From positions 35,309,527 through 35,373,526 of the forward strand of contig NC_091198.1 of NCBI RefSeq assembly GCF_040958095.1: 64,000 bases of DNA, given 5' to 3'. Below the pieces are notes generated by a model. That model saw only the letters and a list, made by a program, of their open reading frames with translations. It was not told the DNA's origin and did not search any database. The stretch's first letter is position 1, and every line of letters starts with the position of its first letter. Below, one piece after another: positions 1-64,000 of this stretch. A program made the position numbers and the translations under genes. Origin of the DNA: Procambarus clarkii. Lineage: Eukaryota; Arthropoda; Malacostraca; Decapoda; Cambaridae.

Positions 1-214
1 ACATGGTTGGGAAGGTCATTCCACATTCTGGGTCCCTTGATTTGTAGAGCATTTCTAGTTTGATTAAGTCGTACTCTTGGAATATCAAAACTGAATTTAT
101 TTCTGGTGTGGTGCTCATGGGTTCTGTTACAACCTTCAATGAAGCATTTGAGGTCAGGATTGGCATTACAATTCAGCGTTTTATATATGTATAATACGCA
201 TGAGAGTGTAAGCC
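1..214 (-). mobile_element. LINE-C fragment (ORF2 C-terminal end)
   Basis: Read on the minus strand this matches the distal ORF2 region of the LINE-C copies near 39300-39371 and 42925-43110, including the stretch that encodes HHTRNKYSFDIPRVRL-like residues and the phrase for a 'KGPRMWNDLP' motif. It is cut by the window edge on one side and ends near 214, where unrelated sequence begins. It carries no RT core and cannot be functional. A second piece of the same copy probably lies at 816-903. Confidence 0.8.
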
Positions 215-461
215 TCTTAATCAGAGGTTTAAACCTAACCTAATCAGAGGTTTAAGAATATACATTGTATAGGTTTCTATTATTTTAATTGGTAATAAAA
301 GTTTACATTCTAGTCTTAACAGCAAAAATTGTAATGGGGAACAAGCATGATATTTAAGATGTTGGTCATAGCAATCCTAGATCCTGGTAATTTTCTGTGA
401 GACCAGTTCCTCTGCCACATCAAATCTGGAACAATGAATAAATACTATATGAGCAACACAG

Positions 462-480
462 AATAATAATAATAATAATA
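462..480. repeat. (AAT)n microsatellite
   Basis: About six perfect AAT units just upstream of the long hairpin. Too short to say more. Confidence 0.9.
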
Positions 481-528
481 AATCAGCAATAATATGAAAG
501 ACAATATATGGCAAACATCTAGAAATAT

Positions 529-781
529 ACTTACGGTTCGGTAATAAGAAGATTCATCACACAGCGATAGGCATTTATCCTGTCCATCTATGCAAAATGT
601 CTTTTTGCAGTTAGGCATTGCAAAATTAGAATATGGGAAATATAATATGAACGATAGGAAGATAATTCAATTTGCATATTCTAATTTTGCAATGCCTAAC
701 TGCAAAAAGACATTTTGCATAGATGGACAGGATAAATGTCTATCGCTGTGTGATGAATCTTCTTATTACCGAACCGTAAGT
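529..781. repeat. Long near-perfect inverted repeat (107-bp arms, 39-nt loop)
   Basis: The left arm 529-635 is the reverse complement of the right arm 675-781, with one mismatch seen by eye (inside GATAGGCATT / GATAGACATT) and a 39-nt loop at 636-674. Each arm ends at its outer edge in a consensus 5' splice site (GTAAGT at 776-781 on the plus strand, its mirror at 529-534 on the minus strand). Read on the plus strand, the right arm encodes a short cysteine-rich stretch. This fits either a foldback element or an inverted duplication of an exon edge. RNA from either strand would form a long double-stranded stem. Confidence 0.92.
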
Positions 782-815
782 GAAAAAATGAAAACGGCCG
801 GTCGTAGTCATACTC

Positions 816-903
816 CCCACTACTGTAGAACCCCAAGCACAAATACCATAGTTGAGATATGGATAGATGAGGGAGTAATAGAGCGTCACCAGGGCATGGT
901 GTA
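816..903 (-). mobile_element. LINE-C fragment (RT thumb region)
   Basis: The reverse complement matches 39085-39172 of a LINE-C copy, the part encoding a LIYPYLNYGICAWGS-type motif. It is a short piece, most likely the continuation of the copy at 1-214 beyond the 215-815 insert. Confidence 0.8.
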
Positions 904-1654
904 ACACTGTAAAGGTGTTTGGTTTAGTTGTATTTAAAATACATAGAGATACATGAGTCACAGACAAGGATTTGACAGGCGGCCTGAATCTCACACCTCT
1001 AAGAGTTAATGACCACCAAGTGGCCTGAGGTCACCCATGAGAATTTCACCTTGCCTCTGCTAATCTGATAATTGGCCTTCAAACATGCCGACGTTTAAAG
1101 AGTGGCTTGGTAGAGAGCCCCCCTCCCCGCTCAGCTCGTTGTCGCCGTGTGGAGGCTTAGTGGGCGGCTGCCGGAGTGTGATGCTCCTTGGGACAGTCCT
1201 CTGTCCTTTTCTAGCCTTGTGCTTCTGCTGCCGTCCTCTCCCATTCTGCTGGGCATCTTTTCCTTTTCCTTCTGTTTCGTTTTTCTCCCCCCTCTTCTCT
1301 TATCTGCTTGCCGTTTCCTGCCGACCTTTTGCTCGTTCTGGTTCTTCCCTTGGACTTCTTCTATTTTGACGCCCGGGTGCTTGAGGAGGCATACTCTTGC
1401 ACCCGTAGAACTGTAGTACCCGACGTCGAGAGCGAGGGGAACCTTGTATTGTCAATCCCCCTTTCGTCACTGAACCCGATCTCGACGGACTGTCGGTTTC
1501 TTAAGGTGGCGTTTGTGGGGCGTATACTCACGACGCACCCCTAGGAGGCCCCGACAAGATCAGCGATAGCTTCTTGTTGGGTGTCCTGCCTCTAATTGTG
1601 GCTCCATGGTGGGTGTGGGGGCACATTCGTGAATGAATTCTTCTTTTCGTCAAG

Positions 1655-3886
1655 ATGATAACCCCTGTTTCGGCTTCTTCTGGTTTACCTTCTCAGGCTC
1701 GTGGGGTGGGCGACCAAGCCCCCGAGTCGGTCCGTATTGGAAGACCGGGCTCTGTAGCCTCCGCTGCATTGGGCCCCGACCTTGCTCCTCCTTTGGCCTC
1801 TCTGACTCCTTCCCCTGGCTCCCCTCCCTCCTCTGTGGTTGGGTCGAGCCCCAAGCCCCCAGTGGTGACTACCTCGTCCCCTGGCGCGGCTCCTTCTCTA
1901 GTTGTAACTACTGCGCCTTTTAACCCCTCTCTCTCTGGGGGTTCTCACCGCCGTCCTCGTCACGGCCGCCCTCGCTCGATTCCTTCCAGTTCTGCTACCT
2001 ATCAAGCCTTGTTTGGTCCCGCTTCGTGGGCCAAATATTTTGATCTCCTCCCTCTTGATTCTGCGCCTCCTGACGATTTCTCCCTCCATCAACATCTCGT
2101 TGATTCCGTGGATGCCTCCATTACTTTCAACCCCACTCGTCTTGGTACACGTGTCGTTGCTGCTCCTTCTCAGGATGCTGCTTCCCGCTTGGCTGCCTTA
2201 TCCTGCCTTGGCGAGACCCCCGTTCGGGTCTCGAAAAACGCTCAGTTGAATGCCAGTGTTGGCACTATTTTGCTCCCGCCCCATGTTGCGACCGGTGTTC
2301 GGGACCTGCGCGACTGCCACGACGATATTCAACATATCCTTGCTGCCCAGGGCCATTCTATTCTCCAGGTGGACACGTTTACTCGTCCCCCTCGTGGTAG
2401 TCGCCGTCAACCCCTCCGGGTTGTGAAGATTACCTTTGATGGTAGGACCCTTCCACCCTCTGTCATTCTTGCTGGTGCCAGGTGCTCTGTCCAGGAGTAC
2501 ATTCCTTCTCCTCGGCTCTGCAACAAGTGCTGGAGGTTTGGGCATGGTGCCCTCCGCTGCTCCGGGACTGTCTCTCTCTGTCCTTTGTGTGGTGGCAAAG
2601 GTCACTCTAAGTCGGAGTGCACTTCTCCCCAGGCTCGTTGCCTCAACTGCGGTGAGGCCCATCCTACCTTCTCCCATGCGTGTGTCCATTACAAGCTTGA
2701 GGCAGCCGTCCTCAACTTGAAGCACCGGGAGCGTTTATCTTTTCCTGAGGCGAGGCGCCAGGTTCGCCGGCTCCCGCCTTATGCTAATATCTCTTATGCT
2801 CGCGTGTTGCGCTCTTCCTCTCCTCGTCCTTCCCGCCTTCCTCAGACTCACAACCGTTTCCGGGCCTTGGACCCTGATGCGCCCACTGCCCCCTCCTCTG
2901 TTCCTTTGGGTTCTCTCCCGAAGGATCCTCCTCCTGGTCCTCTGTCTGGGGTTCCCCTTCCTTCTACCCGGTCTGTCGTGTCTTCTGTGTCTTCTTCCTC
3001 GTCCCCCTCCGATCCTCCTTCCCATCCTCTTCCTCCATCTATCGGCTCTCCCCACCGCCTGTCGGTGCGGGCGGATGTCCATCGCTCTCCTAACGGCCGT
3101 CGTGTGTGCTCTCGTTCGGCTTCTCCTGTTGAGACGCTGGAATCCGCTGCCCAGTACGTAGTTGCTGGGACACCGGTCTCTTTAAGTCAGAAGCGTAAGC
3201 CTGGCTCCTCTCCTTCCTCTTCCCCGGCGGGTAAGAAGGCTTCGCTTTCTTCCTCAGCTCCTCCTTCTGGCTCTGTTGCTCCTTCCCCTCCCGTTTCAGT
3301 GCTTGCGCCCCCTGTTCCTGCTGTGGAGGTTTCTTTGGCCCCTGCTTCCCTTTCGGTTGCTGCTCTTGCTGGGGTGCGCTCCCCTCTTTCTACTCCCCCT
3401 TTTCCTGCTGCTGTCCTTGACTGCTCCTCTCCGTTGTCTCCTCCTCTTCCTCCTCCTCCTCCTCCTCCTCCTCCTCCTCCTCCTCCTCCTCCTCCTCCTC
3501 CTCCTCCTCCTCCGGACCCTGCCCGCCCACCTCTGATCTGTTCTCCCGTTTCCTTCCCTCCGTCTTTGCTCAGTTTACCCATGCCCCCTAACCCTGACTT
3601 TCTGACCCTGATCCCGACCCTGATATTCTTTAACGTGCTCTGTTGCTCTTTCGCCTTTGTTTCTTCCTTGTTCTCTGTTTTTGTCCTTTCTCTTCTCGTC
3701 GTTGTCCATTCTTCAATGGAACGTTCAAGGTTATTACGCCAATTTCCTCGAACTCCAACTTCTGATTTCGCGGTTTTCGCCCCTTTGTGTCTGTCTCCAA
3801 GAGCCAATGCTTGGTGCTCGTCCTGGTCGTTTTCGTGGCTATTCCTTTCTCTCCCCCCCCCCCCCAGCCATTGCTGGGGCTTCTAA
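1655..3886 (+). CDS. LINE-B ORF1 (gag-like RNA-binding protein with zinc knuckles)
   Basis: A 743-codon open frame. The N-terminal third is low-complexity and rich in Ser and Pro. Around residues 290-350 there are three Cys/His knuckles in a row (CNKCWRFGHGALRC, then a CPLCGGKGHSKSEC-type knuckle, then CLNCGEAHPTFSHAC), as in ORF1 proteins of I-type and Jockey-type LINEs, which bind element RNA and act as chaperones. The C-terminal half is Ser/Pro-rich and ends with a poly-proline tract (about residues 598-621) followed by hydrophobic residues that probably lie beyond the functional protein, since ORF2 starts in another frame at 3657. The start ATG at 1655 is the first in frame; a later ATG is possible. 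Confidence 0.8.
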   Translation: MITPVSASSGLPSQARGVGDQAPESVRIGRPGSVASAALGPDLAPPLASLTPSPGSPPSSVVGSSPKPPVVTTSSPGAAPSLVVTTAPFNPSLSGGSHRRPRHGRPRSIPSSSATYQALFGPASWAKYFDLLPLDSAPPDDFSLHQHLVDSVDASITFNPTRLGTRVVAAPSQDAASRLAALSCLGETPVRVSKNAQLNASVGTILLPPHVATGVRDLRDCHDDIQHILAAQGHSILQVDTFTRPPRGSRRQPLRVVKITFDGRTLPPSVILAGARCSVQEYIPSPRLCNKCWRFGHGALRCSGTVSLCPLCGGKGHSKSECTSPQARCLNCGEAHPTFSHACVHYKLEAAVLNLKHRERLSFPEARRQVRRLPPYANISYARVLRSSSPRPSRLPQTHNRFRALDPDAPTAPSSVPLGSLPKDPPPGPLSGVPLPSTRSVVSSVSSSSSPSDPPSHPLPPSIGSPHRLSVRADVHRSPNGRRVCSRSASPVETLESAAQYVVAGTPVSLSQKRKPGSSPSSSPAGKKASLSSSAPPSGSVAPSPPVSVLAPPVPAVEVSLAPASLSVAALAGVRSPLSTPPFPAAVLDCSSPLSPPLPPPPPPPPPPPPPPPPPPPPPPDPARPPLICSPVSFPPSLLSLPMPPNPDFLTLIPTLIFFNVLCCSFAFVSSLFSVFVLSLLVVVHSSMERSRLLRQFPRTPTSDFAVFAPLCLSPRANAWCSSWSFSWLFLSLPPPPSHCWGF
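3447..3513 (+). repeat. (CTC)n tract encoding poly-proline in ORF1
   Basis: A nearly pure CCT/CTC trinucleotide run within ORF1 that adds more than 20 prolines near the C-terminus. Such runs expand by slippage in steps of three, so the frame survives. It may be copy-specific rather than functional. Confidence 0.92.
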
Positions 3887-6800
3887 TTCTTCTGCTCTCT
3901 TGATTCGGGCTGATGTTCCCTTTGTTCCTTTACTTTTTCCTTCGCCTCTCCATTGTTTTGCTGCTCGTATCTTTGTGGGGAAATGGTACACAGTTTGTTC
4001 CATTTATCTCCCCCCGAGTGTCCCGCTCTCTCTTCCTGATTTGAAACAATTCCTAGACTCCTTGCCGGAGCCTGTGCTCCTGCTGGGTGACTTCAATTGT
4101 CGTCATTCTCTTTGGGGTGACGTTCTGACGAATACCCGGGGTCGCCTCCTTGAGCCGTTTCTCCTCTCTTCTTCCCTGTCTCTTCTGAATTCTGGTGAGC
4201 CCACTCATTTGGACTCTCAGACTCGCACCCTTTCTTGTCTTGATCTTTCTCTCTGCTCTTCTTCTCTTTACTTAGATTTCATGTGGCAGGTTCTTGATGA
4301 CCTCCATGGAAGTGATCATTTCCCCATCCTTGTTTCCTTTTTCTCTTTTCGCCCTTCCCTCTCTTTCCCTAGGTGGAAGTTTGGTAAGACAGACTGGACC
4401 CTATTTACCCTCAGTGCTGCTCTCTCTGACCTCTCCCTTCTGCCTCTCTCTCGCGCTCTCCTCCTTTTTCATGACACTGTCTTCAACGCTGCCCTCCGCT
4501 CTATTCCTCGCTCTTCCTCTCGGGGTCCACGGAAGTGCGTTTCCTGGTGGAATGCGGACTGTGCTCGGGCTGTCCGCTGTAAGCTTGCAGCCTGGAAGAG
4601 GCACCGCCGTAGGCAGACGACCGATTCTTTTCTTTTCTTTCGGAAAGCGAGTGCGGTGGCATGTAGGGCCATCCGTACGGCTAAACGTCAATGTTGGGCA
4701 TCTTATGTCTCAACAATTACGTCCGAAACCCCTCTGGCCCAGATCTGGAAGCGTATCCGCAAGATAGCGGGTAAGTTCGTTCCCGATGTTTCACCGGTCC
4801 TTCACCTCCATGATACTCTTGTGGCAGACCCGTTGCAGGTCGCTTCCGAACTGGGTTCCCACTTTTCTTCTGTTAGCTCTGGTCTTCATCTTCCCCAATC
4901 TTTCCTTCTTCGTAAACCTGTCCTTGAGTCTCGTCCTTTAGATTTCTGCACTCATCTTCAGCTTCCCTATAATGATCCCTTCTCTCTCTCTGAACTTCGT
5001 TCTGCCCTGGCCCTCTGCGGTTCTACGGCGGCGGGCTCCGATGGTATTCATTATGAGATGCTTCGCCATCTCCCTCCGAGCACGTCTCAGTATTTACTGA
5101 GTCTGTATAATCGGATCTGGGAGTCGTCGTCAGTCGCTGAGGACTGGCTCGATGCCGTTGTCCTCCCTGTTCGCAAACCGGGGTCTCTGGGTACTTCCCC
5201 TAAGGACTTTCGCCCTATTGCTCTCACAGGTTGTATCTGCAAACTCTTTGAACGTATGGTTAACGTTCGTCTGATGTGGTTCCTGGAACACCATCACCTC
5301 CTCTCCCCTTCTCAATTTGGTTTCCGCAAGTGCCGCAGCACGACAGATGTCCTGGTGAACTTGGAGGTCTATATTCGTACTGCTTTTGCTGCGAAGACCT
5401 CCGTTGTTGCCGTCCTTTTTGACCTAGAAAAGGCTTACGACACCACTTGGCGTTATCATATCCTATCTCAACTTCATTCTTTTGGCCTTCGTGGTCATCT
5501 CCCTCTCTTTCTCCGCAGCTTCCTCTCTCGTCGTTCCTTTCGGGTGCGCCTTGGTACCGCTCTCTCTCCCTCTTTTCAGCAATACGAAGGTGTGCCCCAG
5601 GGTAGTGTTCTGAGCACTACTCTTTTTCTGGTTGCCCTCAATGGTCTTCTTTCCTCTCTTCCTTCTGGTGTCTTCTCCGCTCTCTATGTCGATGATCTTA
5701 CCGTTTGTTGTCAGGGTGATGATTCGCCTCTCCTTCAACGCCGGCTTCAACTCACAATTGATGCCGTGTCGTCTTGGGCCACAGGTCATGGCTTCAAGTT
5801 CTCTACTTCTAAGGCTTGTGCCATGACTTTTACGCGGAAACGGGTTGTTCTTCGTCCCTCTTTGTCACTTTATGGTCATCCCCTTGAATACAAAGATTCC
5901 GCGAAGCTTTTGGGGTTATTCCTTGACACTCGTTTGTCTTGGTCTCCCCATATCTCTTACCTCCGTGTTGAGTGTTCTAAGGCCCTTTCCCTCCTTCGGG
6001 TCTTGTCCCATACTTCTTGGGGGGCAGATAGGCGCACTCTCCTTGCTTTACATTCCTCTCTCGTCCTGTCTAAGCTCGATTATGGTTGCCCTGCTTACTC
6101 GTCTGCTTCTCCTTCTACTCTTCGCCGTCTTGATGCTTTGCACCATGCTGGGTTGCGCCTCAGTTCTGGTGCCTTTCGTTCGACTCCCATCCTTAGCTTG
6201 TATGTTGACACTGGCTTCCTGTCTCTCCAGGACCGCCGTGATCGCTACTGTCTTCGCTATCTTGCGCGGTCCTTGCAACATCCTTCCTCTCGCCTCTGCC
6301 GTGCTTTAACTTTTACCCCTCCTGCGGTTCCTGTTCCTCTTCACCACCTCCCTCTTTCTGTCCGGTTATCTCGCCTACAGGATTCTCTTTCCGTTCGTAT
6401 TTCTGATGTTTCTCCTCGTGTTGCTCCTTGTTTGCCCCCGTGGAGGGTCCCTCTTCCGTGGTTTTGTACATCCTTGACCCGTATCACTAAAGCTTTTACC
6501 CCTCCTACGGTTCTAAAACGCCTTTTCCTCGAGCACTTTTCTTCTCACTCCCGCTCCGTTTCTGTCTTCACCGATGGGTCTAAGTCAGCGGACGGTGTTG
6601 GCTACTCTGTTGTTTTTCCTGATCGCACTTATATGTGTCGCTTGCCTCCGGAGACTAGCATCTTTACAGCGGAACTTTAAGCTATTCTCTATGCTCTTCG
6701 TCTCCTGCTTTCTCGTTGTCAGTCTTCCTTTGTGGTTGTTGTTGACTCTCGTAGTGCCCTCATGGCTCTCGGGTCCTTTAATCCGGTTCATCCAGTAGTT

Positions 6801-7230
6801 GTCGAGATATCCAGCATTGGCTGTTTCTCGTTCACAGTAAATTTAAGTCGGTTGAGTTTTGTTGGGTTCCCAGCCATATTGGTGTGTCTTTAAATGAGCG
6901 TGCGGATGCTGCCGCCAAGGAAGCTGTCCGCTCTTGTCCCATCTCTCGTAAAGGCATTCCGTATTCCGACTTTTACCCGGTTATCCATTCCTCAGTCCTT
7001 ACCCGTTGGCAGGCTTCTTGGTTGTCTGTTACTGGTAACAAGCTACGTACTCTTAAATGTTGTGTTTCCTCGTGGCCGCCCTCCTTCCACCATAACTGGC
7101 GGTGGGAAACGGCTCTGGCGAGGTTGCGTATTGGCCATACTCGCTTAACCCATGGTCACTTGATGGAGCGCCGCCCTGCTCCTTATTGTCCTAGTTGCAT
7201 TGTCCCTCTTACGGTCGTGCATGTCGATTG
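3657..7230 (+). pseudogene. LINE-B ORF2: endonuclease, reverse transcriptase and broken RNase H
   Basis: The open frame 3657-6680 (1007 codons) overlaps ORF1 in another frame. An APE-type endonuclease comes first (QWNVQG, LQEP, GDFNCRHSLWG, SDHFPI over about residues 20-230), then RT with FRPIALTG, GFRKCRSTTD, VPQGSVLS and the YVDD catalytic box at residues 677-680, then the start of RNase H (FTDGSKSADG). A TAA at 6678-6680 stops the frame inside RNase H. Homology goes on after the stop (VVVDSRSAL), shifts frame near 6805, and resumes as LNERADAAAKEA at 6890-6925 with a C-terminal Cys/His tail cut at 7230. EN and RT look intact, RNase H does not, so the copy is probably dead. Confidence 0.88.
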
Positions 7231-7242
7231 ATTTTGATTGTT

Positions 7243-7257
7243 GCCGCCGAAGGCGGC
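7243..7257. other. Small GC hairpin at the LINE-B / LINE-A junction
   Basis: GCCGCC GAA GGCGGC forms a six-pair stem with a three-base loop between the broken 3' end of LINE-B and the 3' terminus of LINE-A. It may be the end of a further small element or part of a LINE 3' untranslated region. Confidence 0.5.
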
Positions 7258-10200
7258 TAGTTTATTGTGCACCCCATACTCATCCTGTGAGCGGTAGCGC
7301 AAAAGCATTACAGAGGGCACAAAAGGTCTTTATCAGACCTCATCTTAGATTATTACATAAACAATTTCTTCAATCCTTCACACCTTATAGATACAATGTC
7401 AGCTAGTTACAGAGAAAGTGCTATTACAAGAGCTACATATTTACAGTAAGTCATCATACATTAATGGTAGGTCTTATCGTTAATACATAATAGTTTGGCC
7501 AATGGGGATATTACAGAGTCATAGGGGAGCTTCTGTTTATTATTAGTCCTCACAATACACTACTTGTTTCTGAATCTCATATGTCGTTCATCTACTGGAA
7601 GCAAAATGTGGGTACAGTGCAAGGATTTCAGGTAATTTATCCATGGTAATAAGATAGGTTGCCATATCATACAGAGTGAGCTTAGACTTATCTCTAAAAG
7701 GCTCAATTTTACAACAATCCAAGATATAGTGTTCGAGTGTGTGTCCCTGCCTATGTCCACACACTTTACACTTTACTTCATCTAGATCCCTATACAAGCC
7801 GAACTGCCAGAGATACTTGTAGCCAAGTCTTATACGAGCTGTGACAACATCTGTTAGTCTACTGACTTTGTTACTTGCCCCATACACATGTTTTACTTCA
7901 CACATTTCATTGTGATGAACAATGGACCTACTAGTTCCAGTTTGCACTGTTCTACTTTCTTCAAATCCATCTAGGAGTTCTCGTCTAATGACACTTTTAA
8001 GGGACCTATTTGATAACTCAAGATTCCATTCAATACTGTCTTTATTTACTGCAGCCTTAGCAAGGGCGTCAACTTTGTCATGTTCCTGCATGCCAATGTG
8101 AGAAGGAATCCACAACATTTTTATATTTACCCTCTTGCTAAGTATTCTTACATATCTACGTCTAGCTTCCAAGACAAGCACGTTATTACTTGATTGCAAA
8201 CTGTTTATTGCTCGTAGTGAGGATAGGGAGTCAGAAATAATTAAGCTGTCTACTTCAGTGTTGTCAATAATTTCGAGTGCTACCAGTATCGCTACCAACT
8301 CGGCCTGCATTGTGGACGCCCAGTTACTAATTCGGATATTTCTTTGAATTGTGCTGCCATCGGGCTGATGAGCAATAACAGCACTTCCTGTAGCTGTATT
8401 GAGTGATCCGTCAGTGTATATGGTCTGTGCAATGTTGTTTTCATCTTGTATATTGTGAATGTGCTCTATGGTGCTTAATTTAGCAGCAAGCTGAGCATGA
8501 GGGTTGCTTGTGATTAGTTTCTTGGTGGGGTATGCAGGGGTCAGGATGTCAAAAGGTACTATCTGCCAGGGTGGAAGGAAGTGCTGTACTCTTTCATCTG
8601 TATATACATCGTGCAGTCCCATCATTTTAATATGAGTGGCAGTTCTTTGAATCCATTTAGACTCGCTAGTTCCATTTCGTATGTGTTCTAACAGTGCAAC
8701 TGACACAGTGTTGTTTTTGTTATCACGCAGCAGCTTTAGTCCCATCATAAGATTAGTTTCAAATATTCTATCTCGAATGCTAAGTATATTTAATTCTTTC
8801 CGCATGTTGAGAACTTTGGTAGTTATAGGACAGCCAAGTATAATTCTGAGTGCTTCATTTTGCATTTTTTCCAGTCTATCAATACTTTTGCCATTCTGCA
8901 GGACCAAAGCTGGTGCATGATAGTCTATCAGAGACCTTATATACGCTAAATACATCATTCTTGCTATTCTAATATTAACACCATATTTCGGGCTGTACCC
9001 CACTACAGTTCTGAGAGCCTTGAGTCTGTCTCTACATTGTTGATGTAACTTATTGACTGCAGTTGAGGTACAAGGGACAGAGACTCCAAGGTATTTGAAA
9101 GAAGAGACATAGTCTATTGGTATGTTGTCTATCTTAAGTTTTCGTGGTCCACTTTTGCGGTTGCCAATTTGTCTGTTAAATACCTTAGTTTTAGCAGCGT
9201 TGATTACAAGACCAAGGCTCTCACAAGCTGTATGTATACAATTTAAGACTGTTTGCATTTCGCGGTGGGTTTTAGTATGCACAAGGATGTCATCTGCATA
9301 GCTGATAGTGATGTTTGCCGGACTAGTTGGGATTGATTTTAGTAAAGCATTAATTAGAACATTAAACAAGGTAGGACTAAGTACTCCTCCTTGTGGGGTG
9401 CCTAGTTGCATTACTTTAGTTTCACTCTTGTAGCCTTGGAACAGTGCAGAGGACTTCCGGTTGGTAAGATAGCCTCGTATCCATTGTAATAAATGTCCCC
9501 CTATATCCATTCTCGCTAATTCATACATAATCACTTCCCTATTAGCAATATCAAAGGCATTTTTTAAATCAAGAAATGTTGTGTACTTGTGCCTTTTATC
9601 TCTATGAACAGTAAGAAAGGTTGTGATACAGTTGTGTACACTTTTACCATGTGTGAAACCATTGATATCAGGTGACATGTGCTCTTTAACTCTATACAAT
9701 AATCTATTAAGCACCATTCTCTCAAAGGTTTTGCACATGCAACTGGTCAGTGAGATGGGACGGAAAGCATCAGGTTGTCCAGGCTTTGGTACAGGTACCG
9801 TAAGACTGGTGGTCCATGATACAGGCAACTGCCCAGTGACATAGCTAGCATTAAACAATTCTAATAATGGGTTACCGGGTACACGATGTAGGATTCTTAG
9901 AATATCATAGGTGATACCGTCCTCACCAGGAGCAGTGCTCCTGCCCCTGGAGAGGGCTGCATCCAATTCATAATCTGTATATGGAACATCACATTCATCA
10001 TGTTGCTTGCCCAACATGAAATTTATGAGAGCATTTCTGCCTGTGGACTTCTCCCGCAATTTATCCCTAGTGCTAGCTGGTAACATTCCAAGGCTGGAAA
10101 CCTGAGCCCATTTTGCAATTAACTGATTGGCTTTCTGTAGCGGGTTTGGGTGTGAAACTTGTCTACTATTTTTACCAATAATTTTGTTTATGCCTTTCCA

Positions 10201-10792
10201 GGCTTTGCCCAGGGGAGTATGCAGGTTAAGTCCACTAACAAAACCCTCCCATTCATTTTGTCTCAGTTCAGTCATTCTCTCCCTTGCCGCTGCAAGCGCG
10301 GCCTGAAACAGTTTTAACATTTGAGGAGTTCTAAGGTTCTTATATGCTTTACCTGTCTGTCTAGCAATTGATTTAAGCTCTTTCAGTTTAGCATCATCAT
10401 AGTACTGGTTGTGTCTGACCTGTTTACCAGTACTTCTTTTTGTTTGGCGTAACTCACTATTTTTGATGGCCTCATAGGTATTATTTATGAGGTCATCATA
10501 AAACTGTTGTACATTCTCAGGCTCATAATTGTTATACCAATGTTCTATGCTGTCTATAAAGAATTTTTCTTGCTCTTTCCTTACTGTTAGCCTGCGTCTA
10601 CTCAGCTTAGTGCCAGGTAGGTCAACATTAGCCACGTGTATGTTAGCTGTTATGGCTAAATGGTCAGACATAAGTCATCCATAATATCAGTCTCATGAGT
10701 TGTGTATAACAGGTTAAAGCCAATGCACCTATCTAGGACTCCTCCATATATTTGCGTTGGTTGATTCTTACTGATAATTTGAACATCATCAT
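7258..10792 (-). mobile_element. LINE-A, 3' segment (rest lies beyond the 17.5-kb insert)
   Basis: The minus-strand 3' part of an I-type LINE: most of ORF2 plus about 330 bp of 3' untranslated region ending in GGGGTGCACAATAAA near 7258. The 5' part of the same element lies at 28295-31690. The two parts fit together in order, strand and reading position, which shows that this was one element before 10793-28294 was inserted. The same 3' untranslated sequence recurs near 13070, 14030, 25400 and 25980. Confidence 0.9.
7588..10792 (-). pseudogene. LINE-A ORF2, C-terminal part: end of endonuclease, RT, RNase H
   Basis: The main open frame runs from 10671 down to 7588 (1027 codons) and begins at the SDHLAI motif that closes the endonuclease. 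The preceding codons, up to 10792, are in another frame (DDVQIISKNQPTQIYGG), so there is a frameshift near 10675. The RT shows FRPISLTSC, GFTHGKSVHN, TPQGGVLSP and YADD at about residues 458-461. RNase H follows with YTDGS (about 752), QAELVAI, ISDSLSSL and KVDALAKAA, then a CKVCGHRQGHTLEHYILDC zinc-like tail. Apart from the frameshift and the split by the big insert, RT and RNase H look complete, so this copy decayed little before it was disrupted. Confidence 0.9.
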
Positions 10793-11369
10793 ATCAACCC
10801 GTTCTCACACAAGACAGCACATATATGACTTAATGCTTAAAGTCAATATGTTGAATATGAATTAGTAAATATGTGATATATTCCCAGTTACTTTTTTTAC
10901 CAAGGCCCAAACTCTTCCTCACGTACCAATTTACGTGTCACAGTACCCGTCCGTCAACATAGATAGCAGAATATTCGTGATTGGTTCAATTATAAGGAAA
11001 ATTGTAGTTTTCAGGTCCCACATGGGTTGTGAAATTTACCTACTGTTGTCCATGCTCTTATGATATTACAGATCAGCTATATCCTATTGAAGGCTCGTAG
11101 TTTTGTTTTGAGAAATATTAGTTGTTCTTAGTAAATTATAATAAGCACTATAAATTATTACATAGAATAACAGTGCTTCACCAATCAATATTATATACCA
11201 TAGTTTGGCTTTAAACATCTTTAAAGAATGTTTTGTAGGAACGCTAACAGAAAACGATGTTACATTTAAATGTCTATGGGGTAAACTACTACAAACAGGA
11301 CGGTATTGTGTCTACTATACCAACTATAGCTAGGATGGGTATATTGTCACCTACCGCCTGTTAGGTGGG

Positions 11370-11605
11370 AAAGGGGTCCAATACCACCCACAGGATGGGT
11401 ATGAGGGTCACATCCACCCACAGGATGAGTATGGGGATCACATCCACCCACAGGAAGGGTATGGGGTCCAATACCACCCACAGGATGAGTATGGCGTCCA
11501 CTACAACCCACAGGATGGGTATGGGGCTCCAACCACCCATAGAATGGGTATGGGGCTCCAACCACAAATAAAATGGCTATAGGGTCCAATAACACCCACT
11601 GGATG
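11370..11605. repeat. Minisatellite in left arm (about 33-36 bp unit)
   Basis: Seven or so imperfect units built around ACCCACAGGATGGGTATGGG, open in several frames because of unit composition, which explains the short proline- and glycine-rich frames. The unit resembles the GGATGGGTATGGGGTGCATAATAAA end of the LINE-A 3' untranslated region and may have grown from it. Confidence 0.88.
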
Positions 11606-11629
11606 TTTAAGGCGTCCATTGCCGCGCGT

Positions 11630-12400
11630 CGAGCTCGAAAACCGCAGCATTCATCTCAGAACCATGCCTATTTCACACAGATTCCTTAATAAACGTAAGA
11701 GTTTTATATGTCACAAGAAAGATAGAAATATAAGCTTCATTCTAAATACCTTACCATGGGCATATTTAAATTTAAAGCGAAGATACGTGTACTTTTATAA
11801 TAGCCGAGCTTTAACCCCGGACAGATTGATCGACCGAGCAACTCTCTCTCAGAACAATGTTTATTTCACGTGAATTCGTTAATAAACATATATGTTTTAT
11901 ATGTCTCAAGAAAGGCAGACATATAAGCTTCACTTTAAACACTTTACCATAGACATATTTAAAGTTCTAATGAAGATACATGTATTTTAAAAATTACGGA
12001 GCTCCCACCCCGTACAGACTGAACGACAGAGCAACTCTCTCTCAGATCAATGTTTATTTCACGTAAATTCGTTAATAAACACAAATGTTTTATATGTCTT
12101 AAGCAAGATAGAAATAAGAGCTTCATTTTCAATACATTACAATAGACATATTTATAGCTCAAGTGAAGATACATATGTTTTTATAGTAGCGCTCAGTAGC
12201 TTGTCGGGCATGGAGTGCAGACGCCTACGCACTTGCCGATATATTGTATAATTATCAAAGATACGCTAATAAAGCCTAAAATCTTATATGCCTCCAGAAA
12301 GACCGAGATATGAACATTATTATGATTTCACCAAATGAAATATATCATGTTCGAGAACAAAGATATATCAATTTTAAATTAAGTTTCGACTCTTGCTCGG
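11630..12400. repeat. Degenerate satellite units (about 180-200 bp) in left arm
   Basis: At least three diverged tandem units, each with an AATAAACN...GTTTTATATGTC core, an AAGCTTCA segment, an ATAGACATATTT segment and a GCAACTCTCTCTCAGA segment. AAGCTTCA-like segments fall near 11733, 11935 and 12119. A fourth, more diverged unit follows to about 12400, and others occur at 13500-13790. No coding capacity. Confidence 0.75.
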
Positions 12401-13059
12401 GCGAGAGAGAGGGAGCGACTCTCGCCCCATCTATTGGAGATTCTGTCCACTAAAGACCCAAAGCTACTCAAACCCTCCTAGCATTATTTAAGTAATGAAG
12501 TAATATGGTATATTTACTATAATGTGGGTGCTGAATGCAGAACATGAGAAAACATATATTTACTCCAAACTAAAATAATTTCATTATGAAATAAGTAAAT
12601 AAGTAGCATCAAAGGAAGTCGACGGTCCAAGCGTCAATGTTGTGGAACGACTTATCCAAGATATATCGTTGTTTGGAAAGTGTTTGTTGGCATATCCAGT
12701 TGTCGCACTTCTCTGCACAAATTATCACAAATTTAAATTATAATGTTAACAAGTAGAATACGTATTTTTAATAAAATCTAACATAGCTAGCCAGAAAACA
12801 TTTAACATTTATTAAAAAAATATATGTTTGGAAGTTAAATCGACTTCATAGGACAATAGTGTTGTTATATATACTCGTTATTCGTTGACATGCGTTCGCT
12901 ACTTAAACTACCATGTACTGTACTTATGTAAAATCTCCCATGTCTCTTCGCTCATCTCACCGAACCCTACAGGCTTTGTGATATATTGCTTAATTAATTG
13001 AGATTCACAAATAAAGCTTATAATTGTATATGTTATAAAAAAGGCAGAGCTTATTTTAG

Positions 13060-13330
13060 TTCATTTATTATGCACCCCATACCCATCCTATGGGCGATAG
13101 TGGAGTGTTATAGAGGCGCATAATGGGCTCAGGGACTGAGCCCCACAATTCATATAGCCAAGGAAGTTATAATCTTGATAAGCTAGTTACAAAAGTCAAT
13201 GCACATTGTCACATCAACAATGGGCTCGAGACCGACCACAAGTAAAGTTTATAATTTAAGCAACTGACATATATGGAGGGCTAGTGTCACAATTGATTTG
13301 TTTATCCTACACATAACCCCCTCTCCCCCA
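13060..13330 (-). repeat. LINE-A-type 3' tail in left arm
   Basis: Starts TTATTATGCACCCCATACCC on the plus strand, which is the mirror of the GGGTATGGGGTGCATAATAA end of LINE-A. Its mirror copy lies in the right arm at about 25760-26030. It holds no coding sequence. Confidence 0.75.
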
Positions 13331-13519
13331 TCCAATGGGCAGCGGTGGATAGGTTACAATCAAGTCGTTTTTTGCGTTTTATTCAGAGATTAGATCTTAT
13401 TGGGTGAGGAAAGATATTCATATTTTAAAGAAGGCTTCTTGGCTGATGCTCTCCATTGATGGAAAATATACAACCTTTTGAAAATCAATGTTAGTTTGAT
13501 CTAGATATTGTAATTAACG

Positions 13520-14025
13520 AAAGTATTTATGTCATCTGAAAGGTAGAAATATAGGCTACATCTAAAATCCTTTGTCATAAATATAACTGAAGTGAAAACG
13601 AAGATATATGCGTTTTGATAGTTACTTGATGGCTTGCTCTGAGAGTGTGAAGCCCTGCACACCAGCCAATAAATTGTATAATTAGTTTCCATATATTTTA
13701 ATTAATCTTAAAAATCTATATGTCAGAAGAAAGGAAGATGTAGCCGTTAATGTGACAACATTTAAAAATATATATATCTTAAGTTAAATAAATAATATCA
13801 CCTTATCGCCGGTGTCCGGACACATGAAAATTACCTAGGTATCAGTATCCAGCCAGGCGGGGATCACAGGCTGCACAATACTGATAAATTATGTAATGCA
13901 CTACTTGTGGTCCATCTCGAACCCATTTATGATGTGACGACTTATAGTGAATTTTGTAACTAGCTCATCAAGATTGTAACTTGCTTAGCTAAATGATTTG
14001 TGGGGTTCGGTCCATTCATTTTCTT
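13520..14025. other. Inner flank of left arm: satellite remnants and LINE-A tail piece
   Basis: 13520-13795 continues with one or two diverged satellite units like those in the arm. About 13896-14012 is a plus-strand piece of the LINE-A 3' untranslated repeat (ACTTGTGGTCCATCTCGAAC), placed head to head with the minus-strand LINE-A fragment that begins at 14026. No gene seen. Confidence 0.6.
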
Positions 14026-15070
14026 TCTTTATTATGCACCCCATAATACACATCCCGTGGGCGGTGGTGTAAAGGATTACAGAGGCACATAATCGGTTCA
14101 GGAACTGAACCCTCTAGTTCGTTTAGCTAAGCAAATAACAATCTTTTGACGCTAGTTACAAAATTATTAATGTACACATACTTATGCATACATGTACATA
14201 TCCATACGTATACATATATACATACACATACATATTTAATCACCACCACAAATACACACATCAGTAATCTTTTGTGTCACAAGTGATTCAACAAGAGGCT
14301 CACAACAGTCACTATACAAGGTACTTTACATTTATGGTGAGTCACACAGTTACTAGTCTTGCTGCACACCCACCCAACTGGGCGGCAGCTTTACAGTCAT
14401 GTGCTCCACACCCACCCAACTGGGCGGCAGCTTTACAGTCATGTGCTCCACACCCACCCAACTGGGCGGCAGCTTTACAGTCATGTGCTCCACACCCACC
14501 CAACTGGGCGGCAGCTTTACAGTCATGTGCTCCACACCCACCCAACTGGGCGGCAGCTTTACAGTCATGTACTCCACACCCACCCAACTGGGCGGCAGCT
14601 TTACAGTCATGTGCTCCACACCCACCCAACTGGGCGGCTGCTTTACAGTCATGTGCTCCACACCCACCCAACTGGGCGGCTGCTTTACAGTCATGTGCTC
14701 GACACCCACCCAACTGGGCGGCAGCTTTACAGTCATGTGCTCAACACCCACCCAACTGGGCGGCAGCTTTACAGTCATGTGTATGCATTACCTACAGTAT
14801 TTCGCTAAGATTTCGGGCAGCACATCATTATGAATGAAGTACTTACACATTTCATGGACACTATTGATGTTGTTATCTTTAAATTCCGCGATTTTTCACA
14901 TTCCATTATATAATGACTCAAAGTATGCGAATAGTTCTGCTGACAGAGTTTACATTTAGTCAAATCTAGATCATCAGATGTTACAAACTTCCAGAGGTAC
15001 TTGTAGCCGAGCCTAAACCTAGCAGTGGTAACATCTAGAAGTCTGCTAACATTATTGGATGACCCATAGA
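14026..15070 (-). mobile_element. LINE-A fragment: 3' untranslated region and C-terminal coding end
   Basis: 14900-15070 on the minus strand matches the zinc-tail region of LINE-A ORF2 (compare 7730-7870, around a phrase for YKYLWQF-like residues). Downstream of it, towards 14026, lies a long 3' untranslated region with a 42-bp minisatellite, ending in GGGGTGCATAATAAAG. The fragment is 5' truncated and cannot code for an enzyme. Confidence 0.78.
14360..14785. repeat. 42-bp minisatellite, ten units
   Basis: About ten nearly identical 42-bp units with the core CACCCACCCAACTGGGCGGC. Forty-two is a multiple of three and the unit lacks stops in several frames, so many frames stay open on both strands and read as 14-residue repeats (for example APHPPNWAAALQSC). 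It sits within a LINE-A 3' untranslated region, so none of these frames is likely to be a protein. It is not a CRISPR array, because there are no variable spacers. Confidence 0.93.
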
Positions 15071-15505
15071 CGAGCGATTCATCAAAGTTTATACAATATT
15101 GTGAAATTGAGAGTCAGTGTAGTAACATAAATTGGTAAATAATAAATATTGTAAGTTAAGAATCTGATGCATGTGTGTGTGTTGGGGGGGGGGGGGGGGC
15201 GGGGGTTATACCCTTGGTAAGCGAGAGTGGAAAGTAACCTTAGACGTACTGTGGTCAATGTGGAGGGGGAGGGGGAGGGAGGGTGGGAGAGTCAAATCCA
15301 CCCTCCAACATCTGGACATAGTACCAGCAGCCTCCACAACACTCCATCAGCCTCCAGCTGATGCTTGTAGATGCCTCATCTAACCTCACCTATGTCACAC
15401 ATTAACCTACAGTTCCTGTGATATTTAAACTCCTCATCACAGTGGCGTCTCACCAATATAAACTGTATTGGATTTTGTCCCGAAATAGCTATATGCTGAC
15501 TGGAT
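15071..15505. other. Non-coding stretch with a G-run
   Basis: After the LINE-A fragment comes AT-rich sequence, a GTGTGT plus G17-like run near 15174-15205, purine-rich DNA to about 15290, and then unique sequence up to the TATG microsatellite. No domain-bearing frame is present. Confidence 0.6.
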
Positions 15506-15997
15506 GTGTATGTATGTATGTATGTATGTATGTATGTATGTATGTATGTATGTATGTATGCATGCATGCATGCATGTATGTATGTATGTATGTATGTATG
15601 TATGTATGTATGTATGTATGTATGTATGTATGCATGTATGTATGTATGTATGCATGTATGAATGGATAGATGTATGTATGTACGTATGCATGCATGTATG
15701 TATGCATGCATGTATGTATGCATGCTTGTATGTATGTATGTATGTATGTATGTATGTATGTATGTATGTATGTATGTATGTATGTATGTATGTATGTTTG
15801 TATGTATGTATGTATGTATGTATGTATGTATGTATGTATGTATGTATGTATGTATGTATGCATGTATGTATGTATGGATAGATGGATGGATGTATGTATG
15901 TACGCATGCATGCATGTATGTATGTATGTATGTATGTATGTATGTATGTATGTATGTATGTATGTATGTATGTATGTATGTATGTATGTATGTATGT
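15506..15997. repeat. (TATG)n microsatellite, left part
   Basis: Almost 500 bp of GTAT/ATGT units with occasional GCAT variants. It runs straight into the 5' LTR at 15998 and continues after the 3' LTR at 22015, so the LTR element was inserted into one large array. The long MYVC and YIHT reading frames here are microsatellite translations. Confidence 0.97.
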
Positions 15998-16687
15998 TGT
16001 GACGATAATCTCCTTCAAGAGATTGAGCCTGCTCTTCCCTCCAAAATTACGTCTTCACAATTATATAAAAAGACTATGGAAGAAATGTCCAACAACGACA
16101 ACAACACCAGCACCAGCAAGGCTTGCCAGGGTGAGCAGAAACGTATGCAACCAGCCACCTGTTCGAACTCCAACCACCAAACTACCCGTTGATCGCTACG
16201 GCTCCGCTGATTGGTCGCCGGTCTGGCTGCACCTGCACTCGCCCCCAATACTACCTGATGTCTGGGGTCGCCCCAACATCAGTCTTCAGAATGTTCCGTG
16301 CTTTCGTAGCCAGCACTCCTCCCAGCTAGACGTTAGCGTGTACTGAGAGAGGTGGTGGCTTTAAGCCAATATTCCAGCACCTCCCACTTAACCTTTGTGT
16401 TGCACTTCTTGTTATTTTGCCTTAACGTAACTTTTCATTGTGTCATTTAAGTATTCTTATTATTTTGATTCATTGATTTTATTATACATATTTGTTTGTC
16501 CATATTTTCATGTTTTGATTTATTTAACGTAATTAAAATTTCATTGTTAAAGTTTACTTGTGTTTTGTGTGTCTTCTCCTTACCTTACCACAGACGAAGT
16601 TCCAGTTTTTCTATTTTTTTTTATAACTATGTGACGAGGCCATACCCCTAGCCTTAAACAGCCGAACACCAACGCGTTACCGTCACA
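15998..16687 (+). repeat. 5' LTR (690 bp)
   Basis: Begins TGTGACGATAATCTCC and ends ACCGTCACA. It matches the 3' LTR at 21325-22014 at every position I compared. The second half is AT-rich, with pyrimidine runs. No clear TATA box was picked; AT-rich stretches near 16480-16560 could hold the promoter or polyadenylation site. Confidence 0.95.
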
Positions 16688-16693
16688 AGTTAT

Positions 16694-16712
16694 ATGGGGG
16701 CCTGTCCTAGGA
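16694..16712 (+). promoter_or_regulatory. Possible primer-binding region
   Basis: ATGGGGGCCTGTCCTAGG lies seven bases past the 5' LTR. Its TGGGGGC start recalls tRNA-Pro-type primer sites, but the rest departs from them and the spacing is larger than usual. A weak call. Confidence 0.3.
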
Positions 16713-17580
16713 GCCTCACTCAGGTACTGGTGCCAAGTGGTAATTTATGGTAAGCGTATTTAACTCTGTTAACGTAGCTTTACTATTTTTCATTCAATTT
16801 CATTTTTTATAAGGTGCGGTGTATTGTGCATTACGAGAGTAACATATAGTGAAGGTGAGACAACTTTGGATTACGTGGTGACTGTAGGCCTCAGTCATAC
16901 TCTTAATTGGTCATCTCTCCCTCCATGTTATTACTCGTATTTACCATCTATGTCCCTTGAATATTTCTCATTCTGACAGATCATCATATTGGTACCCTGG
17001 TACTGTGGTCTGCCCCGGGTCAAGAGTACCCAATCTTCTGCAATCTGACTGTAGGAGGACAAAGAGGGCCATAGTTCCTCTAGCTCGAACTTTAGTTGCT
17101 GAATTGGGACCTCAGCAGCAGTTCTCGTCACCAGTTGACACCTCGCACCCCTACACGTCAGTCAGAGATGATGATACATACAACGGTAGGGAATTAGCTT
17201 ATTTTTTCAGAGCACAAAAATTCGCTAATTCTGTAAGTATCATATTAAATTCAGTAGGAAAAACTTGCTTTATGTCCTATAGAGACTTGGCAAGGTATGC
17301 CTACATCCTTGGACTACCAATTTTACTTTTGAAGCATTTAACTGTTTCATTTGTTTTCGAAACTCTGTTTCATTTGTTAGTAGGATTTTCTTGCCCTTAT
17401 TCTCTTACATGAGTACCGGGTACAAGATTTCCTGCGCCCTTGATTTAATTTAATCATTTAATATCTTTCACTTAACGTTAATTGTTAAAGATCACACAGG
17501 ATAGGTACCAGTTGCCACGTTGTCCTGTTTCTGACATTTCATTATTGAACATTCGTGTACCTTTATTTGCTAATTTCACC

Positions 17581-20500
17581 ATGTTTCGTCTCCAAACTTT
17601 CCGTGCAAATCCAGCAGGTGAAATAGGGACTTTGAGTCGTGCCAAGAGGACTGAACTACAAACTCTTGCACATGAGTATCAACTAGAAGTTCCCTACCAA
17701 GCCAACAAAAATGACCTACACAACCTGTTGCTGGATTACTATTTAGAGCAAGGTAAGATAGACTCTGAAACTCATGAAACTTACTATATTGCAGATAAAA
17801 CTGATTTGGCAACGCTGAAACTCAAACTAGAGCTGGCCAAGATTGAACGTGAGCAGCAAAGGGAAGCCCTCGAACAACAAGAACGAGCTGCTGCCATACG
17901 AAGAGAGGAACAAGAACGAGAAATCACCCTCAGAGAACGTGAAGCTGCCTTGAGGAGAGAAGAACACGAACGTGGACTCGCCCTCCAGGAACGTGAGGTT
18001 GCACTACTCCAGGAGCGGGAACGAGTACAGCTTGAAACCAAACGACGCGAGTTGGAGATGCAACGCGAACATGACAAGCAACAAGCGACTCTGGCTCTAG
18101 AGTGTCGTCAACGGGAATACACGTTGGAAACTTCACACCTCGCTCAACGCCAGCAAGCTACTGCCAATCTTCCCGTCAGTTTTAATATATCACATGCAAG
18201 TAAGTTAATGCCATCCTTTGTAGAAGCAGAAGTTGATGTGTTCTTTACCACCTTTGAAACCCTTGCTAATCAACTCAGTTGGCCTGTCGACCAATGGGCC
18301 ACACTTCTCAGAGTCCATCTTACAGGTAGAGCTGCAGTCACACTCAGTACTTTGGCGTCTGAGAATGACTACTACACTCTGAAACAAGCAGTGTTGGACG
18401 CCTACCTCCTCTCTACTGAAAGTTATAGAAGGAAATTCCGTGACCACCTGAAGGCAAGTACCACTACCTTCCTCGAGTTTGCTAACACGAAACGGAGGTA
18501 TTTCATGAAATGGCTGGAAGCAGCACATGTCTCTACTTTTACAGAACTCGTCAACCTGATGCTTGTTGAAGAATTCTTGAGACGTGTGCCGCCTCCTGTC
18601 CGCCTCTACTTAGCAGATAAAGAAGAAACCGACTACCTGAAGTGTGCTAAGTCGGCTGACACTTACAGCCTCATCCACCGGCTGACACCTGAACCATCCT
18701 CCAGTAAGAAGTCGTGGTACAGTTACGAGAAGGTGAGCCCCGATCAAGCTGGTTCACAACTGTACTGCAAATATTGTAGACTCTATGGACATACCATAGA
18801 CAAGTGTGGTAAGTCTCAATACAAGGGAACCACTGACCAACAACGACCCAAACCAACTCCTCCTAAGTCCGGTAAGCCTGTGATGAATGTTGGTGTTGAT
18901 GTTAATGATCTTTCTCTTTTCAGTAACCACCTGTATACTGGAACTGTCTCTGCCAACGGTTCAAATCCGGAGGGACGTTTCAAATTGAAGATCTTGAGGG
19001 ACACAGCGGCTCTACAATCGATCATCTTGAAGTCGGCTGTGCCCAACATAGTCTACACCGGGGAAACGGTCTTCATCACTGACCTCACTGCTACTACTCC
19101 ATACCCTCTCGCCAGAGTCCACCTGGATTGTCCCTACGTGAACGGGGAAGTCCAAGTCGCCGTCAGGGAAAAGCCTTTTCCCATGCCTGGAGTGCAACTT
19201 CTCCTAGGCAACGACTTGGCAGAAGACCTGCAACCAACCAACCTGATCGTCATGGACAAACCCCAGGTGTGTAACTCTGTGCCAAGTAACCCTATTCTTG
19301 AGTATGTTCCAGCAGAGGTTCAAGAGAGTGAAGTTTCTCCTCCGGTTCTCGTGACCACCCGTGCACAAGCCGCACGTCCACAGCCAGCTGACTCTACTGC
19401 TACCGCTGTCCCTCAAGACCCTCAGAAACTACCCCCGCATCTGACCAAGTTGGAGTTCCGTAAGTTGCAGAGGGAAGATCTTACTTTAACACCATTGTTT
19501 TTCCAGGCTGAGACTCAACCCGACAGTATTCCTGGGTTCTTCCTAGAGAACGACTTGCTCTACCGCCGATATAGACCCAGTAAACTGAAGGAGGAGGACG
19601 ATTGGGCCAACACCGAACAACTTGTGATTCCCACCAGCCTGCGGCCCACTATTCTACACCTGGCCCACGGATCATTCTCCCACTACGGCTTCAACAAGAC
19701 TTACCATGGGATTCGTCAAGACTACTACTGGCCAGGTATGGTAAATAACGTCAAACAGTACGTAAAACAGTGTCATACATGTCAGATGGCAGGCAAACCG
19801 AACGTCTCCATTCCCAGAGCACCACTGATTCCCATACAGGTGCCTGCGGAACCTTTCCACAGACTCATAATAGACTGTGTTGGTCCTTTACCTCGGACCA
19901 GTTCAGGTAACGCCTACATCCTAACCATCCTGTGTCCTACCACCAGATTTCCCATAGCAGTTCCAGTGAAGAACATCACGGCTGCTACGGTTATCAAACA
20001 TCTATTGAAGATCTTCACTCAATACGGATTTCCCAGGGAGATTCAAAGTGACTGTGGCACCAACTTCACCAGTGATCTCTTCAAAAGGACACTGGAGGAG
20101 TTCAACATCAAACAGGTATTGTCCAGCCCCTATCATCCTGCTTCACAGGGTTCTCTTGAACGTAGTCATCAGACCATCAAAGCACTCTTGAAAAAGTTTT
20201 GTAGTGAAACCTCAAAGGATTGGGATAAGCAGATTGACCTAATAATGTGCATTTTCAGAAGTCTCCCCAATGAGTCCCTAGGAGTATCTCCTTATGAGAT
20301 GCTCTACGGCCGTAAGTGCCGTACTCCCCTTAAGGCTTTCAAAGACTCTCTCAGAGATGCCACCTTCAGTGAGCATCAGAATGTGCCCCAGTTTCTTCAA
20401 AACCTTCAACACATTCTAGAGAGAGTCCACCGCTTTGCTCATGATAATCTATTGAAAGCCCAGGTGAGAATGAAGACTCATTACGACCAGACCAGCAAAG

Positions 20501-21519
20501 TAAGAAAATTCAAGCCGGGAGACTTCGTCCTTGCTTATTTCCCTATCCCCGGTTCACCTTTACAAAACAGATTTTCAGGACCCTACTGCGTCAAAGAGTG
20601 CAGAAGCAACAACACATACGTCATAGAGACTCCAGATAGGCGGCGGAAGACCCAGCTGTGCCACGTCAACCTCCTGAAGCAATATAATGGTACTCCTCCC
20701 ACTGTCTTGATTAATTGTTCTACCTTCACAGAACCCTACATCCACAGTGAGACCATCCCGGCTTCTTCTCCCGAAAGCACTGACAAGGAGTCGGCGCTTT
20801 CTAATTCCAAAATCCTTAATGATCTTCCCAAATGCTTTCAGGATAATAATCGTGCTCCTATGCCCTCTTCTAATTCCACTCTCACCTCGTCAGATAAGCC
20901 CTTCATCCTCCATGTCGACGCCAATGGTACCGACGTGGGTGGTGTCGTGATGCAGCAACGAGGCGAGAAGAATACACCTGTCAGCGACTACTGCTACAAG
21001 GATCTACGGAACAATTGGCAAGGAGCTACTCTTCCTCATCCTGAAGCTTCAGCACTTCACTCCACACCTGAAAAGTGCTCGGTCCACCATCAACACGGAC
21101 CACACCACCCTACACCTCCTGCAGCACGCCCACTTCTCATCTCAACGTCTTCTACTATGGGCTTGCTACCTGCAGAAATTCAACCTGGAGACACGCTATA
21201 CCAAGAGTCTGACAACATCTTAGCCCATGATCTCTCCAGAGTTTATGAAGTAGAAGCGACTCCATCCATTACTCCACCACATAACGACGTACTTCTTCCA
21301 GAACCGCAGGCTTCGGGGGAGAGTTGTGACGATAATCTCCTTCAAGAGATTGAGCCTGCTCTTCCCTCCAAAATTACGTCTTCACAATTATATAAAAAGA
21401 CTATGGAAGAAATGTCCAACAACGACAACAACACCAGCACCAGCAAGGCTTGCCAGGGTGAGCAGAAACGTATGCAACCAGCCACCTGTTCGAACTCCAA
21501 CCACCAAACTACCCGTTGA
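17581..21519 (+). pseudogene. Gag-protease-integrase polyprotein with deleted RT
   Basis: The frame is open from 17482 to 21519; the ATG at 17581 is chosen because the conserved Gag start follows it. In order: a Gag N-terminus, a long Glu/Arg/Gln-rich coiled coil (about 17800-18150), a Gag core, a CKYCRLYGHTIDKC knuckle (about 18766-18807), a poorly conserved protease-like region (about 18960-19260), the integrase zinc domain (HLAHGSFSHYGF ... CHTC, 19657-19785), and the integrase core with Asp in IDCVGP, Asp in SDCGTN and Glu in LERSHQ. After the integrase tail (near 20700) comes a short spacer and then an RNase H start (ILHVDANGTDVGGV, about 20900). The RT that should lie between is missing. 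RNase H is frame-shuffled although the frame stays open into the 3' LTR. Confidence 0.85.
21312..21324 (+). promoter_or_regulatory. Polypurine tract
   Basis: TTCGGGGGAGAGT directly precedes the 3' LTR, as expected for the plus-strand DNA primer of an LTR retrotransposon. Confidence 0.7.
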
Positions 21520-22014
21520 TCGCTACGGCTCCGCTGATTGGTCGCCGGTCTGGCTGCACCTGCACTCGCCCCCAATACTACCTGATGTCTGGGGTCGCCC
21601 CAACATCAGTCTTCAGAATGTTCCGTGCTTTCGTAGCCAGCACTCCTCCCAGCTAGACGTTAGCGTGTACTGAGAGAGGTGGTGGCTTTAAGCCAATATT
21701 CCAGCACCTCCCACTTAACCTTTGTGTTGCACTTCTTGTTATTTTGCCTTAACGTAACTTTTCATTGTGTCATTTAAGTATTCTTATTATTTTGATTCAT
21801 TGATTTTATTATACATATTTGTTTGTCCATATTTTCATGTTTTGATTTATTTAACGTAATTAAAATTTCATTGTTAAAGTTTACTTGTGTTTTGTGTGTC
21901 TTCTCCTTACCTTACCACAGACGAAGTTCCAGTTTTTCTATTTTTTTTTATAACTATGTGACGAGGCCATACCCCTAGCCTTAAACAGCCGAACACCAAC
22001 GCGTTACCGTCACA
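21325..22014 (+). repeat. 3' LTR (690 bp)
   Basis: Same length and, as far as I compared by eye, same sequence as 15998-16687. The upstream reading frame runs about 195 bases into it before stopping. Confidence 0.95.
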
Positions 22015-22708
22015 ATGTATAGATGGATGGATGTATGTACGCATGCATGCATGTATGTATGTATTTATATATGCATGTATATACGCATGTATGTATGTAT
22101 TTATATACGCATGTATATATGCATGTATTTATATACGCATGTATGTATGTATGTATGGATGTACGCATGCATGTATGTATGTATGTATGTACGCATGTAT
22201 GTACGCATGTATGTATGTATGTATGTATGTATGTATGTATGTATGTACGTACGTATGTATGTATGTATGTATGTATGTATGTACGCATGTATGTATGTAT
22301 GTATGTATGTATGTATGTATGTATGTATGTATGTATGTATGCATGTGTGTATGTATGTATGTATGTATGTATGTATGTATGTATGTATGTATGTATGTAT
22401 GTATGGATGTACGCATGTATGTACACATGTATGTACGCATGTATGTACGCATGTATGTACGCATGTATGTACGCATGTATGTATGTATGTATATATGTAT
22501 GTATGTACGCATGCATGTATGTATGCATGTATGTATGTATGTATGTATGTATGTATGTATGTATGTATGTATGTATGTACGCATGTATGTATGTATGTAT
22601 GTATGTATGTATGTATGTATGTATGTATGCATGTGTGTATGTATGTATGTATGTATGTATGTATGTATGTATGTATGTATGTATGTATGTATGCATGTGT
22701 GTATGTAT
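22015..22708. repeat. (TATG)n microsatellite, right part
   Basis: About 690 bp of TATG units with GCATG, TATA and ACGC variants, the continuation of 15506-15997 beyond the LTR element. Variants are denser near its left end. Confidence 0.96.
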
Positions 22709-22834
22709 GTATTCCCAATCACGTTAAAGACTCCCCCTCTATCATCCAGTTTAAGAGAAAAACAACTATGTACTAAATAATCGACTCCTTGTAACTTTAA
22801 TTATGCTGACCTTCCTATCTGTATTCAGACTGAG
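22709..22834 (+). mobile_element. LINE-C fragment (C-terminal end)
   Basis: Matches the end of LINE-C ORF2, with NHVKDSPSIIQFKRK corresponding to NHVKDCTSLNQFKIK near 43075-43115. The microsatellite adjoins it on the left and a LINE-A piece on the right. Confidence 0.72.
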
Positions 22835-24222
22835 CCTACCATCATTAAAGGTGATTATAACGCTAGACATAGGAATATTGGTAATTCGCAGTTCAGTAAT
22901 CGTAACGGCAACCAACTGGTGTCACTATTAGGTAGTCACGATGATGCACAGATTGTGGGTGACCTTGAACCGACGAATATCTACGGAGGTATTCTTGGTC
23001 TATGTCTCGGTGTCAACGTCTCCCACACCGTGTGCGCCTCGTCAATAGTGCCATATATGGCGTCTGATCATCTGGCCATATTAGCCACTGTAAGCATTGG
23101 TAGCTCTATCCTCCCTGGTGGAGTGTTCAAGCGGAAGAGGCTGGCTGTGCCCATCGATCAACGAGACAATCTTGTTGCTCATGTGTCAGATTGGTGCAGT
23201 TCATCTGAGCCTTCATCAGTTGAAGATTTTAACAATGAGCTCACAGGTACTATCGAACAGTTTATAGAATCCCTTGATCCATCGTCCAGGCCACGTAACC
23301 CAAATTACACTGGTCATAGCACTTATATTTATTATAATGATTCTAAATTGCAGACACTAAAACGCACTGCCAGAATAATTGGACTAGCTTGTAGAAGGAC
23401 CCGCACTGCTGAAATGCTTCGGCTCTTTCAAGCGGTTCTGGCTAAGGCCAGGGAACGTATGGTGGAGCTGAGGCAGACAGACTGGGAAACTTTTGTCCGT
23501 GGTCTCAATTCTCACACGCCACTAAGTCGAGCATGGAAGGATATCAACAAGATCAAAGGGAAAAATGCTGCAGAGATCTCGTACCCTAATCCTCTGCACA
23601 GAGCAAATGATCTTGTTGATGCTTGGGCCATGACTTCCAGCTTTGACAGTCTTCCTCTACCCTCACAGAATGAATTAAATGATAGATATACTGATAGGGC
23701 AAGGTTCCTTGACTTCATGCGTCATCAAGAGGATGACTGTGACATGCTTTTTACTGAATACAAACTAGATTCTGCTCTACATAAAGGCAAAGCTACATCA
23801 CCCGGGGAGGATGGAGTTACTTACGGCATACTGCTTATGCTTCTGCTAGTTCCAAGGAATACCTTTCTTCAATTGTATAATATGAGCTATGTAACTGGGG
23901 AGCTTCCTAAGTCATGGACCAACAGTGTTATTATTCCCATTCCTAAACCTCACCAGCCGAGTGCTTTATGCCCAGTCTCCCTCACTAGTTGTCTCTATAA
24001 GTGTCTTGAGAAGATGGTTCTCAACCGTCTCCTTTACAAAATTAATAATATGTTGTCTCCCCAGATATATGGCTTTATGCATGGAAAGAGTGTACATCAC
24101 TGTATTACCACATTCCTCACCCTGCATACTGATAGGTCATATACCACTTTCCTAGATCTTAAGTCAGCCTTTGACATTGCTAACCCACACGTCATTATGA
24201 GAGAACTTGCTAAAATGAATGT
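22835..24222 (+). pseudogene. LINE-A relative: end of endonuclease and N-terminal RT
   Basis: Opposite in strand to the main LINE-A copy and clearly diverged from it. It begins at the GDYNARHRNIGN motif of the endonuclease, continues through PTNIYGGILG and SDHLAI, and reaches the RT fingers and palm start (PVSLTSC, HGKSVHHC, FLDLKSAFDIANPHVI). It ends at 24222 just after MRELAKMNVG, before YADD, so it cannot work. It is valuable because it shows the uninterrupted sequence at the point where the 17.5-kb insert broke the other copy. Confidence 0.88.
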
Positions 24223-24860
<638 letters not shown>

Positions 24861-24871
24861 AGCATCCCCTT

Positions 24872-24957
24872 ATGTGTTGTATGTGGGTGCTGAAGTTCAG
24901 TCTCTTGTCTATGTATAGGTGAAGGAACTTTCCATAATTGTTATTGCTAATGTATAC
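24872..24957 (-). mobile_element. LINE-C fragment
   Basis: The minus strand matches 40483-40568 of the long LINE-C copy (the region after the RT palm, around KRLNFSTHIQHI). A short truncated piece next to the CT array. Confidence 0.8.
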
Positions 24958-25264
24958 TTGTAATACTGGGTATACATCCGGTGTTCTTACCCTCGACCGC
25001 GGCGAGGGTAAGCCGCGGCCGTATGGTCTGAAACCCACAAATATTTACAATGGGGGGTGGGGGGGGATAACATTTCCTCTTCAAGCACGCGCACACAAAT
25101 GAACTATGTTACTTAACTGGAAGCACTCGTACAACATAATTTACACGATTTCTCAGGATAATTATACTTCTTACCAGCATATATACAGTATAGTACCTAG
25201 GAGGTTCTCTTCAATGATATCTAAGATAATTAAAAGAACCCAAGCAAACCACTGTGGAAATGTG
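24958..25264. other. Unassigned stretch with a GC-rich palindromic patch
   Basis: Holds ACCCTCGACCGCGGCGAGGG near 24990 followed by CCGCGG, a G-run near 25053-25068, and then AT-rich DNA. No gene seen. Confidence 0.5.
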
Positions 25265-25470
25265 CAGGACAAACATATCAATTGTGACACTAGCTCTCCA
25301 CTTATGGCATTTTCTTAATTTAGAAACTGTACTTGTGGTCGATCTCGAACCCATGTTGTTGATGTGACGATGTGTTATGAATTTTGTGGCTAGCTCCTCA
25401 AGATTGTAACTTGCTTAGATAAATAAATTGTGTGTTCAGTCCCTGAACCCATTATGTGATAAATTAACTA
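25265..25470 (+). repeat. LINE-A-type 3' tail
   Basis: Diverged copy of the 3' untranslated repeat also found at 25790-26030, sharing TGTACTTGTGGTCGATCTCG and TTGTAACTTGCTTAG. It lies just inside the right arm. Confidence 0.7.
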
Positions 25471-26679
25471 AACTAAAAACTATAGTCTGGCGACGAAGCC
25501 TGAACTGCATAATGTAAATAGGGATTAACCAGAAAAAGATATAGGTGAAGAATAACATCAGGTAACTGCGTTAATTACAATATTAGATCAAACTAACATT
25601 GATTTTCAAAAGGTTGTATATTTTCCACCAATGGAGAGCATCAGCCAAGAAGCCTTCTTTAAAATATGAATATCTTTCCTCACCCAATAAGATCTAATCT
25701 CTGAATAAAACGCAAAAAACGACTTGATTGTAACCTATCCACCGCTGCCCATTGGATGGGGGAGAGGGGGTTATGTGTAGGATAAACAAATCAATTGTGA
25801 CACTAGCCCTCCATATATGTCAGTTGCTTAAATTATAAACTGTACTTGTGGTCGGTCTCGAGCCCATTGTTGATTTGACAATATGCATTGACTTTTGTAA
25901 CTAGCTTATCAAGATTATAACTTCCTTGGCTATATGAATTGTGGGGCTCAGTCCCTGAGCCCATTATGCGCCTCTGTAACACTCCACTATCGCCCATAGG
26001 ATGGGTATGGGGTGCATAATAAATGAACTAAAATAAGCTCTGCCTTTTTGATAACATATACAATTATAAGCTTTATTTGTGAATCTCAATTAATTAAGCA
26101 ATATATCACAGAGCCTGTAGGGTTCGGTGAGATGAGCGAAGAGACATGGGAGATTTCACATAAGTACAGTACATGGTAGTTTAAGTAGTGAACGCATGTC
26201 AACGAATAACGAGTATATATAACAACACTATTGTCCTATGAAGTCGATTTAACTTCCAAACATATATTTTTTTAATAAATGTTAAATGTTTTCTGGCTAG
26301 CTATGTTAGATTTTATTAAAAATACGTATTCTACTTGTTAACATTATAATTTAAATTTGTGATAATTTGTGCAGAGAAGTGCGACAACTGGATATGCCAA
26401 CAAACACTTTCCAAACAACGATATATCTTGGATAAGTCGTTCCACAACATTGACGCTTGGACCGTCGACTTCCTTTGATGCTACTTATTTACTTATTTCA
26501 TAATGAAATTATATTAGTTTGGAGTAAATATATGTTTTCTCATGTTCTGCATTCAGCACCCACATTATAGTAAATATACCATATTACTTCATTACTTAAA
26601 TAATGCTAGGAGGGTTTGAGTAGCTTTGGGTCTTTAGTGGACAGAATCTCCAATAGATGGGGCGAGAGTCGCTCCCTCT

Positions 26680-27440
26680 CTCTCGCCCGAGCAAGAGTCG
26701 AAACTTAATTTAAAATTGATATATCTTTGTTCTCGAACATGATATATTTCATTTGGTGAAATCATAATAATGTTCATATCTCGGTCTTTCTGGAGGCATA
26801 TAAGATTTTAGGCTTTATTAGCGTATCTTTGATAATTATACAATATATCGGCAAGTGCGTAGGCGTCTGCACTCCATGCCCGACAAGCTACTGAGCGCTA
26901 CTATAAAAACATATGTATCTTCACTTGAGCTATAAATATGTCTATTGTAATGTATTGAAAATGAAGCTCTTATTTCTATCTTGCTTAAGACATATAAAAC
27001 ATTTGTGTTTATTAACGAATTTACGTGAAATAAACATTGATCTGAGAGAGAGTTGCTCTGTCGTTCAGTCTGTACGGGGTGGGAGCTCCGTAATTTTTAA
27101 AATACATGTATCTTCATTAGAACTTTAAATATGTCTATGGTAAAGTGTTTAAAGTGAAGCTTATATGTCTGCCTTTCTTGAGACATATAAAACATATATG
27201 TTTATTAACGAATTCACGTGAAATAAACATTGTTCTGAGAGAGAGTTGCTCGGTCGATCAATCTGTCCGGGGTTAAAGCTCGGCTATTATAAAAGTACAC
27301 GTATCTTCGCTTTAAATTTAAATATGCCCATGGTAAGGTATTTAGAATGAAGCTTATATTTCTATCTTTCTTGTGACATATAAAACTCTTACGTTTATTA
27401 AGGAATCTGTGTGAAATAGGCATGGTTCTGAGATGAATGC
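26680..27440. repeat. Degenerate satellite units in right arm
   Basis: Mirror of 11630-12400: tandem, diverged units of about 180-200 bp carrying GCATAT or ACATATAAAAC, TTATTAACGAATT and TCTGAGAGAGAGTTGC segments. Confidence 0.75.
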
Positions 27441-27481
27441 TGCGGTTTTCGAGCTCGACGCGCGGCAATGGACGCCTTAAA

Positions 27482-27718
27482 CATCCAGTGGGTGTTATTG
27501 GACCCTATACCCATTTTATTTGTGGTTGGAGCCCCATACCCATTCTATGGGTGGTTGGAGCCCCATACCCATCCTGTGGGTTGTAGTGGACGCCATACTC
27601 ATCCTGTGGGTGGTATTGGACCCCATACCCTTCCTGTGGGTGGATGTGATCCCCATACTCATCCTGTGGGTGGATGTGACCCTCATACCCATCCTGTGGG
27701 TGGTATTGGACCCCTTTC
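27482..27718. repeat. Minisatellite in right arm
   Basis: Mirror of 11370-11605, with units around ACCCATCCTGTGGGTGGTAT. Same unit order as the other arm, with one base difference noticed. Confidence 0.88.
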
Positions 27719-28294
27719 CCACCTAACAGGCGGTAGGTGACAATATACCCATCCTAGCTATAGTTGGTATAGTAGACACAATACCGTCCTGTTTGTAGTA
27801 GTTTACCCCATAGACATTTAAATGTAACATCGTTTTCTGTTAGCGTTCCTACAAAACATTCTTTAAAGATGTTTAAAGCCAAACTATGGTATATAATATT
27901 GATTGGTGAAGCACTGTTATTCTATGTAATAATTTATAGTGCTTATTATAATTTACTAAGAACAACTAATATTTCTCAAAACAAAACTACGAGCCTTCAA
28001 TAGGATATAGCTGATCTGTAATATTATAAGAGCATGGACAACAGTAGGTAAATTTCACAACCCATGTGGGACCTGAAAACTACAATTTTCCTTATAATTG
28101 AACCAATCACGAATATTCTGCTATCTATGTTGACGGACGGGTACTGTGACACGTAAATTGGTACGTGAGGAAGAGTTTGGGCCTTGGTAAAAAAAGTAAC
28201 TGGGAATATATCACATATTTACTAATTCATATTCAACATATTGACTTTAAGCATTAAGTCATTTATGTGCTGTCTTGTGTGAGAACGGGTTGAT

Positions 28295-28784
28295 CGAGAA
28301 GTGCCAACAATCTTCTCCCGTTGGTGTTTGTAAGTTGATCCCCTAATTGTTTGTGTTTAGCATTTAAATCCCCAATTAATATTGTAGAATCAGTATGTGC
28401 AAAACTAGGTAGGTCAGTATACTGGAAGAGGCCAGTAGGTGCAGAGGCATTCAAAACATTAAGTGTAGAGTAACCAACGTGTACCCGGATACCATGATAT
28501 TGAAACCCCTCTCGTTGTTGGGCGGGGAGTGGCTCATGCGGCAGGGATTTTTTAACATACATAAGACACGTATTTTTTGATCTGGGATTATAACACTGAT
28601 AACTAGGCAAATTCTGCGGGGTTTTACCTGCGGGAGTTAGGGTTTCCTGGAGGCAGACAATATCTATGTCTTCAGTCATAACCTTATGATGGAGATCTGA
28701 ATACCGTTTTCTAAGAGAAGCAATATTCCAACTGAGTATCTTGATGACACTGTACTTGTTCTTATGAGATTCAGAGGCCGCCAT
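28295..28784 (-). pseudogene. LINE-A ORF2, N-terminal part: endonuclease
   Basis: Begins with ATG at 28784, overlapping the ORF1 stop by 14 bases, as is common in LINEs. It encodes an APE-type endonuclease start: SWNIASLRKR, then CLQET with the catalytic Glu, then GDLNAKHKQLGD with the Asp/Asn pair. At 28295, after LLALLDQ, the frame runs into the right arm and stops at 28263. The missing half (DDVQII through SDHLAI) is at 10675-10792. The relative at 22835 has the same number of residues across the join (SLLGSHDDAQI versus ALLDQ plus DDVQII). Confidence 0.9.
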
Positions 28785-29805
28785 TGTTCTTTTGTACTTT
28801 ATCAGTCTGCAGTTTCAGGAAAGCAAGTATGTCTACATACCGGTTGTAGTGCTTTATTACAGCTTCTTTTTCCTCTTCAGTCAGCACATCACCTGTCACC
28901 ATTTCTTTAAATGTGTCACGGCGGAACCATCTGGGATGTGGCGTGCGCGGCCCGAGGCGGGCATCCACGTCCAGTTGAACTTCGTCACTATCACTACAAG
29001 CGTCACTGGTTTCACTTTGTTCTTTACCACAATCACTTTCAACATTTCCACTACTATTTTCCTTCAAACAGAGTTTATTAGACCCGGTATCAACATCTTG
29101 ATCGTCATCACCATTAAAGTTCTCACCCTCAGTGTCATTACGTTCATCATCAGGATCAGTTGCGCCATAATACTCATCGACAGCACTATGCGTTTCTACG
29201 TGGAATAGTTTACCTCTGTTCATAGCGCACTGTGTTGATGAGGCTGGGGTGTGGGGAGCCGTGGTGGGAGAGCCCAGCTGGTGTGAGGGCTGGGACACCC
29301 CCTGCTGGGGTCTACCCTGGGGTACTGGCCGCATGGGAGCACATGGTGGTACCCCAGGTTGGTGTGGCCTGCACTCAGTTATTAATACTCTCACAGTTTC
29401 CTGAAGAGTGGTTATCATCGTCTTTTGGTGCATGAATTCCTTATTTTGTTCGGTTATCTGCTTGGTCAGGTTTTCCACAATTTTGTTTTGTTTTTCTACT
29501 GTATGCATAAGCTCACTAATTTTCTGTGCCTGATCCAGGCCCCCCGACCAACATGAATTGGTAGGGCCTACAACTGTGTCACTCGAGCTACTAGCCGTGG
29601 CGTTGGAGTGGTTGGGTAAGGAAGGGGAGTGTGACGGAGTGACCGGTGGGGGCACAGCAGATGAGCCAGGGTGGTTACTGGCGCCCCCAGCTGTTGTACC
29701 CCTGGCAGCCCGTCTCGGCGGGAGTGAGGTACAGTCCCCATGCCAGGCGGGAACTCCCTCCATGTGACAGTTTGCACACCTCAGTTTTAGTGCACCACCC
29801 TTTTC
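28771..29805 (-). pseudogene. LINE-A ORF1, C-terminal part
   Basis: Open frame ending at 28771. It starts with the last Cys/His knuckle (CANCHMEGVPAWHGDC), then a Pro/Ser/Thr-rich linker, a predicted coiled coil near VEKQNKIVENLTKQITEQ, and an acidic C-terminal third. The first two knuckles are in the other part at 30717-31481, beyond an insert. Joining the parts at the insert's target duplication would leave the frame off by one, so there is also a frameshift or the repeat boundary is not exact. Confidence 0.82.
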
Positions 29806-29810
29806 TGACC

Positions 29811-30711
29811 AGGGGGAGAAAGATACTGGCAGTATGGGGCGTTAAAGTTTATTGAAGATTAAATTCTGCAGAACATGTAAATATATAAAGTTCAAATATA
29901 AAGTAAGTAATTATATAAAGTTTATATTAAACACGGTTTATATTATAGACTTATAACAAAGTTGATATTATTAAACTTAATATTGAACATGTAAATATAT
30001 AAAGTTTTCAAATATATAATTTAAGGAATATATAACGTTTATATTAAAATATATAAAGTAAATATATAAAGTAAGAATTAACAGTAACAATTCCAAGTCC
30101 GAGGACTAGATTTAACTTAAAAGGTACATCCGTAGTAAGTATGAGACCTTAGCCTATAGTGACATGGAAACTAATTCTGCAGAAACCTAAAGGTTAACTG
30201 GTACTAGAATTAAGGCCGAGTGCAAATGTGTAGTAATTATATAACACTAGGATATAACAGGCAGGACACAAAGAATAACTAATAAGTGAGAGACCACATA
30301 ACACGTAATGTACCCGGCCAAGAGGCCGTAAAAGACCTAATGGATAAGGAGAAGGGGGTGTGACTACAAGTAGGGCTTACTAGCACCTAGACTGGGCAAA
30401 GTATTAGCTGCGGACAGCGGGACACTTGGGGACCGGCGCTGCACCCCCCTTCCCACATGCAGTGGGGAGACAATCGGGACCACTGTGCAAAGCATGACGG
30501 GGGTACAAAAGCAGCCGCTTGCAAAGGGGGGGAGGGTGGGGTTTTGCGAGGGCAGCGGCGAGGGCAGCGGCGAGGGCAGGCGGAGTGAGGCAGAGCCCCA
30601 TTGTGCGCCCGTATTTATACGGCCCCAAACTGCCCGCGCAACGCCGCGGGACGCGCTGCGCAATTGTTTCTTTCTCCCCCGCCAGAAAAATCCCCGCTTG
30701 CGATCAAGCAG
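29811..30711 (-). mobile_element. Solo-LTR-like insert in LINE-A ORF1
   Basis: 901 bp flanked by direct TGACC copies (29806-29810 and 30712-30716), a good 5-bp target duplication inside a coding region. On the minus strand a TATAAATA box lies at about 30611-30620 near the upstream end and AATAAA at 29853-29848 near the downstream end, the layout of an LTR (promoter, transcribed body, polyadenylation signal). The body has an AT-rich block of AAATATATAAAG units and a GC-rich block with repeated GCGGCGAGGGCA. The ends are not TG...CA, so another class of element remains possible. No coding capacity. Confidence 0.65.
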
Positions 30712-30716
30712 TGACC

Positions 30717-31481
30717 ATTTTTAGCATCATACACAGACGTTGCATGCTTTCCGGCACAGTGGCCACACCGCTCATCATTCCAACAGTTCCTTGCAACATG
30801 ATTCCACCGTTGGCACTTGTAACACCTGCGCCTGGGAGGGGTGTAAATCTTCATTGTTAGTTGCCGATAAGCACTTGGAACAGTAAATCTTTCCGGCGGA
30901 GTCTCTTCGCTGGTCCAGTTGGCGAGAATAGTCTCTCTGCCCTTAGTTCTTTTCGCATTGAAAATATATTCATGCTGCTCTACCAGTGTGTGATCCTGGT
31001 AGAGGTCCAGACCAAAAATGATGACAGGTGTCCTGTGGGTATGAGCAGGCGGTGGTGGTTTCCTCATTATTATACCAGCAAGCTCTTGAGTACAGAAATA
31101 TTGCACCATCTCATCAGTACTGTTCATACGAACATGGTTTGCATGTCTATTCGCCAACCAATACCCACCACCAGGGTGTTTTTTGGCTGCCTCAGCCAAC
31201 CATGCATATTTTGCTGCAGTTCCCGTGCCCGAGGGAAACTGCAGGTTGGTTCTTTTCTTTTCATGGTTACGATTTATGATATTTTTGACTCCTTGTGTCT
31301 TCCTCCGGGACGATACAGTTGTCCAAGGAGTTTCGTCACTATCAGGCTCCTCCTGTCCAGCATTTGAGTCCACTGTGAAAGATACCATGCTTGTATCTTC
31401 CTCGTGTAGACCACTTGATGTACTAGCACTCTGGTGTGAGGCCACTGAGGCAGCACCTGCCTTAGAGGCAGCAGTCGCCAT
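30717..31481 (-). pseudogene. LINE-A ORF1, N-terminal part with zinc knuckles
   Basis: Starts at the ATG at 31481 (MATAASKAGAAS). A Ser/Thr/acidic head is followed by a conserved block typical of I- and Jockey-type ORF1 proteins (AKYAWLAEAAKKHPGGGYW, then ILANWTSEETPPERF) and by knuckles CYKCQRWNHVARNC and CGHCAGKHAT. The frame then enters the 901-bp insert. This protein would bind element RNA. The stretch 31482-31690 upstream is probably the LINE 5' leader. Confidence 0.85.
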
Positions 31482-31690
31482 GCCTCGAGTGTCGCCTGGG
31501 CAGGTTCACAGCTGCACACAGCACGAACCACAGAGTTACACATCAACCACACAGCAAAGGGACTCCAATCATATCGCACGATCAGAAGGAAAGATTCACA
31601 CACTGTTTATGCATGCAGAAGCACTGCTAAGAGGCGGGGCACGAGGAGTTAGGCCTCTCTGCTCCACATAGGCGCGCTTGTTTTCAAGGT
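31482..31690 (-). other. Probable LINE-A 5' leader
   Basis: Sequence directly upstream of the ORF1 start on the minus strand. It is more GC-rich than the DNA beyond 31700, which suggests that the element ends near 31690. No promoter motif could be named with confidence. Confidence 0.45.
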
Positions 31691-32247
31691 CACTCAGTCC
31701 GAGCTAAGATTCTTGCCAAATGTATCATTTTGTCACATGTGTAGCTCCTTAATGTGCACAAACACCTTCTGTATATAGTGTAATAAAACTAACCACTGAA
31801 AAATTATATATAACACTAACCATACCGTAGTATTAATATCAGGTAGAGAGGTGTGAATAAGCTGCAGATACACTTGGCAACGCTGTGGTGTGTACCTGGC
31901 AGCAAGCGTTGTGCTGGCCTCCACCCCTCACACACACACACACAAAGTATATGAATCAGCAAAATTGTAAATTAAATATGCAATCTGGTATGCACATGAC
32001 TTGAAACTGGAGTTATGTAAATTAATTGGATCAGGTAAAGCATAGTAAATTTTATCATAAAACTGAGAGATGTAAATTTCATGAAAATAATTACACAAGT
32101 ATACAACACTCAACATGTAGTACAATATGATACTTAATAATGGATAAAATGTAGAAAAATATACACAAAAGAATTAACATGTAATGCAGAACATGTAGCA
32201 ATAAGGCATCAAGAATTTAAAACAAATTAACTTTCTGTAAATGTGTA

Positions 32248-32296
<49 letters not shown>

Positions 32297-32780
32297 GCAC
32301 TGTGGAAAGAATACAAGAATATTCTGCAATGTTATAGCAACTGCTGTAATTAGCTTATAATAAAGTTATAGAGTACAGTACTATAAACACAGATACTGTA
32401 ACATTTAATATAAAATGCTAAAGGAAACTTCAGATTAAGGTCTGGGGAAAACATAAAATTTGTCTATAATGCACTTCAACTGCTGAAAAAAAACAATACT
32501 ATTTATACTTAATACACTGCACCAGAATGTACTTGGAATCACTTAACATAACATTACTAATGAACAATGGAACTTGTAGCACCAAACACCACAAAAAGGA
32601 ATTGAGTGAGGAATGGGCAGCTAATTCCTCTTATCAAGTCACTGGAGGAAAGAAAATTTGATATACAGGGTTATTTCCTTATTAAATCGCAATTATTGTA
32701 TAGCACAGTGTGTACCAGCTATAGTTTACTTAGCTTCGGGCTGTGGTATCCTCAGAACAACTTTGGCTATCGTGAAAAAC
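31691..32780. other. AT-rich intergenic DNA
   Basis: No gene or recognisable element. Holds an (AC)n run near 31928-31944 and an (ATA)n run at about 32249-32290. Frames here are short and without domains. It may be one of the few stretches of non-mobile DNA in the window. Confidence 0.6.
32249..32290. repeat. (AAT)n microsatellite
   Basis: About 14 uninterrupted AAT units. Confidence 0.95.
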
Positions 32781-32883
32781 AATCCATGAGGAGTCGTGTG
32801 GGGAGGGGGGGTGGGGGGGGAGGTGAGTGGCGGCGTTGTTTACATCCGGAGGCGATCCTGGCGTCGGTTTCCTGAACCTGGGC

Positions 32884-32927
32884 TGACGTCATGGACTGCT
32901 GTGACGTCATGGGCTGCCGTGACGTCA
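32884..32927. promoter_or_regulatory. Three CRE octamers at 18-bp spacing
   Basis: TGACGTCA occurs at 32884-32891, 32902-32909 and 32920-32927, each followed by TGG, in an 18-bp tandem unit. TGACGTCA is the full palindromic site bound by CREB/ATF-type bZIP factors. The flank is GC-rich (a G-run at 32802-32823 and CGGCGGCG near 33040), unlike the surrounding AT-rich DNA, as in a promoter. An AAAATGGC near 33119, a YY1-like site, adds slight support. No adjacent gene was identified, so its target is unknown. Confidence 0.6.
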
Positions 32928-33232
32928 TGGGAGGACGAGGGAGACGATTACAGAAACGAAGAGTACAGATGAATGTTGTTTGTAGAAAATACTCCATCCA
33001 GTGAGCAGTACACTTCAAAAGGCGCTGGAGTTGACACTCGGCGGCGATAACAGTAGCTAGGGAGCACCAACGAAAATCTGGGCGAGTAGGCTGCAGCGTC
33101 TCTGGACGTTTGAAATTCAAAATGGCTGGGTGAAGCTGGCCTTTCCTCCTCCCTGGATGAAATAATGTTCTTGTTGGAAATAACTGCCTTGTGTTCTTCT
33201 TGCATGTCCTGGCTTCCAAGACGAGCGTGTGT
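32928..33232. other. GC-richer DNA downstream of the CRE cluster, no clear gene
   Basis: Contains open frames on the minus strand (32767-33261) that are proline- and threonine-rich at one end and have no domain I recognise. It could be a first exon or leader of a gene whose other exons lie elsewhere, or unrelated DNA. Confidence 0.4.
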
Positions 33233-33450
33233 CTTGCTTTCCGACCGCCCCTCGCGGTCACCTGTCCCTCGATAGAATTCTTGGTGACTCGGATACTTTT
33301 GATATCGTTCGCCTTATGCGTTTTTGTTCTCGTATTGGCATCCTTGGTGATATTTAGCGCCCTCTGATTATTTTGCGTATTTGATGGTGCTACATAGCCT
33401 TCCCGGTTTGGTGCCTTCTTTTGATAATTACTTACTTACTTACTTAGTAG
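33233..33450 (+). mobile_element. LINE-B 3' end
   Basis: Encodes the last residues of an I-type ORF2 (LDRILGDSDTFDIVRLMRF, then a stop at 33353-33355) and a short 3' untranslated region ending in TTACTTACTTACTTA. It supplies the 3' end missing from the LINE-B copy at 1085-7230, though it is a separate 5'-truncated insertion. Confidence 0.72.
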
Positions 33451-34600
33451 GCTTTAGGTACAGAGACTGTGGATAGTTACCTGTAAGATAGTCCTTAACA
33501 TCAGTACTGGAACATGGAATATCATTTGCAAGGGATGACCCAATGGAAGAGAAGAACCTATTGAACTCAATAGCAGAATCAGAGGCTGAAAGCTGACCAT
33601 CGTTATTGGACAGGAGTGTTGGTTTGTTATTTAAAATCTGAAACATTGAAACATTATTGAAAATCTGAAACAGGTTTAGCCTTTTAGTTGTGACTTGTTT
33701 TGTTAGCAAAAGTCAGTGGGTGTTATAAAGGCTGAGCGTTTTTTGAAGAAATGATTGCACTGCTAGATTGATGTCCCCTATGTTAACTAATTCGGACTCC
33801 CAGTTGATATTAGCAGCAGCAGCAATAAAGTTGCTTATAGAAGTTTCATTGTGCAGCCTAAAGCTTATAGCTTCCTTGTATCTAGAGGTGGTTTGTTAAT
33901 GTTGGTTAGGAGAAATGTGGGGTAATGGTCTGCAGTGCTATCAATGATTATCCCTGAAGTAAGCGGAGAGGTTATGTTGGTACAGATGTGATCAAGAGCC
34001 ATGGCAGTACTATAAGTGATTCTAGTAGGTCTAGTAATTAATGGCATGAGGAAGCAGGAATTCATACAGTTGAGGAAACTAGCAGCAGGAAGCTTATCAG
34101 GTTCGCAGAGGTCAATGTTAAAGTCCCCAGAATTAATAAGATGGTTTTTGTTCAGTCTGTTCTCTAGTATTAGATTTCTAAGGTTAGTGTTAAATTCAGT
34201 CACATCAGTGTTAGGAATCCTGTAGACTGCTCCCACAGTCAGGACAGCATCGCTACCCTTGACTCTGAAACAAGCAAATATATACTCTCCACAAGGGTCT
34301 CTAGATTTAATTACTTTTAAGCAAGTCAGTTCTTGGTGGTAGTAAAGAGAAGTACCACCGCCTTCTTGTATAGGACGACAGTTGTGAATAGCTGAGTAGT
34401 TTGGTATGTTGTTGAGTTGTGTCCTCTTTTAACCACGTTTCAGTAAACACAACAAAAGAGAATTTGTTGTCAACTGTTAGCATCAGAACATTAACATCAT
34501 CAAAGTGTTTGCTTAGAGATCTTACATTCAAGTTAATTACAGAAACATTGTGATTACAAGTTAAAACATTGTTTACATCATGTGCTGTATAATACCTGCA
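33451..34600 (-). pseudogene. LINE-C fragment: endonuclease and linker
   Basis: Minus-strand LINE-C with three frame pieces: INLNVRSLSKHFDDVNV and FTETWL (34390-34560), then AVYRIPNTDV, SGDFNIDLCEPD, RITYSTAMALDHI and DHYPTFLLTNI (33865-34236), then EFNRFFSSIGSSLAND (33440-33600). It lacks RT and has several frameshifts. The A-rich tail of a SINE lies directly against its 5' end. Confidence 0.85.
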
Positions 34601-34601
34601 A

Positions 34602-34857
34602 TTTTTTTTTTTTTTTAGATATATACAAGAGTTGTTACATTCTTGTACAGCCACTAGTACGCGTAGCGTTTCGGGCAGGTCGATCCCTGGAATACGATCC
34701 CCGCCGCAAAGAATCGTTGTTATAACCAAGTACACATTTTACTATTGCGTTAAACAAAGGCTACAGTTAAGGATTTGTGCCCAGTAAATCCTCCCTGGCC
34801 AGAATACGAACCCATGACAAAGCGCTCGTGGAACGCCAGGCGAGTGTTTTACCACTA
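34602..34857 (-). mobile_element. tRNA-derived SINE with a LINE-C-like tail
   Basis: Read on the minus strand from 34857: a tRNA-like head (TAGTGGTAAAACACTCGCC, then a B-box GGTTCGTATTC near 34806), a body found again at 63816-64000 (GTAAAATGTGTACTTGG), then CCCGAAACGCTACGCGTACT and an A15 tail at 34616-34602. The outermost head is cut off at 34858, where an LTR begins. SINEs are copied by RNA polymerase III promoters and moved by LINE enzymes. Here the 3' part closely matches the LINE-C 3' end at 36250-36360. Confidence 0.85.
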
Positions 34858-35074
34858 TGTCATGTTCACAGAAAATGGTACCATCCGTTTTCTATGTGCG
34901 GCGGCTCAGACGCCAGAGAGAGAGAGAGAGAGGTAAACAAGAGCGTACAGGACGCCCGCCAAGCTTGGAAGCTACTAGTCATATAATCGTTTATAAGTAT
35001 TAAAGTCAGTAACCAAGCAATGACTTTATATCAACCCTACAACCATGACTTCCTCAGTAACACACAACACCACA
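34858..35074 (+). repeat. 5' LTR of the second gypsy-like element (about 217 bp)
   Basis: Begins TGTCATGTTCACAGAAAATG and ends ACAACACCACA. Its match at 43749-43958 differs by scattered bases and a longer (GA)n run here (34914-34932), so this element is clearly older than the one at 15998. Confidence 0.8.
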
Positions 35075-35127
35075 GTACCATAATAGGCTGATGGAACTAG
35101 ATATCATTGAACCAGTAACAGGCCCAA

Positions 35128-35463
35128 CACCATGGGCCAGTGAATAGAACCAGTGAAGAGCAGAGGTGCCATAGACACAATCAGAGAACACTGTATAAAC
35201 ATCAGAGGTCCGCGGTTGTTCAACGTCCTCCCAGCAAGCATAAGAAATATTGCCGGAACAACCGTGGACATTTTCAAGAGGAAACTAGATTTATTCCTCC
35301 AAGGAGTGCCGTACCAACCGGGCTGTGGTGGGTATGTGGGCCTGCGGGCCGCTCCAAGCAACAGCCTGGTGGACCAAACTCTCACAAGTCAAGCCTGGCC
35401 TCGGGCCGGGCTTGGGGAGTAGAAGAACTCCCAGAACCCCATCAACCAGGTATCAACCAGGTA
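35128..35463 (+). mobile_element. LINE-E 3' fragment inside gypsy RT
   Basis: Matches 47960-48288 (VKSRGA and NIRGPRLFNVLPASIRN residues and the downstream GCCGCTCCAAGCAACAGCC region) and ends in two AACCAGGTATC units. Flanks CATGGGCCAGT and CATGGGTAAGC suggest an imperfect duplication of about 10 bp. Confidence 0.85.
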
Positions 35464-35832
35464 TCATGGGTAAGCCCAATTGTCACTCCACCAAAGCCGA
35501 AGAATCCAGATGAGATACGCATTTGTGTGAACATGCGTGTTCCCAACAAGGCAATAATGCGTGAACGCCATCCTACACCCACTGTAGATGATATGATATA
35601 CCGCCTGAATGGTGCAACTGTATTCCGCAAGTTAGATTTAAACAAGGGCTATCATCAGCTTGAACTTGATGATGAATGTCGCTTCATCACAACGTTTACG
35701 ACACATCGAGGTCTGTATAGGTACAAGCGCCTGATTTTTGGTATTAACAGTGCTGCCGAGGTATTCCAGCACATCATCAGCCAGGTATTGCAAGATATAC
35801 CTAATGCTGAGAACATGTACACCATGAACATT

Positions 35833-36370
35833 GAACATGAACATTGCTACCCAATCTCCCAACCTTTTTGTTCCCAATTTGAACATCTTTACCATTGAGA
35901 TCATTGCTGTTTTCTTATATGTGCTGCCATTCTATTGTATGGTGTTTATAAATCGTGTTTATCTGTATCTTTTGCTACCCAGTCTCCCAATCTTTATGTA
36001 CCCATTCTGAACATCTTTACCATTGTGATCATTGCTGTCTTATATGTGCTGTCAATCTGCTGTATGGTGTCTATTAATCTTGTTTAAATTACTAATCAAG
36101 CTGTCAATGTAATCAATCAGAGCTTTAATATAACAATGTGCTTTAATATACTTACTTATCTCTCTCATCTCATTTTTCTCTTGTAATGTATCTTTCATTT
36201 ATCAATTCTGATTGAACTTACCTACTTAAAATTATCTGCTAGATTAAGGACCTGCCCGAAACGCTGCGCGTACTAGTGGCTTTACAAGAATGTAAATACT
36301 GTCCTATCCAATGTATTCTCACAAACCCAATGTACCTTCTTGTATATATATAAATAAATAAAATAAATAA
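35833..36370 (+). mobile_element. LINE-C 3' untranslated end inside gypsy RT
   Basis: Non-coding LINE-C tail with an internal duplication (two copies of TGCTACCCA...CTCCCAA...GAACATCTTTACCATT), the GACCTGCCCGAAACGCTGCG box and an (ATAAA)n end. It sits between the codons for MYTM and SDDIII, directly beside the RT catalytic motif of the host element. Confidence 0.87.
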
Positions 36371-37993
36371 ATAAATAAATGTCTGATGACATCATTATTT
36401 ATGGCCGTACCCAAGCTGAACACGACAAAGCTCTTCGTGCAACGTTGCAACGCCTACGAGACAAAAATCTGACGCTAAGCCGAGAAAAGTGAGTTCAATC
36501 AACATAAAATTGAATTCTTTGGACATGTACTTAGTGACAAAGATCTGTCTCCAGATCCTAAGAAAGTTGCAGATATCAAGAATGCTGCACCTCCTTCAAC
36601 GTCCACTGAAGTACATAGTTTTCTGGGAATGGCAAACTACTGTTCTCGCTTCATTCCAGATTTTGCTACCATTACGAAGCCTCTACGTGAGCTCCTGAAG
36701 AAAAATGCATTATGGTACTGAAGCGATATCGAGCAAAATGCATTTGATGCTGTGAAAGATGCACTAGTAGAGAATGCGACTGCTGCGTACTTTGATCCAT
36801 CAATGGACACTGAGTTAACGGTGGATGCTAGTCCTGTTGGTTTAGGTGCTGTGTTAGCCCAACACAAACCTGGTCTACCAGATTCCAGAGTAGTAATTGC
36901 CTACGCCAGCCGTTCTCTCACAGATGTAGAGCAACGATACAGTCAGACAGAGAAGGAAGCTCTAGCTCTTGTATGGAGCTGTGAACACTTCAATGTGTAT
37001 CTGCTTGGTGCACCCTTCACCACGATAGTCACTGACCACAAACCGTTGGAGACCATCTTCAATAATCCAGAGTCCAAACCACCAGCTCGCATTGAGAGAT
37101 GGGCTCTTCGTCTGCAACCATATAACTTTACGGTGAAATACAAGCCGGGTGCAGGCAATCCCGCTGATTACATCAGTCGACATCCTGCCAACAGTTTCAC
37201 CATCACCAAGCATCAGCAAGTTGCCGAGGAATATGTACACTCTGTAACCTGTGATGCAGTCCCTAAGGCTCTCACTCTTGATGAAATCCGTACTGCAACC
37301 CTAGAGGACCCAACTCTGCAAGCAACAGTGGAGGCATTGACTAAGAAAAAGTTTCCACGTATCCCACCCTCAGGAGTTGACCAAGATGCATTCAAAGCAC
37401 TTGAACGCATCCAGACAAAATTAAGTGTTACGCAACAACGCAACACCGTGCTGCGAGGTACTCGTATCGTCATTCCAGCAGTTCTCCAGCATCGTGCTCT
37501 GAAGCTTGCACATCAAGGACACCAAGGTCTTGTTAGGACCAAACAGCTGCTACGAGAAAAGGTGTGGTTTCCTGGCATTGATCGTCAAGCAAAGGACATG
37601 CATGATGCCTGTGTCCCTTGCCAAGCTGCAGTGGATACTTCAAGACCAGCACCTCTACAACCTTCACCACTACCTGCTGTACCATGGACGGAGGTAGCGA
37701 TGGACTTCTGCGGACCGCTATCAACTGGAGAGTACTTGATGGTAGTCATTGATGATTACTCACGTTATCCAGAAGTAGAAATCATCACTTCCACATCTGC
37801 AAAGGCTGTCATCCCGAAGCTCGACAAGATCTTTTCAAATTTTGGCATTCCTGAAGTTGTCAAGACGGACAATGGACCGCCATTCAATGGACAAGATTTC
37901 GTCAACTTTGCTGAGCATATTGAATTCAAACACCACCGTGTGATGCCACTACATCCTCAAGCAAATGGAGAAGTTAAGAGATTCATGCAACCT

Positions 37994-38082
37994 GAGAGAT
38001 TCTGGGGGTGGAGGCCTTGTCGAGGACCGGGCCGCGGGGACACTAAAGCCCCGAAATCATCTCAAGATAAGATCAAGATAAG
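37994..38082 (+). mobile_element. 89-bp insert with AACCT target duplication
   Basis: AACCT is repeated at 37989-37993 and 38083-38087. The insert reads GAGATTCTGGGGGTGGAGGC, passes through a GC-rich CCGGGCCGCGGGGAC, and ends with AAGATAAGATCAAGATAAG, a short tandem tail like those left by LINE-type insertion. With its duplication it adds 94 bases, which shifts the integrase frame. Confidence 0.8.
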
Positions 38083-38689
38083 AACCTCTCATGAAAGCGG
38101 TACGCTGTGCTCATGCCGAAGGACGATCCTGGAAACAAGCTATGTATGCTTTTCTCAGGAACTACCGTGCAACACCGCATGGAACACTGGGCAAGTCGCC
38201 TGGCGAACTTTTATTTGGACGTCCTATGAGAATCACACTACCCGTCATGCCAGCCGAGGTAACGGATAAACGTCTTGCTCAGAAGGATGCACTAGCCAAG
38301 GGCAAAATGAAAATTGCTCATGATCAACGTGCAAAGGAACAATTCATAAAGGTTGGAGATACTGTTCTCGTTAAAAAGAAAAAAGAGGGATAGCTAGATA
38401 TACCGTATGATACAAAACCATATAAAGAAATTAGTGTAAAAGGAACTATGGTAACAACTAGTAATAGAGATCATAGTATAACACATAATATGGCTTATTT
38501 CAAAGTGATTCCAACTAGTGTAGAAAATGATGAAGTGCAAAGTCGTACAAACGATAAAGAAAAAATGAGTTATAACTCAATAAACAATTCATCAAGGGAT
38601 GTTCTTATATTTAAGGACTCTCGTCCTAAACGTCATGTTAAACGCCCTACGCGATATGATGATTAATTGTGTTCCTATGTAATGCAAAG

Positions 38690-38734
38690 TATTTACTATA
38701 GTATTTACAAAGTATTTACAAAGTATTTACAAAC
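38690..38734. repeat. Short tandem AAAGTATTTAC repeat
   Basis: Four near-identical copies of an 11-bp unit between the gypsy coding end and a LINE-C piece. Confidence 0.85.
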
Positions 38735-39371
38735 CAACACCTCAAACCAATTCTATTGCTGACGACACAACCTTCATTTACTCCAGTCCTGACCCCCTTG
38801 CTCTAAATGCCACAGTAAATACTGAGCTAAATAAAGTCCATCTTTGGCTAACTGCCAACAAACTCACCCTTAACATTGACAAAACTTTCTATATTCTGTT
38901 TGGCAATAAATCCTCTAACCAAATAAATCTCAAAATAAACAATACCCAAATTTGTAACAAATTAGATGGCAAATTCCTTGGCATTCTCATTGACCACAAG
39001 CTGAATTTCCAGGGACACATTCTGAATATATCAAAAAAAGTTTCAAAAACTGTGGGCATTCTTTCTAAGATCAGATATTATGTACCACGCCCTGCCCTGG
39101 TGACTCTCTATTACTCCCTTATCTATCCATATCTCAACTATGGTATTTGTGCTTGGGGCTCTACTACCCAAAATCACTTACGTCCTCTAATTACTCAACA
39201 CAAAGCTGCTATTAGGACAATATCCAACTCTGGCCCCAGACATCACTCGGTACCCCTACTCAAATCTCTGAATATGTTAGACATTAAGTCACTGCACATT
39301 CTCTCATGTGTATTATACATATATAAAACGCTAAACTATAATGCCAATCCTGATCTCAAAAGCTTCATAGA
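38735..39371 (+). pseudogene. LINE-C copy 1, RT palm to C-terminus, first part
   Basis: Starts just before the catalytic ADDTTFIYS box (with a missing T that breaks the frame directly upstream) and continues through LTLNIDKTFYILFG, GKFLGILIDHKLNF and LIYPYLNYGICAWGS to LNYNANPDLKSFIE at 39371. There a minus-strand LINE-C copy is inserted. The remainder is at 42925-43450. Confidence 0.88.
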
Positions 39372-42300
39372 ATTTATTTATTTATTTATTTATATATATA
39401 CAAGAAGGTACATTGGGTTTGTGAGAATACATTGGATAGTACAGTATTTACATTCTTGTAAAGCCACTAGTACGCGCAGCGTTTCGGGCAAGTCCTTAAT
39501 CTAGCAGATAATTTTAAGTAGGTAATTTCAATCAGAATTGATAAATGATAAAGATACATTACAAGAGAAAAATGAGATGAGAGAGATAAGTAGGTATATT
39601 AAAGCACATTGTTATATTAAAGCTCTGATTAATTACATTGACAGCTTGATTAGTAATTTAAACAAGGTTAATAACCACCATACAGCAGATTGACAGCACA
39701 TATAAGACAGCAATGATCACAATGGTAAACATGTTCAGATTGGGTACATAAAGATTGGGAGACTGGGTAGCAAAAGATACAGATAAACAAGATTTATAAA
39801 CACCATACAACAGATTGGCAGCACATATAAGAAAACAGCAATGATCACAATGGTAAAGATGTTCAAATTGGGAACATAAAGGTTGGGAGATTGGGTAGCA
39901 ATTGATACAGTGCAATTTTAAGGCAAAAAGTGAAAAACTATGAAGATGAAATTAGGTATTTTTTAGTATTGATTTTGAATGATGTAAAAGTTGGACAGCT
40001 TTTCAATTCAGTAGGGAGTGAGTTCCATAAACTGGGTCCCTTTATTTGCATAGAGTGTTTACACAGATTAAGTTTAACTCTGGGGATATCAAAGAGATAT
40101 TTATTTCTGGTGTGGTGATAATGGGTCCTATTACATCTGTCCAAGAAGAGTTTCAGACAAGGATTTGCATTTAAGAACAGGGTTTTGTAAATGTAGTTGA
40201 CACAAGAGAATTTGTGGAGTTAGATTATGTTTAGCATGTTTAGGGAGTTAAACAAGGGGGCTGTGTGTTGTCTGAAAGCCGAATTTGATATTATTCTGAT
40301 AGCAGATTTTTGCTGAGTAATGATGGACTTGAGGTGGTTTGCAGTGGTTGAACCCCATGCACAGATACCATAGTTGAGATAGGGATAGATTAGTGCATAA
40401 TATAGAGAGATGAGAGCAGAGTTAGGAACATAATATCTGATTTTGGAGAGTATACCAACTGTTTTAGAGACTTTCTTAGTTATGTGTTGTATGTGGGTAC
40501 TGAAGTTGAGTCTCTTGTCTAGGAATATGCCAAGAAACTTTCCATCATTTTTATTGCTAATGTTTACATTGTCAATCTGAAGCTGAATTGCATTTGTAGA
40601 TTTGCTTCCAAATAGGATGTAGTAGGTCTTTTCTATATTAAGTGTTAGTTTGTTGGTTGACATCCATAAGTGGACTTTTTTTAGTTCAATATTAACAACA
40701 TTATTTAGTGTATGTGGGTTGGGGTTGGAGTAGATGAGGGTAGTATCATCAGCAAACAAAATAGGTTTCAGAATGTTAGAGACATTAGGCAGATCATTAA
40801 TGTATATAAGAAAAAGAAGAGGTCCCAAGATGCTGCCCTGTGGCACTCCAACAGTTATTGGTAGAATGGGAGAGATTATATTATTGATGGCTACACATTG
40901 GTGTCTATCACTAAGATAGGATTGGATATAGTCCAGTGCATGGCCTCGGATTCCATAATGATGGAGTTTACTTAAGAGGTAATCGTGATTAACAGTATCA
41001 AAGGCCTTTCTCAGGTCAATGAAGAGTCCAATTGGAAACTCATTTTTGTCAAGAGCTGAGTAAATTATATCAAGGAGACTAATAATTGCATCGTTGGTAC
41101 TCTTTTGAGAGCGGAATCCAAACTGACAGGGGCTAAGAATGTCGAATTTTACGAGATAGGAGTAGAGCTGTTTGTAGATAATTTTTTCAAATATTTTTGA
41201 TAGTATGGGTAGGTTCGATATTGGTCTATAGTTGTTTATGTCTGACGGATTACCTCCTTTATGAACTGGCGTTACTCTTGCTTTTTTAAGGATATCAGGG
41301 AAGGTATGACACTCAAGGGATTTGTTGAACAGCAGAGCTATAGGTGGCGCAAGGGCATGGGAGGCGCTCTTGTATACAATGGATGGGATTTCACTGATGT
41401 TCCCAGCTTTGGTTTTTAGTGAGTGTATGATGGACACAACATCTGTCGGGCTGACTGGTGAGAGGAGAAGAGAGTTTGGATAGCAACCTGAGAGATATGT
41501 GTTGATATGTGTCTGAGTCTGTGGGATTTTACTTGCAAGGTTAGCACCAATCGATGAAAAGAAGCTATTAAATTCATTCGCCATTTCTAAGTCAGATGAC
41601 AGTGTAAGGCCATCCTTAGAGAGTGTTATCTGGTTGTGGGAGTGTTGTTTAGTTCCCAAGATGTTAGAGATGGTATTCCATGTGCTTTTCATGTTGCCTT
41701 TTGCTTCTTTGAACCTAGTCTCATAATATGAAAGTTTTGCTTTTATGATACTGGTAAGCACTGATGAGTACCTTTTAACTACTTCCACTGAAACTAGGCC
41801 ACTCCTAAATTTCTTTTCGTATTCATGTTTTTTGTTGATTGATTTAATTATGCCACTTGTGAGCCACGGGTTATTTTTTCTTTTATCAGTTACTTGTTTG
41901 GTAAGGAGGGGACAGTGAGTGTTGTAGAGGCTTAGAGTTTTGGAGAGAAAGAGGTTAGTTGATGAGTTTATATCCTGTGAATTATTAAATTCAGATTCCC
42001 AGTTAATATTGTGAAGTGCATTAGAGAGATTGCCTAAAGCTGATTCACTATGTAGCCTGAATGAAAGTTTTTTGGTTTCTGGTGGTGATGTGTCAATGTT
42101 TGCTATGAGGAAAGTAGGATAGTGGTCAGTTGTTCTGTCATAAATTACCCCAGATGTAAGGGGAGCTGTTATATTAGTCCATAGGTGATCCAGGGTAGTG
42201 GCAGATGTTTGAGTGACTCGGGTGGGCTTGGTGATTGTGGGGATTAACATACAGGAGTGCATGCTGTTACGGAAATAGTCAACTTGAGGGTTGTTTTGAA

Positions 42301-42900
42301 GACCCGGGTCAATATTGAAATCACCTCCCAGAATAATGTGATTTTTGTTGAGATTGTTATTTATGATAAGATTCCTTACATTGTCAGAGAATAAAGCTAT
42401 GTTGGTATTAGGAAATCTATAGATGGCACCGATTATCAGGGAGGATTTAAGGGATTTACTGGAGAACTTGGCAAAGGTATATTCACAATAGTCGTCTCTA
42501 TCACTAATGACACTATTGCAAGTGAAGGTATCTTTGTAATATATTGCTGTACCGCCACCTTTTTTATTAGGCCTGCAGTTATGAATGGCTTTATAACCAG
42601 CTAAATTGTAGAGTTGGGTATAGTCATTACTTAGCCAAGTTTCTGTTAAAATGATGAAAGATAATTTAGTACCTAGTGCTGTAAGAAGTACATTTATATC
42701 ATCAAAATGTTTACCAAGTGACCTAACATTTTGGTTGTAAACTGATAAGCAGGTGCTATTTAATAGTTTGTTTTTTGCAAGATTTGCTGTGTAATACCTG
42801 CAATAATGATGATCAATGTGCTGATTTGTGTGGATATGGGACAGAAGATTTCTATCTGGATCAATATCAGTAAGCATATAGATACAATAATGTCACGATA
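39372..42900 (-). mobile_element. LINE-C copy 2, inserted within copy 1
   Basis: A 3.5-kb minus-strand element: ORF2 (42877 down to about 39925), a 3' untranslated region with the internal duplication also seen at 35833-36060, the CCCGAAACGCTGCGCGTACT box (39467-39490) and an (ATAAA)n end at 39372-39400. No ORF1 is present, so it is 5' truncated or belongs to a family whose ORF1 lies further upstream. Confidence 0.88.
39925..42877 (-). pseudogene. LINE-C ORF2: endonuclease and reverse transcriptase
   Basis: 885 open codons from 42877 to 40220. The endonuclease has YNQNVRSLGKHFDDINV, LTETWLS, GGDFNID and TTDHYPTFL. A linker follows, then RT with NNYRPISNLPILSKIFE, FGFRSQKSTND, FIDLRKAFDTVNHDYL, VGVPQGSILGPLLF and FADDTTLIYS. 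A TAA at 40220-40222 stops it after NSLNMLNII, but homologous codons go on in the same frame (CNRTHYHHTRNKYLFDIP) to about 39925. So one nonsense change is the only break seen. No RNase H. The domain set and motifs place it in the broad Jockey/CR1 group. It makes element cDNA at a nicked target. Confidence 0.88.
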
Positions 42901-42924
42901 CAATAAGATAAGCAATTTCAGGGA

Positions 42925-43450
42925 CAGATGAAAACTAAATCTGCTGTAAAAGTAACAGAACCCATGAGCACCACACCAGAAATAAATACAGTTTTGATAT
43001 TCCTAGAGTACGACTTAATCAAACTAGAAATGCTCTACAAATCAAGGGGCCCAGAATGTGGAATGACCTTCCCAACCATGTTAAAGACTGTACCTCTCTC
43101 AACCAGTTTAAGATAAAAACGAAGCTATACCTAATAAATTCCCTGTAACCTACCTTACCCTTCTATTGTCAACCAATGTCTGTTTTTTTAAAGAGCGCTG
43201 TTTGTCGACATAATTGTATTTGTTCTGCTTTTTCAGCTATGTTTTAATTTCTTGTTTTCATTCTACTCATTATGCTCAATTAGTATTAAGCTTGTCATTT
43301 AAGTTTATCATGCCCGAAACGCTTTGCGTAATAGTGGCTTTAGGCATTGTATGTACTAGATCTACCTATAAGTCAACCAATCTTTGTAAAAATTTATTGT
43401 ATGTATGTACCTTACCTAAATAAACATTTTATTTTATTTTATTTATTTTT
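42925..43450 (+). mobile_element. LINE-C copy 1, second part with 3' end
   Basis: Resumes the coding end (NRTHEHHTRNKYSFDIPRV, KGPRMWNDLP) with a stop at about 43150, then a 3' untranslated region with GCCCGAAACGCTTTGCGTAA and a (TTTTA)n end. The tail box is a variant of that in LINE-C copy 2, which marks a sister subfamily. Confidence 0.85.
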
Positions 43451-43748
43451 TACTGGTTATGCTGAACTAAATTTAATATTGTTTGAATAATGCAAATCTC
43501 TCATTCAATATTTTGTAACTTTGTATTACAGTTTCTTTCATTTTTGTTTAACATTGCATTTGTATTTTTAACATTGAAATCCTTTGTGGAAAAGATTAAG
43601 TTGTTTAAATTCTTTGTGTGCTTAATTAATGTTAAATGTATACAATATCTCTTGATATGTTAATAACTTACTTTGTGTCAATAACTTTGCCTTGTGCTAC
43701 AAGCATGGTAGACATCCTGTATTCATTCTTTTTAAAGAAAAGGAGAGA
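43451..43748 (+). other. Non-coding 3' part of the second gypsy-like element
   Basis: AT-rich DNA without a gene, ending in the purine run AAAGAAAAGGAGAGA (43734-43748), which serves as polypurine tract directly before the 3' LTR. Confidence 0.65.
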
Positions 43749-43958
43749 TGTCATGTTCATAAAAAACGGTACCATCCGTTTGTATGTGCTGCGGCTCAGA
43801 CGCCAGCAAAGAGAGGTAAGCAAGAGCGTACAGGACGCCCGCCAAGCTTGGTAGCTACTAGTCATGTAATCGTTTATAAGTATTAAAGTCAGTAACCAAG
43901 CAATGGCTTTATATCAACCCTACAACCAAGACTTCCTCAGCTACACACAAACACCACA
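43749..43958 (+). repeat. 3' LTR of the second gypsy-like element (about 210 bp)
   Basis: TGTCATGTTCATAAAAAACG ... ACACCACA, matching 34858-35074 with scattered differences. LINE-D sequence follows at once. Confidence 0.8.
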
Positions 43959-45625
43959 GTCACGGCGCTAGGAGAGGTGGCAGCAAACCAGGCGACCTTA
44001 GAAGGGTTCGAAATTACAAGAAATGAGGTCAAGAGGCACCTATTGGAGCTGGACGTGAGAAAGGCTGTTGGACCGGACGGAATCGCACCATGGGTATTAA
44101 AAAGAGTGTGCAGGAGCATTTTGTTTGCCACTCTCCATAGTGTACAGTTGGTCACTGGAAATGGGAGACCTACCAGATATATAGAAGATGGCTAATGTAG
44201 TCCCAATATATAAAAAGGGTGACAGACAAGAGGCACTGAACTACAGGCCAGTGTCCTTAATCTGTATACCATGCAAGGTGATGGAGAAGACCGTGAGAAG
44301 AAACCTAGTAACACATCTTGAGAGAAGGGACTTCGTGACAAATCGCCAACATGGGTTCAGGGAGGGTAAATCATGCCTTACAGGCTTAATAGAATTCTAC
44401 GATCAGGTGACAAAGATTAAGCAAGAAAGAGAAGGATGGGCGGACTGCATTTTTTTGGACTGTCGGAAAGCCTTTGACACAGTGCCCCATAAAAGGCTGA
44501 TGCATAAGCTGGAGAAACAGGCAGGAGTAACTGGTAGGGCGCTCCAGTGGATAAAGGAGTACCAAAGCAATAGGAAGCAGAGAGTTACAGTGAGGGGTGA
44601 GACCTCAGAATGGCGGGAAGTCCCCAGTGGAGTCCCACAGGGCTCTGTACTCGGGCCTATCCTGTTTCTGATATACGCAAATGATCTCCCGGAGGGTATA
44701 GATTCATTCCTCTCAATGTTTGCTGACGACGCCAAAATTATGAGAAGGATTAAGACAGAGGAGGACAGCTCGAGGCTTCAAGAAGACCTGGACAAGCTGC
44801 AGGAATGGTCGAACAAATGGTTGTTAGAATTTAACCCAAGCAAATGTAATGTAATGAAGATATGTGTAGGGAGCAGGAGACCAGATACAAGGTATCATTT
44901 GGGAGATAAAATACTTCAAGAGTCAGAGAGAGAGAGAAAAAGACCTGGGGGTTGATATCACGCTAGACCTATCCCCTGAAGCTAATATCAAGAGGATAAC
45001 TTCAGCGGCATATGTCAGATTGGCTAACATAAGAACGGCTTTTAGAAACTTGTGTAAGGAATCTTTCAGAACATTATATACCACATATGTCAGACCAATC
45101 CTGGAGTATGCAGCCCCAGCATGGAGTCCATATCTAGTCAAGCATAAGATTAAACTGGAAAAGGTTCAAAGGTTTGCCACCAGACTAGTACCCGAGCTGA
45201 GAGGTATGAGCTACGAGGAGATACTACGGGAATTAAACCTCACGTCACTGGGAGACAGAAGAGTTAGAAGGGACATGATCACCACATACAAGATTCTCAG
45301 AGGAATTGATTGGGTAGATAAAGACAGACTTTTTAACACAAGGGGCACACGCACTAGGGGACACAGGTGGAAATTGAGTGCCGAAATGAGCCATAGAGAC
45401 GTTAGAAAGAATTTTTTCAGTGTCAGAGTAGTAGACAAATGGAATGCATTAGGAAGTGATGTGATGGAGGCTGACTCCATACACAGCTTTAAGTGCAGAT
45501 ATGATAGAGCCCAATAGGCTCAGGAATCTGTACATTAGTTGATTGACCGTTGAGAGGTGGGACCAAAGAGCCAGAGCTGAACCCCCGCAAGCACAATTAC
45601 GTGAGTACAATTAGGTGAGTACACA
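43959..45625 (+). pseudogene. LINE-D copy 1: reverse transcriptase, 5' truncated
   Basis: Begins in the linker before RT (QATLEGFEITRNEVKRHLLE), then KAVGPDGIAPW, NYRPVSLICIPCKVMEK, HGFREGKSCLTGLIEFYD, FLDCRKAFDTVPHKRL, SGVPQGSVLGPILFLIY and MFADDAKIMRRI. It is broken at about 44190 and 44935 (near a GAGAGAGAG run) and then continues through TYVRPILEYAAPAWSPYL to CRYDRAQ and a stop at 45515. The 3' end has two ACAATTAGGTGAGTAC-type units (45592-45623). No endonuclease is left. CR1-group in style. Confidence 0.88.
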
Positions 45626-45639
45626 CTGTAAGGAGCTTT

Positions 45640-46050
45640 TTGCGGCAGATTGTGGGAACAGTCAGAATAGTTTAGAATTTATCTCAATTTAATTTGAATT
45701 CAGCTGGGGGATCATTATTTGTCAAAGTTTTGGAAAACTTTGAAGCTACGCAAAACATAGTACTAAGTAGAACTATTCTTTCGTAACTGAAAGGTAATTT
45801 TAGTTCCTTTCTCATGTTAACAATTCTGACAGTTCTAGGACAACCCAGGATGATGCGCATGGCATCATTCTGTACTACAGCTAAGCCTTGTAGCTGTTTA
45901 GGAGAAAAATTAAGAAGATGCAAGGAATAATAATCAACAACAGATCGTATAAAGGCAATATAAAAACTACGAGAATATTTTATGTTAATGCCAAATCCTT
46001 TTTGATATAGCAAACAAAGCCAAGACCGAACCATAGCTATTCCATAGTCA
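45640..46050 (-). pseudogene. I-type LINE fragment (post-RT region)
   Basis: The minus-strand frame 46067-45684 carries YQKGFGINIKYSRSFYIAFI, VVQNDAMRIILGCPRT and VNMRKELKL, matching the region after YADD in LINE-A (MQNEALRIILGCP, VLNMRKELNIL). It is more diverged than the other LINE-A pieces and probably a different family of the same type. Confidence 0.78.
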
Positions 46051-46051
46051 C

Positions 46052-46480
46052 ACCAGGAGGCAAACAACAGTGAAAGAACAGGTGATGAAACTTAAAACGG
46101 GTGAGGACAGGTATACAGAGAATGACAAAGAGGTGTGTGAAGAACTCAACAATAGGTTTCAGGAGGTCTTCACGACAGAACGAGGTGAGGTCACTGCGCT
46201 AGGAGAGGGGGCAGTAAACCAGACGGCCTTGGAAGGGTTCGAAATTACAAGAGATGATGTCAGGAGACGCCTGTTGGATCTGTGAGAAAGGCTGTTGGTT
46301 CAGACGGAATCTCACCATGAGTATTGAAAGAGTGTGCAGGAGCACTTTACTTGCCACTCTCCATAGTGTATAGTAGGTCACTGGAGATGGGAGATCTACC
46401 AGAAATATGGAAGATGGCTAATGTAATCTGAATATACAAAAAGGACGGCTAATGTAATCCCAATATTCAGTGCCTCTGAT
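46052..46480 (+). pseudogene. LINE-D copy 2, first part
   Basis: The pre-RT region of LINE-D (EDRYTENDKEVCEELNNRFQ, TALEGFEITRDDVRRRL), then a broken GSDGISP region, ending near ANVIPIF at 46480, where LINE-E begins. A small duplication of GGCTAATGTAAT is seen at 46416 and 46449. Confidence 0.8.
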
Positions 46481-48288
46481 AGTGAAATCCTAAAAAAGCA
46501 GTATGAAGACATGTTTAGCACTCCGATACTCAGCATAAAAGTGGAAGATTCGGACAATTTCTTTATGAATGATGCTCAAACAACTGTAAATATAACTGAT
46601 ATCAACATGAGCGTGGCAGATTTTGAAAGAGAAATTGACAATATGCCCATGCACTCAGCCCTGGGTCCAGACTCATGGAATTCAATATTTATAGAGAAAT
46701 GCAAAGTGCCAGTAGCACTGGCACTCAGTATAGTGTGGAGGAAGAGCTTGGACACAGGGGAGATACCAGATGCGCTTAAAGCAGCAGACATTGCCCCTCT
46801 ACACAAGGGTGGTACCAAAGCATTGGCAAAGAATTATAGACCAGTTGCACTAACGTCCCACATAATAAAAGTATTTGAAAGAGTGATCAGGAGTCAGGTC
46901 ACTAGATTCTTGGAAACCAATGACCTCCACAATCCAGGCCAACATGAATTTAGAGCAGGAAGATCATGCCTCTCACAGCTACTTGACCACTATGACAAAA
47001 TCACTGAGGCATTAGAGGAAAAACATAACGCGGATGTTGTATACACAGATTTTGCAAAGGCATTCGACAAATGTGACCATGGAGTAATTGCACACAAAAT
47101 GAGGTCAATGGGTATAACTGGTAAACTGGGACGCTGGATACTCAACTTCCTGTCGAACAGAACACAAAGAGTAACAGTCAATCAAGTAAAATCGAGTCTG
47201 AGCGCAGTTAAAAGCTCGGTACCTCAAGATACAATCCTTGCACCACTGCTGTTCCTTATTCTCATATCAGATATAGACAAAAACACAAGTCACAGCTTCG
47301 TGCCATCCTTTGCAGATGATACAAAAATCAGAATGAAAATTACCTCTGCTGAAGACATTGATAAACTACAAACAAATTTTAACAAAGTTTTCGATTGGGC
47401 AGCAGAAAATAACATGATGTTTAACGGTGATAAATTCCAGGTACTCAGATACGGCAAAAATGAGGATCTTAAACATAATACAGGGTACAAAACACAATCG
47501 AATCTGCCCATAGAAGGAAAACAACATGTCAAGGATTTTGGAATAATGATGTCCGACGACCTAACATTTAGGGAGCATAACCAAGCAAGTATTGCGTCAG
47601 CCAGAAAAATGATAGGATGGATTACGAGAACCTTCAAGTCCAGAGATCCCATCACAATGTTTGTATTCTTCAAATCACTTGTGTTGTCCCGTCATGAGTA
47701 CTGCTCAGTACTCACTTACCCCTTCAGAGCAGGAGAGATTGCTGAACTTGAGGAAATACAGAGAACATATACAGCACGCTTAGACGAGATTAAGCACCTA
47801 AATTATTGGGATCGCCTCAAAGCTCTCCAAATGTACTTACTAGAAAGGAGACGAGAGAGATACCAAATAATATACTCATGGAAAATACTGGATGGACAGG
47901 TCCCAAATCTGTACAGTAAAATAAAAACGTACTGGAGTGAACGACATGGAAGAAAATGTAGAAGAGAACCAGTGAAGAGCAGAGGTGCCATGGGCACAAT
48001 CAGAGAACACTGTATGAACATCAGAGGTCCACGGTTGTTCAACGTCCTACCAGCGAGCATCAGAAATATTACAGGAACAACCGTGGACATCTTCAAGAGA
48101 AAACTAGATTGTTTCCTTCAAGGAGTGCCGGACCAACCGGGCTGTGGTGGGTATGTGGGCCTGTGGGCCGCTCCAAGCAACAGCCTGGTGGACCAAACTC
48201 TCACAAGTCAAGTCTGGCCCCGGGCCGGGCTTGGGGTTCTTCTCTGGGGAAGAACTCCCAGAACCCCATCAACCAGGTATCAACCAGG
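46481..48288 (+). pseudogene. LINE-E: RT-bearing LINE inserted in LINE-D copy 2
   Basis: A 1.8-kb 5'-truncated element with one frame open from 46511 past its end (to 48424, where it runs on into LINE-D). RT motifs: ALGPDSWN, NYRPVALTSHIIKVFER, AGRSCLSQLLDHYD, DFAKAFDKCDHGVI, VPQDTILAPLLFLI, SFADDTKIRMKI. Two usually conserved glycines are changed (QHEFR for the usual QHGFR-type, PQDT for PQGT-type), so activity is doubtful even though the frame is open. It ends in GTATCAACCAG units, like the piece at 35128-35463. Confidence 0.85.
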
Positions 48289-49650
48289 CACTGAATTACA
48301 GGCCAATGTCCTTAACTTGTATACCATGCAAGGTGAAGGAGAAGATCTTGAGAAAAAACCTAGTAACACATCTGGAGAGAAGGAACATCGTGACAAATCG
48401 CCAACATGGGTTCAGGGAGGGTAAATCATGCCTTACAGGCTTAATAGAATTCTACAACCAGATGACAAAGATTAAGTAAGAAAGAGAAGGACTACATTTT
48501 CTTGGACTGTCGAAAAGCCTTTAACACAGTACCCCCATAAGAGGCTGGTACATAAGCTGGAGAGACAGGCAGGAGTAATTGGTAAGGTGCTCCAGTGGAT
48601 TAAGTAGTACCAAAGCAGTAGGCAGCAGAGAGTTACAGTGAGGGGTGAGACCTCAGATTGGCGTCACCAGTGGAGACCCACACGGCTCTGTACTCGGACC
48701 TATCCTGTTTCTACGTAAATACGATACGATACGTAAATGATCTCCCAAAGGGTATAGACTCATTCCTCTCAATGTTTGCTGACGATGCCAAAATTATGAG
48801 AAGGATTAAGATAGAGGAGAACTGCTTGAGACTTCAAGAAGATCTGGACAAACTGAGGGAATGGTTGAACAAATGGTTGTTAGAGTTTAACCCAAGCAAA
48901 TGTAATATAATGAAGATAGGTGTAGGGCACAGGAGGCCAGATACAAGGTATCATTTGAGTGATGAACTTCATCAAGAGTCAGAGAGAGAAAGACTTGGGG
49001 GGGTTGATATCACGCCAGACCTGTCCCCTGAAACCCATATCAAGAGGAAAATATACATACATATCAAGAGGATAACATCAGTGGCATATGCCAGGTTGGC
49101 CAACATAAGAACGGCCTTTAAAAACTTTAGAAACGGCTTAAAGGCCGTTTAGAAACAGCCTTTAGTGTAAGGAATCATTCAAAACTTTGTTACCACATAT
49201 GTCAGACCAATCCTGGAATATGCAGCTCCAGCATGGAGTCCATATTTAGTCACGCATTAGAATTCACGAGGACGTGAATTTTGCCCTCACGTCGCTGGAA
49301 GACAAGAGTTAGGGGGGGGACATGATCACCACATACAAGACTTCAAAGGAATTGACAGGGTAGGTAAAGACAGGCTATTTAATACAAAGGGCACACACAC
49401 TAGGGGACACAGGTGGAAACTGAGTGCCCAAATGAGCCACGGAGATATTAGAAAGAACACTTTTAGTGTAGTTGACAAATGGAATGCATTAGGAAGTGAT
49501 GTGGTGGAGGCAGACTCCATACACAGTTTCAAGTGTAGATATGATTTGATTCTCAAGTGTTCCTGAGCCCAGTAGGCTCAGGAACCTGTACATTAGTTGA
49601 GAGGCGGGAACAAAGAGCCAGAGCTCAAACCTCGCAAGCACAATTAGGTG
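48289..49650 (+). pseudogene. LINE-D copy 2, second part
   Basis: Resumes at NYRPMSLTCIPCKVKEKI exactly where LINE-D was interrupted and runs, with many stops and frameshifts, through MFADDAKIMRRIK (48773-48810), VDITPDLSPE and NALGSDVVEADSIHSFKC to a 3' ACAATTAGGTGAGTAC unit at 49640. Local scars: duplicated ACGATACGTAAAT near 48716-48740, a mirrored AACGGCTTAAAGGCCGTTT near 49131, and a deletion near 49256. Confidence 0.85.
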
Positions 49651-50030
49651 AGTACTCAGACATAACCCCCCGCCACCCCAGTACTCAAACGTAAACACTC
49701 AGACATACACACTACACACTATACACGGATTTGTTCACTCAGACATACACCCACTCCCCACCCCAAACATTTGTACATACATTAGGCCAGTACACACAAA
49801 TATTCACACTCAGACATAACTAATATGCATTAATGGCATGCATTAACCCCCCCCCCCCCCCCAACCCCAAAGACGTGCACACACATTTATTTGTGTGTGC
49901 ACGTCCATCCATTAATAATGGATTGATATTATCAATGTAACATCACTTGTATGTATATACCTTACCTGAATAAACATCTGAATCTGAATCTATTAACGCT
50001 GTGGTATAAAAAATCAATATTACAAAAGTA
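49651..50030. other. Low-complexity DNA and a LINE 3' tail
   Basis: Imperfect ACTCAGACATACAC repeats (49655-49820), a C15-type run near 49846-49862, a small perfect hairpin (49872-49905), then TACCTTACCTGAATAAACAT with CTGAATCTGAATCT (about 49957-49992), which looks like a LINE 3' terminus. No gene. Confidence 0.65.
49872..49905. other. Perfect 14-bp hairpin
   Basis: GACGTGCACACACA, a TTTATT loop, then TGTGTGTGCACGTC. It lies between a LINE-D end and the kinase gene, 130 bp past the kinase polyadenylation signal, and could act as a boundary or simply be a repeat by-product. Confidence 0.85.
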
Positions 50031-50036
50031 AGATTC

Positions 50037-50042
50037 TTTATT
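50037..50042 (-). terminator. Polyadenylation signal of the kinase gene
   Basis: AATAAA on the minus strand, about 300 bases past the kinase stop codon. Position and strand fit; nothing else supports it. Confidence 0.45.
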
Positions 50043-50343
50043 AAAAAATGCTAAACTTTACATGATCAAGAAAATATTAACAAAATGCACCCCTGTACCC
50101 ACAACGGCTGTACCCACTCATAGCGGGTGTTTGGTATTGAACACCCATTGAACAGTGTTTTGTATTGTGCATGAAAACTGGTTCGGCTTTTGATTTTCAG
50201 GGCAATTCTTTCCTTTTTTGTTTTTACTGTGTTGAAGGTTGATAGGCCCTATAGTTGGACGCTGATAACGCTTTTTAACTCCTTTTACGCAGTTTCCTGT
50301 CGCGTTGGAAGTTGATCTCTGGAGTTGGACTCCGGCTGCGCTT

Positions 50344-51156
50344 TTATGGACGTTGACACAGTGTCCTGCCATGTTGGAGGCTGACGGTCTCTGGAGTTAA
50401 ACTCGGATAGGGCTTTTTAGAGGATTGATTCGAAGCCAGGGAGATTTTGCTAATGTTTTCTTGTAGGCGACGCAGCAGGATTTGAAGTGATGGGCGCCTC
50501 CTAGGGTTGGGTTGAGTAGCTACCTGGAGGATTTGCTCCAGTGATGGGTGTTGTGAGGGCAACGCTTGCAAGATCTCCAACATCAGTTTTCCGTATGAAA
50601 ACACATCAGAAGCAAATGTACTAGCCTTTTGCTGAAGGACTTCTGGGGCGTATGTTGTGTGAACATCTGGGTGCCCTGCCAGAAAGATTTTTACTTTGTT
50701 TCTGGAGGCCACTCCAAAGTCAATTAGACTAATTACTGGATCGTGAGGCGGTCCTTGGACCATAACGTTATCACACTTTATGTCGTTGTGTACAATACCC
50801 GCCTGGTGAATTTCTAGCAGTTTTCTGCCAACCTGTAGTCCAACGTCGAGTAAGTTGTACTCTGAGTTTAGTAACACGTTTTCAAGCGTCTGGCTGCCTT
50901 TGTAGGTGGTCAGCAGCGCTGGAGGATTGATTGTAACTCCGAGCAGCAGGGGAGCGCCACCTGCGCCCTTCAGCAACGACAAAACTTTGGCTTCCTTGGT
51001 GAAATATTCGGAAAATGAAGAAGACCTTGACACCTTAAGCGCTGCTGGCTCTCCGAGCCACTCGACAAGAGTAACTTCTCCATACGTCCCAGAGCCGAGA
51101 AATTTCGTCTTGTCTTTAAGCAAGCGATCGACGACTTCTCTGTTAATCTGTTCCAT
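50344..51156 (-). CDS. Single-exon protein kinase
   Basis: 270 codons in one uninterrupted frame with every core element of a eukaryotic protein kinase: glycine loop GSGTYGEV (21-28), ATP-binding Lys in AALKVS (41), helix-C Glu (55), catalytic loop HNDIKCDN (123-130, with Asn in place of the Arg of HRD), metal-binding DFG (146-148), APE (171-172 region), Asp184 in SDVFSYG, and Arg in the closing RRRPS. The length is little more than a bare domain, with a Ser-rich tail. No signal peptide or membrane segment. It would phosphorylate Ser/Thr or Tyr; the substrate cannot be told. No introns and no stops suggest a retrogene or a member of an intronless kinase family, possibly under selection. The ATG at 51156 places the glycine loop at the usual depth. 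Neighbours are all mobile elements. Confidence 0.85.
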   Translation of the reverse strand: MEQINREVVDRLLKDKTKFLGSGTYGEVTLVEWLGEPAALKVSRSSSFSEYFTKEAKVLSLLKGAGGAPLLLGVTINPPALLTTYKGSQTLENVLLNSEYNLLDVGLQVGRKLLEIHQAGIVHNDIKCDNVMVQGPPHDPVISLIDFGVASRNKVKIFLAGHPDVHTTYAPEVLQQKASTFASDVFSYGKLMLEILQALPSQHPSLEQILQVATQPNPRRRPSLQILLRRLQENISKISLASNQSSKKPYPSLTPETVSLQHGRTLCQRP

Positions 51157-51778
51157 AATATCCTAGATGGCAAAAGTAGTAAAGACAATCTCCCGGGTTT
51201 GATCAGAACGAAGTTTCAAAGACTTTTCCGAGTTGGTGTTGTTGATCAAGTCTAATTCTGTCTTAAACGGAACAATGTAGAAGACTCCAAAGATATATAA
51301 AATACAGATCGTAAGTCACAATACAGAGTCTGAAAATTCCAACACCCAAACCAAAGCGTGATATCGTTTCGGTTCGTCATGGACGATTGTGAAGTTGCGT
51401 AATGAAACAGTGATGTTGTTTTGGGTTCAGCTACTCACAACGAAATGTTTATGTAGCACGGGCTATAGTGAGCACGTAATTGAGCTTGGGTTTTCGCGAT
51501 AACTTTGTTACTGTGATATGAAAGTGTTGAGAGAGTCAATTTATAAGGGTTGAATATGAGGTGAAAAATGAGATGGCCTAATAGCCCATACTAGTTGTTG
51601 TTTGTTGCCCATACAAGGCAGCTCTTTTATTTATCGAAACTATCCAGTGAAATCACATATTAGATTACCATATAATCTGTTCCACAAAGCAACAACCGTG
51701 TTTACATAGCAGTATTTCCACGGTATTTCTTTATTCTAAACTTATCGCGAAAATATTTGTTGATTCGGGCTGCATTTT
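51157..51778. other. Upstream region of the kinase, no gene
   Basis: Unique AT-rich DNA that would hold the kinase promoter. A TATATAAAA at 51293-51301 is on the opposite strand and so does not obviously serve the kinase. No long frame, no repeat family recognised. Confidence 0.5.
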
Positions 51779-51866
51779 AGGAACATAAGAACAAAGGTAA
51801 CTGCAGAAGGCCTATTGGCCCATACGAGGCAGCTCCAATTTATAACCACCCAATCTCACTCACACG
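51779..51866 (-). mobile_element. LINE-F (CR1-type) 3' end
   Basis: The minus strand reads AGCTGCCTCGTATGGGCCAA, AGGCCTTCTGCAGTTACC and TTGTTCTTATGTTCC, the terminal sequence of the LINE-F copies. Confidence 0.9.
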
Positions 51867-51879
51867 TTACTCACATAGT

Positions 51880-52590
51880 AACAAGACACCTGGTGTTGTT
51901 CTTCAGCTATATCTTGCTCTGGTTAGGCCCCATTTAGATTATGTAGTTCAGTTTTCGTTGCCGTACTATAGAATGGATATAAATTCACTTGAACGTGTCC
52001 AGCATAGGATGACAAAGTTAATTCCCCAAATTAGAAATCTTCCATATGAAGAAAGATTAACAAAGCTTAAGTTGCATTCACTGGAAAGTCGAAGAGTTTT
52101 TAAGATACAAAAATCGATAGGGAAATTAACACGGAAGAAGACTCACTATCTCTTCAAGTTGATCTAAGTAGGGTTTTGAAATAGTCAAAAGATTGGCAGA
52201 TACAGTTTACTGCTGATAAATGTAAAGTTCTGAGGCTAGGTAATGATGATAAAGTTACAAGATACGAGCTAGATGGTGTTGAGATTGCGAAGTCAGATTG
52301 CGAAAGGGATCTGGGTGCTATGTTTAGAAGGAATTTAAAACCAAAGGATCAATGCATGAATGTTCGAAATAAGGCAAATAAGACACTGGGATTTATTAAT
52401 CGAAGTGTTAGTAACAAGACACCTGGTGTTGTTCTTCAGATATATCTTGCTCTGGTTAGACCCCCATTTAGATTATGCAGTTCAGTTTTGGTCATCGTAT
52501 AGAATGGATATAAATTCACTTGGACGTGTCCAGCGTAGGATGACTATGTTAATTCCCCAAATTAGAAATCTTTCATGTGAAGAAAGATTG
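51880..52590 (+). pseudogene. Two shuffled LINE-F fragments
   Basis: 51880-52108 encodes SNKTPGVVLQLYLALVRPHL and YYRMDINSLERVQHRMTKL. 52109-52590 goes back to an earlier part (the INTEEDSLSLQVDL region) and repeats the same end. So two partial copies, or one copy with a backward jump, lie in tandem. Many stops. Confidence 0.82.
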
Positions 52591-52604
52591 TAGTAACATT
52601 ATGA

Positions 52605-53460
52605 TAGCAATAATGCAAGGATTAGTGAAGGAATTGATGAATCTAATTGGAACTCTGAGAGCAGAGATAGATTCCCTACGAGAGGAGGTACGACAGCTGA
52701 AACATTGGGAAGAAACGAAGGAGGAGACCAATATTAACAAGACCTCGTCGTGAAGGACAGGGGTCTTAAGAAGACCTTGACAAGGCCGCCTACAGACGCC
52801 CTAAGGACTGCAAATTCATTTGCCGTGTTGGAGGACGAGTGCTGTGGTGAGCCTGCAATTCACTCGGAACGGAAATCAACGAGGAGCGGCGGAGCGCGGG
52901 CCCCTTAGGGTGCTCAGAAAGTTAAGGAGGTACCGAAGCGAATTTTGGTTGTGGGAGATTCCCAGGTGAGGTATTTAGACAGGACGTTTTGTGCCAGAGA
53001 TAGGGGAAACAGGTTAATGGTCTGCTATCTGGGAGCTGGAATTGGAGATATTGTTGACAACATGAAAGATATTATGACGGGAAATGGGAACAAACCCATT
53101 ATTTGTATTAGTGCAGGGGGTAATGATGTTGGACGAGTTAGGAGTGAGGAACTAATAAAGAAATTTAACAAAGCCATAGAATTAGTTAGGAACAAGGGAG
53201 GAATCCTGATCATATGTGGCACTCTTCCAAGAAAGAGCGTTGGGAACAAATGGTTGTCGAGGGCACTTGGTATCAATTGCCGGCTGGAAAGATATTGCAA
53301 ATCAAATGCAATATCTTTCATAGACAACTGGGAACACTTCTATGGAAGAAATTAAATGTATGCTCGTGATGGGGTGCATCTATCGAGGGCTGGGGTTGTT
53401 GCTGTTGCGAACTCGTTGGAAGAAGTGGTTAGAGGTGTTTGTTTGGGTTTAAACTGTTAG
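52605..53460 (+). pseudogene. LINE-F ORF1 (SGNH esterase-type), broken
   Basis: The N-terminal coiled-coil part is frame-damaged (near 52752 and 52907). The clean frame 52945-53355 shows VVGDSQVRYLDR, GAGIGDI and GGNDVGR, blocks of an SGNH/GDSL hydrolase. A TAA at 53353-53355 stops it just before MYARDGVHLSRAG, the block with the catalytic Asp and His. CR1 ORF1 proteins are known to carry such a domain. Confidence 0.85.
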
Positions 53461-56338
53461 CTGATAGAGGTATGGGAATTGATTTGGAGGAAGGAGGTAA
53501 TAAAAGTATGTGTTTGTGGGAGAAAGGAATTGGCAAAATGATCAGGGAAAGAGAAGGGCCTCAAAATAACAATTCACTTAGGGTATATTACACTAACAGT
53601 AGAAGTCTAAGAAATAAAATTAACGAATTAAATGCTCTTGTCTGCACAGAAAAAATAGATATTATTGCACTTACCGAAACGTGGATGAATGTAGAAAATA
53701 GAAAACTATTAGCTGAATATCAAATAAATGGATTTAAACTATTTCACACAGATAGATATATTAGACGAGGAGGTGGAGTAGCCATATATGTTAGGGACAA
53801 TTTGAAATGTAGTCTCAAAGAGGGAATCAAAACTGAGCCACACACAGAAACTATTTGGATAGAATTAAACGAAAAAGCTAATATTATAATAGGAGTTATA
53901 TATAGGCCACCAAATTTAGACAGAATGGAAGCAAAGCATCTATGGGATGAAATATCTAGAGCATCTAGATCTAACAGTATTTATGTAATGGGTGACTTTA
54001 ATTTTAGTGGAATAAACTGGTTTAATAAAACAGGGAATAGTGAAGCAGAAGATTTTCTAGAATTAATTGACGATTGCTTTCTTACGCAACACATTAAGGA
54101 ACCAACACGGGAAAATAATATTTTAGATTTAGTGTTAACTAACAGGGAAACACAAATTAATGACATCGAAATAGGGAGTGAGCTAGGGAACAGTGATCAC
54201 AAAGAAATCAGATTTAACATAGAATGGAATAGACCTGTAGGAGAAAATTCTGTCAAAGTGCCAGATTTTCGAAAAGCTGATTTTAATAGCCTAAGAAATT
54301 TTTTTGGTCAAATTGATTGGAAAGCCTTGGGTATGGGGTGTGGGGCGGTCTTGGAGCGAGACATGAACCCAGCGAAAAGGTGACTTAAATGGGGATTTCG
54401 ATGTGGATTCAATATATAACTTATTTAAGAATATTCTAAACAAAGCACAGGAACGTAGTATACCATACAAATTGAATAGATCGAATACTAATGACCCAAA
54501 GTGGATAACAAAGAATTTGAAGAACCTTATAGGTAAAAAGAGAGCTTGGTACAAAAGAATTAAAAATGGGGAGGTCACTTTAGAACAGGAATTCGTACAA
54601 CTGGTTAGAAATGTTAAAAAAGAGATAAGGAAAGCAAAAAGAAACTATGAAGTTCGCAAAGCAGGGCAAGGAAAGACAAATCCTAAAGGGTTTTTTCAGT
54701 TATATCGTACTAAGACTAGGGAAAGGATAGGGCCATTAAAAACTGAGACAGGTCAAATAACAGATAGTGATGAAGAGATGAGTAGTAATTTTAATAAATA
54801 TTTTGTATCTGTATTTACTAAAGAGGAACTTAACAATATGCCTTCAGCCGAACAAGTCTATGTGGGTGGGGACGAGGACAGGTTGACGAGTTTTGCAGAT
54901 ACCAGGGAGGATGTTCTTAAACAAATAGTAAAACTCAAACCAAAGAAATCCCCAGGGCCGGATGAAGTGTTTGCCAGGGTGCTTAAAGAATGCAAAGAGG
55001 AGCTTTGTGACCCACTGTCAACCATATTTAATAAATCAATAGAGTCAGGCAGAGTGCCAGAGTTTTGGAAAGTTGCTAATGTGATACCAGTTTTTAAGAA
55101 AGGAGATAGATCACTTGCATCTAACTATCGACCAATTAGCCTAACGTCTATTGTGGGAAAGTTACTCGAATCTATAATAGCAAATAAAATTCGTCTTCAT
55201 CTTGAAAAACATAAATTAATAATTGAGTCGCAACATGGTTTTATAAATGGCCGTTCATGTTTAACAAATTTGTTATCTTTTTATTCTAGCATTGTTGAGG
55301 CAGTTGATAGTGGTAAGGATTGCGATGTTGTATACCTTGACTTTAGCAAAGCTTTTGATACAGTGCCACATGAAAGACTGATTAAAAAGATAGAGTCTCA
55401 TGGTATTGGGGGTGCTATATTAAGCTGGATTAGGGCATGGCTATACCAAAGGAAACAGAGAGTTAGTATAAATGGAATCAAGTCAGAGTGGGAAAATGTT
55501 GTAAGTGGAGTGCCTCAAGGCTCTGTCCTGGGACCTCTGTTGTTTATAATATATATAAATGATTTAGATTCAGGTTTGAGTAGCAACATTTGCAAATTTG
55601 CCGATGATACGAAAATCGGTAGGGAAATTAATTCGGAGGAGGACTCACTATCACTTCAAGTTGATCTAGATAGGGTTTTGAAATGGTCAAAGGATTGGCA
55701 GATGCAGTTTAATGCTGATAAATGTAAAGTTCTGAGGTTAGGTAATGATGATAGAGTTACAAGATACGAGCTAGATGGTGTTGTGATTGCGAAGTCGGAT
55801 TGCGAAAGGGATCTGGGAGTTATGATTAGTAAGAATTTAAAACAAAAGGATCAATGCATAAATGTTCGTAATAAGGCAAATCGGACACTTGGATTTATTA
55901 ATCGCAGCGTTAGTAACAAGACACCTGGTGTGGTTCTCAATCTATATCTTGCTCTAGTTAGGCCCCATTTAGATTATGCAGTTCAGTTTTGGTCGCCATA
56001 TTATAGAATGGATATAAATTCACTTGAACGTGTCCAGCATAGGATGACTAAGTTAATTCCCCAAATTAGGAATCTTTCATATGAAGAAAGATTAACAAAG
56101 CTTAAGTTGCATTCACTGGAAAGGCGAAGAGTTAGTTAGTTAGAAGTTAGGGGTGACATGATAGAGGTTTACAAGTGGGTGAATGGACATAACAAAGGGA
56201 ATATTAATAGGGTATTAAAAGTATCAACACAAGACAGAACACGAAACAATGGGTATAAATTGGATAAGTTTAGATTTAGGAAAGACTTGGGTAAATCCTG
56301 GTTCAGTAACAGGATTGTTGATTTGTGGAACCAATTAT
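53439..56338 (+). pseudogene. LINE-F ORF2, two frameshifts
   Basis: The first frame 53439-54383 holds the endonuclease (YYTNSRSLRNKINEL, LTETWMN, GDFNFSGINW, SDHKEI). A frameshift near 54375 (CCAGCGAAAAGGTGAC here, CCAGCGATGGGTGAC in copy 4) leads into 54403-56139 with RT (SNYRPISLTSIVGKLLE, DFSKAFDTVPHERL, SGVPQGSVLGPLLF, KFADDTKIG). A GTTAGTTAGTTAGAA expansion near 56131 breaks it again, and the rest runs to 56338. Confidence 0.9.
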
Positions 56339-56553
56339 CTTATCTCTTATCTCTCTCATCTCATTTTTCTCTTGTAATGTATCTTTATCATTTATCAATT
56401 CTGATTGAAATTACCTACTTAAAATTATCTGCTAGATTAAGGACCTGCCCGAAACGCTGCGCGTACTAGTGGCTTTACAAGAATGTAAATTATGTACTAT
56501 CCAATGTATTCTCACAAACCCAATGTACCTTCTTGCATATATATAAATAAATA
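56339..56553 (+). mobile_element. LINE-C 3' tail between two LINE-F copies
   Basis: Contains the GACCTGCCCGAAACGCTGCG box and ends in ATAAATAAATAATAA. It replaces the 3' end of LINE-F copy 3 and the first codons of copy 4. Confidence 0.87.
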
Positions 56554-56558
56554 ATAAT

Positions 56559-57389
56559 TTGGTGACTCTAGTGGGAGCCCTGAGGACAGAGTTGGACTCT
56601 CTGCGGGAGGAGGTGCGTCAGCTTAAAAAACAACGAGAAGTAACGAAGGAGGAGACCAGCAGTAAAGGGACCTCGTCTTGGAGAGTTGCGAAAGACAGGG
56701 GCCTTAAGAAGACTTTGATAAAGCCGCCTTCAAACGCCATAGCAACTTCAAATTCATTTGACGTTTTGGAGGACGAGTGCTGTGGAGAGACTGTGGATCG
56801 CGCAAAAGGGAAAGCAACGAAGAGTAAGGAAGCGCAGGCCCCTCAGAAAGTAAAGGAAGTACCTAAGCAAACATTAGTTGTGGGAGATTCCCAGATAAGG
56901 TATTTGGATAGAACGTTTTGTGCTAGAGATAGGGGGAACAGGTTAAGGGTTTGCTATCCCGGAGCTGGCATTGGTGATATTATAAACAACATGAATGATA
57001 TTATGGCTGGTAATGGGAACAATCCCATTATTTGCATTAGCGTGGGAGGAAATGATGTTGGTCGAGTCAGGAGTGAGGAACTGATTCAGAGGTATAAAAC
57101 AGCCATAGAGTTAGTTAGGAGCAAGGGAGGAATCCCGATCATATGTGGCATTCTTCCAAGAAAGGGAGTGGGAAATGAATGGATATCGAGGGCACTTGGT
57201 GTCAATTGCCGGCTGGAAAGATATTGCAAATCAAATGCAATATCTTTCATAGACAACTGGGAACACTTCTATGGAAGAAATGAAATGTATGCTCGTGATG
57301 GGGTGCATCCATCGAGAGCTGGGGTTGTTGCTGTTGCGAACTCGCTAGAAGAAGTGGTTAGAGGTGTTTGTTTGGGTTTAAACTGTTAG
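56559..57389 (+). CDS. LINE-F ORF1: coiled coil plus SGNH hydrolase domain
   Basis: 276 codons. A short coiled coil (LRTELDSLREEVRQLKKQ, residues 8-25) is followed by a basic linker and an SGNH/GDSL hydrolase: GDSQ near residue 109 (catalytic Ser), GAGIGD near 135 (Gly block), GGNDVGR near 164 (Asn block) and RDGVHPSRAG near 246-255 (Asp and His). All four blocks are present. In CR1 elements this ORF1 esterase is thought to aid retrotransposition, perhaps by acting on lipids or membranes; its substrate is unknown. The natural start (MEVVMKDL in copy 5) is missing, so the first ATG here lies within the coiled-coil region. Confidence 0.88.
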   Translation: MVTLVGALRTELDSLREEVRQLKKQREVTKEETSSKGTSSWRVAKDRGLKKTLIKPPSNAIATSNSFDVLEDECCGETVDRAKGKATKSKEAQAPQKVKEVPKQTLVVGDSQIRYLDRTFCARDRGNRLRVCYPGAGIGDIINNMNDIMAGNGNNPIICISVGGNDVGRVRSEELIQRYKTAIELVRSKGGIPIICGILPRKGVGNEWISRALGVNCRLERYCKSNAISFIDNWEHFYGRNEMYARDGVHPSRAGVVAVANSLEEVVRGVCLGLNC

Positions 57390-60337
57390 TAGATAGAGGT
57401 ATGGGAATTGATTTGGAGGAAGGAGGTAATAAAAGTATGTGTTTGTGGGAGAAAGGAATTGGCAAAACGATCAGGGAAAGAGAAGGTCCGCAAAATAACA
57501 ATTCACTTAGGGTATATTACACTAACAGTAGAAGTCTAAGAAATAAAATTAACGAATTAAATGCTCTTGTCTGCACAGAAAAAATAGATATTATTGCACT
57601 TACCGAAACGTGGATGAATGTAGAAAATAGAGAACTATTAGCTGAATATCAAATATATGGATTTAAACTATTTCACACAGATAGATATATTAGACGAGGA
57701 GGTGGAGTAGCCATATATGTTAGGGATAATTTGAAATGTAGTCTCAAAGAGGGAATCAAAACAGAGCCACACACAGAAACTATTTGGATTGAATTAAACG
57801 AAAAAGCTAATAATATTATAATAGGAGTAATATATAGGCCACCAAATTTAGACAGAATGGAAGCAAAGCATCTATGGGATGAAATATCTAGAGCATCTAG
57901 ATCTAACAGAATTTATGTCATGGGTGACTTTAATTATAGCGGAATAAACTGGTTGAACAAAACAGGGAATAGTGAAGCAGAAGATTTTCTAGAATTAATT
58001 GACGATTGCTTTCTTACGCAACACATTAAGGAACCAACACGGGAAAATAATATTTTAGATTTAGTGTTAACTAACAGGGAAACGCAAATTAATGACATCG
58101 AAATAGGGAGTGAGCTAGGGAGCAGTGATCACAAAGAAATCAGATTTAGCATAGAATGGAATAGACCAGTAGGAGAAAATTCTGTTAAAGTGCCAGATTT
58201 TCGAAAAGCTGATTTTAATAGCCTAAGAAATTTTTTGGGTCAAATTGATTGGAAAGGCTTGGGTATGGGGTGTGGGCCGGTCTTGGAGCGAGACATGAAC
58301 CCAGCGATGGGTGACTTAAATGGGGATTTCGATGTGGATTCAATATATAACTTATTTAAGAATATTCTAAACAAAGCACAGGAACGTAGTATACCATACA
58401 AATTGAATAGATCGTATACTAATGACCCAAAGTGGATAACAAAGAATTTAAAGAACCTTATAGGTAAAAAGAGAGCTTGGTACAAAAGGATTAAAAATGG
58501 GGAGGTCACTTTAGAACAGGAATTCGTACAACTGGTTAGAAATGTTAAAAAAGAGATAAGGAAAGCAAAAAGAAACTATGAAGTTCGCATAGCAGGGCAA
58601 GCAAAGACAAATCCTAAAGGGTTTTTTCAGTTATATCGTACTAAGACTAGGGAAAGGATAGGTCCATTAAAAACTGAGACAGGTCAAATAACAGATAGTG
58701 ATGAAGAGATGAGTAGTATTTTTAATAAATATTTTGTATCTGTATTTACTAAAGAGGAACTTAACAATATGCCTTCAGCCGAACAAGTCTATGTGGGTGG
58801 GGACGAGGACAGGTTGACGAGTTTAGCAGTTACCAGGGAGGATGTTCTTAAACAAATAGTAAAACTCAAACCAAACAAATCCCCAGGGCCGGATGAAGTG
58901 TTTGCTAGGGTGCTTAAAGAATGCAAAGAGGAGCTTTGTGTCCCACTGTCAACCATATTTAATAAATCAATAGAGTCAGGCAGAGTGCCAGAGTTTTGGA
59001 AAGTTGCTAATGTGATACCAGTTTTTAAGAAAGGAGATAGATCACTTGCGTCTAACTATCGACCAATTAGCCTAACGTCTATTGTGGGAAAGTTACTCGA
59101 ATCTATAATAGCAAATAAAATTCGTCTTCATCTTGAAAAACATAAATTAATAATTGAGTCGCAACATGGTTTTATAAATGGCCGTTCATGTTTAACAAAT
59201 TTGTTATCTTTTTATTCTAGCATTGTTGAGGCAGTTGATAGTGGTAAGGATTGCGATGTTGTATACCTTGACTTTAGCAAAGCTTTTGATACAGTGCCAC
59301 ATGAAAGACTGATTAAAAAGATAGAGTCTCATGGTATTGGGGGTGCTATATTAAGCTGGATTAGGGCATGGCTATACCAAAGGAAACAGAGAGTTAGTAT
59401 AAATGGAATCAAGTCAGAGTGGGAAAATGTTGTAAGTGGAGTGCCTCAAGGCTCTGTCCTGGGACCTCTGTTGTTTATAATATATATAAATGATTTAGAT
59501 TCAGGTTTGAGTAGCAACATTTGCAAATTTGCCGATGATACGAAAATCGGTAGGGAAATTAATTCGGAGGAGGACTCACTATCACTTCAAGTTGATCTAG
59601 ATAGGGTTTTGAAATGGTCAAAGGATTGGCAGATGCAGTTTAATGCTGATAAATGTAAAGTTCTGAGGTTAGGTAATGATGATAGAGTTACAAGATACGA
59701 GCTAGATGGTGTTGTGATTGCGAAGTCGGATTGCGAAAGGGATCTGGGAGTTATGATTAGTAAGAATTTAAAACAAAAGGATCAATGCATAAATGTTCGT
59801 AATAAGGCAAATCGGACACTTGGATTTATTAATCGCAGCGTTAGTAACAAGACACCTGGTGTGGTTCTCAAGCTATATCTTGCTCTAGTTAGGCCCCATT
59901 TAGATTATGCAGTTCAGTTTTGGTCGCCATATTATAGAATGGATATAAATTCACTTGAACGTGTCCAGCGTAGGATGACTAAGTTAATTCCCCAAATTAG
60001 AAATCTTTCATATGAAGAAAGATTAACAAAGCTTAAGTTGCATTCACTGGAAAGGCGAAGAGTTAGGGGTGACATGATAGAGGTTTACAAGTGGATGAAT
60101 GGACATAACCGGGGGGATATTAATAGGGTATTAAAAGTATCAACACAGGACAGAACACGAAACAATGGATATAAATTGGATAAGTTTAGATTTAGGAAAG
60201 ACTTGGGTAAATACTGGTTCAGTAATAGGGTTGTTGATTTGTGGAACCAATTGCCGCGTAACATTGTGGAGGTGGGGTCCCTCGATTGTTTCAAGCACGG
60301 GTTGGACAAGTATATGAGTGGGATTGGGTGGTTATAG
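57368..60337 (+). CDS. LINE-F ORF2: endonuclease and reverse transcriptase, intact
   Basis: 989 codons with no stop. Endonuclease at about residues 45-270 (YYTNSRSLRNKINEL, LTETWMN, YRPPNLDRME, GDFNYSGINW, SDHKEI). RT at about residues 490-760 (KSPGPDEV, SNYRPISLTSIVGKLLE, HGFINGRSCLTN, FSKAFDTVPHERL, SGVPQGSVLGPLLF, FADD at 721-724). The C-terminal region (INSLERVQRRMTKLIPQIRN, GLDKYMSGIGWL) is as in other CR1 copies. The protein nicks target DNA and copies element RNA there. No RNase H, as expected for CR1. This is the only LINE in the window with an unbroken ORF2. Confidence 0.93.
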   Translation: MFGFKLLVDRGMGIDLEEGGNKSMCLWEKGIGKTIREREGPQNNNSLRVYYTNSRSLRNKINELNALVCTEKIDIIALTETWMNVENRELLAEYQIYGFKLFHTDRYIRRGGGVAIYVRDNLKCSLKEGIKTEPHTETIWIELNEKANNIIIGVIYRPPNLDRMEAKHLWDEISRASRSNRIYVMGDFNYSGINWLNKTGNSEAEDFLELIDDCFLTQHIKEPTRENNILDLVLTNRETQINDIEIGSELGSSDHKEIRFSIEWNRPVGENSVKVPDFRKADFNSLRNFLGQIDWKGLGMGCGPVLERDMNPAMGDLNGDFDVDSIYNLFKNILNKAQERSIPYKLNRSYTNDPKWITKNLKNLIGKKRAWYKRIKNGEVTLEQEFVQLVRNVKKEIRKAKRNYEVRIAGQAKTNPKGFFQLYRTKTRERIGPLKTETGQITDSDEEMSSIFNKYFVSVFTKEELNNMPSAEQVYVGGDEDRLTSLAVTREDVLKQIVKLKPNKSPGPDEVFARVLKECKEELCVPLSTIFNKSIESGRVPEFWKVANVIPVFKKGDRSLASNYRPISLTSIVGKLLESIIANKIRLHLEKHKLIIESQHGFINGRSCLTNLLSFYSSIVEAVDSGKDCDVVYLDFSKAFDTVPHERLIKKIESHGIGGAILSWIRAWLYQRKQRVSINGIKSEWENVVSGVPQGSVLGPLLFIIYINDLDSGLSSNICKFADDTKIGREINSEEDSLSLQVDLDRVLKWSKDWQMQFNADKCKVLRLGNDDRVTRYELDGVVIAKSDCERDLGVMISKNLKQKDQCINVRNKANRTLGFINRSVSNKTPGVVLKLYLALVRPHLDYAVQFWSPYYRMDINSLERVQRRMTKLIPQIRNLSYEERLTKLKLHSLERRRVRGDMIEVYKWMNGHNRGDINRVLKVSTQDRTRNNGYKLDKFRFRKDLGKYWFSNRVVDLWNQLPRNIVEVGSLDCFKHGLDKYMSGIGWL

Positions 60338-60385
60338 AATAGGAGCTGCCTCGTATGGGCCAATAGGCCTTCTGCAGTTACCTTT

Positions 60386-60409
60386 GTTCTTATGTTCTTA
60401 TGTTCTTAT
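60386..60409 (+). repeat. Three GTTCTTAT units ending LINE-F copy 4
   Basis: Perfect 8-bp tandem repeats at the 3' terminus. Short 3' repeats of this kind take the place of a poly-A tail in CR1-type LINEs and are used in target-primed reverse transcription. Confidence 0.93.
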
Positions 60410-60410
60410 A

Positions 60411-60567
60411 AATAAATTGCCGCGTAACATGGTGGAGGTGGGGTCCCTCAATTGTTTCAAGCGCGGGTTGGACATGTATATGAGTGGGATTGGGTGGTTA
60501 TAAATAGGAGCTGCCTCGTTTGGGCCAATAGGCCTTCTGCAGTTACATTTGTTCTTATGTTCTTATT
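60411..60567 (+). mobile_element. LINE-F 3' fragment
   Basis: A second copy of the last about 80 coding bases and 3' end, placed directly after copy 4 and ending TTGTTCTTATGTTCTTATTG. Severely 5' truncated. Confidence 0.9.
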
Positions 60568-60604
60568 GATTTATAAAATATGGTCGACAGTAGGTCGCAA
60601 AGCT

Positions 60605-61190
60605 ACTCTTTGCATTCTTTAAGCACCCTGGCAAACATCAGAACAAAAGCAACCGCAGAAGGCCTATTGACCCATACGAGGCAGCTCCTATTTATAACCA
60701 CCCAATCCCACTCATATACATGTCCAACCCGCGCTTGAAACAATCGAGGGACCCCACCTCCACAATGTTACGCGGCAATTGGTTCCAAACACTTCATCCG
60801 GCCCTGGGGATTTGTTTTGTTTGAGTTTTACTATTTGTTTAAGAACATCCTCTCGGGTAACTGCTAAACTAGTCAACCTGTCCTCGTCCCCACCCACATA
60901 GACTTGTTCGACTGAAGGCATATTGTTAAGTTCCTCTTTAGTAAATACAGATACAAAATATTTATTAAAAATACTACTCATCTCTTCATCACTATCTGTT
61001 ATTTGACCTGTCTCAGTTTTTAATGGACCTATCCTTTCCCTAATCTTTGTTCAGTATAATTGGAAAAACCAATACTTGTCCAACCCGTGCTTGAAACAAT
61101 CGAGGGACCCCACCTCCACCACGTTACGCGGTAATTGGTTCCACAAATCAACAACCCTGTTACCGAACCAGTATTTACCCAAGTCTTGAG
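60605..61190 (-). pseudogene. Scrambled LINE-F pieces on the minus strand
   Basis: Four minus-strand pieces in disorder: the ARVLKEC codons (about 60605-60638), a 3' end (60640-60787), the SPGPDEV-to-SSIFNKYF region (60788-61050), and another 3' coding piece (61065-61188, containing TGTCCAACCCGTGCTTGAAA). The junctions are sharp and lack the GTTCTTAT end on several sides. Confidence 0.82.
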
Positions 61191-62059
61191 TGTTGTTGTT
61201 ATATTATCATAGCAATATGGAAGTTGTAATGAAGGACCTGGTGACTCTAGTGGGAGCCCTGAGGATAGAGTTGGACTCTCTGCGGGAGGAGGTGCGTCAG
61301 CTGAAAGAACAACGAGAAGTAACGAAGGAGGAGACCAGTAGTAAAGGGACCTCGTCTCGGAGAGTTGTGAAAGACAGGGACCTTAAGAAGACTTTGATAA
61401 AGCCGCCTTCAAACGCCATAGCAACTTCTAATTCATTTGACGTATTGGAGGACGAGTGCTGTGGTGAGACTGCGGATCGCGCAAAAGGGAAAGCAACGAA
61501 GAGCAAGGAAGCGCAGGCCCCTCAGAGAGTAAAGGAAGTACCTAAGCAAACCTTAGTTGTGGGCGATTCCCAGATAAGGTATTTGGATAGAACGTTTTGT
61601 ACTAGAGATAGGGGGAACAGGTTAAGGGTTTGCTATCCCGGAGCTGGTATTGGTGATATTATAAACAACATGAATGATATTATGGCTGGAAATGGGAACA
61701 ATCCCGTTATTTGCATTAGCGTGGGAGGAAATGATGTTGGTCGAGTTAGGAGTGAGGAACTAATTCAGAGGTATAAAACAGCCATAGAATTAGTTAGGAG
61801 CAAGGGAGGAATCCCGATCATATGTGGCATTCTTCCAAGAAAGGGAGTGGGAAATGAATGGATATCGAGGGCACTTGGTGGCAATTGCCGGCTGGAAAGA
61901 TATTGCAAATCAAATGCAATATCTTTCATAGACAACTGGGAACACTTCTATGGAAGAAATGTAATGTATGCTCGTGATGGGGTGTATCTATCGAGAGCTG
62001 GGGTTGTTGCTGTTGCGAACTCGTTGGAAGAAGTGGTTAGAGGAGTTTGTTTGGGTTAA
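61190..62059 (+). CDS. LINE-F copy 5 ORF1, esterase with altered catalytic block
   Basis: 289 open codons; the likely start is the ATG at 61217 (MEVVMKDLVTLVGALR), giving the full coiled coil missing in copy 4. SGNH blocks GDSQ, GAGIGD and GGNDVGR are present, but the last reads RDGVYLSRAG where copy 4 has RDGVHPSRAG: the catalytic His is Tyr. It also ends three codons early (TTAAAA in place of TTTAAA). It is probably inactive as a hydrolase. Confidence 0.85.
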   Translation: MLLLYYHSNMEVVMKDLVTLVGALRIELDSLREEVRQLKEQREVTKEETSSKGTSSRRVVKDRDLKKTLIKPPSNAIATSNSFDVLEDECCGETADRAKGKATKSKEAQAPQRVKEVPKQTLVVGDSQIRYLDRTFCTRDRGNRLRVCYPGAGIGDIINNMNDIMAGNGNNPVICISVGGNDVGRVRSEELIQRYKTAIELVRSKGGIPIICGILPRKGVGNEWISRALGGNCRLERYCKSNAISFIDNWEHFYGRNVMYARDGVYLSRAGVVAVANSLEEVVRGVCLG

Positions 62060-62725
62060 AACTGTTAGTAGATAGAGGTATGGGAATTGATTTGGAGGAA
62101 GGAGGTAATAAAAGTATGTGTTTGTGGGAGAAAGGAATTGGCAAAATGATCAGGGAAAGAGAAGGGCCTCAAAATAACAATTCACTTAGGGTATATTATA
62201 CTAACAGTAGAAGTCTAAGAAATAAAATTAACGAATTAAATGCTCTTGTCTGCACAGAAAAAATAAATATTATTGCACTCACCGAAACGTGGATGAATGT
62301 AGAAAATAGAGAACTATGAGCTGAATATCAAATAAATGGATTTAAACTATTTCACACAGATAGGTATATTAGACGAGGAGGTGGAGTAGCCATATATGTT
62401 AGGGACAATTTGAAATGTAGTCTCAAAGAGGGAATCAAAACTGAGCCACACACAGAAACTATTTGGATAGAATTAAACGAAGAAGCTAATAATATTATAA
62501 TAGGAGTTATATATAGGCCACCAAATTTAGACAGAATGGAAGCAAAGCATCTATGGGATGAAATATCTAGAGCATCTAGATCTAACAGTATTTATGTCAT
62601 GGGTGACTTTAATTTTAGTGGAATAAACTGGTTGAACAAAACAGGGAATAGTGAAGCAGAAGATTTTCTAGAATTAATTGACGATTGCTTTCTTACGCAA
62701 CACATTAAGGAACCAACACAGTAAA
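61191..62725 (+). mobile_element. LINE-F copy 5, 5' part
   Basis: A plus-strand copy that keeps the 5' end of ORF1 and the endonuclease region but stops at 62725, after KEPTQ. The retained end is the 5' end, not the 3' end, so its truncation cannot come from ordinary incomplete reverse transcription. Confidence 0.88.
62047..62725 (+). pseudogene. LINE-F copy 5 ORF2, endonuclease only, with a nonsense codon
   Basis: Carries SRSLRNKINEL and LTETWMN, then a TGA at 62317-62319 after VENREL, continuing in frame to GDFNFSGINWLNKT and ending with a stop after KEPTQ near 62724. No RT. Confidence 0.87.
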
Positions 62726-62756
62726 ATAAAATTTTAGATTTAGTTTGACCTCACGA

Positions 62757-62872
62757 TTTGACCTCACCTGGGAATCTCCCACAACCAAAATTCACTTCGA
62801 TTCTCCCTTTTCCTTTCGAGCAGTTTGAGGGACCTGCGCTTCAATGCTCCTCGTTGCTTTGCCTCCTCTTTG
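62757..62872 (-). mobile_element. LINE-F ORF1 fragment
   Basis: The minus strand includes the codons for NFGCGRFPG/VVGDSQ (CTGGGAATCTCCCACAACC on the plus strand) and upstream linker sequence. A short piece between copy 5 and the next inverted piece. Confidence 0.75.
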
Positions 62873-63652
62873 AACATAAGAACAAAGGCAACTGCAGAAG
62901 GCCTATTGGCCCATACGAGGCAGCTCCTATTTATAACCACCCAATCCCACTCATATACATGTCCAACCCATGCTTGAAACAATCGAGGGACCCCACCTCC
63001 ACAATGTTACGCGGCAATTGGTTCCACAAATCAACAACCCTGTTACTGAACCAGTATTTACCCAAGTCTTTCCTAAATCTAAACTTATCCAATTTATACC
63101 CATTGTTTCGTGTTCTGTCTTGTGTTAATACCCTATTAATATCCCCTTTGTTATGTCCATTCACCCACTTGTAAACCTCTATCATGTCACCCCTAACTCT
63201 TCGCCTTTCCAGTGAATGCAACTTAAGCTTTGTTAATCTTTCTTCATATGAAAGATTTCTAATTTGGGGAATTAACTTAGTCATCCTACGCTGGACACGT
63301 TCAAGTGAATTTATATCCATTCTATAATATGGCGACCAAAACTGAACTGCAAAATCTAAATGGGGCCTAACTAGAGCAAGATATAGCTTGAGAACCACAC
63401 CAGGTGTCTTGTTACTAACGCTGCGATTAATAAATCCAAGTGTCCGATTTGCCTTATTACGAACATTTATGCATTGATCCTTTTTGTTTTAAATTCTTAC
63501 TAATCATAACTCCCAGATCCCTTTCGCAATCCGACTTCGCAATCTCAACACCATCTAGCTCGTATCTTGTAACTCTATCATCATTACCTAACCTCAGAAC
63601 TTTACATTTATCAGCATTAAACTGCATCTGCCAATCCTTTGACCATTTCGTC
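62873..63652 (-). pseudogene. LINE-F ORF2 C-terminal part with 3' end, inverted
   Basis: From 63652 down: KWSKDWQMQFNADKCKVLR, YELDGVEIAKSDCERDLG, LYLALVRPHLDFAVQFW, INSLERVQRRMTKL, then GLDMYMSGIGWL and the 3' end at about 62873 (AACATAAGAACAAAGG on the plus strand). One frameshift (near 63485) and few other changes. It starts after the FADD box, so it has no RT activity. Confidence 0.88.
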
Positions 63653-63659
63653 ACCATCG

Positions 63660-63815
63660 ATAGGTGACGTAAATGGGGATTTCGATATGGATTCAATATA
63701 TAACTTATTTAAGAATATTCTAAAGAAAGCACAGGAACGTAGTATACCATACAAATTGAATAGATCGAATACTAATGACCCAAAGTGGATAACAAAGAAT
63801 TTGAAGAACCTTATA
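63660..63815 (+). mobile_element. LINE-F ORF2 linker fragment
   Basis: Encodes GDVNGDFDMDSIYNLFKNIL and NTNDPKWITKNLKNLIG, the linker between endonuclease and RT. It ends at a SINE. Confidence 0.87.
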
Positions 63816-64000
63816 GGTATAGGTTTGAGCAGTCTCCGTGGTGTAGTGGTAAGACACTCGCCTGGCGTTCCGCGAGCGCTATGTCATGGGTTCGTATCCT
63901 GGCCGGGGAGGATTTACTGGGCGCAATTCCTTAACTGTAGCCTCTGTTTAACGCAACAGTAAAATGTGTACTTGGATGAAAAAACGATTCTTCGCGGCAG
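63816..64000 (+). mobile_element. tRNA-derived SINE, 5' part (cut by window edge)
   Basis: Starts near 63816-63828 and shows a pol III A box TGGTGTAGTGG (63839-63849) and B box GGTTCGTATCC (63889-63899) at tRNA-like spacing, then the body GTAAAATGTGTACTTGG shared with 34602-34857. Stem geometry does not fit a working tRNA (the anticodon-arm loop is about ten bases). Its 3' tail lies beyond the window. Confidence 0.88.

Follow-up and report, generated by a model that had tools for sequence, protein, structure and literature searches.

The window analysed here, a stretch of DNA of 64,000 nucleotides, contains a LINE whose endonuclease is interrupted by a 17.5-kb segment with long inverted arms, and the question raised by this locus is whether that segment is a mobile element of a known kind, a mobile segment of a new type or a product of rearrangement or assembly. 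Our analyses indicate that it is very probably one copy of an abundant, foldback-like family of non-autonomous, cut-and-paste terminal inverted repeat (TIR) DNA transposons.

The inserted segment and its LINE target

The features on which this reading is based are as follows.

10795..13519, + strand: left terminal inverted repeat (arm), true end CAACCCGTTCTCACAC
11373..11561, + strand: 30/90-bp tandem repeats in the left arm, mirrored at 27482-27755
11654..12181, + strand: 193-bp tandem repeat, 2.7 copies, in the left arm, mirrored at 26902-27433
14360..14781, + strand: 42-bp minisatellite, 10 copies, in the element body; sister copies have it too
15507..15995, no strand: TGTA microsatellite in the element body, its left half; the LTR element interrupts it
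15996..22021, + strand: LTR retroelement, with LTRs at 15996-16694 and 21323-22021 that are 99.7% identical
22022..22712, no strand: TGTA-type microsatellite, right half
22781..24265, + strand: captured LINE EN-RT fragment, a 495-aa open frame in the window
24474..24858, no strand: CT microsatellite in the element body
25569..28292, - strand: right terminal inverted repeat (99.5% identity with the left arm)
28293..28793, - strand: host LINE-A, N-terminal half of the endonuclease (insertion target), 5' boundary approximate
7591..10794, - strand: host LINE-A, rest of the endonuclease, RT and RNase H, with one frameshift after the junction

The arms had been estimated in a first-pass annotation at about 2727 bp and about 99% identity, in agreement with our alignment of 10793-13519 (+) to 28294-25569 (-), in which they are 2727 and 2726 bp long and 99.49% identical, with 13 substitutions and one 1-bp gap. 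The third base of the query was the start of 29 of 40 full-length arm matches, so the ends were trimmed to 10795 and 28292, giving CAACCC...GGGTTG (10795-28292) as the true termini of the window copy; in other copies these hexamers are directly adjoined by target duplications. The sequences of other copies ruled out ATCAACCC as a true end with a 2-bp target site duplication (TSD).

Interruption of the LINE endonuclease was confirmed by alignments that span the joined flanks in all 40 scored genome copies (448 first-look candidates). The empty site was identical in seven of seven fetched LINE copies, all reading CTTCTCGATGCATATGATGATG, where the window has CTTCTCGAT, the element and then ATATGATGATG. 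Comparison with these seven sites thus revealed that the window insertion has no target duplication and that 2 bp of the target (GC) are missing. An origin of ATCAAC from the LINE target, considered at first, was discarded once the empty sites were compared. The uninterrupted LINE reads LL-DAY-DD, and in the string LLALLDQ, with which the first half of the endonuclease had been said to stop, the D is from the LINE and the Q from the element; the residue spacing described as equal to that of an uninterrupted relative is therefore slightly off.

The earlier annotation missed that approximately 6 kb of the 17.5-kb insert is an LTR retroelement, whose nesting at 15996-22021 inflates the size of the segment. 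Three sister copies were aligned to the window element; they keep its body but all lack the retroelement at this place, which entered the window copy later. Also missed was that the LINE at 22.8 kb, regarded as the uninterrupted relative, is cargo carried by the family. Among nine copies with an almost complete LINE fragment, the frame is open in four and broken in five; the other 10 of 19 sequences, holding part of it or none (some pieces stop short and some hold N), were excluded from this count. Pieces of a PHD-finger protein in the 15-kb class of copies were treated as cargo, and a stretch beside them, lacking Pfam support, presumably resembles a ULP-type protease.

Copies of the family elsewhere in the genome

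The first-pass annotation would have been refuted had the arm ends been found next to varied flanks nowhere else, which is clearly not the case, as both the ends and paired-arm loci proved to be present. The 28-bp terminus had 2232 exact occurrences in the window's 4.03-Gb genome, compared with 0 for the reversed control. Among 99 of 100 listed sites (those on C1 and C2, with one site on C3 excluded), neighbouring termini no more than 40 kb apart formed 29 pairs facing inward, 3 facing outward and 9 on the same strand, and extrapolation from the 29 inward pairs suggests that the genome has ~650 elements with both exact ends, all of them bearing long inverted arms. The TIRs range from 2.47 to 3.05 kb in length across nine copies. 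Reading both ends of 18 copies revealed direct target duplications in 15, with a length of 7 bp in nine and of 8 bp in six, whereas the window copy, C81 and a 189-bp pair had none; of 20 further loci chosen for this sample 10 were fetched, three of which, in addition to C318, gave one end only. The family therefore has constant inverted termini, many copies, differing flanks and a short direct target duplication, as expected of TIR DNA transposons, together with the long TIRs bearing tandem sub-repeats and the middles variable between copies that are typical of foldback-like elements. These results uphold the proposal of a giant non-autonomous foldback element. The other suggestion, of a new type of mobile segment, is not needed because the long repetitive TIRs, the 7-8 bp TSDs and the missing coding capacity are in keeping with Galileo and similar foldback-like elements.

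Two alternatives would remove the need for a mobile unit at this locus. An origin of the segment by inverted duplication or ectopic recombination at the LINE is very improbable, although the absent TSD and the 2-bp target deletion would fit it, and matching TSDs are also missing in chimeric copies of Galileo described in the excerpts of PMC3573991; the two flanks adjoin each other in a single LINE and keep its order, and the window termini are exactly those of mobile copies. That one locus was duplicated by the assembler to give both arms is scarcely credible: assemblers can struggle with near-identical arms, and some sister copies have N runs, but many paired copies with distinct flanks and matching TSDs exist elsewhere, the two window arms have 14 differences and the LINE flanks join into an intact empty site.

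The family is probably moved by a transposase encoded at another locus, which would recognise the terminus, excise the unit and insert it at a staggered cut. The window copy perhaps came to lie in the LINE endonuclease gene when an excised element was end-joined to a break, and it took the LTR retroelement afterwards. Inversions and fragile sites can result from long inverted arms of this kind, as they do from Galileo in flies.

Similarity of the arms within elements

Private mutations occur in both arms of single elements. In an alignment limited to the outermost 2470 bases per arm (2150 of 2784 columns, those with any gap or N being dropped, and C28 excluded), the arms of nine elements had a mean of 4.2 differences within an element versus 9.6 between elements, and none of 20000 random re-pairings of arms gave a value as low as that observed. 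The private mutations common to both arms of an element argue that its arms are homogenised; against this, eight of the 18 arms were closer to an arm of another element than to their own partner. The arms may be kept alike by gene conversion between them or by copying in the course of repair. A less probable form of this, which we regard as unlikely, is that every round of movement rebuilds the arms, one being copied onto the other, for instance by an excised or replicating long hairpin that templates itself. Such rebuilding would explain the private mutations in both arms, which would then be identical because of how the element transposes and not because gene conversion occasionally occurs. 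As the private variants can be counted, the family is suited to a clean study of arm homogenisation.

Candidate transposases and comparable systems

No transposase was recognised inside the window element, either by Pfam in the two frames of at least 200 aa that are not simple repeats or by eye in shorter frames, consistent with the first-pass annotation. A copy with a coding middle was also sought, but no transposase was recognised, mostly by eye, in a 15.15-kb copy whose middle was read almost completely, in the parts read of the 7.1, 7.6, 13.2, 13.6 and 14.8-kb copies or in the parts read of a 33-kb copy; Pfam was applied to four L049 frames and one L054 frame. The 33-kb copy has N runs and a 2.17-kb direct repeat resembling an LTR pair, and by the reading of its frames holds a BEL/Pao-like retroelement. 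Elements longer than 15 kb are numerous, and since only parts of the 33-kb one were read, a transposase-coding copy could lie among them. The parts and domain searches covered contained no autonomous partner with the element's terminus.

The terminal 15-16 bp recur in other elements, one of them small and palindromic. Such co-terminal ends were found at 112 sites (control 0) and, in a second search, at 164 sites (control 2), some of which are point variants of the family's own terminus. The 370-bp palindromic element with this terminus has a 7-bp TSD. Because the terminus is shared, a common transposase is likely, and the co-terminal elements would be moved by the same enzyme; the small co-terminal elements are a sharp handle for tracing it.

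The identity of that enzyme can be suggested only tentatively. A P-superfamily transposase, with the family as a crustacean analogue of Galileo, is a reasonable possibility but falls short of being probable. The family's CA...TG ends, which fit P elements, are counted in its favour. So are the 7- or 8-bp TSDs, as in Galileo of D. willistoni (excerpts of PMC4168063), and the long TIRs with tandem repeats, which in Galileo are longest in non-autonomous copies (excerpts of PMC3573991). Against it, 8-bp TSDs form six of 15 here, compared with three beside 118 7-bp Galileo copies in D. willistoni (PMC4168063, in part). In addition, no GTANTAC-like target occurred among 16 TSDs and palindromy was not above that of shuffles (2431/5000 for the 7-bp set and 714/5000 for the 8-bp set), both in a small sample, and the P-superfamily domains PF21788 and PF21787 had no match in the genome, although, with the control genomes equally silent, this does not establish their absence.

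A hAT transposase is a more doubtful candidate. Its domains are plentiful, with 149 matches among 150 scored (16236 first-look candidates), none tied to the terminus, and hAT TSDs are usually 8 bp, whereas 7 bp is the commoner length here (9/15, versus 6/15 of 8 bp) and the terminus is without the usual hAT form. The seven rare co-terminal ends examined had none of the 149 listed matches at a distance of 200 kb or less, a weak argument because those listed are drawn from thousands of candidates.

That a MULE transposase moves the family, as a Mutator/FB-type foldback, is improbable, more so than hAT. The FB-like build and a FLYWCH-MULE open frame at C59 speak for it, but the TSDs of MULE foldbacks are mostly 9 bp, as in Tm1 (8-10 bp; PMC3169594, in part) and Tetris (8-10 bp; PMC4079207, in part), whereas none of the 15 here is 9 bp or exceeds 8 bp. 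The MULE domain had two matches of 102 scored, at C59 and C20, neither tied to an element terminus, and no link was found between the C59 MULE and the arms.

The best reading is that the family probably works like Galileo/FB. According to the excerpts available, Galileo, of the P superfamily in Drosophila, shares with it long foldback-like TIRs with internal tandem repeats (PMC3573991), 7- or 8-bp TSDs (PMC4168063) and many copies without transposase, some without matching TSDs (PMC3573991, PMC4168063). The arms are ~2.7 kb here versus 0.3-1.26 kb in Galileo, and, unlike Galileo, the family has LINE cargo in its body, with neither a GTANTAC target nor a P transposase found. Tm1 and Tetris, as described in the same partial sources, likewise have composite, internally repetitive TIRs, variable middles and non-autonomous copies, and differ in TSD length and in the absence here of a linked MULE. 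Tetris shares terminal portions with the MITE DAIBAM (PMC4079207, in part), as the family's arms do with the 370-bp palindromic element.

Among the titles listed, none describes such a foldback family from crayfish, decapods or crustaceans, and none is mentioned in the excerpts of a decapod repeat survey (PMC10454600) or of a giant-transposon review (PMC6431247). The string CAACCCGTTCTC led to a paper whose title concerns a sodium channel. Pack-TIRs, in the portions of PMC8277862 available, resemble the family as TIR elements that have captured and multiplied foreign sequence; in contrast to theirs, the cargo here is a retroelement fragment, and the copies of the family far exceed the multicopy case quoted there.

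Insertion of an inverted-arm element into a LINE

The segment at 10795-28292 is well supported as a member of a new family of non-autonomous foldback-like transposons with terminal inverted repeats (TIRs), a known kind of element, and the first-pass annotation was right in its main guess of a giant non-autonomous foldback element. This foldback-like family stands out for the length of its arms, the number of its copies, the cargo it carries and the way in which paired arms evolve. Self-comparison of the window gave 99.49% identity over 2727 bp between the inverted arms (10793-13519 versus 28294-25569), the differences being 13 substitutions and a gap of one base, in agreement with the arms of about 2727 bp and about 99% identity first reported. 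The arm-bounded segment sits within a minus-strand LINE (the host LINE), and the earlier claim that this LINE is split inside its endonuclease was borne out by the positions of the two halves and by the finding of empty sites.

Right of 28292, minus strand: host LINE endonuclease, N-terminal half
7591-10794, minus strand: remaining host LINE endonuclease, reverse transcriptase (RT) and RNase H
15996-22021: LTR element nested in the segment, LTRs 99.7% identical

Of the 120 related proteins listed, 15 have an alignment block on each side of the break, the gap between the blocks being three residues in 13 and two in 2. All ten host-LINE relatives with an organism name, among the 120 listed of 180, are from crabs, shrimps, prawns or mantis shrimps, which are malacostracan crustaceans; this suggests that the window comes from a malacostracan, perhaps a decapod. 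The joined LINE flanks of the window had a match in all 40 scored genome copies, mostly of 443 bp against the 440-base query, and seven fetched LINE copies, unoccupied at the insertion point and identical there, hold GC between the flanks, two bases that are absent from the window. The window segment is therefore an insertion into the LINE, without a target-site duplication (TSD) and with a 2-bp loss. Such a junction would be produced if an excised element were end-joined into a break, and one more 1-base flank difference elsewhere would be consistent with the reading-frame shift of the host LINE.

Family size, termini and target-site duplications

A search of the genome (4.03 Gb, 2308 contigs) with a 608-bp arm end, in which the best 40 of 2061 first-look candidates were scored, returned 41 matches, 40 of which cover almost the full length of the query with an identity of 99-100%. 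Since 29 of those 40 start at query base 3, the true terminus is CAACCC...GGGTTG. Exact matches to the 28-bp terminus number 1113 in forward and 1119 in reverse orientation (reversed control, 0). Among 99 listed sites on contigs C1 and C2, neighbouring termini no more than 40 kb apart comprised 29 inward, 3 outward and 9 same-strand pairs, and the inward pairs were spaced 189 bp to 33 kb apart (median 15.2 kb; 23 of 29 within 10-20.1 kb). Seven same-orientation termini at C2:62708413-62743828, with six spacings of 5.85-6.12 kb, form a tandem array holding the element end.

Both ends were read in 18 copies, the window copy among them, and in 15 of these exact direct repeats lie directly at the termini (nine of 7 bp, six of 8 bp); four further copies had only one end visible. 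The three without a TSD are the window copy, the copy on contig C81, which adjoins another arm, and the 189-bp C1 pair, which is flanked by arm sequence. When these 15 copies are taken together with a small element, A lies to the right of the TSD in 12 of 16, and TSD palindromy was not above that of shuffled sequences. Copies C81 and C8 terminate at points about 12 bp from each other in seemingly the same repeat (fetched loci L010 1151-1180 and L037 301-322).

Anatomy, cargo and joint evolution of the arms

Eight sister copies measure 10.6-11.7 kb from end to end, and their TIRs, together with those of the window copy, 2.47-3.05 kb (three copies contain N). Seven further copies are of 10.3-14.0 kb and one is of 33.2 kb; the measured copies were drawn from the best arm matches and may be atypical, the listed C1 and C2 pairs often being longer. 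Alignment of three sister copies to the window segment showed that body blocks, including a 42-bp minisatellite and a captured LINE fragment, recur in them at 94-98% identity, and that all three lack the nested LTR element. That element has one frame, of 1345 aa, with matches to SCAN and integrase and, faintly, to RNase H; no reverse transcriptase domain was recognised in it.

The captured LINE fragment has a 495-aa open frame in four of nine near-complete copies (window, C81, C76 and C34) and is broken in the other five (C79, C73, L052, L053 and L054), a mixture that would be expected of cargo. Possibly, the short class is a deletion derivative of the longer one, because in three longer copies (13.6-15.2 kb) the captured LINE continues beyond its short-class stop point. 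Nearly the entire middle of a 15.15-kb sister was read, revealing a LINE RT piece, a frame without a Pfam match that we read as CR1-like, and a PHD finger; no transposase was recognised across it. The 15-kb class carries a stretch that resembles a ULP-type protease, without Pfam support, and PHD fingers, which are located as follows.

L049 2007-2381, minus strand: PHD finger
L054 4649-4951, plus strand: PHD finger

Over 2150 gap-free columns in nine elements, arms differed on average at 4.2 sites within an element versus 9.6 between elements, and none of 20000 random re-pairings of arms was as low as the observed within-element difference. Element-private variants are often present in both of an element's own arms (four sites in C33, five in C81). 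This pattern calls for conversion or copying between arms, despite eight of the 18 arms, including both window arms, being closer to an arm of another element than to their own partner.

Co-terminal elements and candidate enzymes

Ends sharing 16 bp with the terminus before diverging at eight bases were found at 112 genome sites (control, 0), and ends sharing 15 bp but not base 16 at 164 (control, 2); the latter, in the 85 with bases shown, include several separate families as well as some point variants of the large element's terminus. A 370-bp palindromic element (L057 41-410) has 16 terminal bases in common with the large element and a 7-bp TSD, GCATAAG. Because ends and TSD length are shared, this one fully read small element points to a transposase that may serve both large and small elements.

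Galileo, a P-superfamily foldback-like element of Drosophila with TSDs of 7 or 8 bp, is the closest fit in TSD length (PMC4168063), whereas MULE foldbacks fit worst (PMC3169594, PMC4079207). P domains had no match in the genome, the control genomes being equally silent. MULE and hAT domains gave 2 matches of 102 and 149 of 150 scored candidates, respectively, none tied to an element terminus, with hAT proximity checked near seven rare ends. One of the two MULE matches in 4 Gb is a long FLYWCH and MULE open frame at C59:24170577-24170864.

Elsewhere in the window, 52588-63819 holds several near-identical LINE-bearing repeats, direct and inverted, of about 89-98% identity, and imperfect palindromes occur at 529-781 (253 bp, 90%) and 60415-60780 (about 367 bp, 84%).
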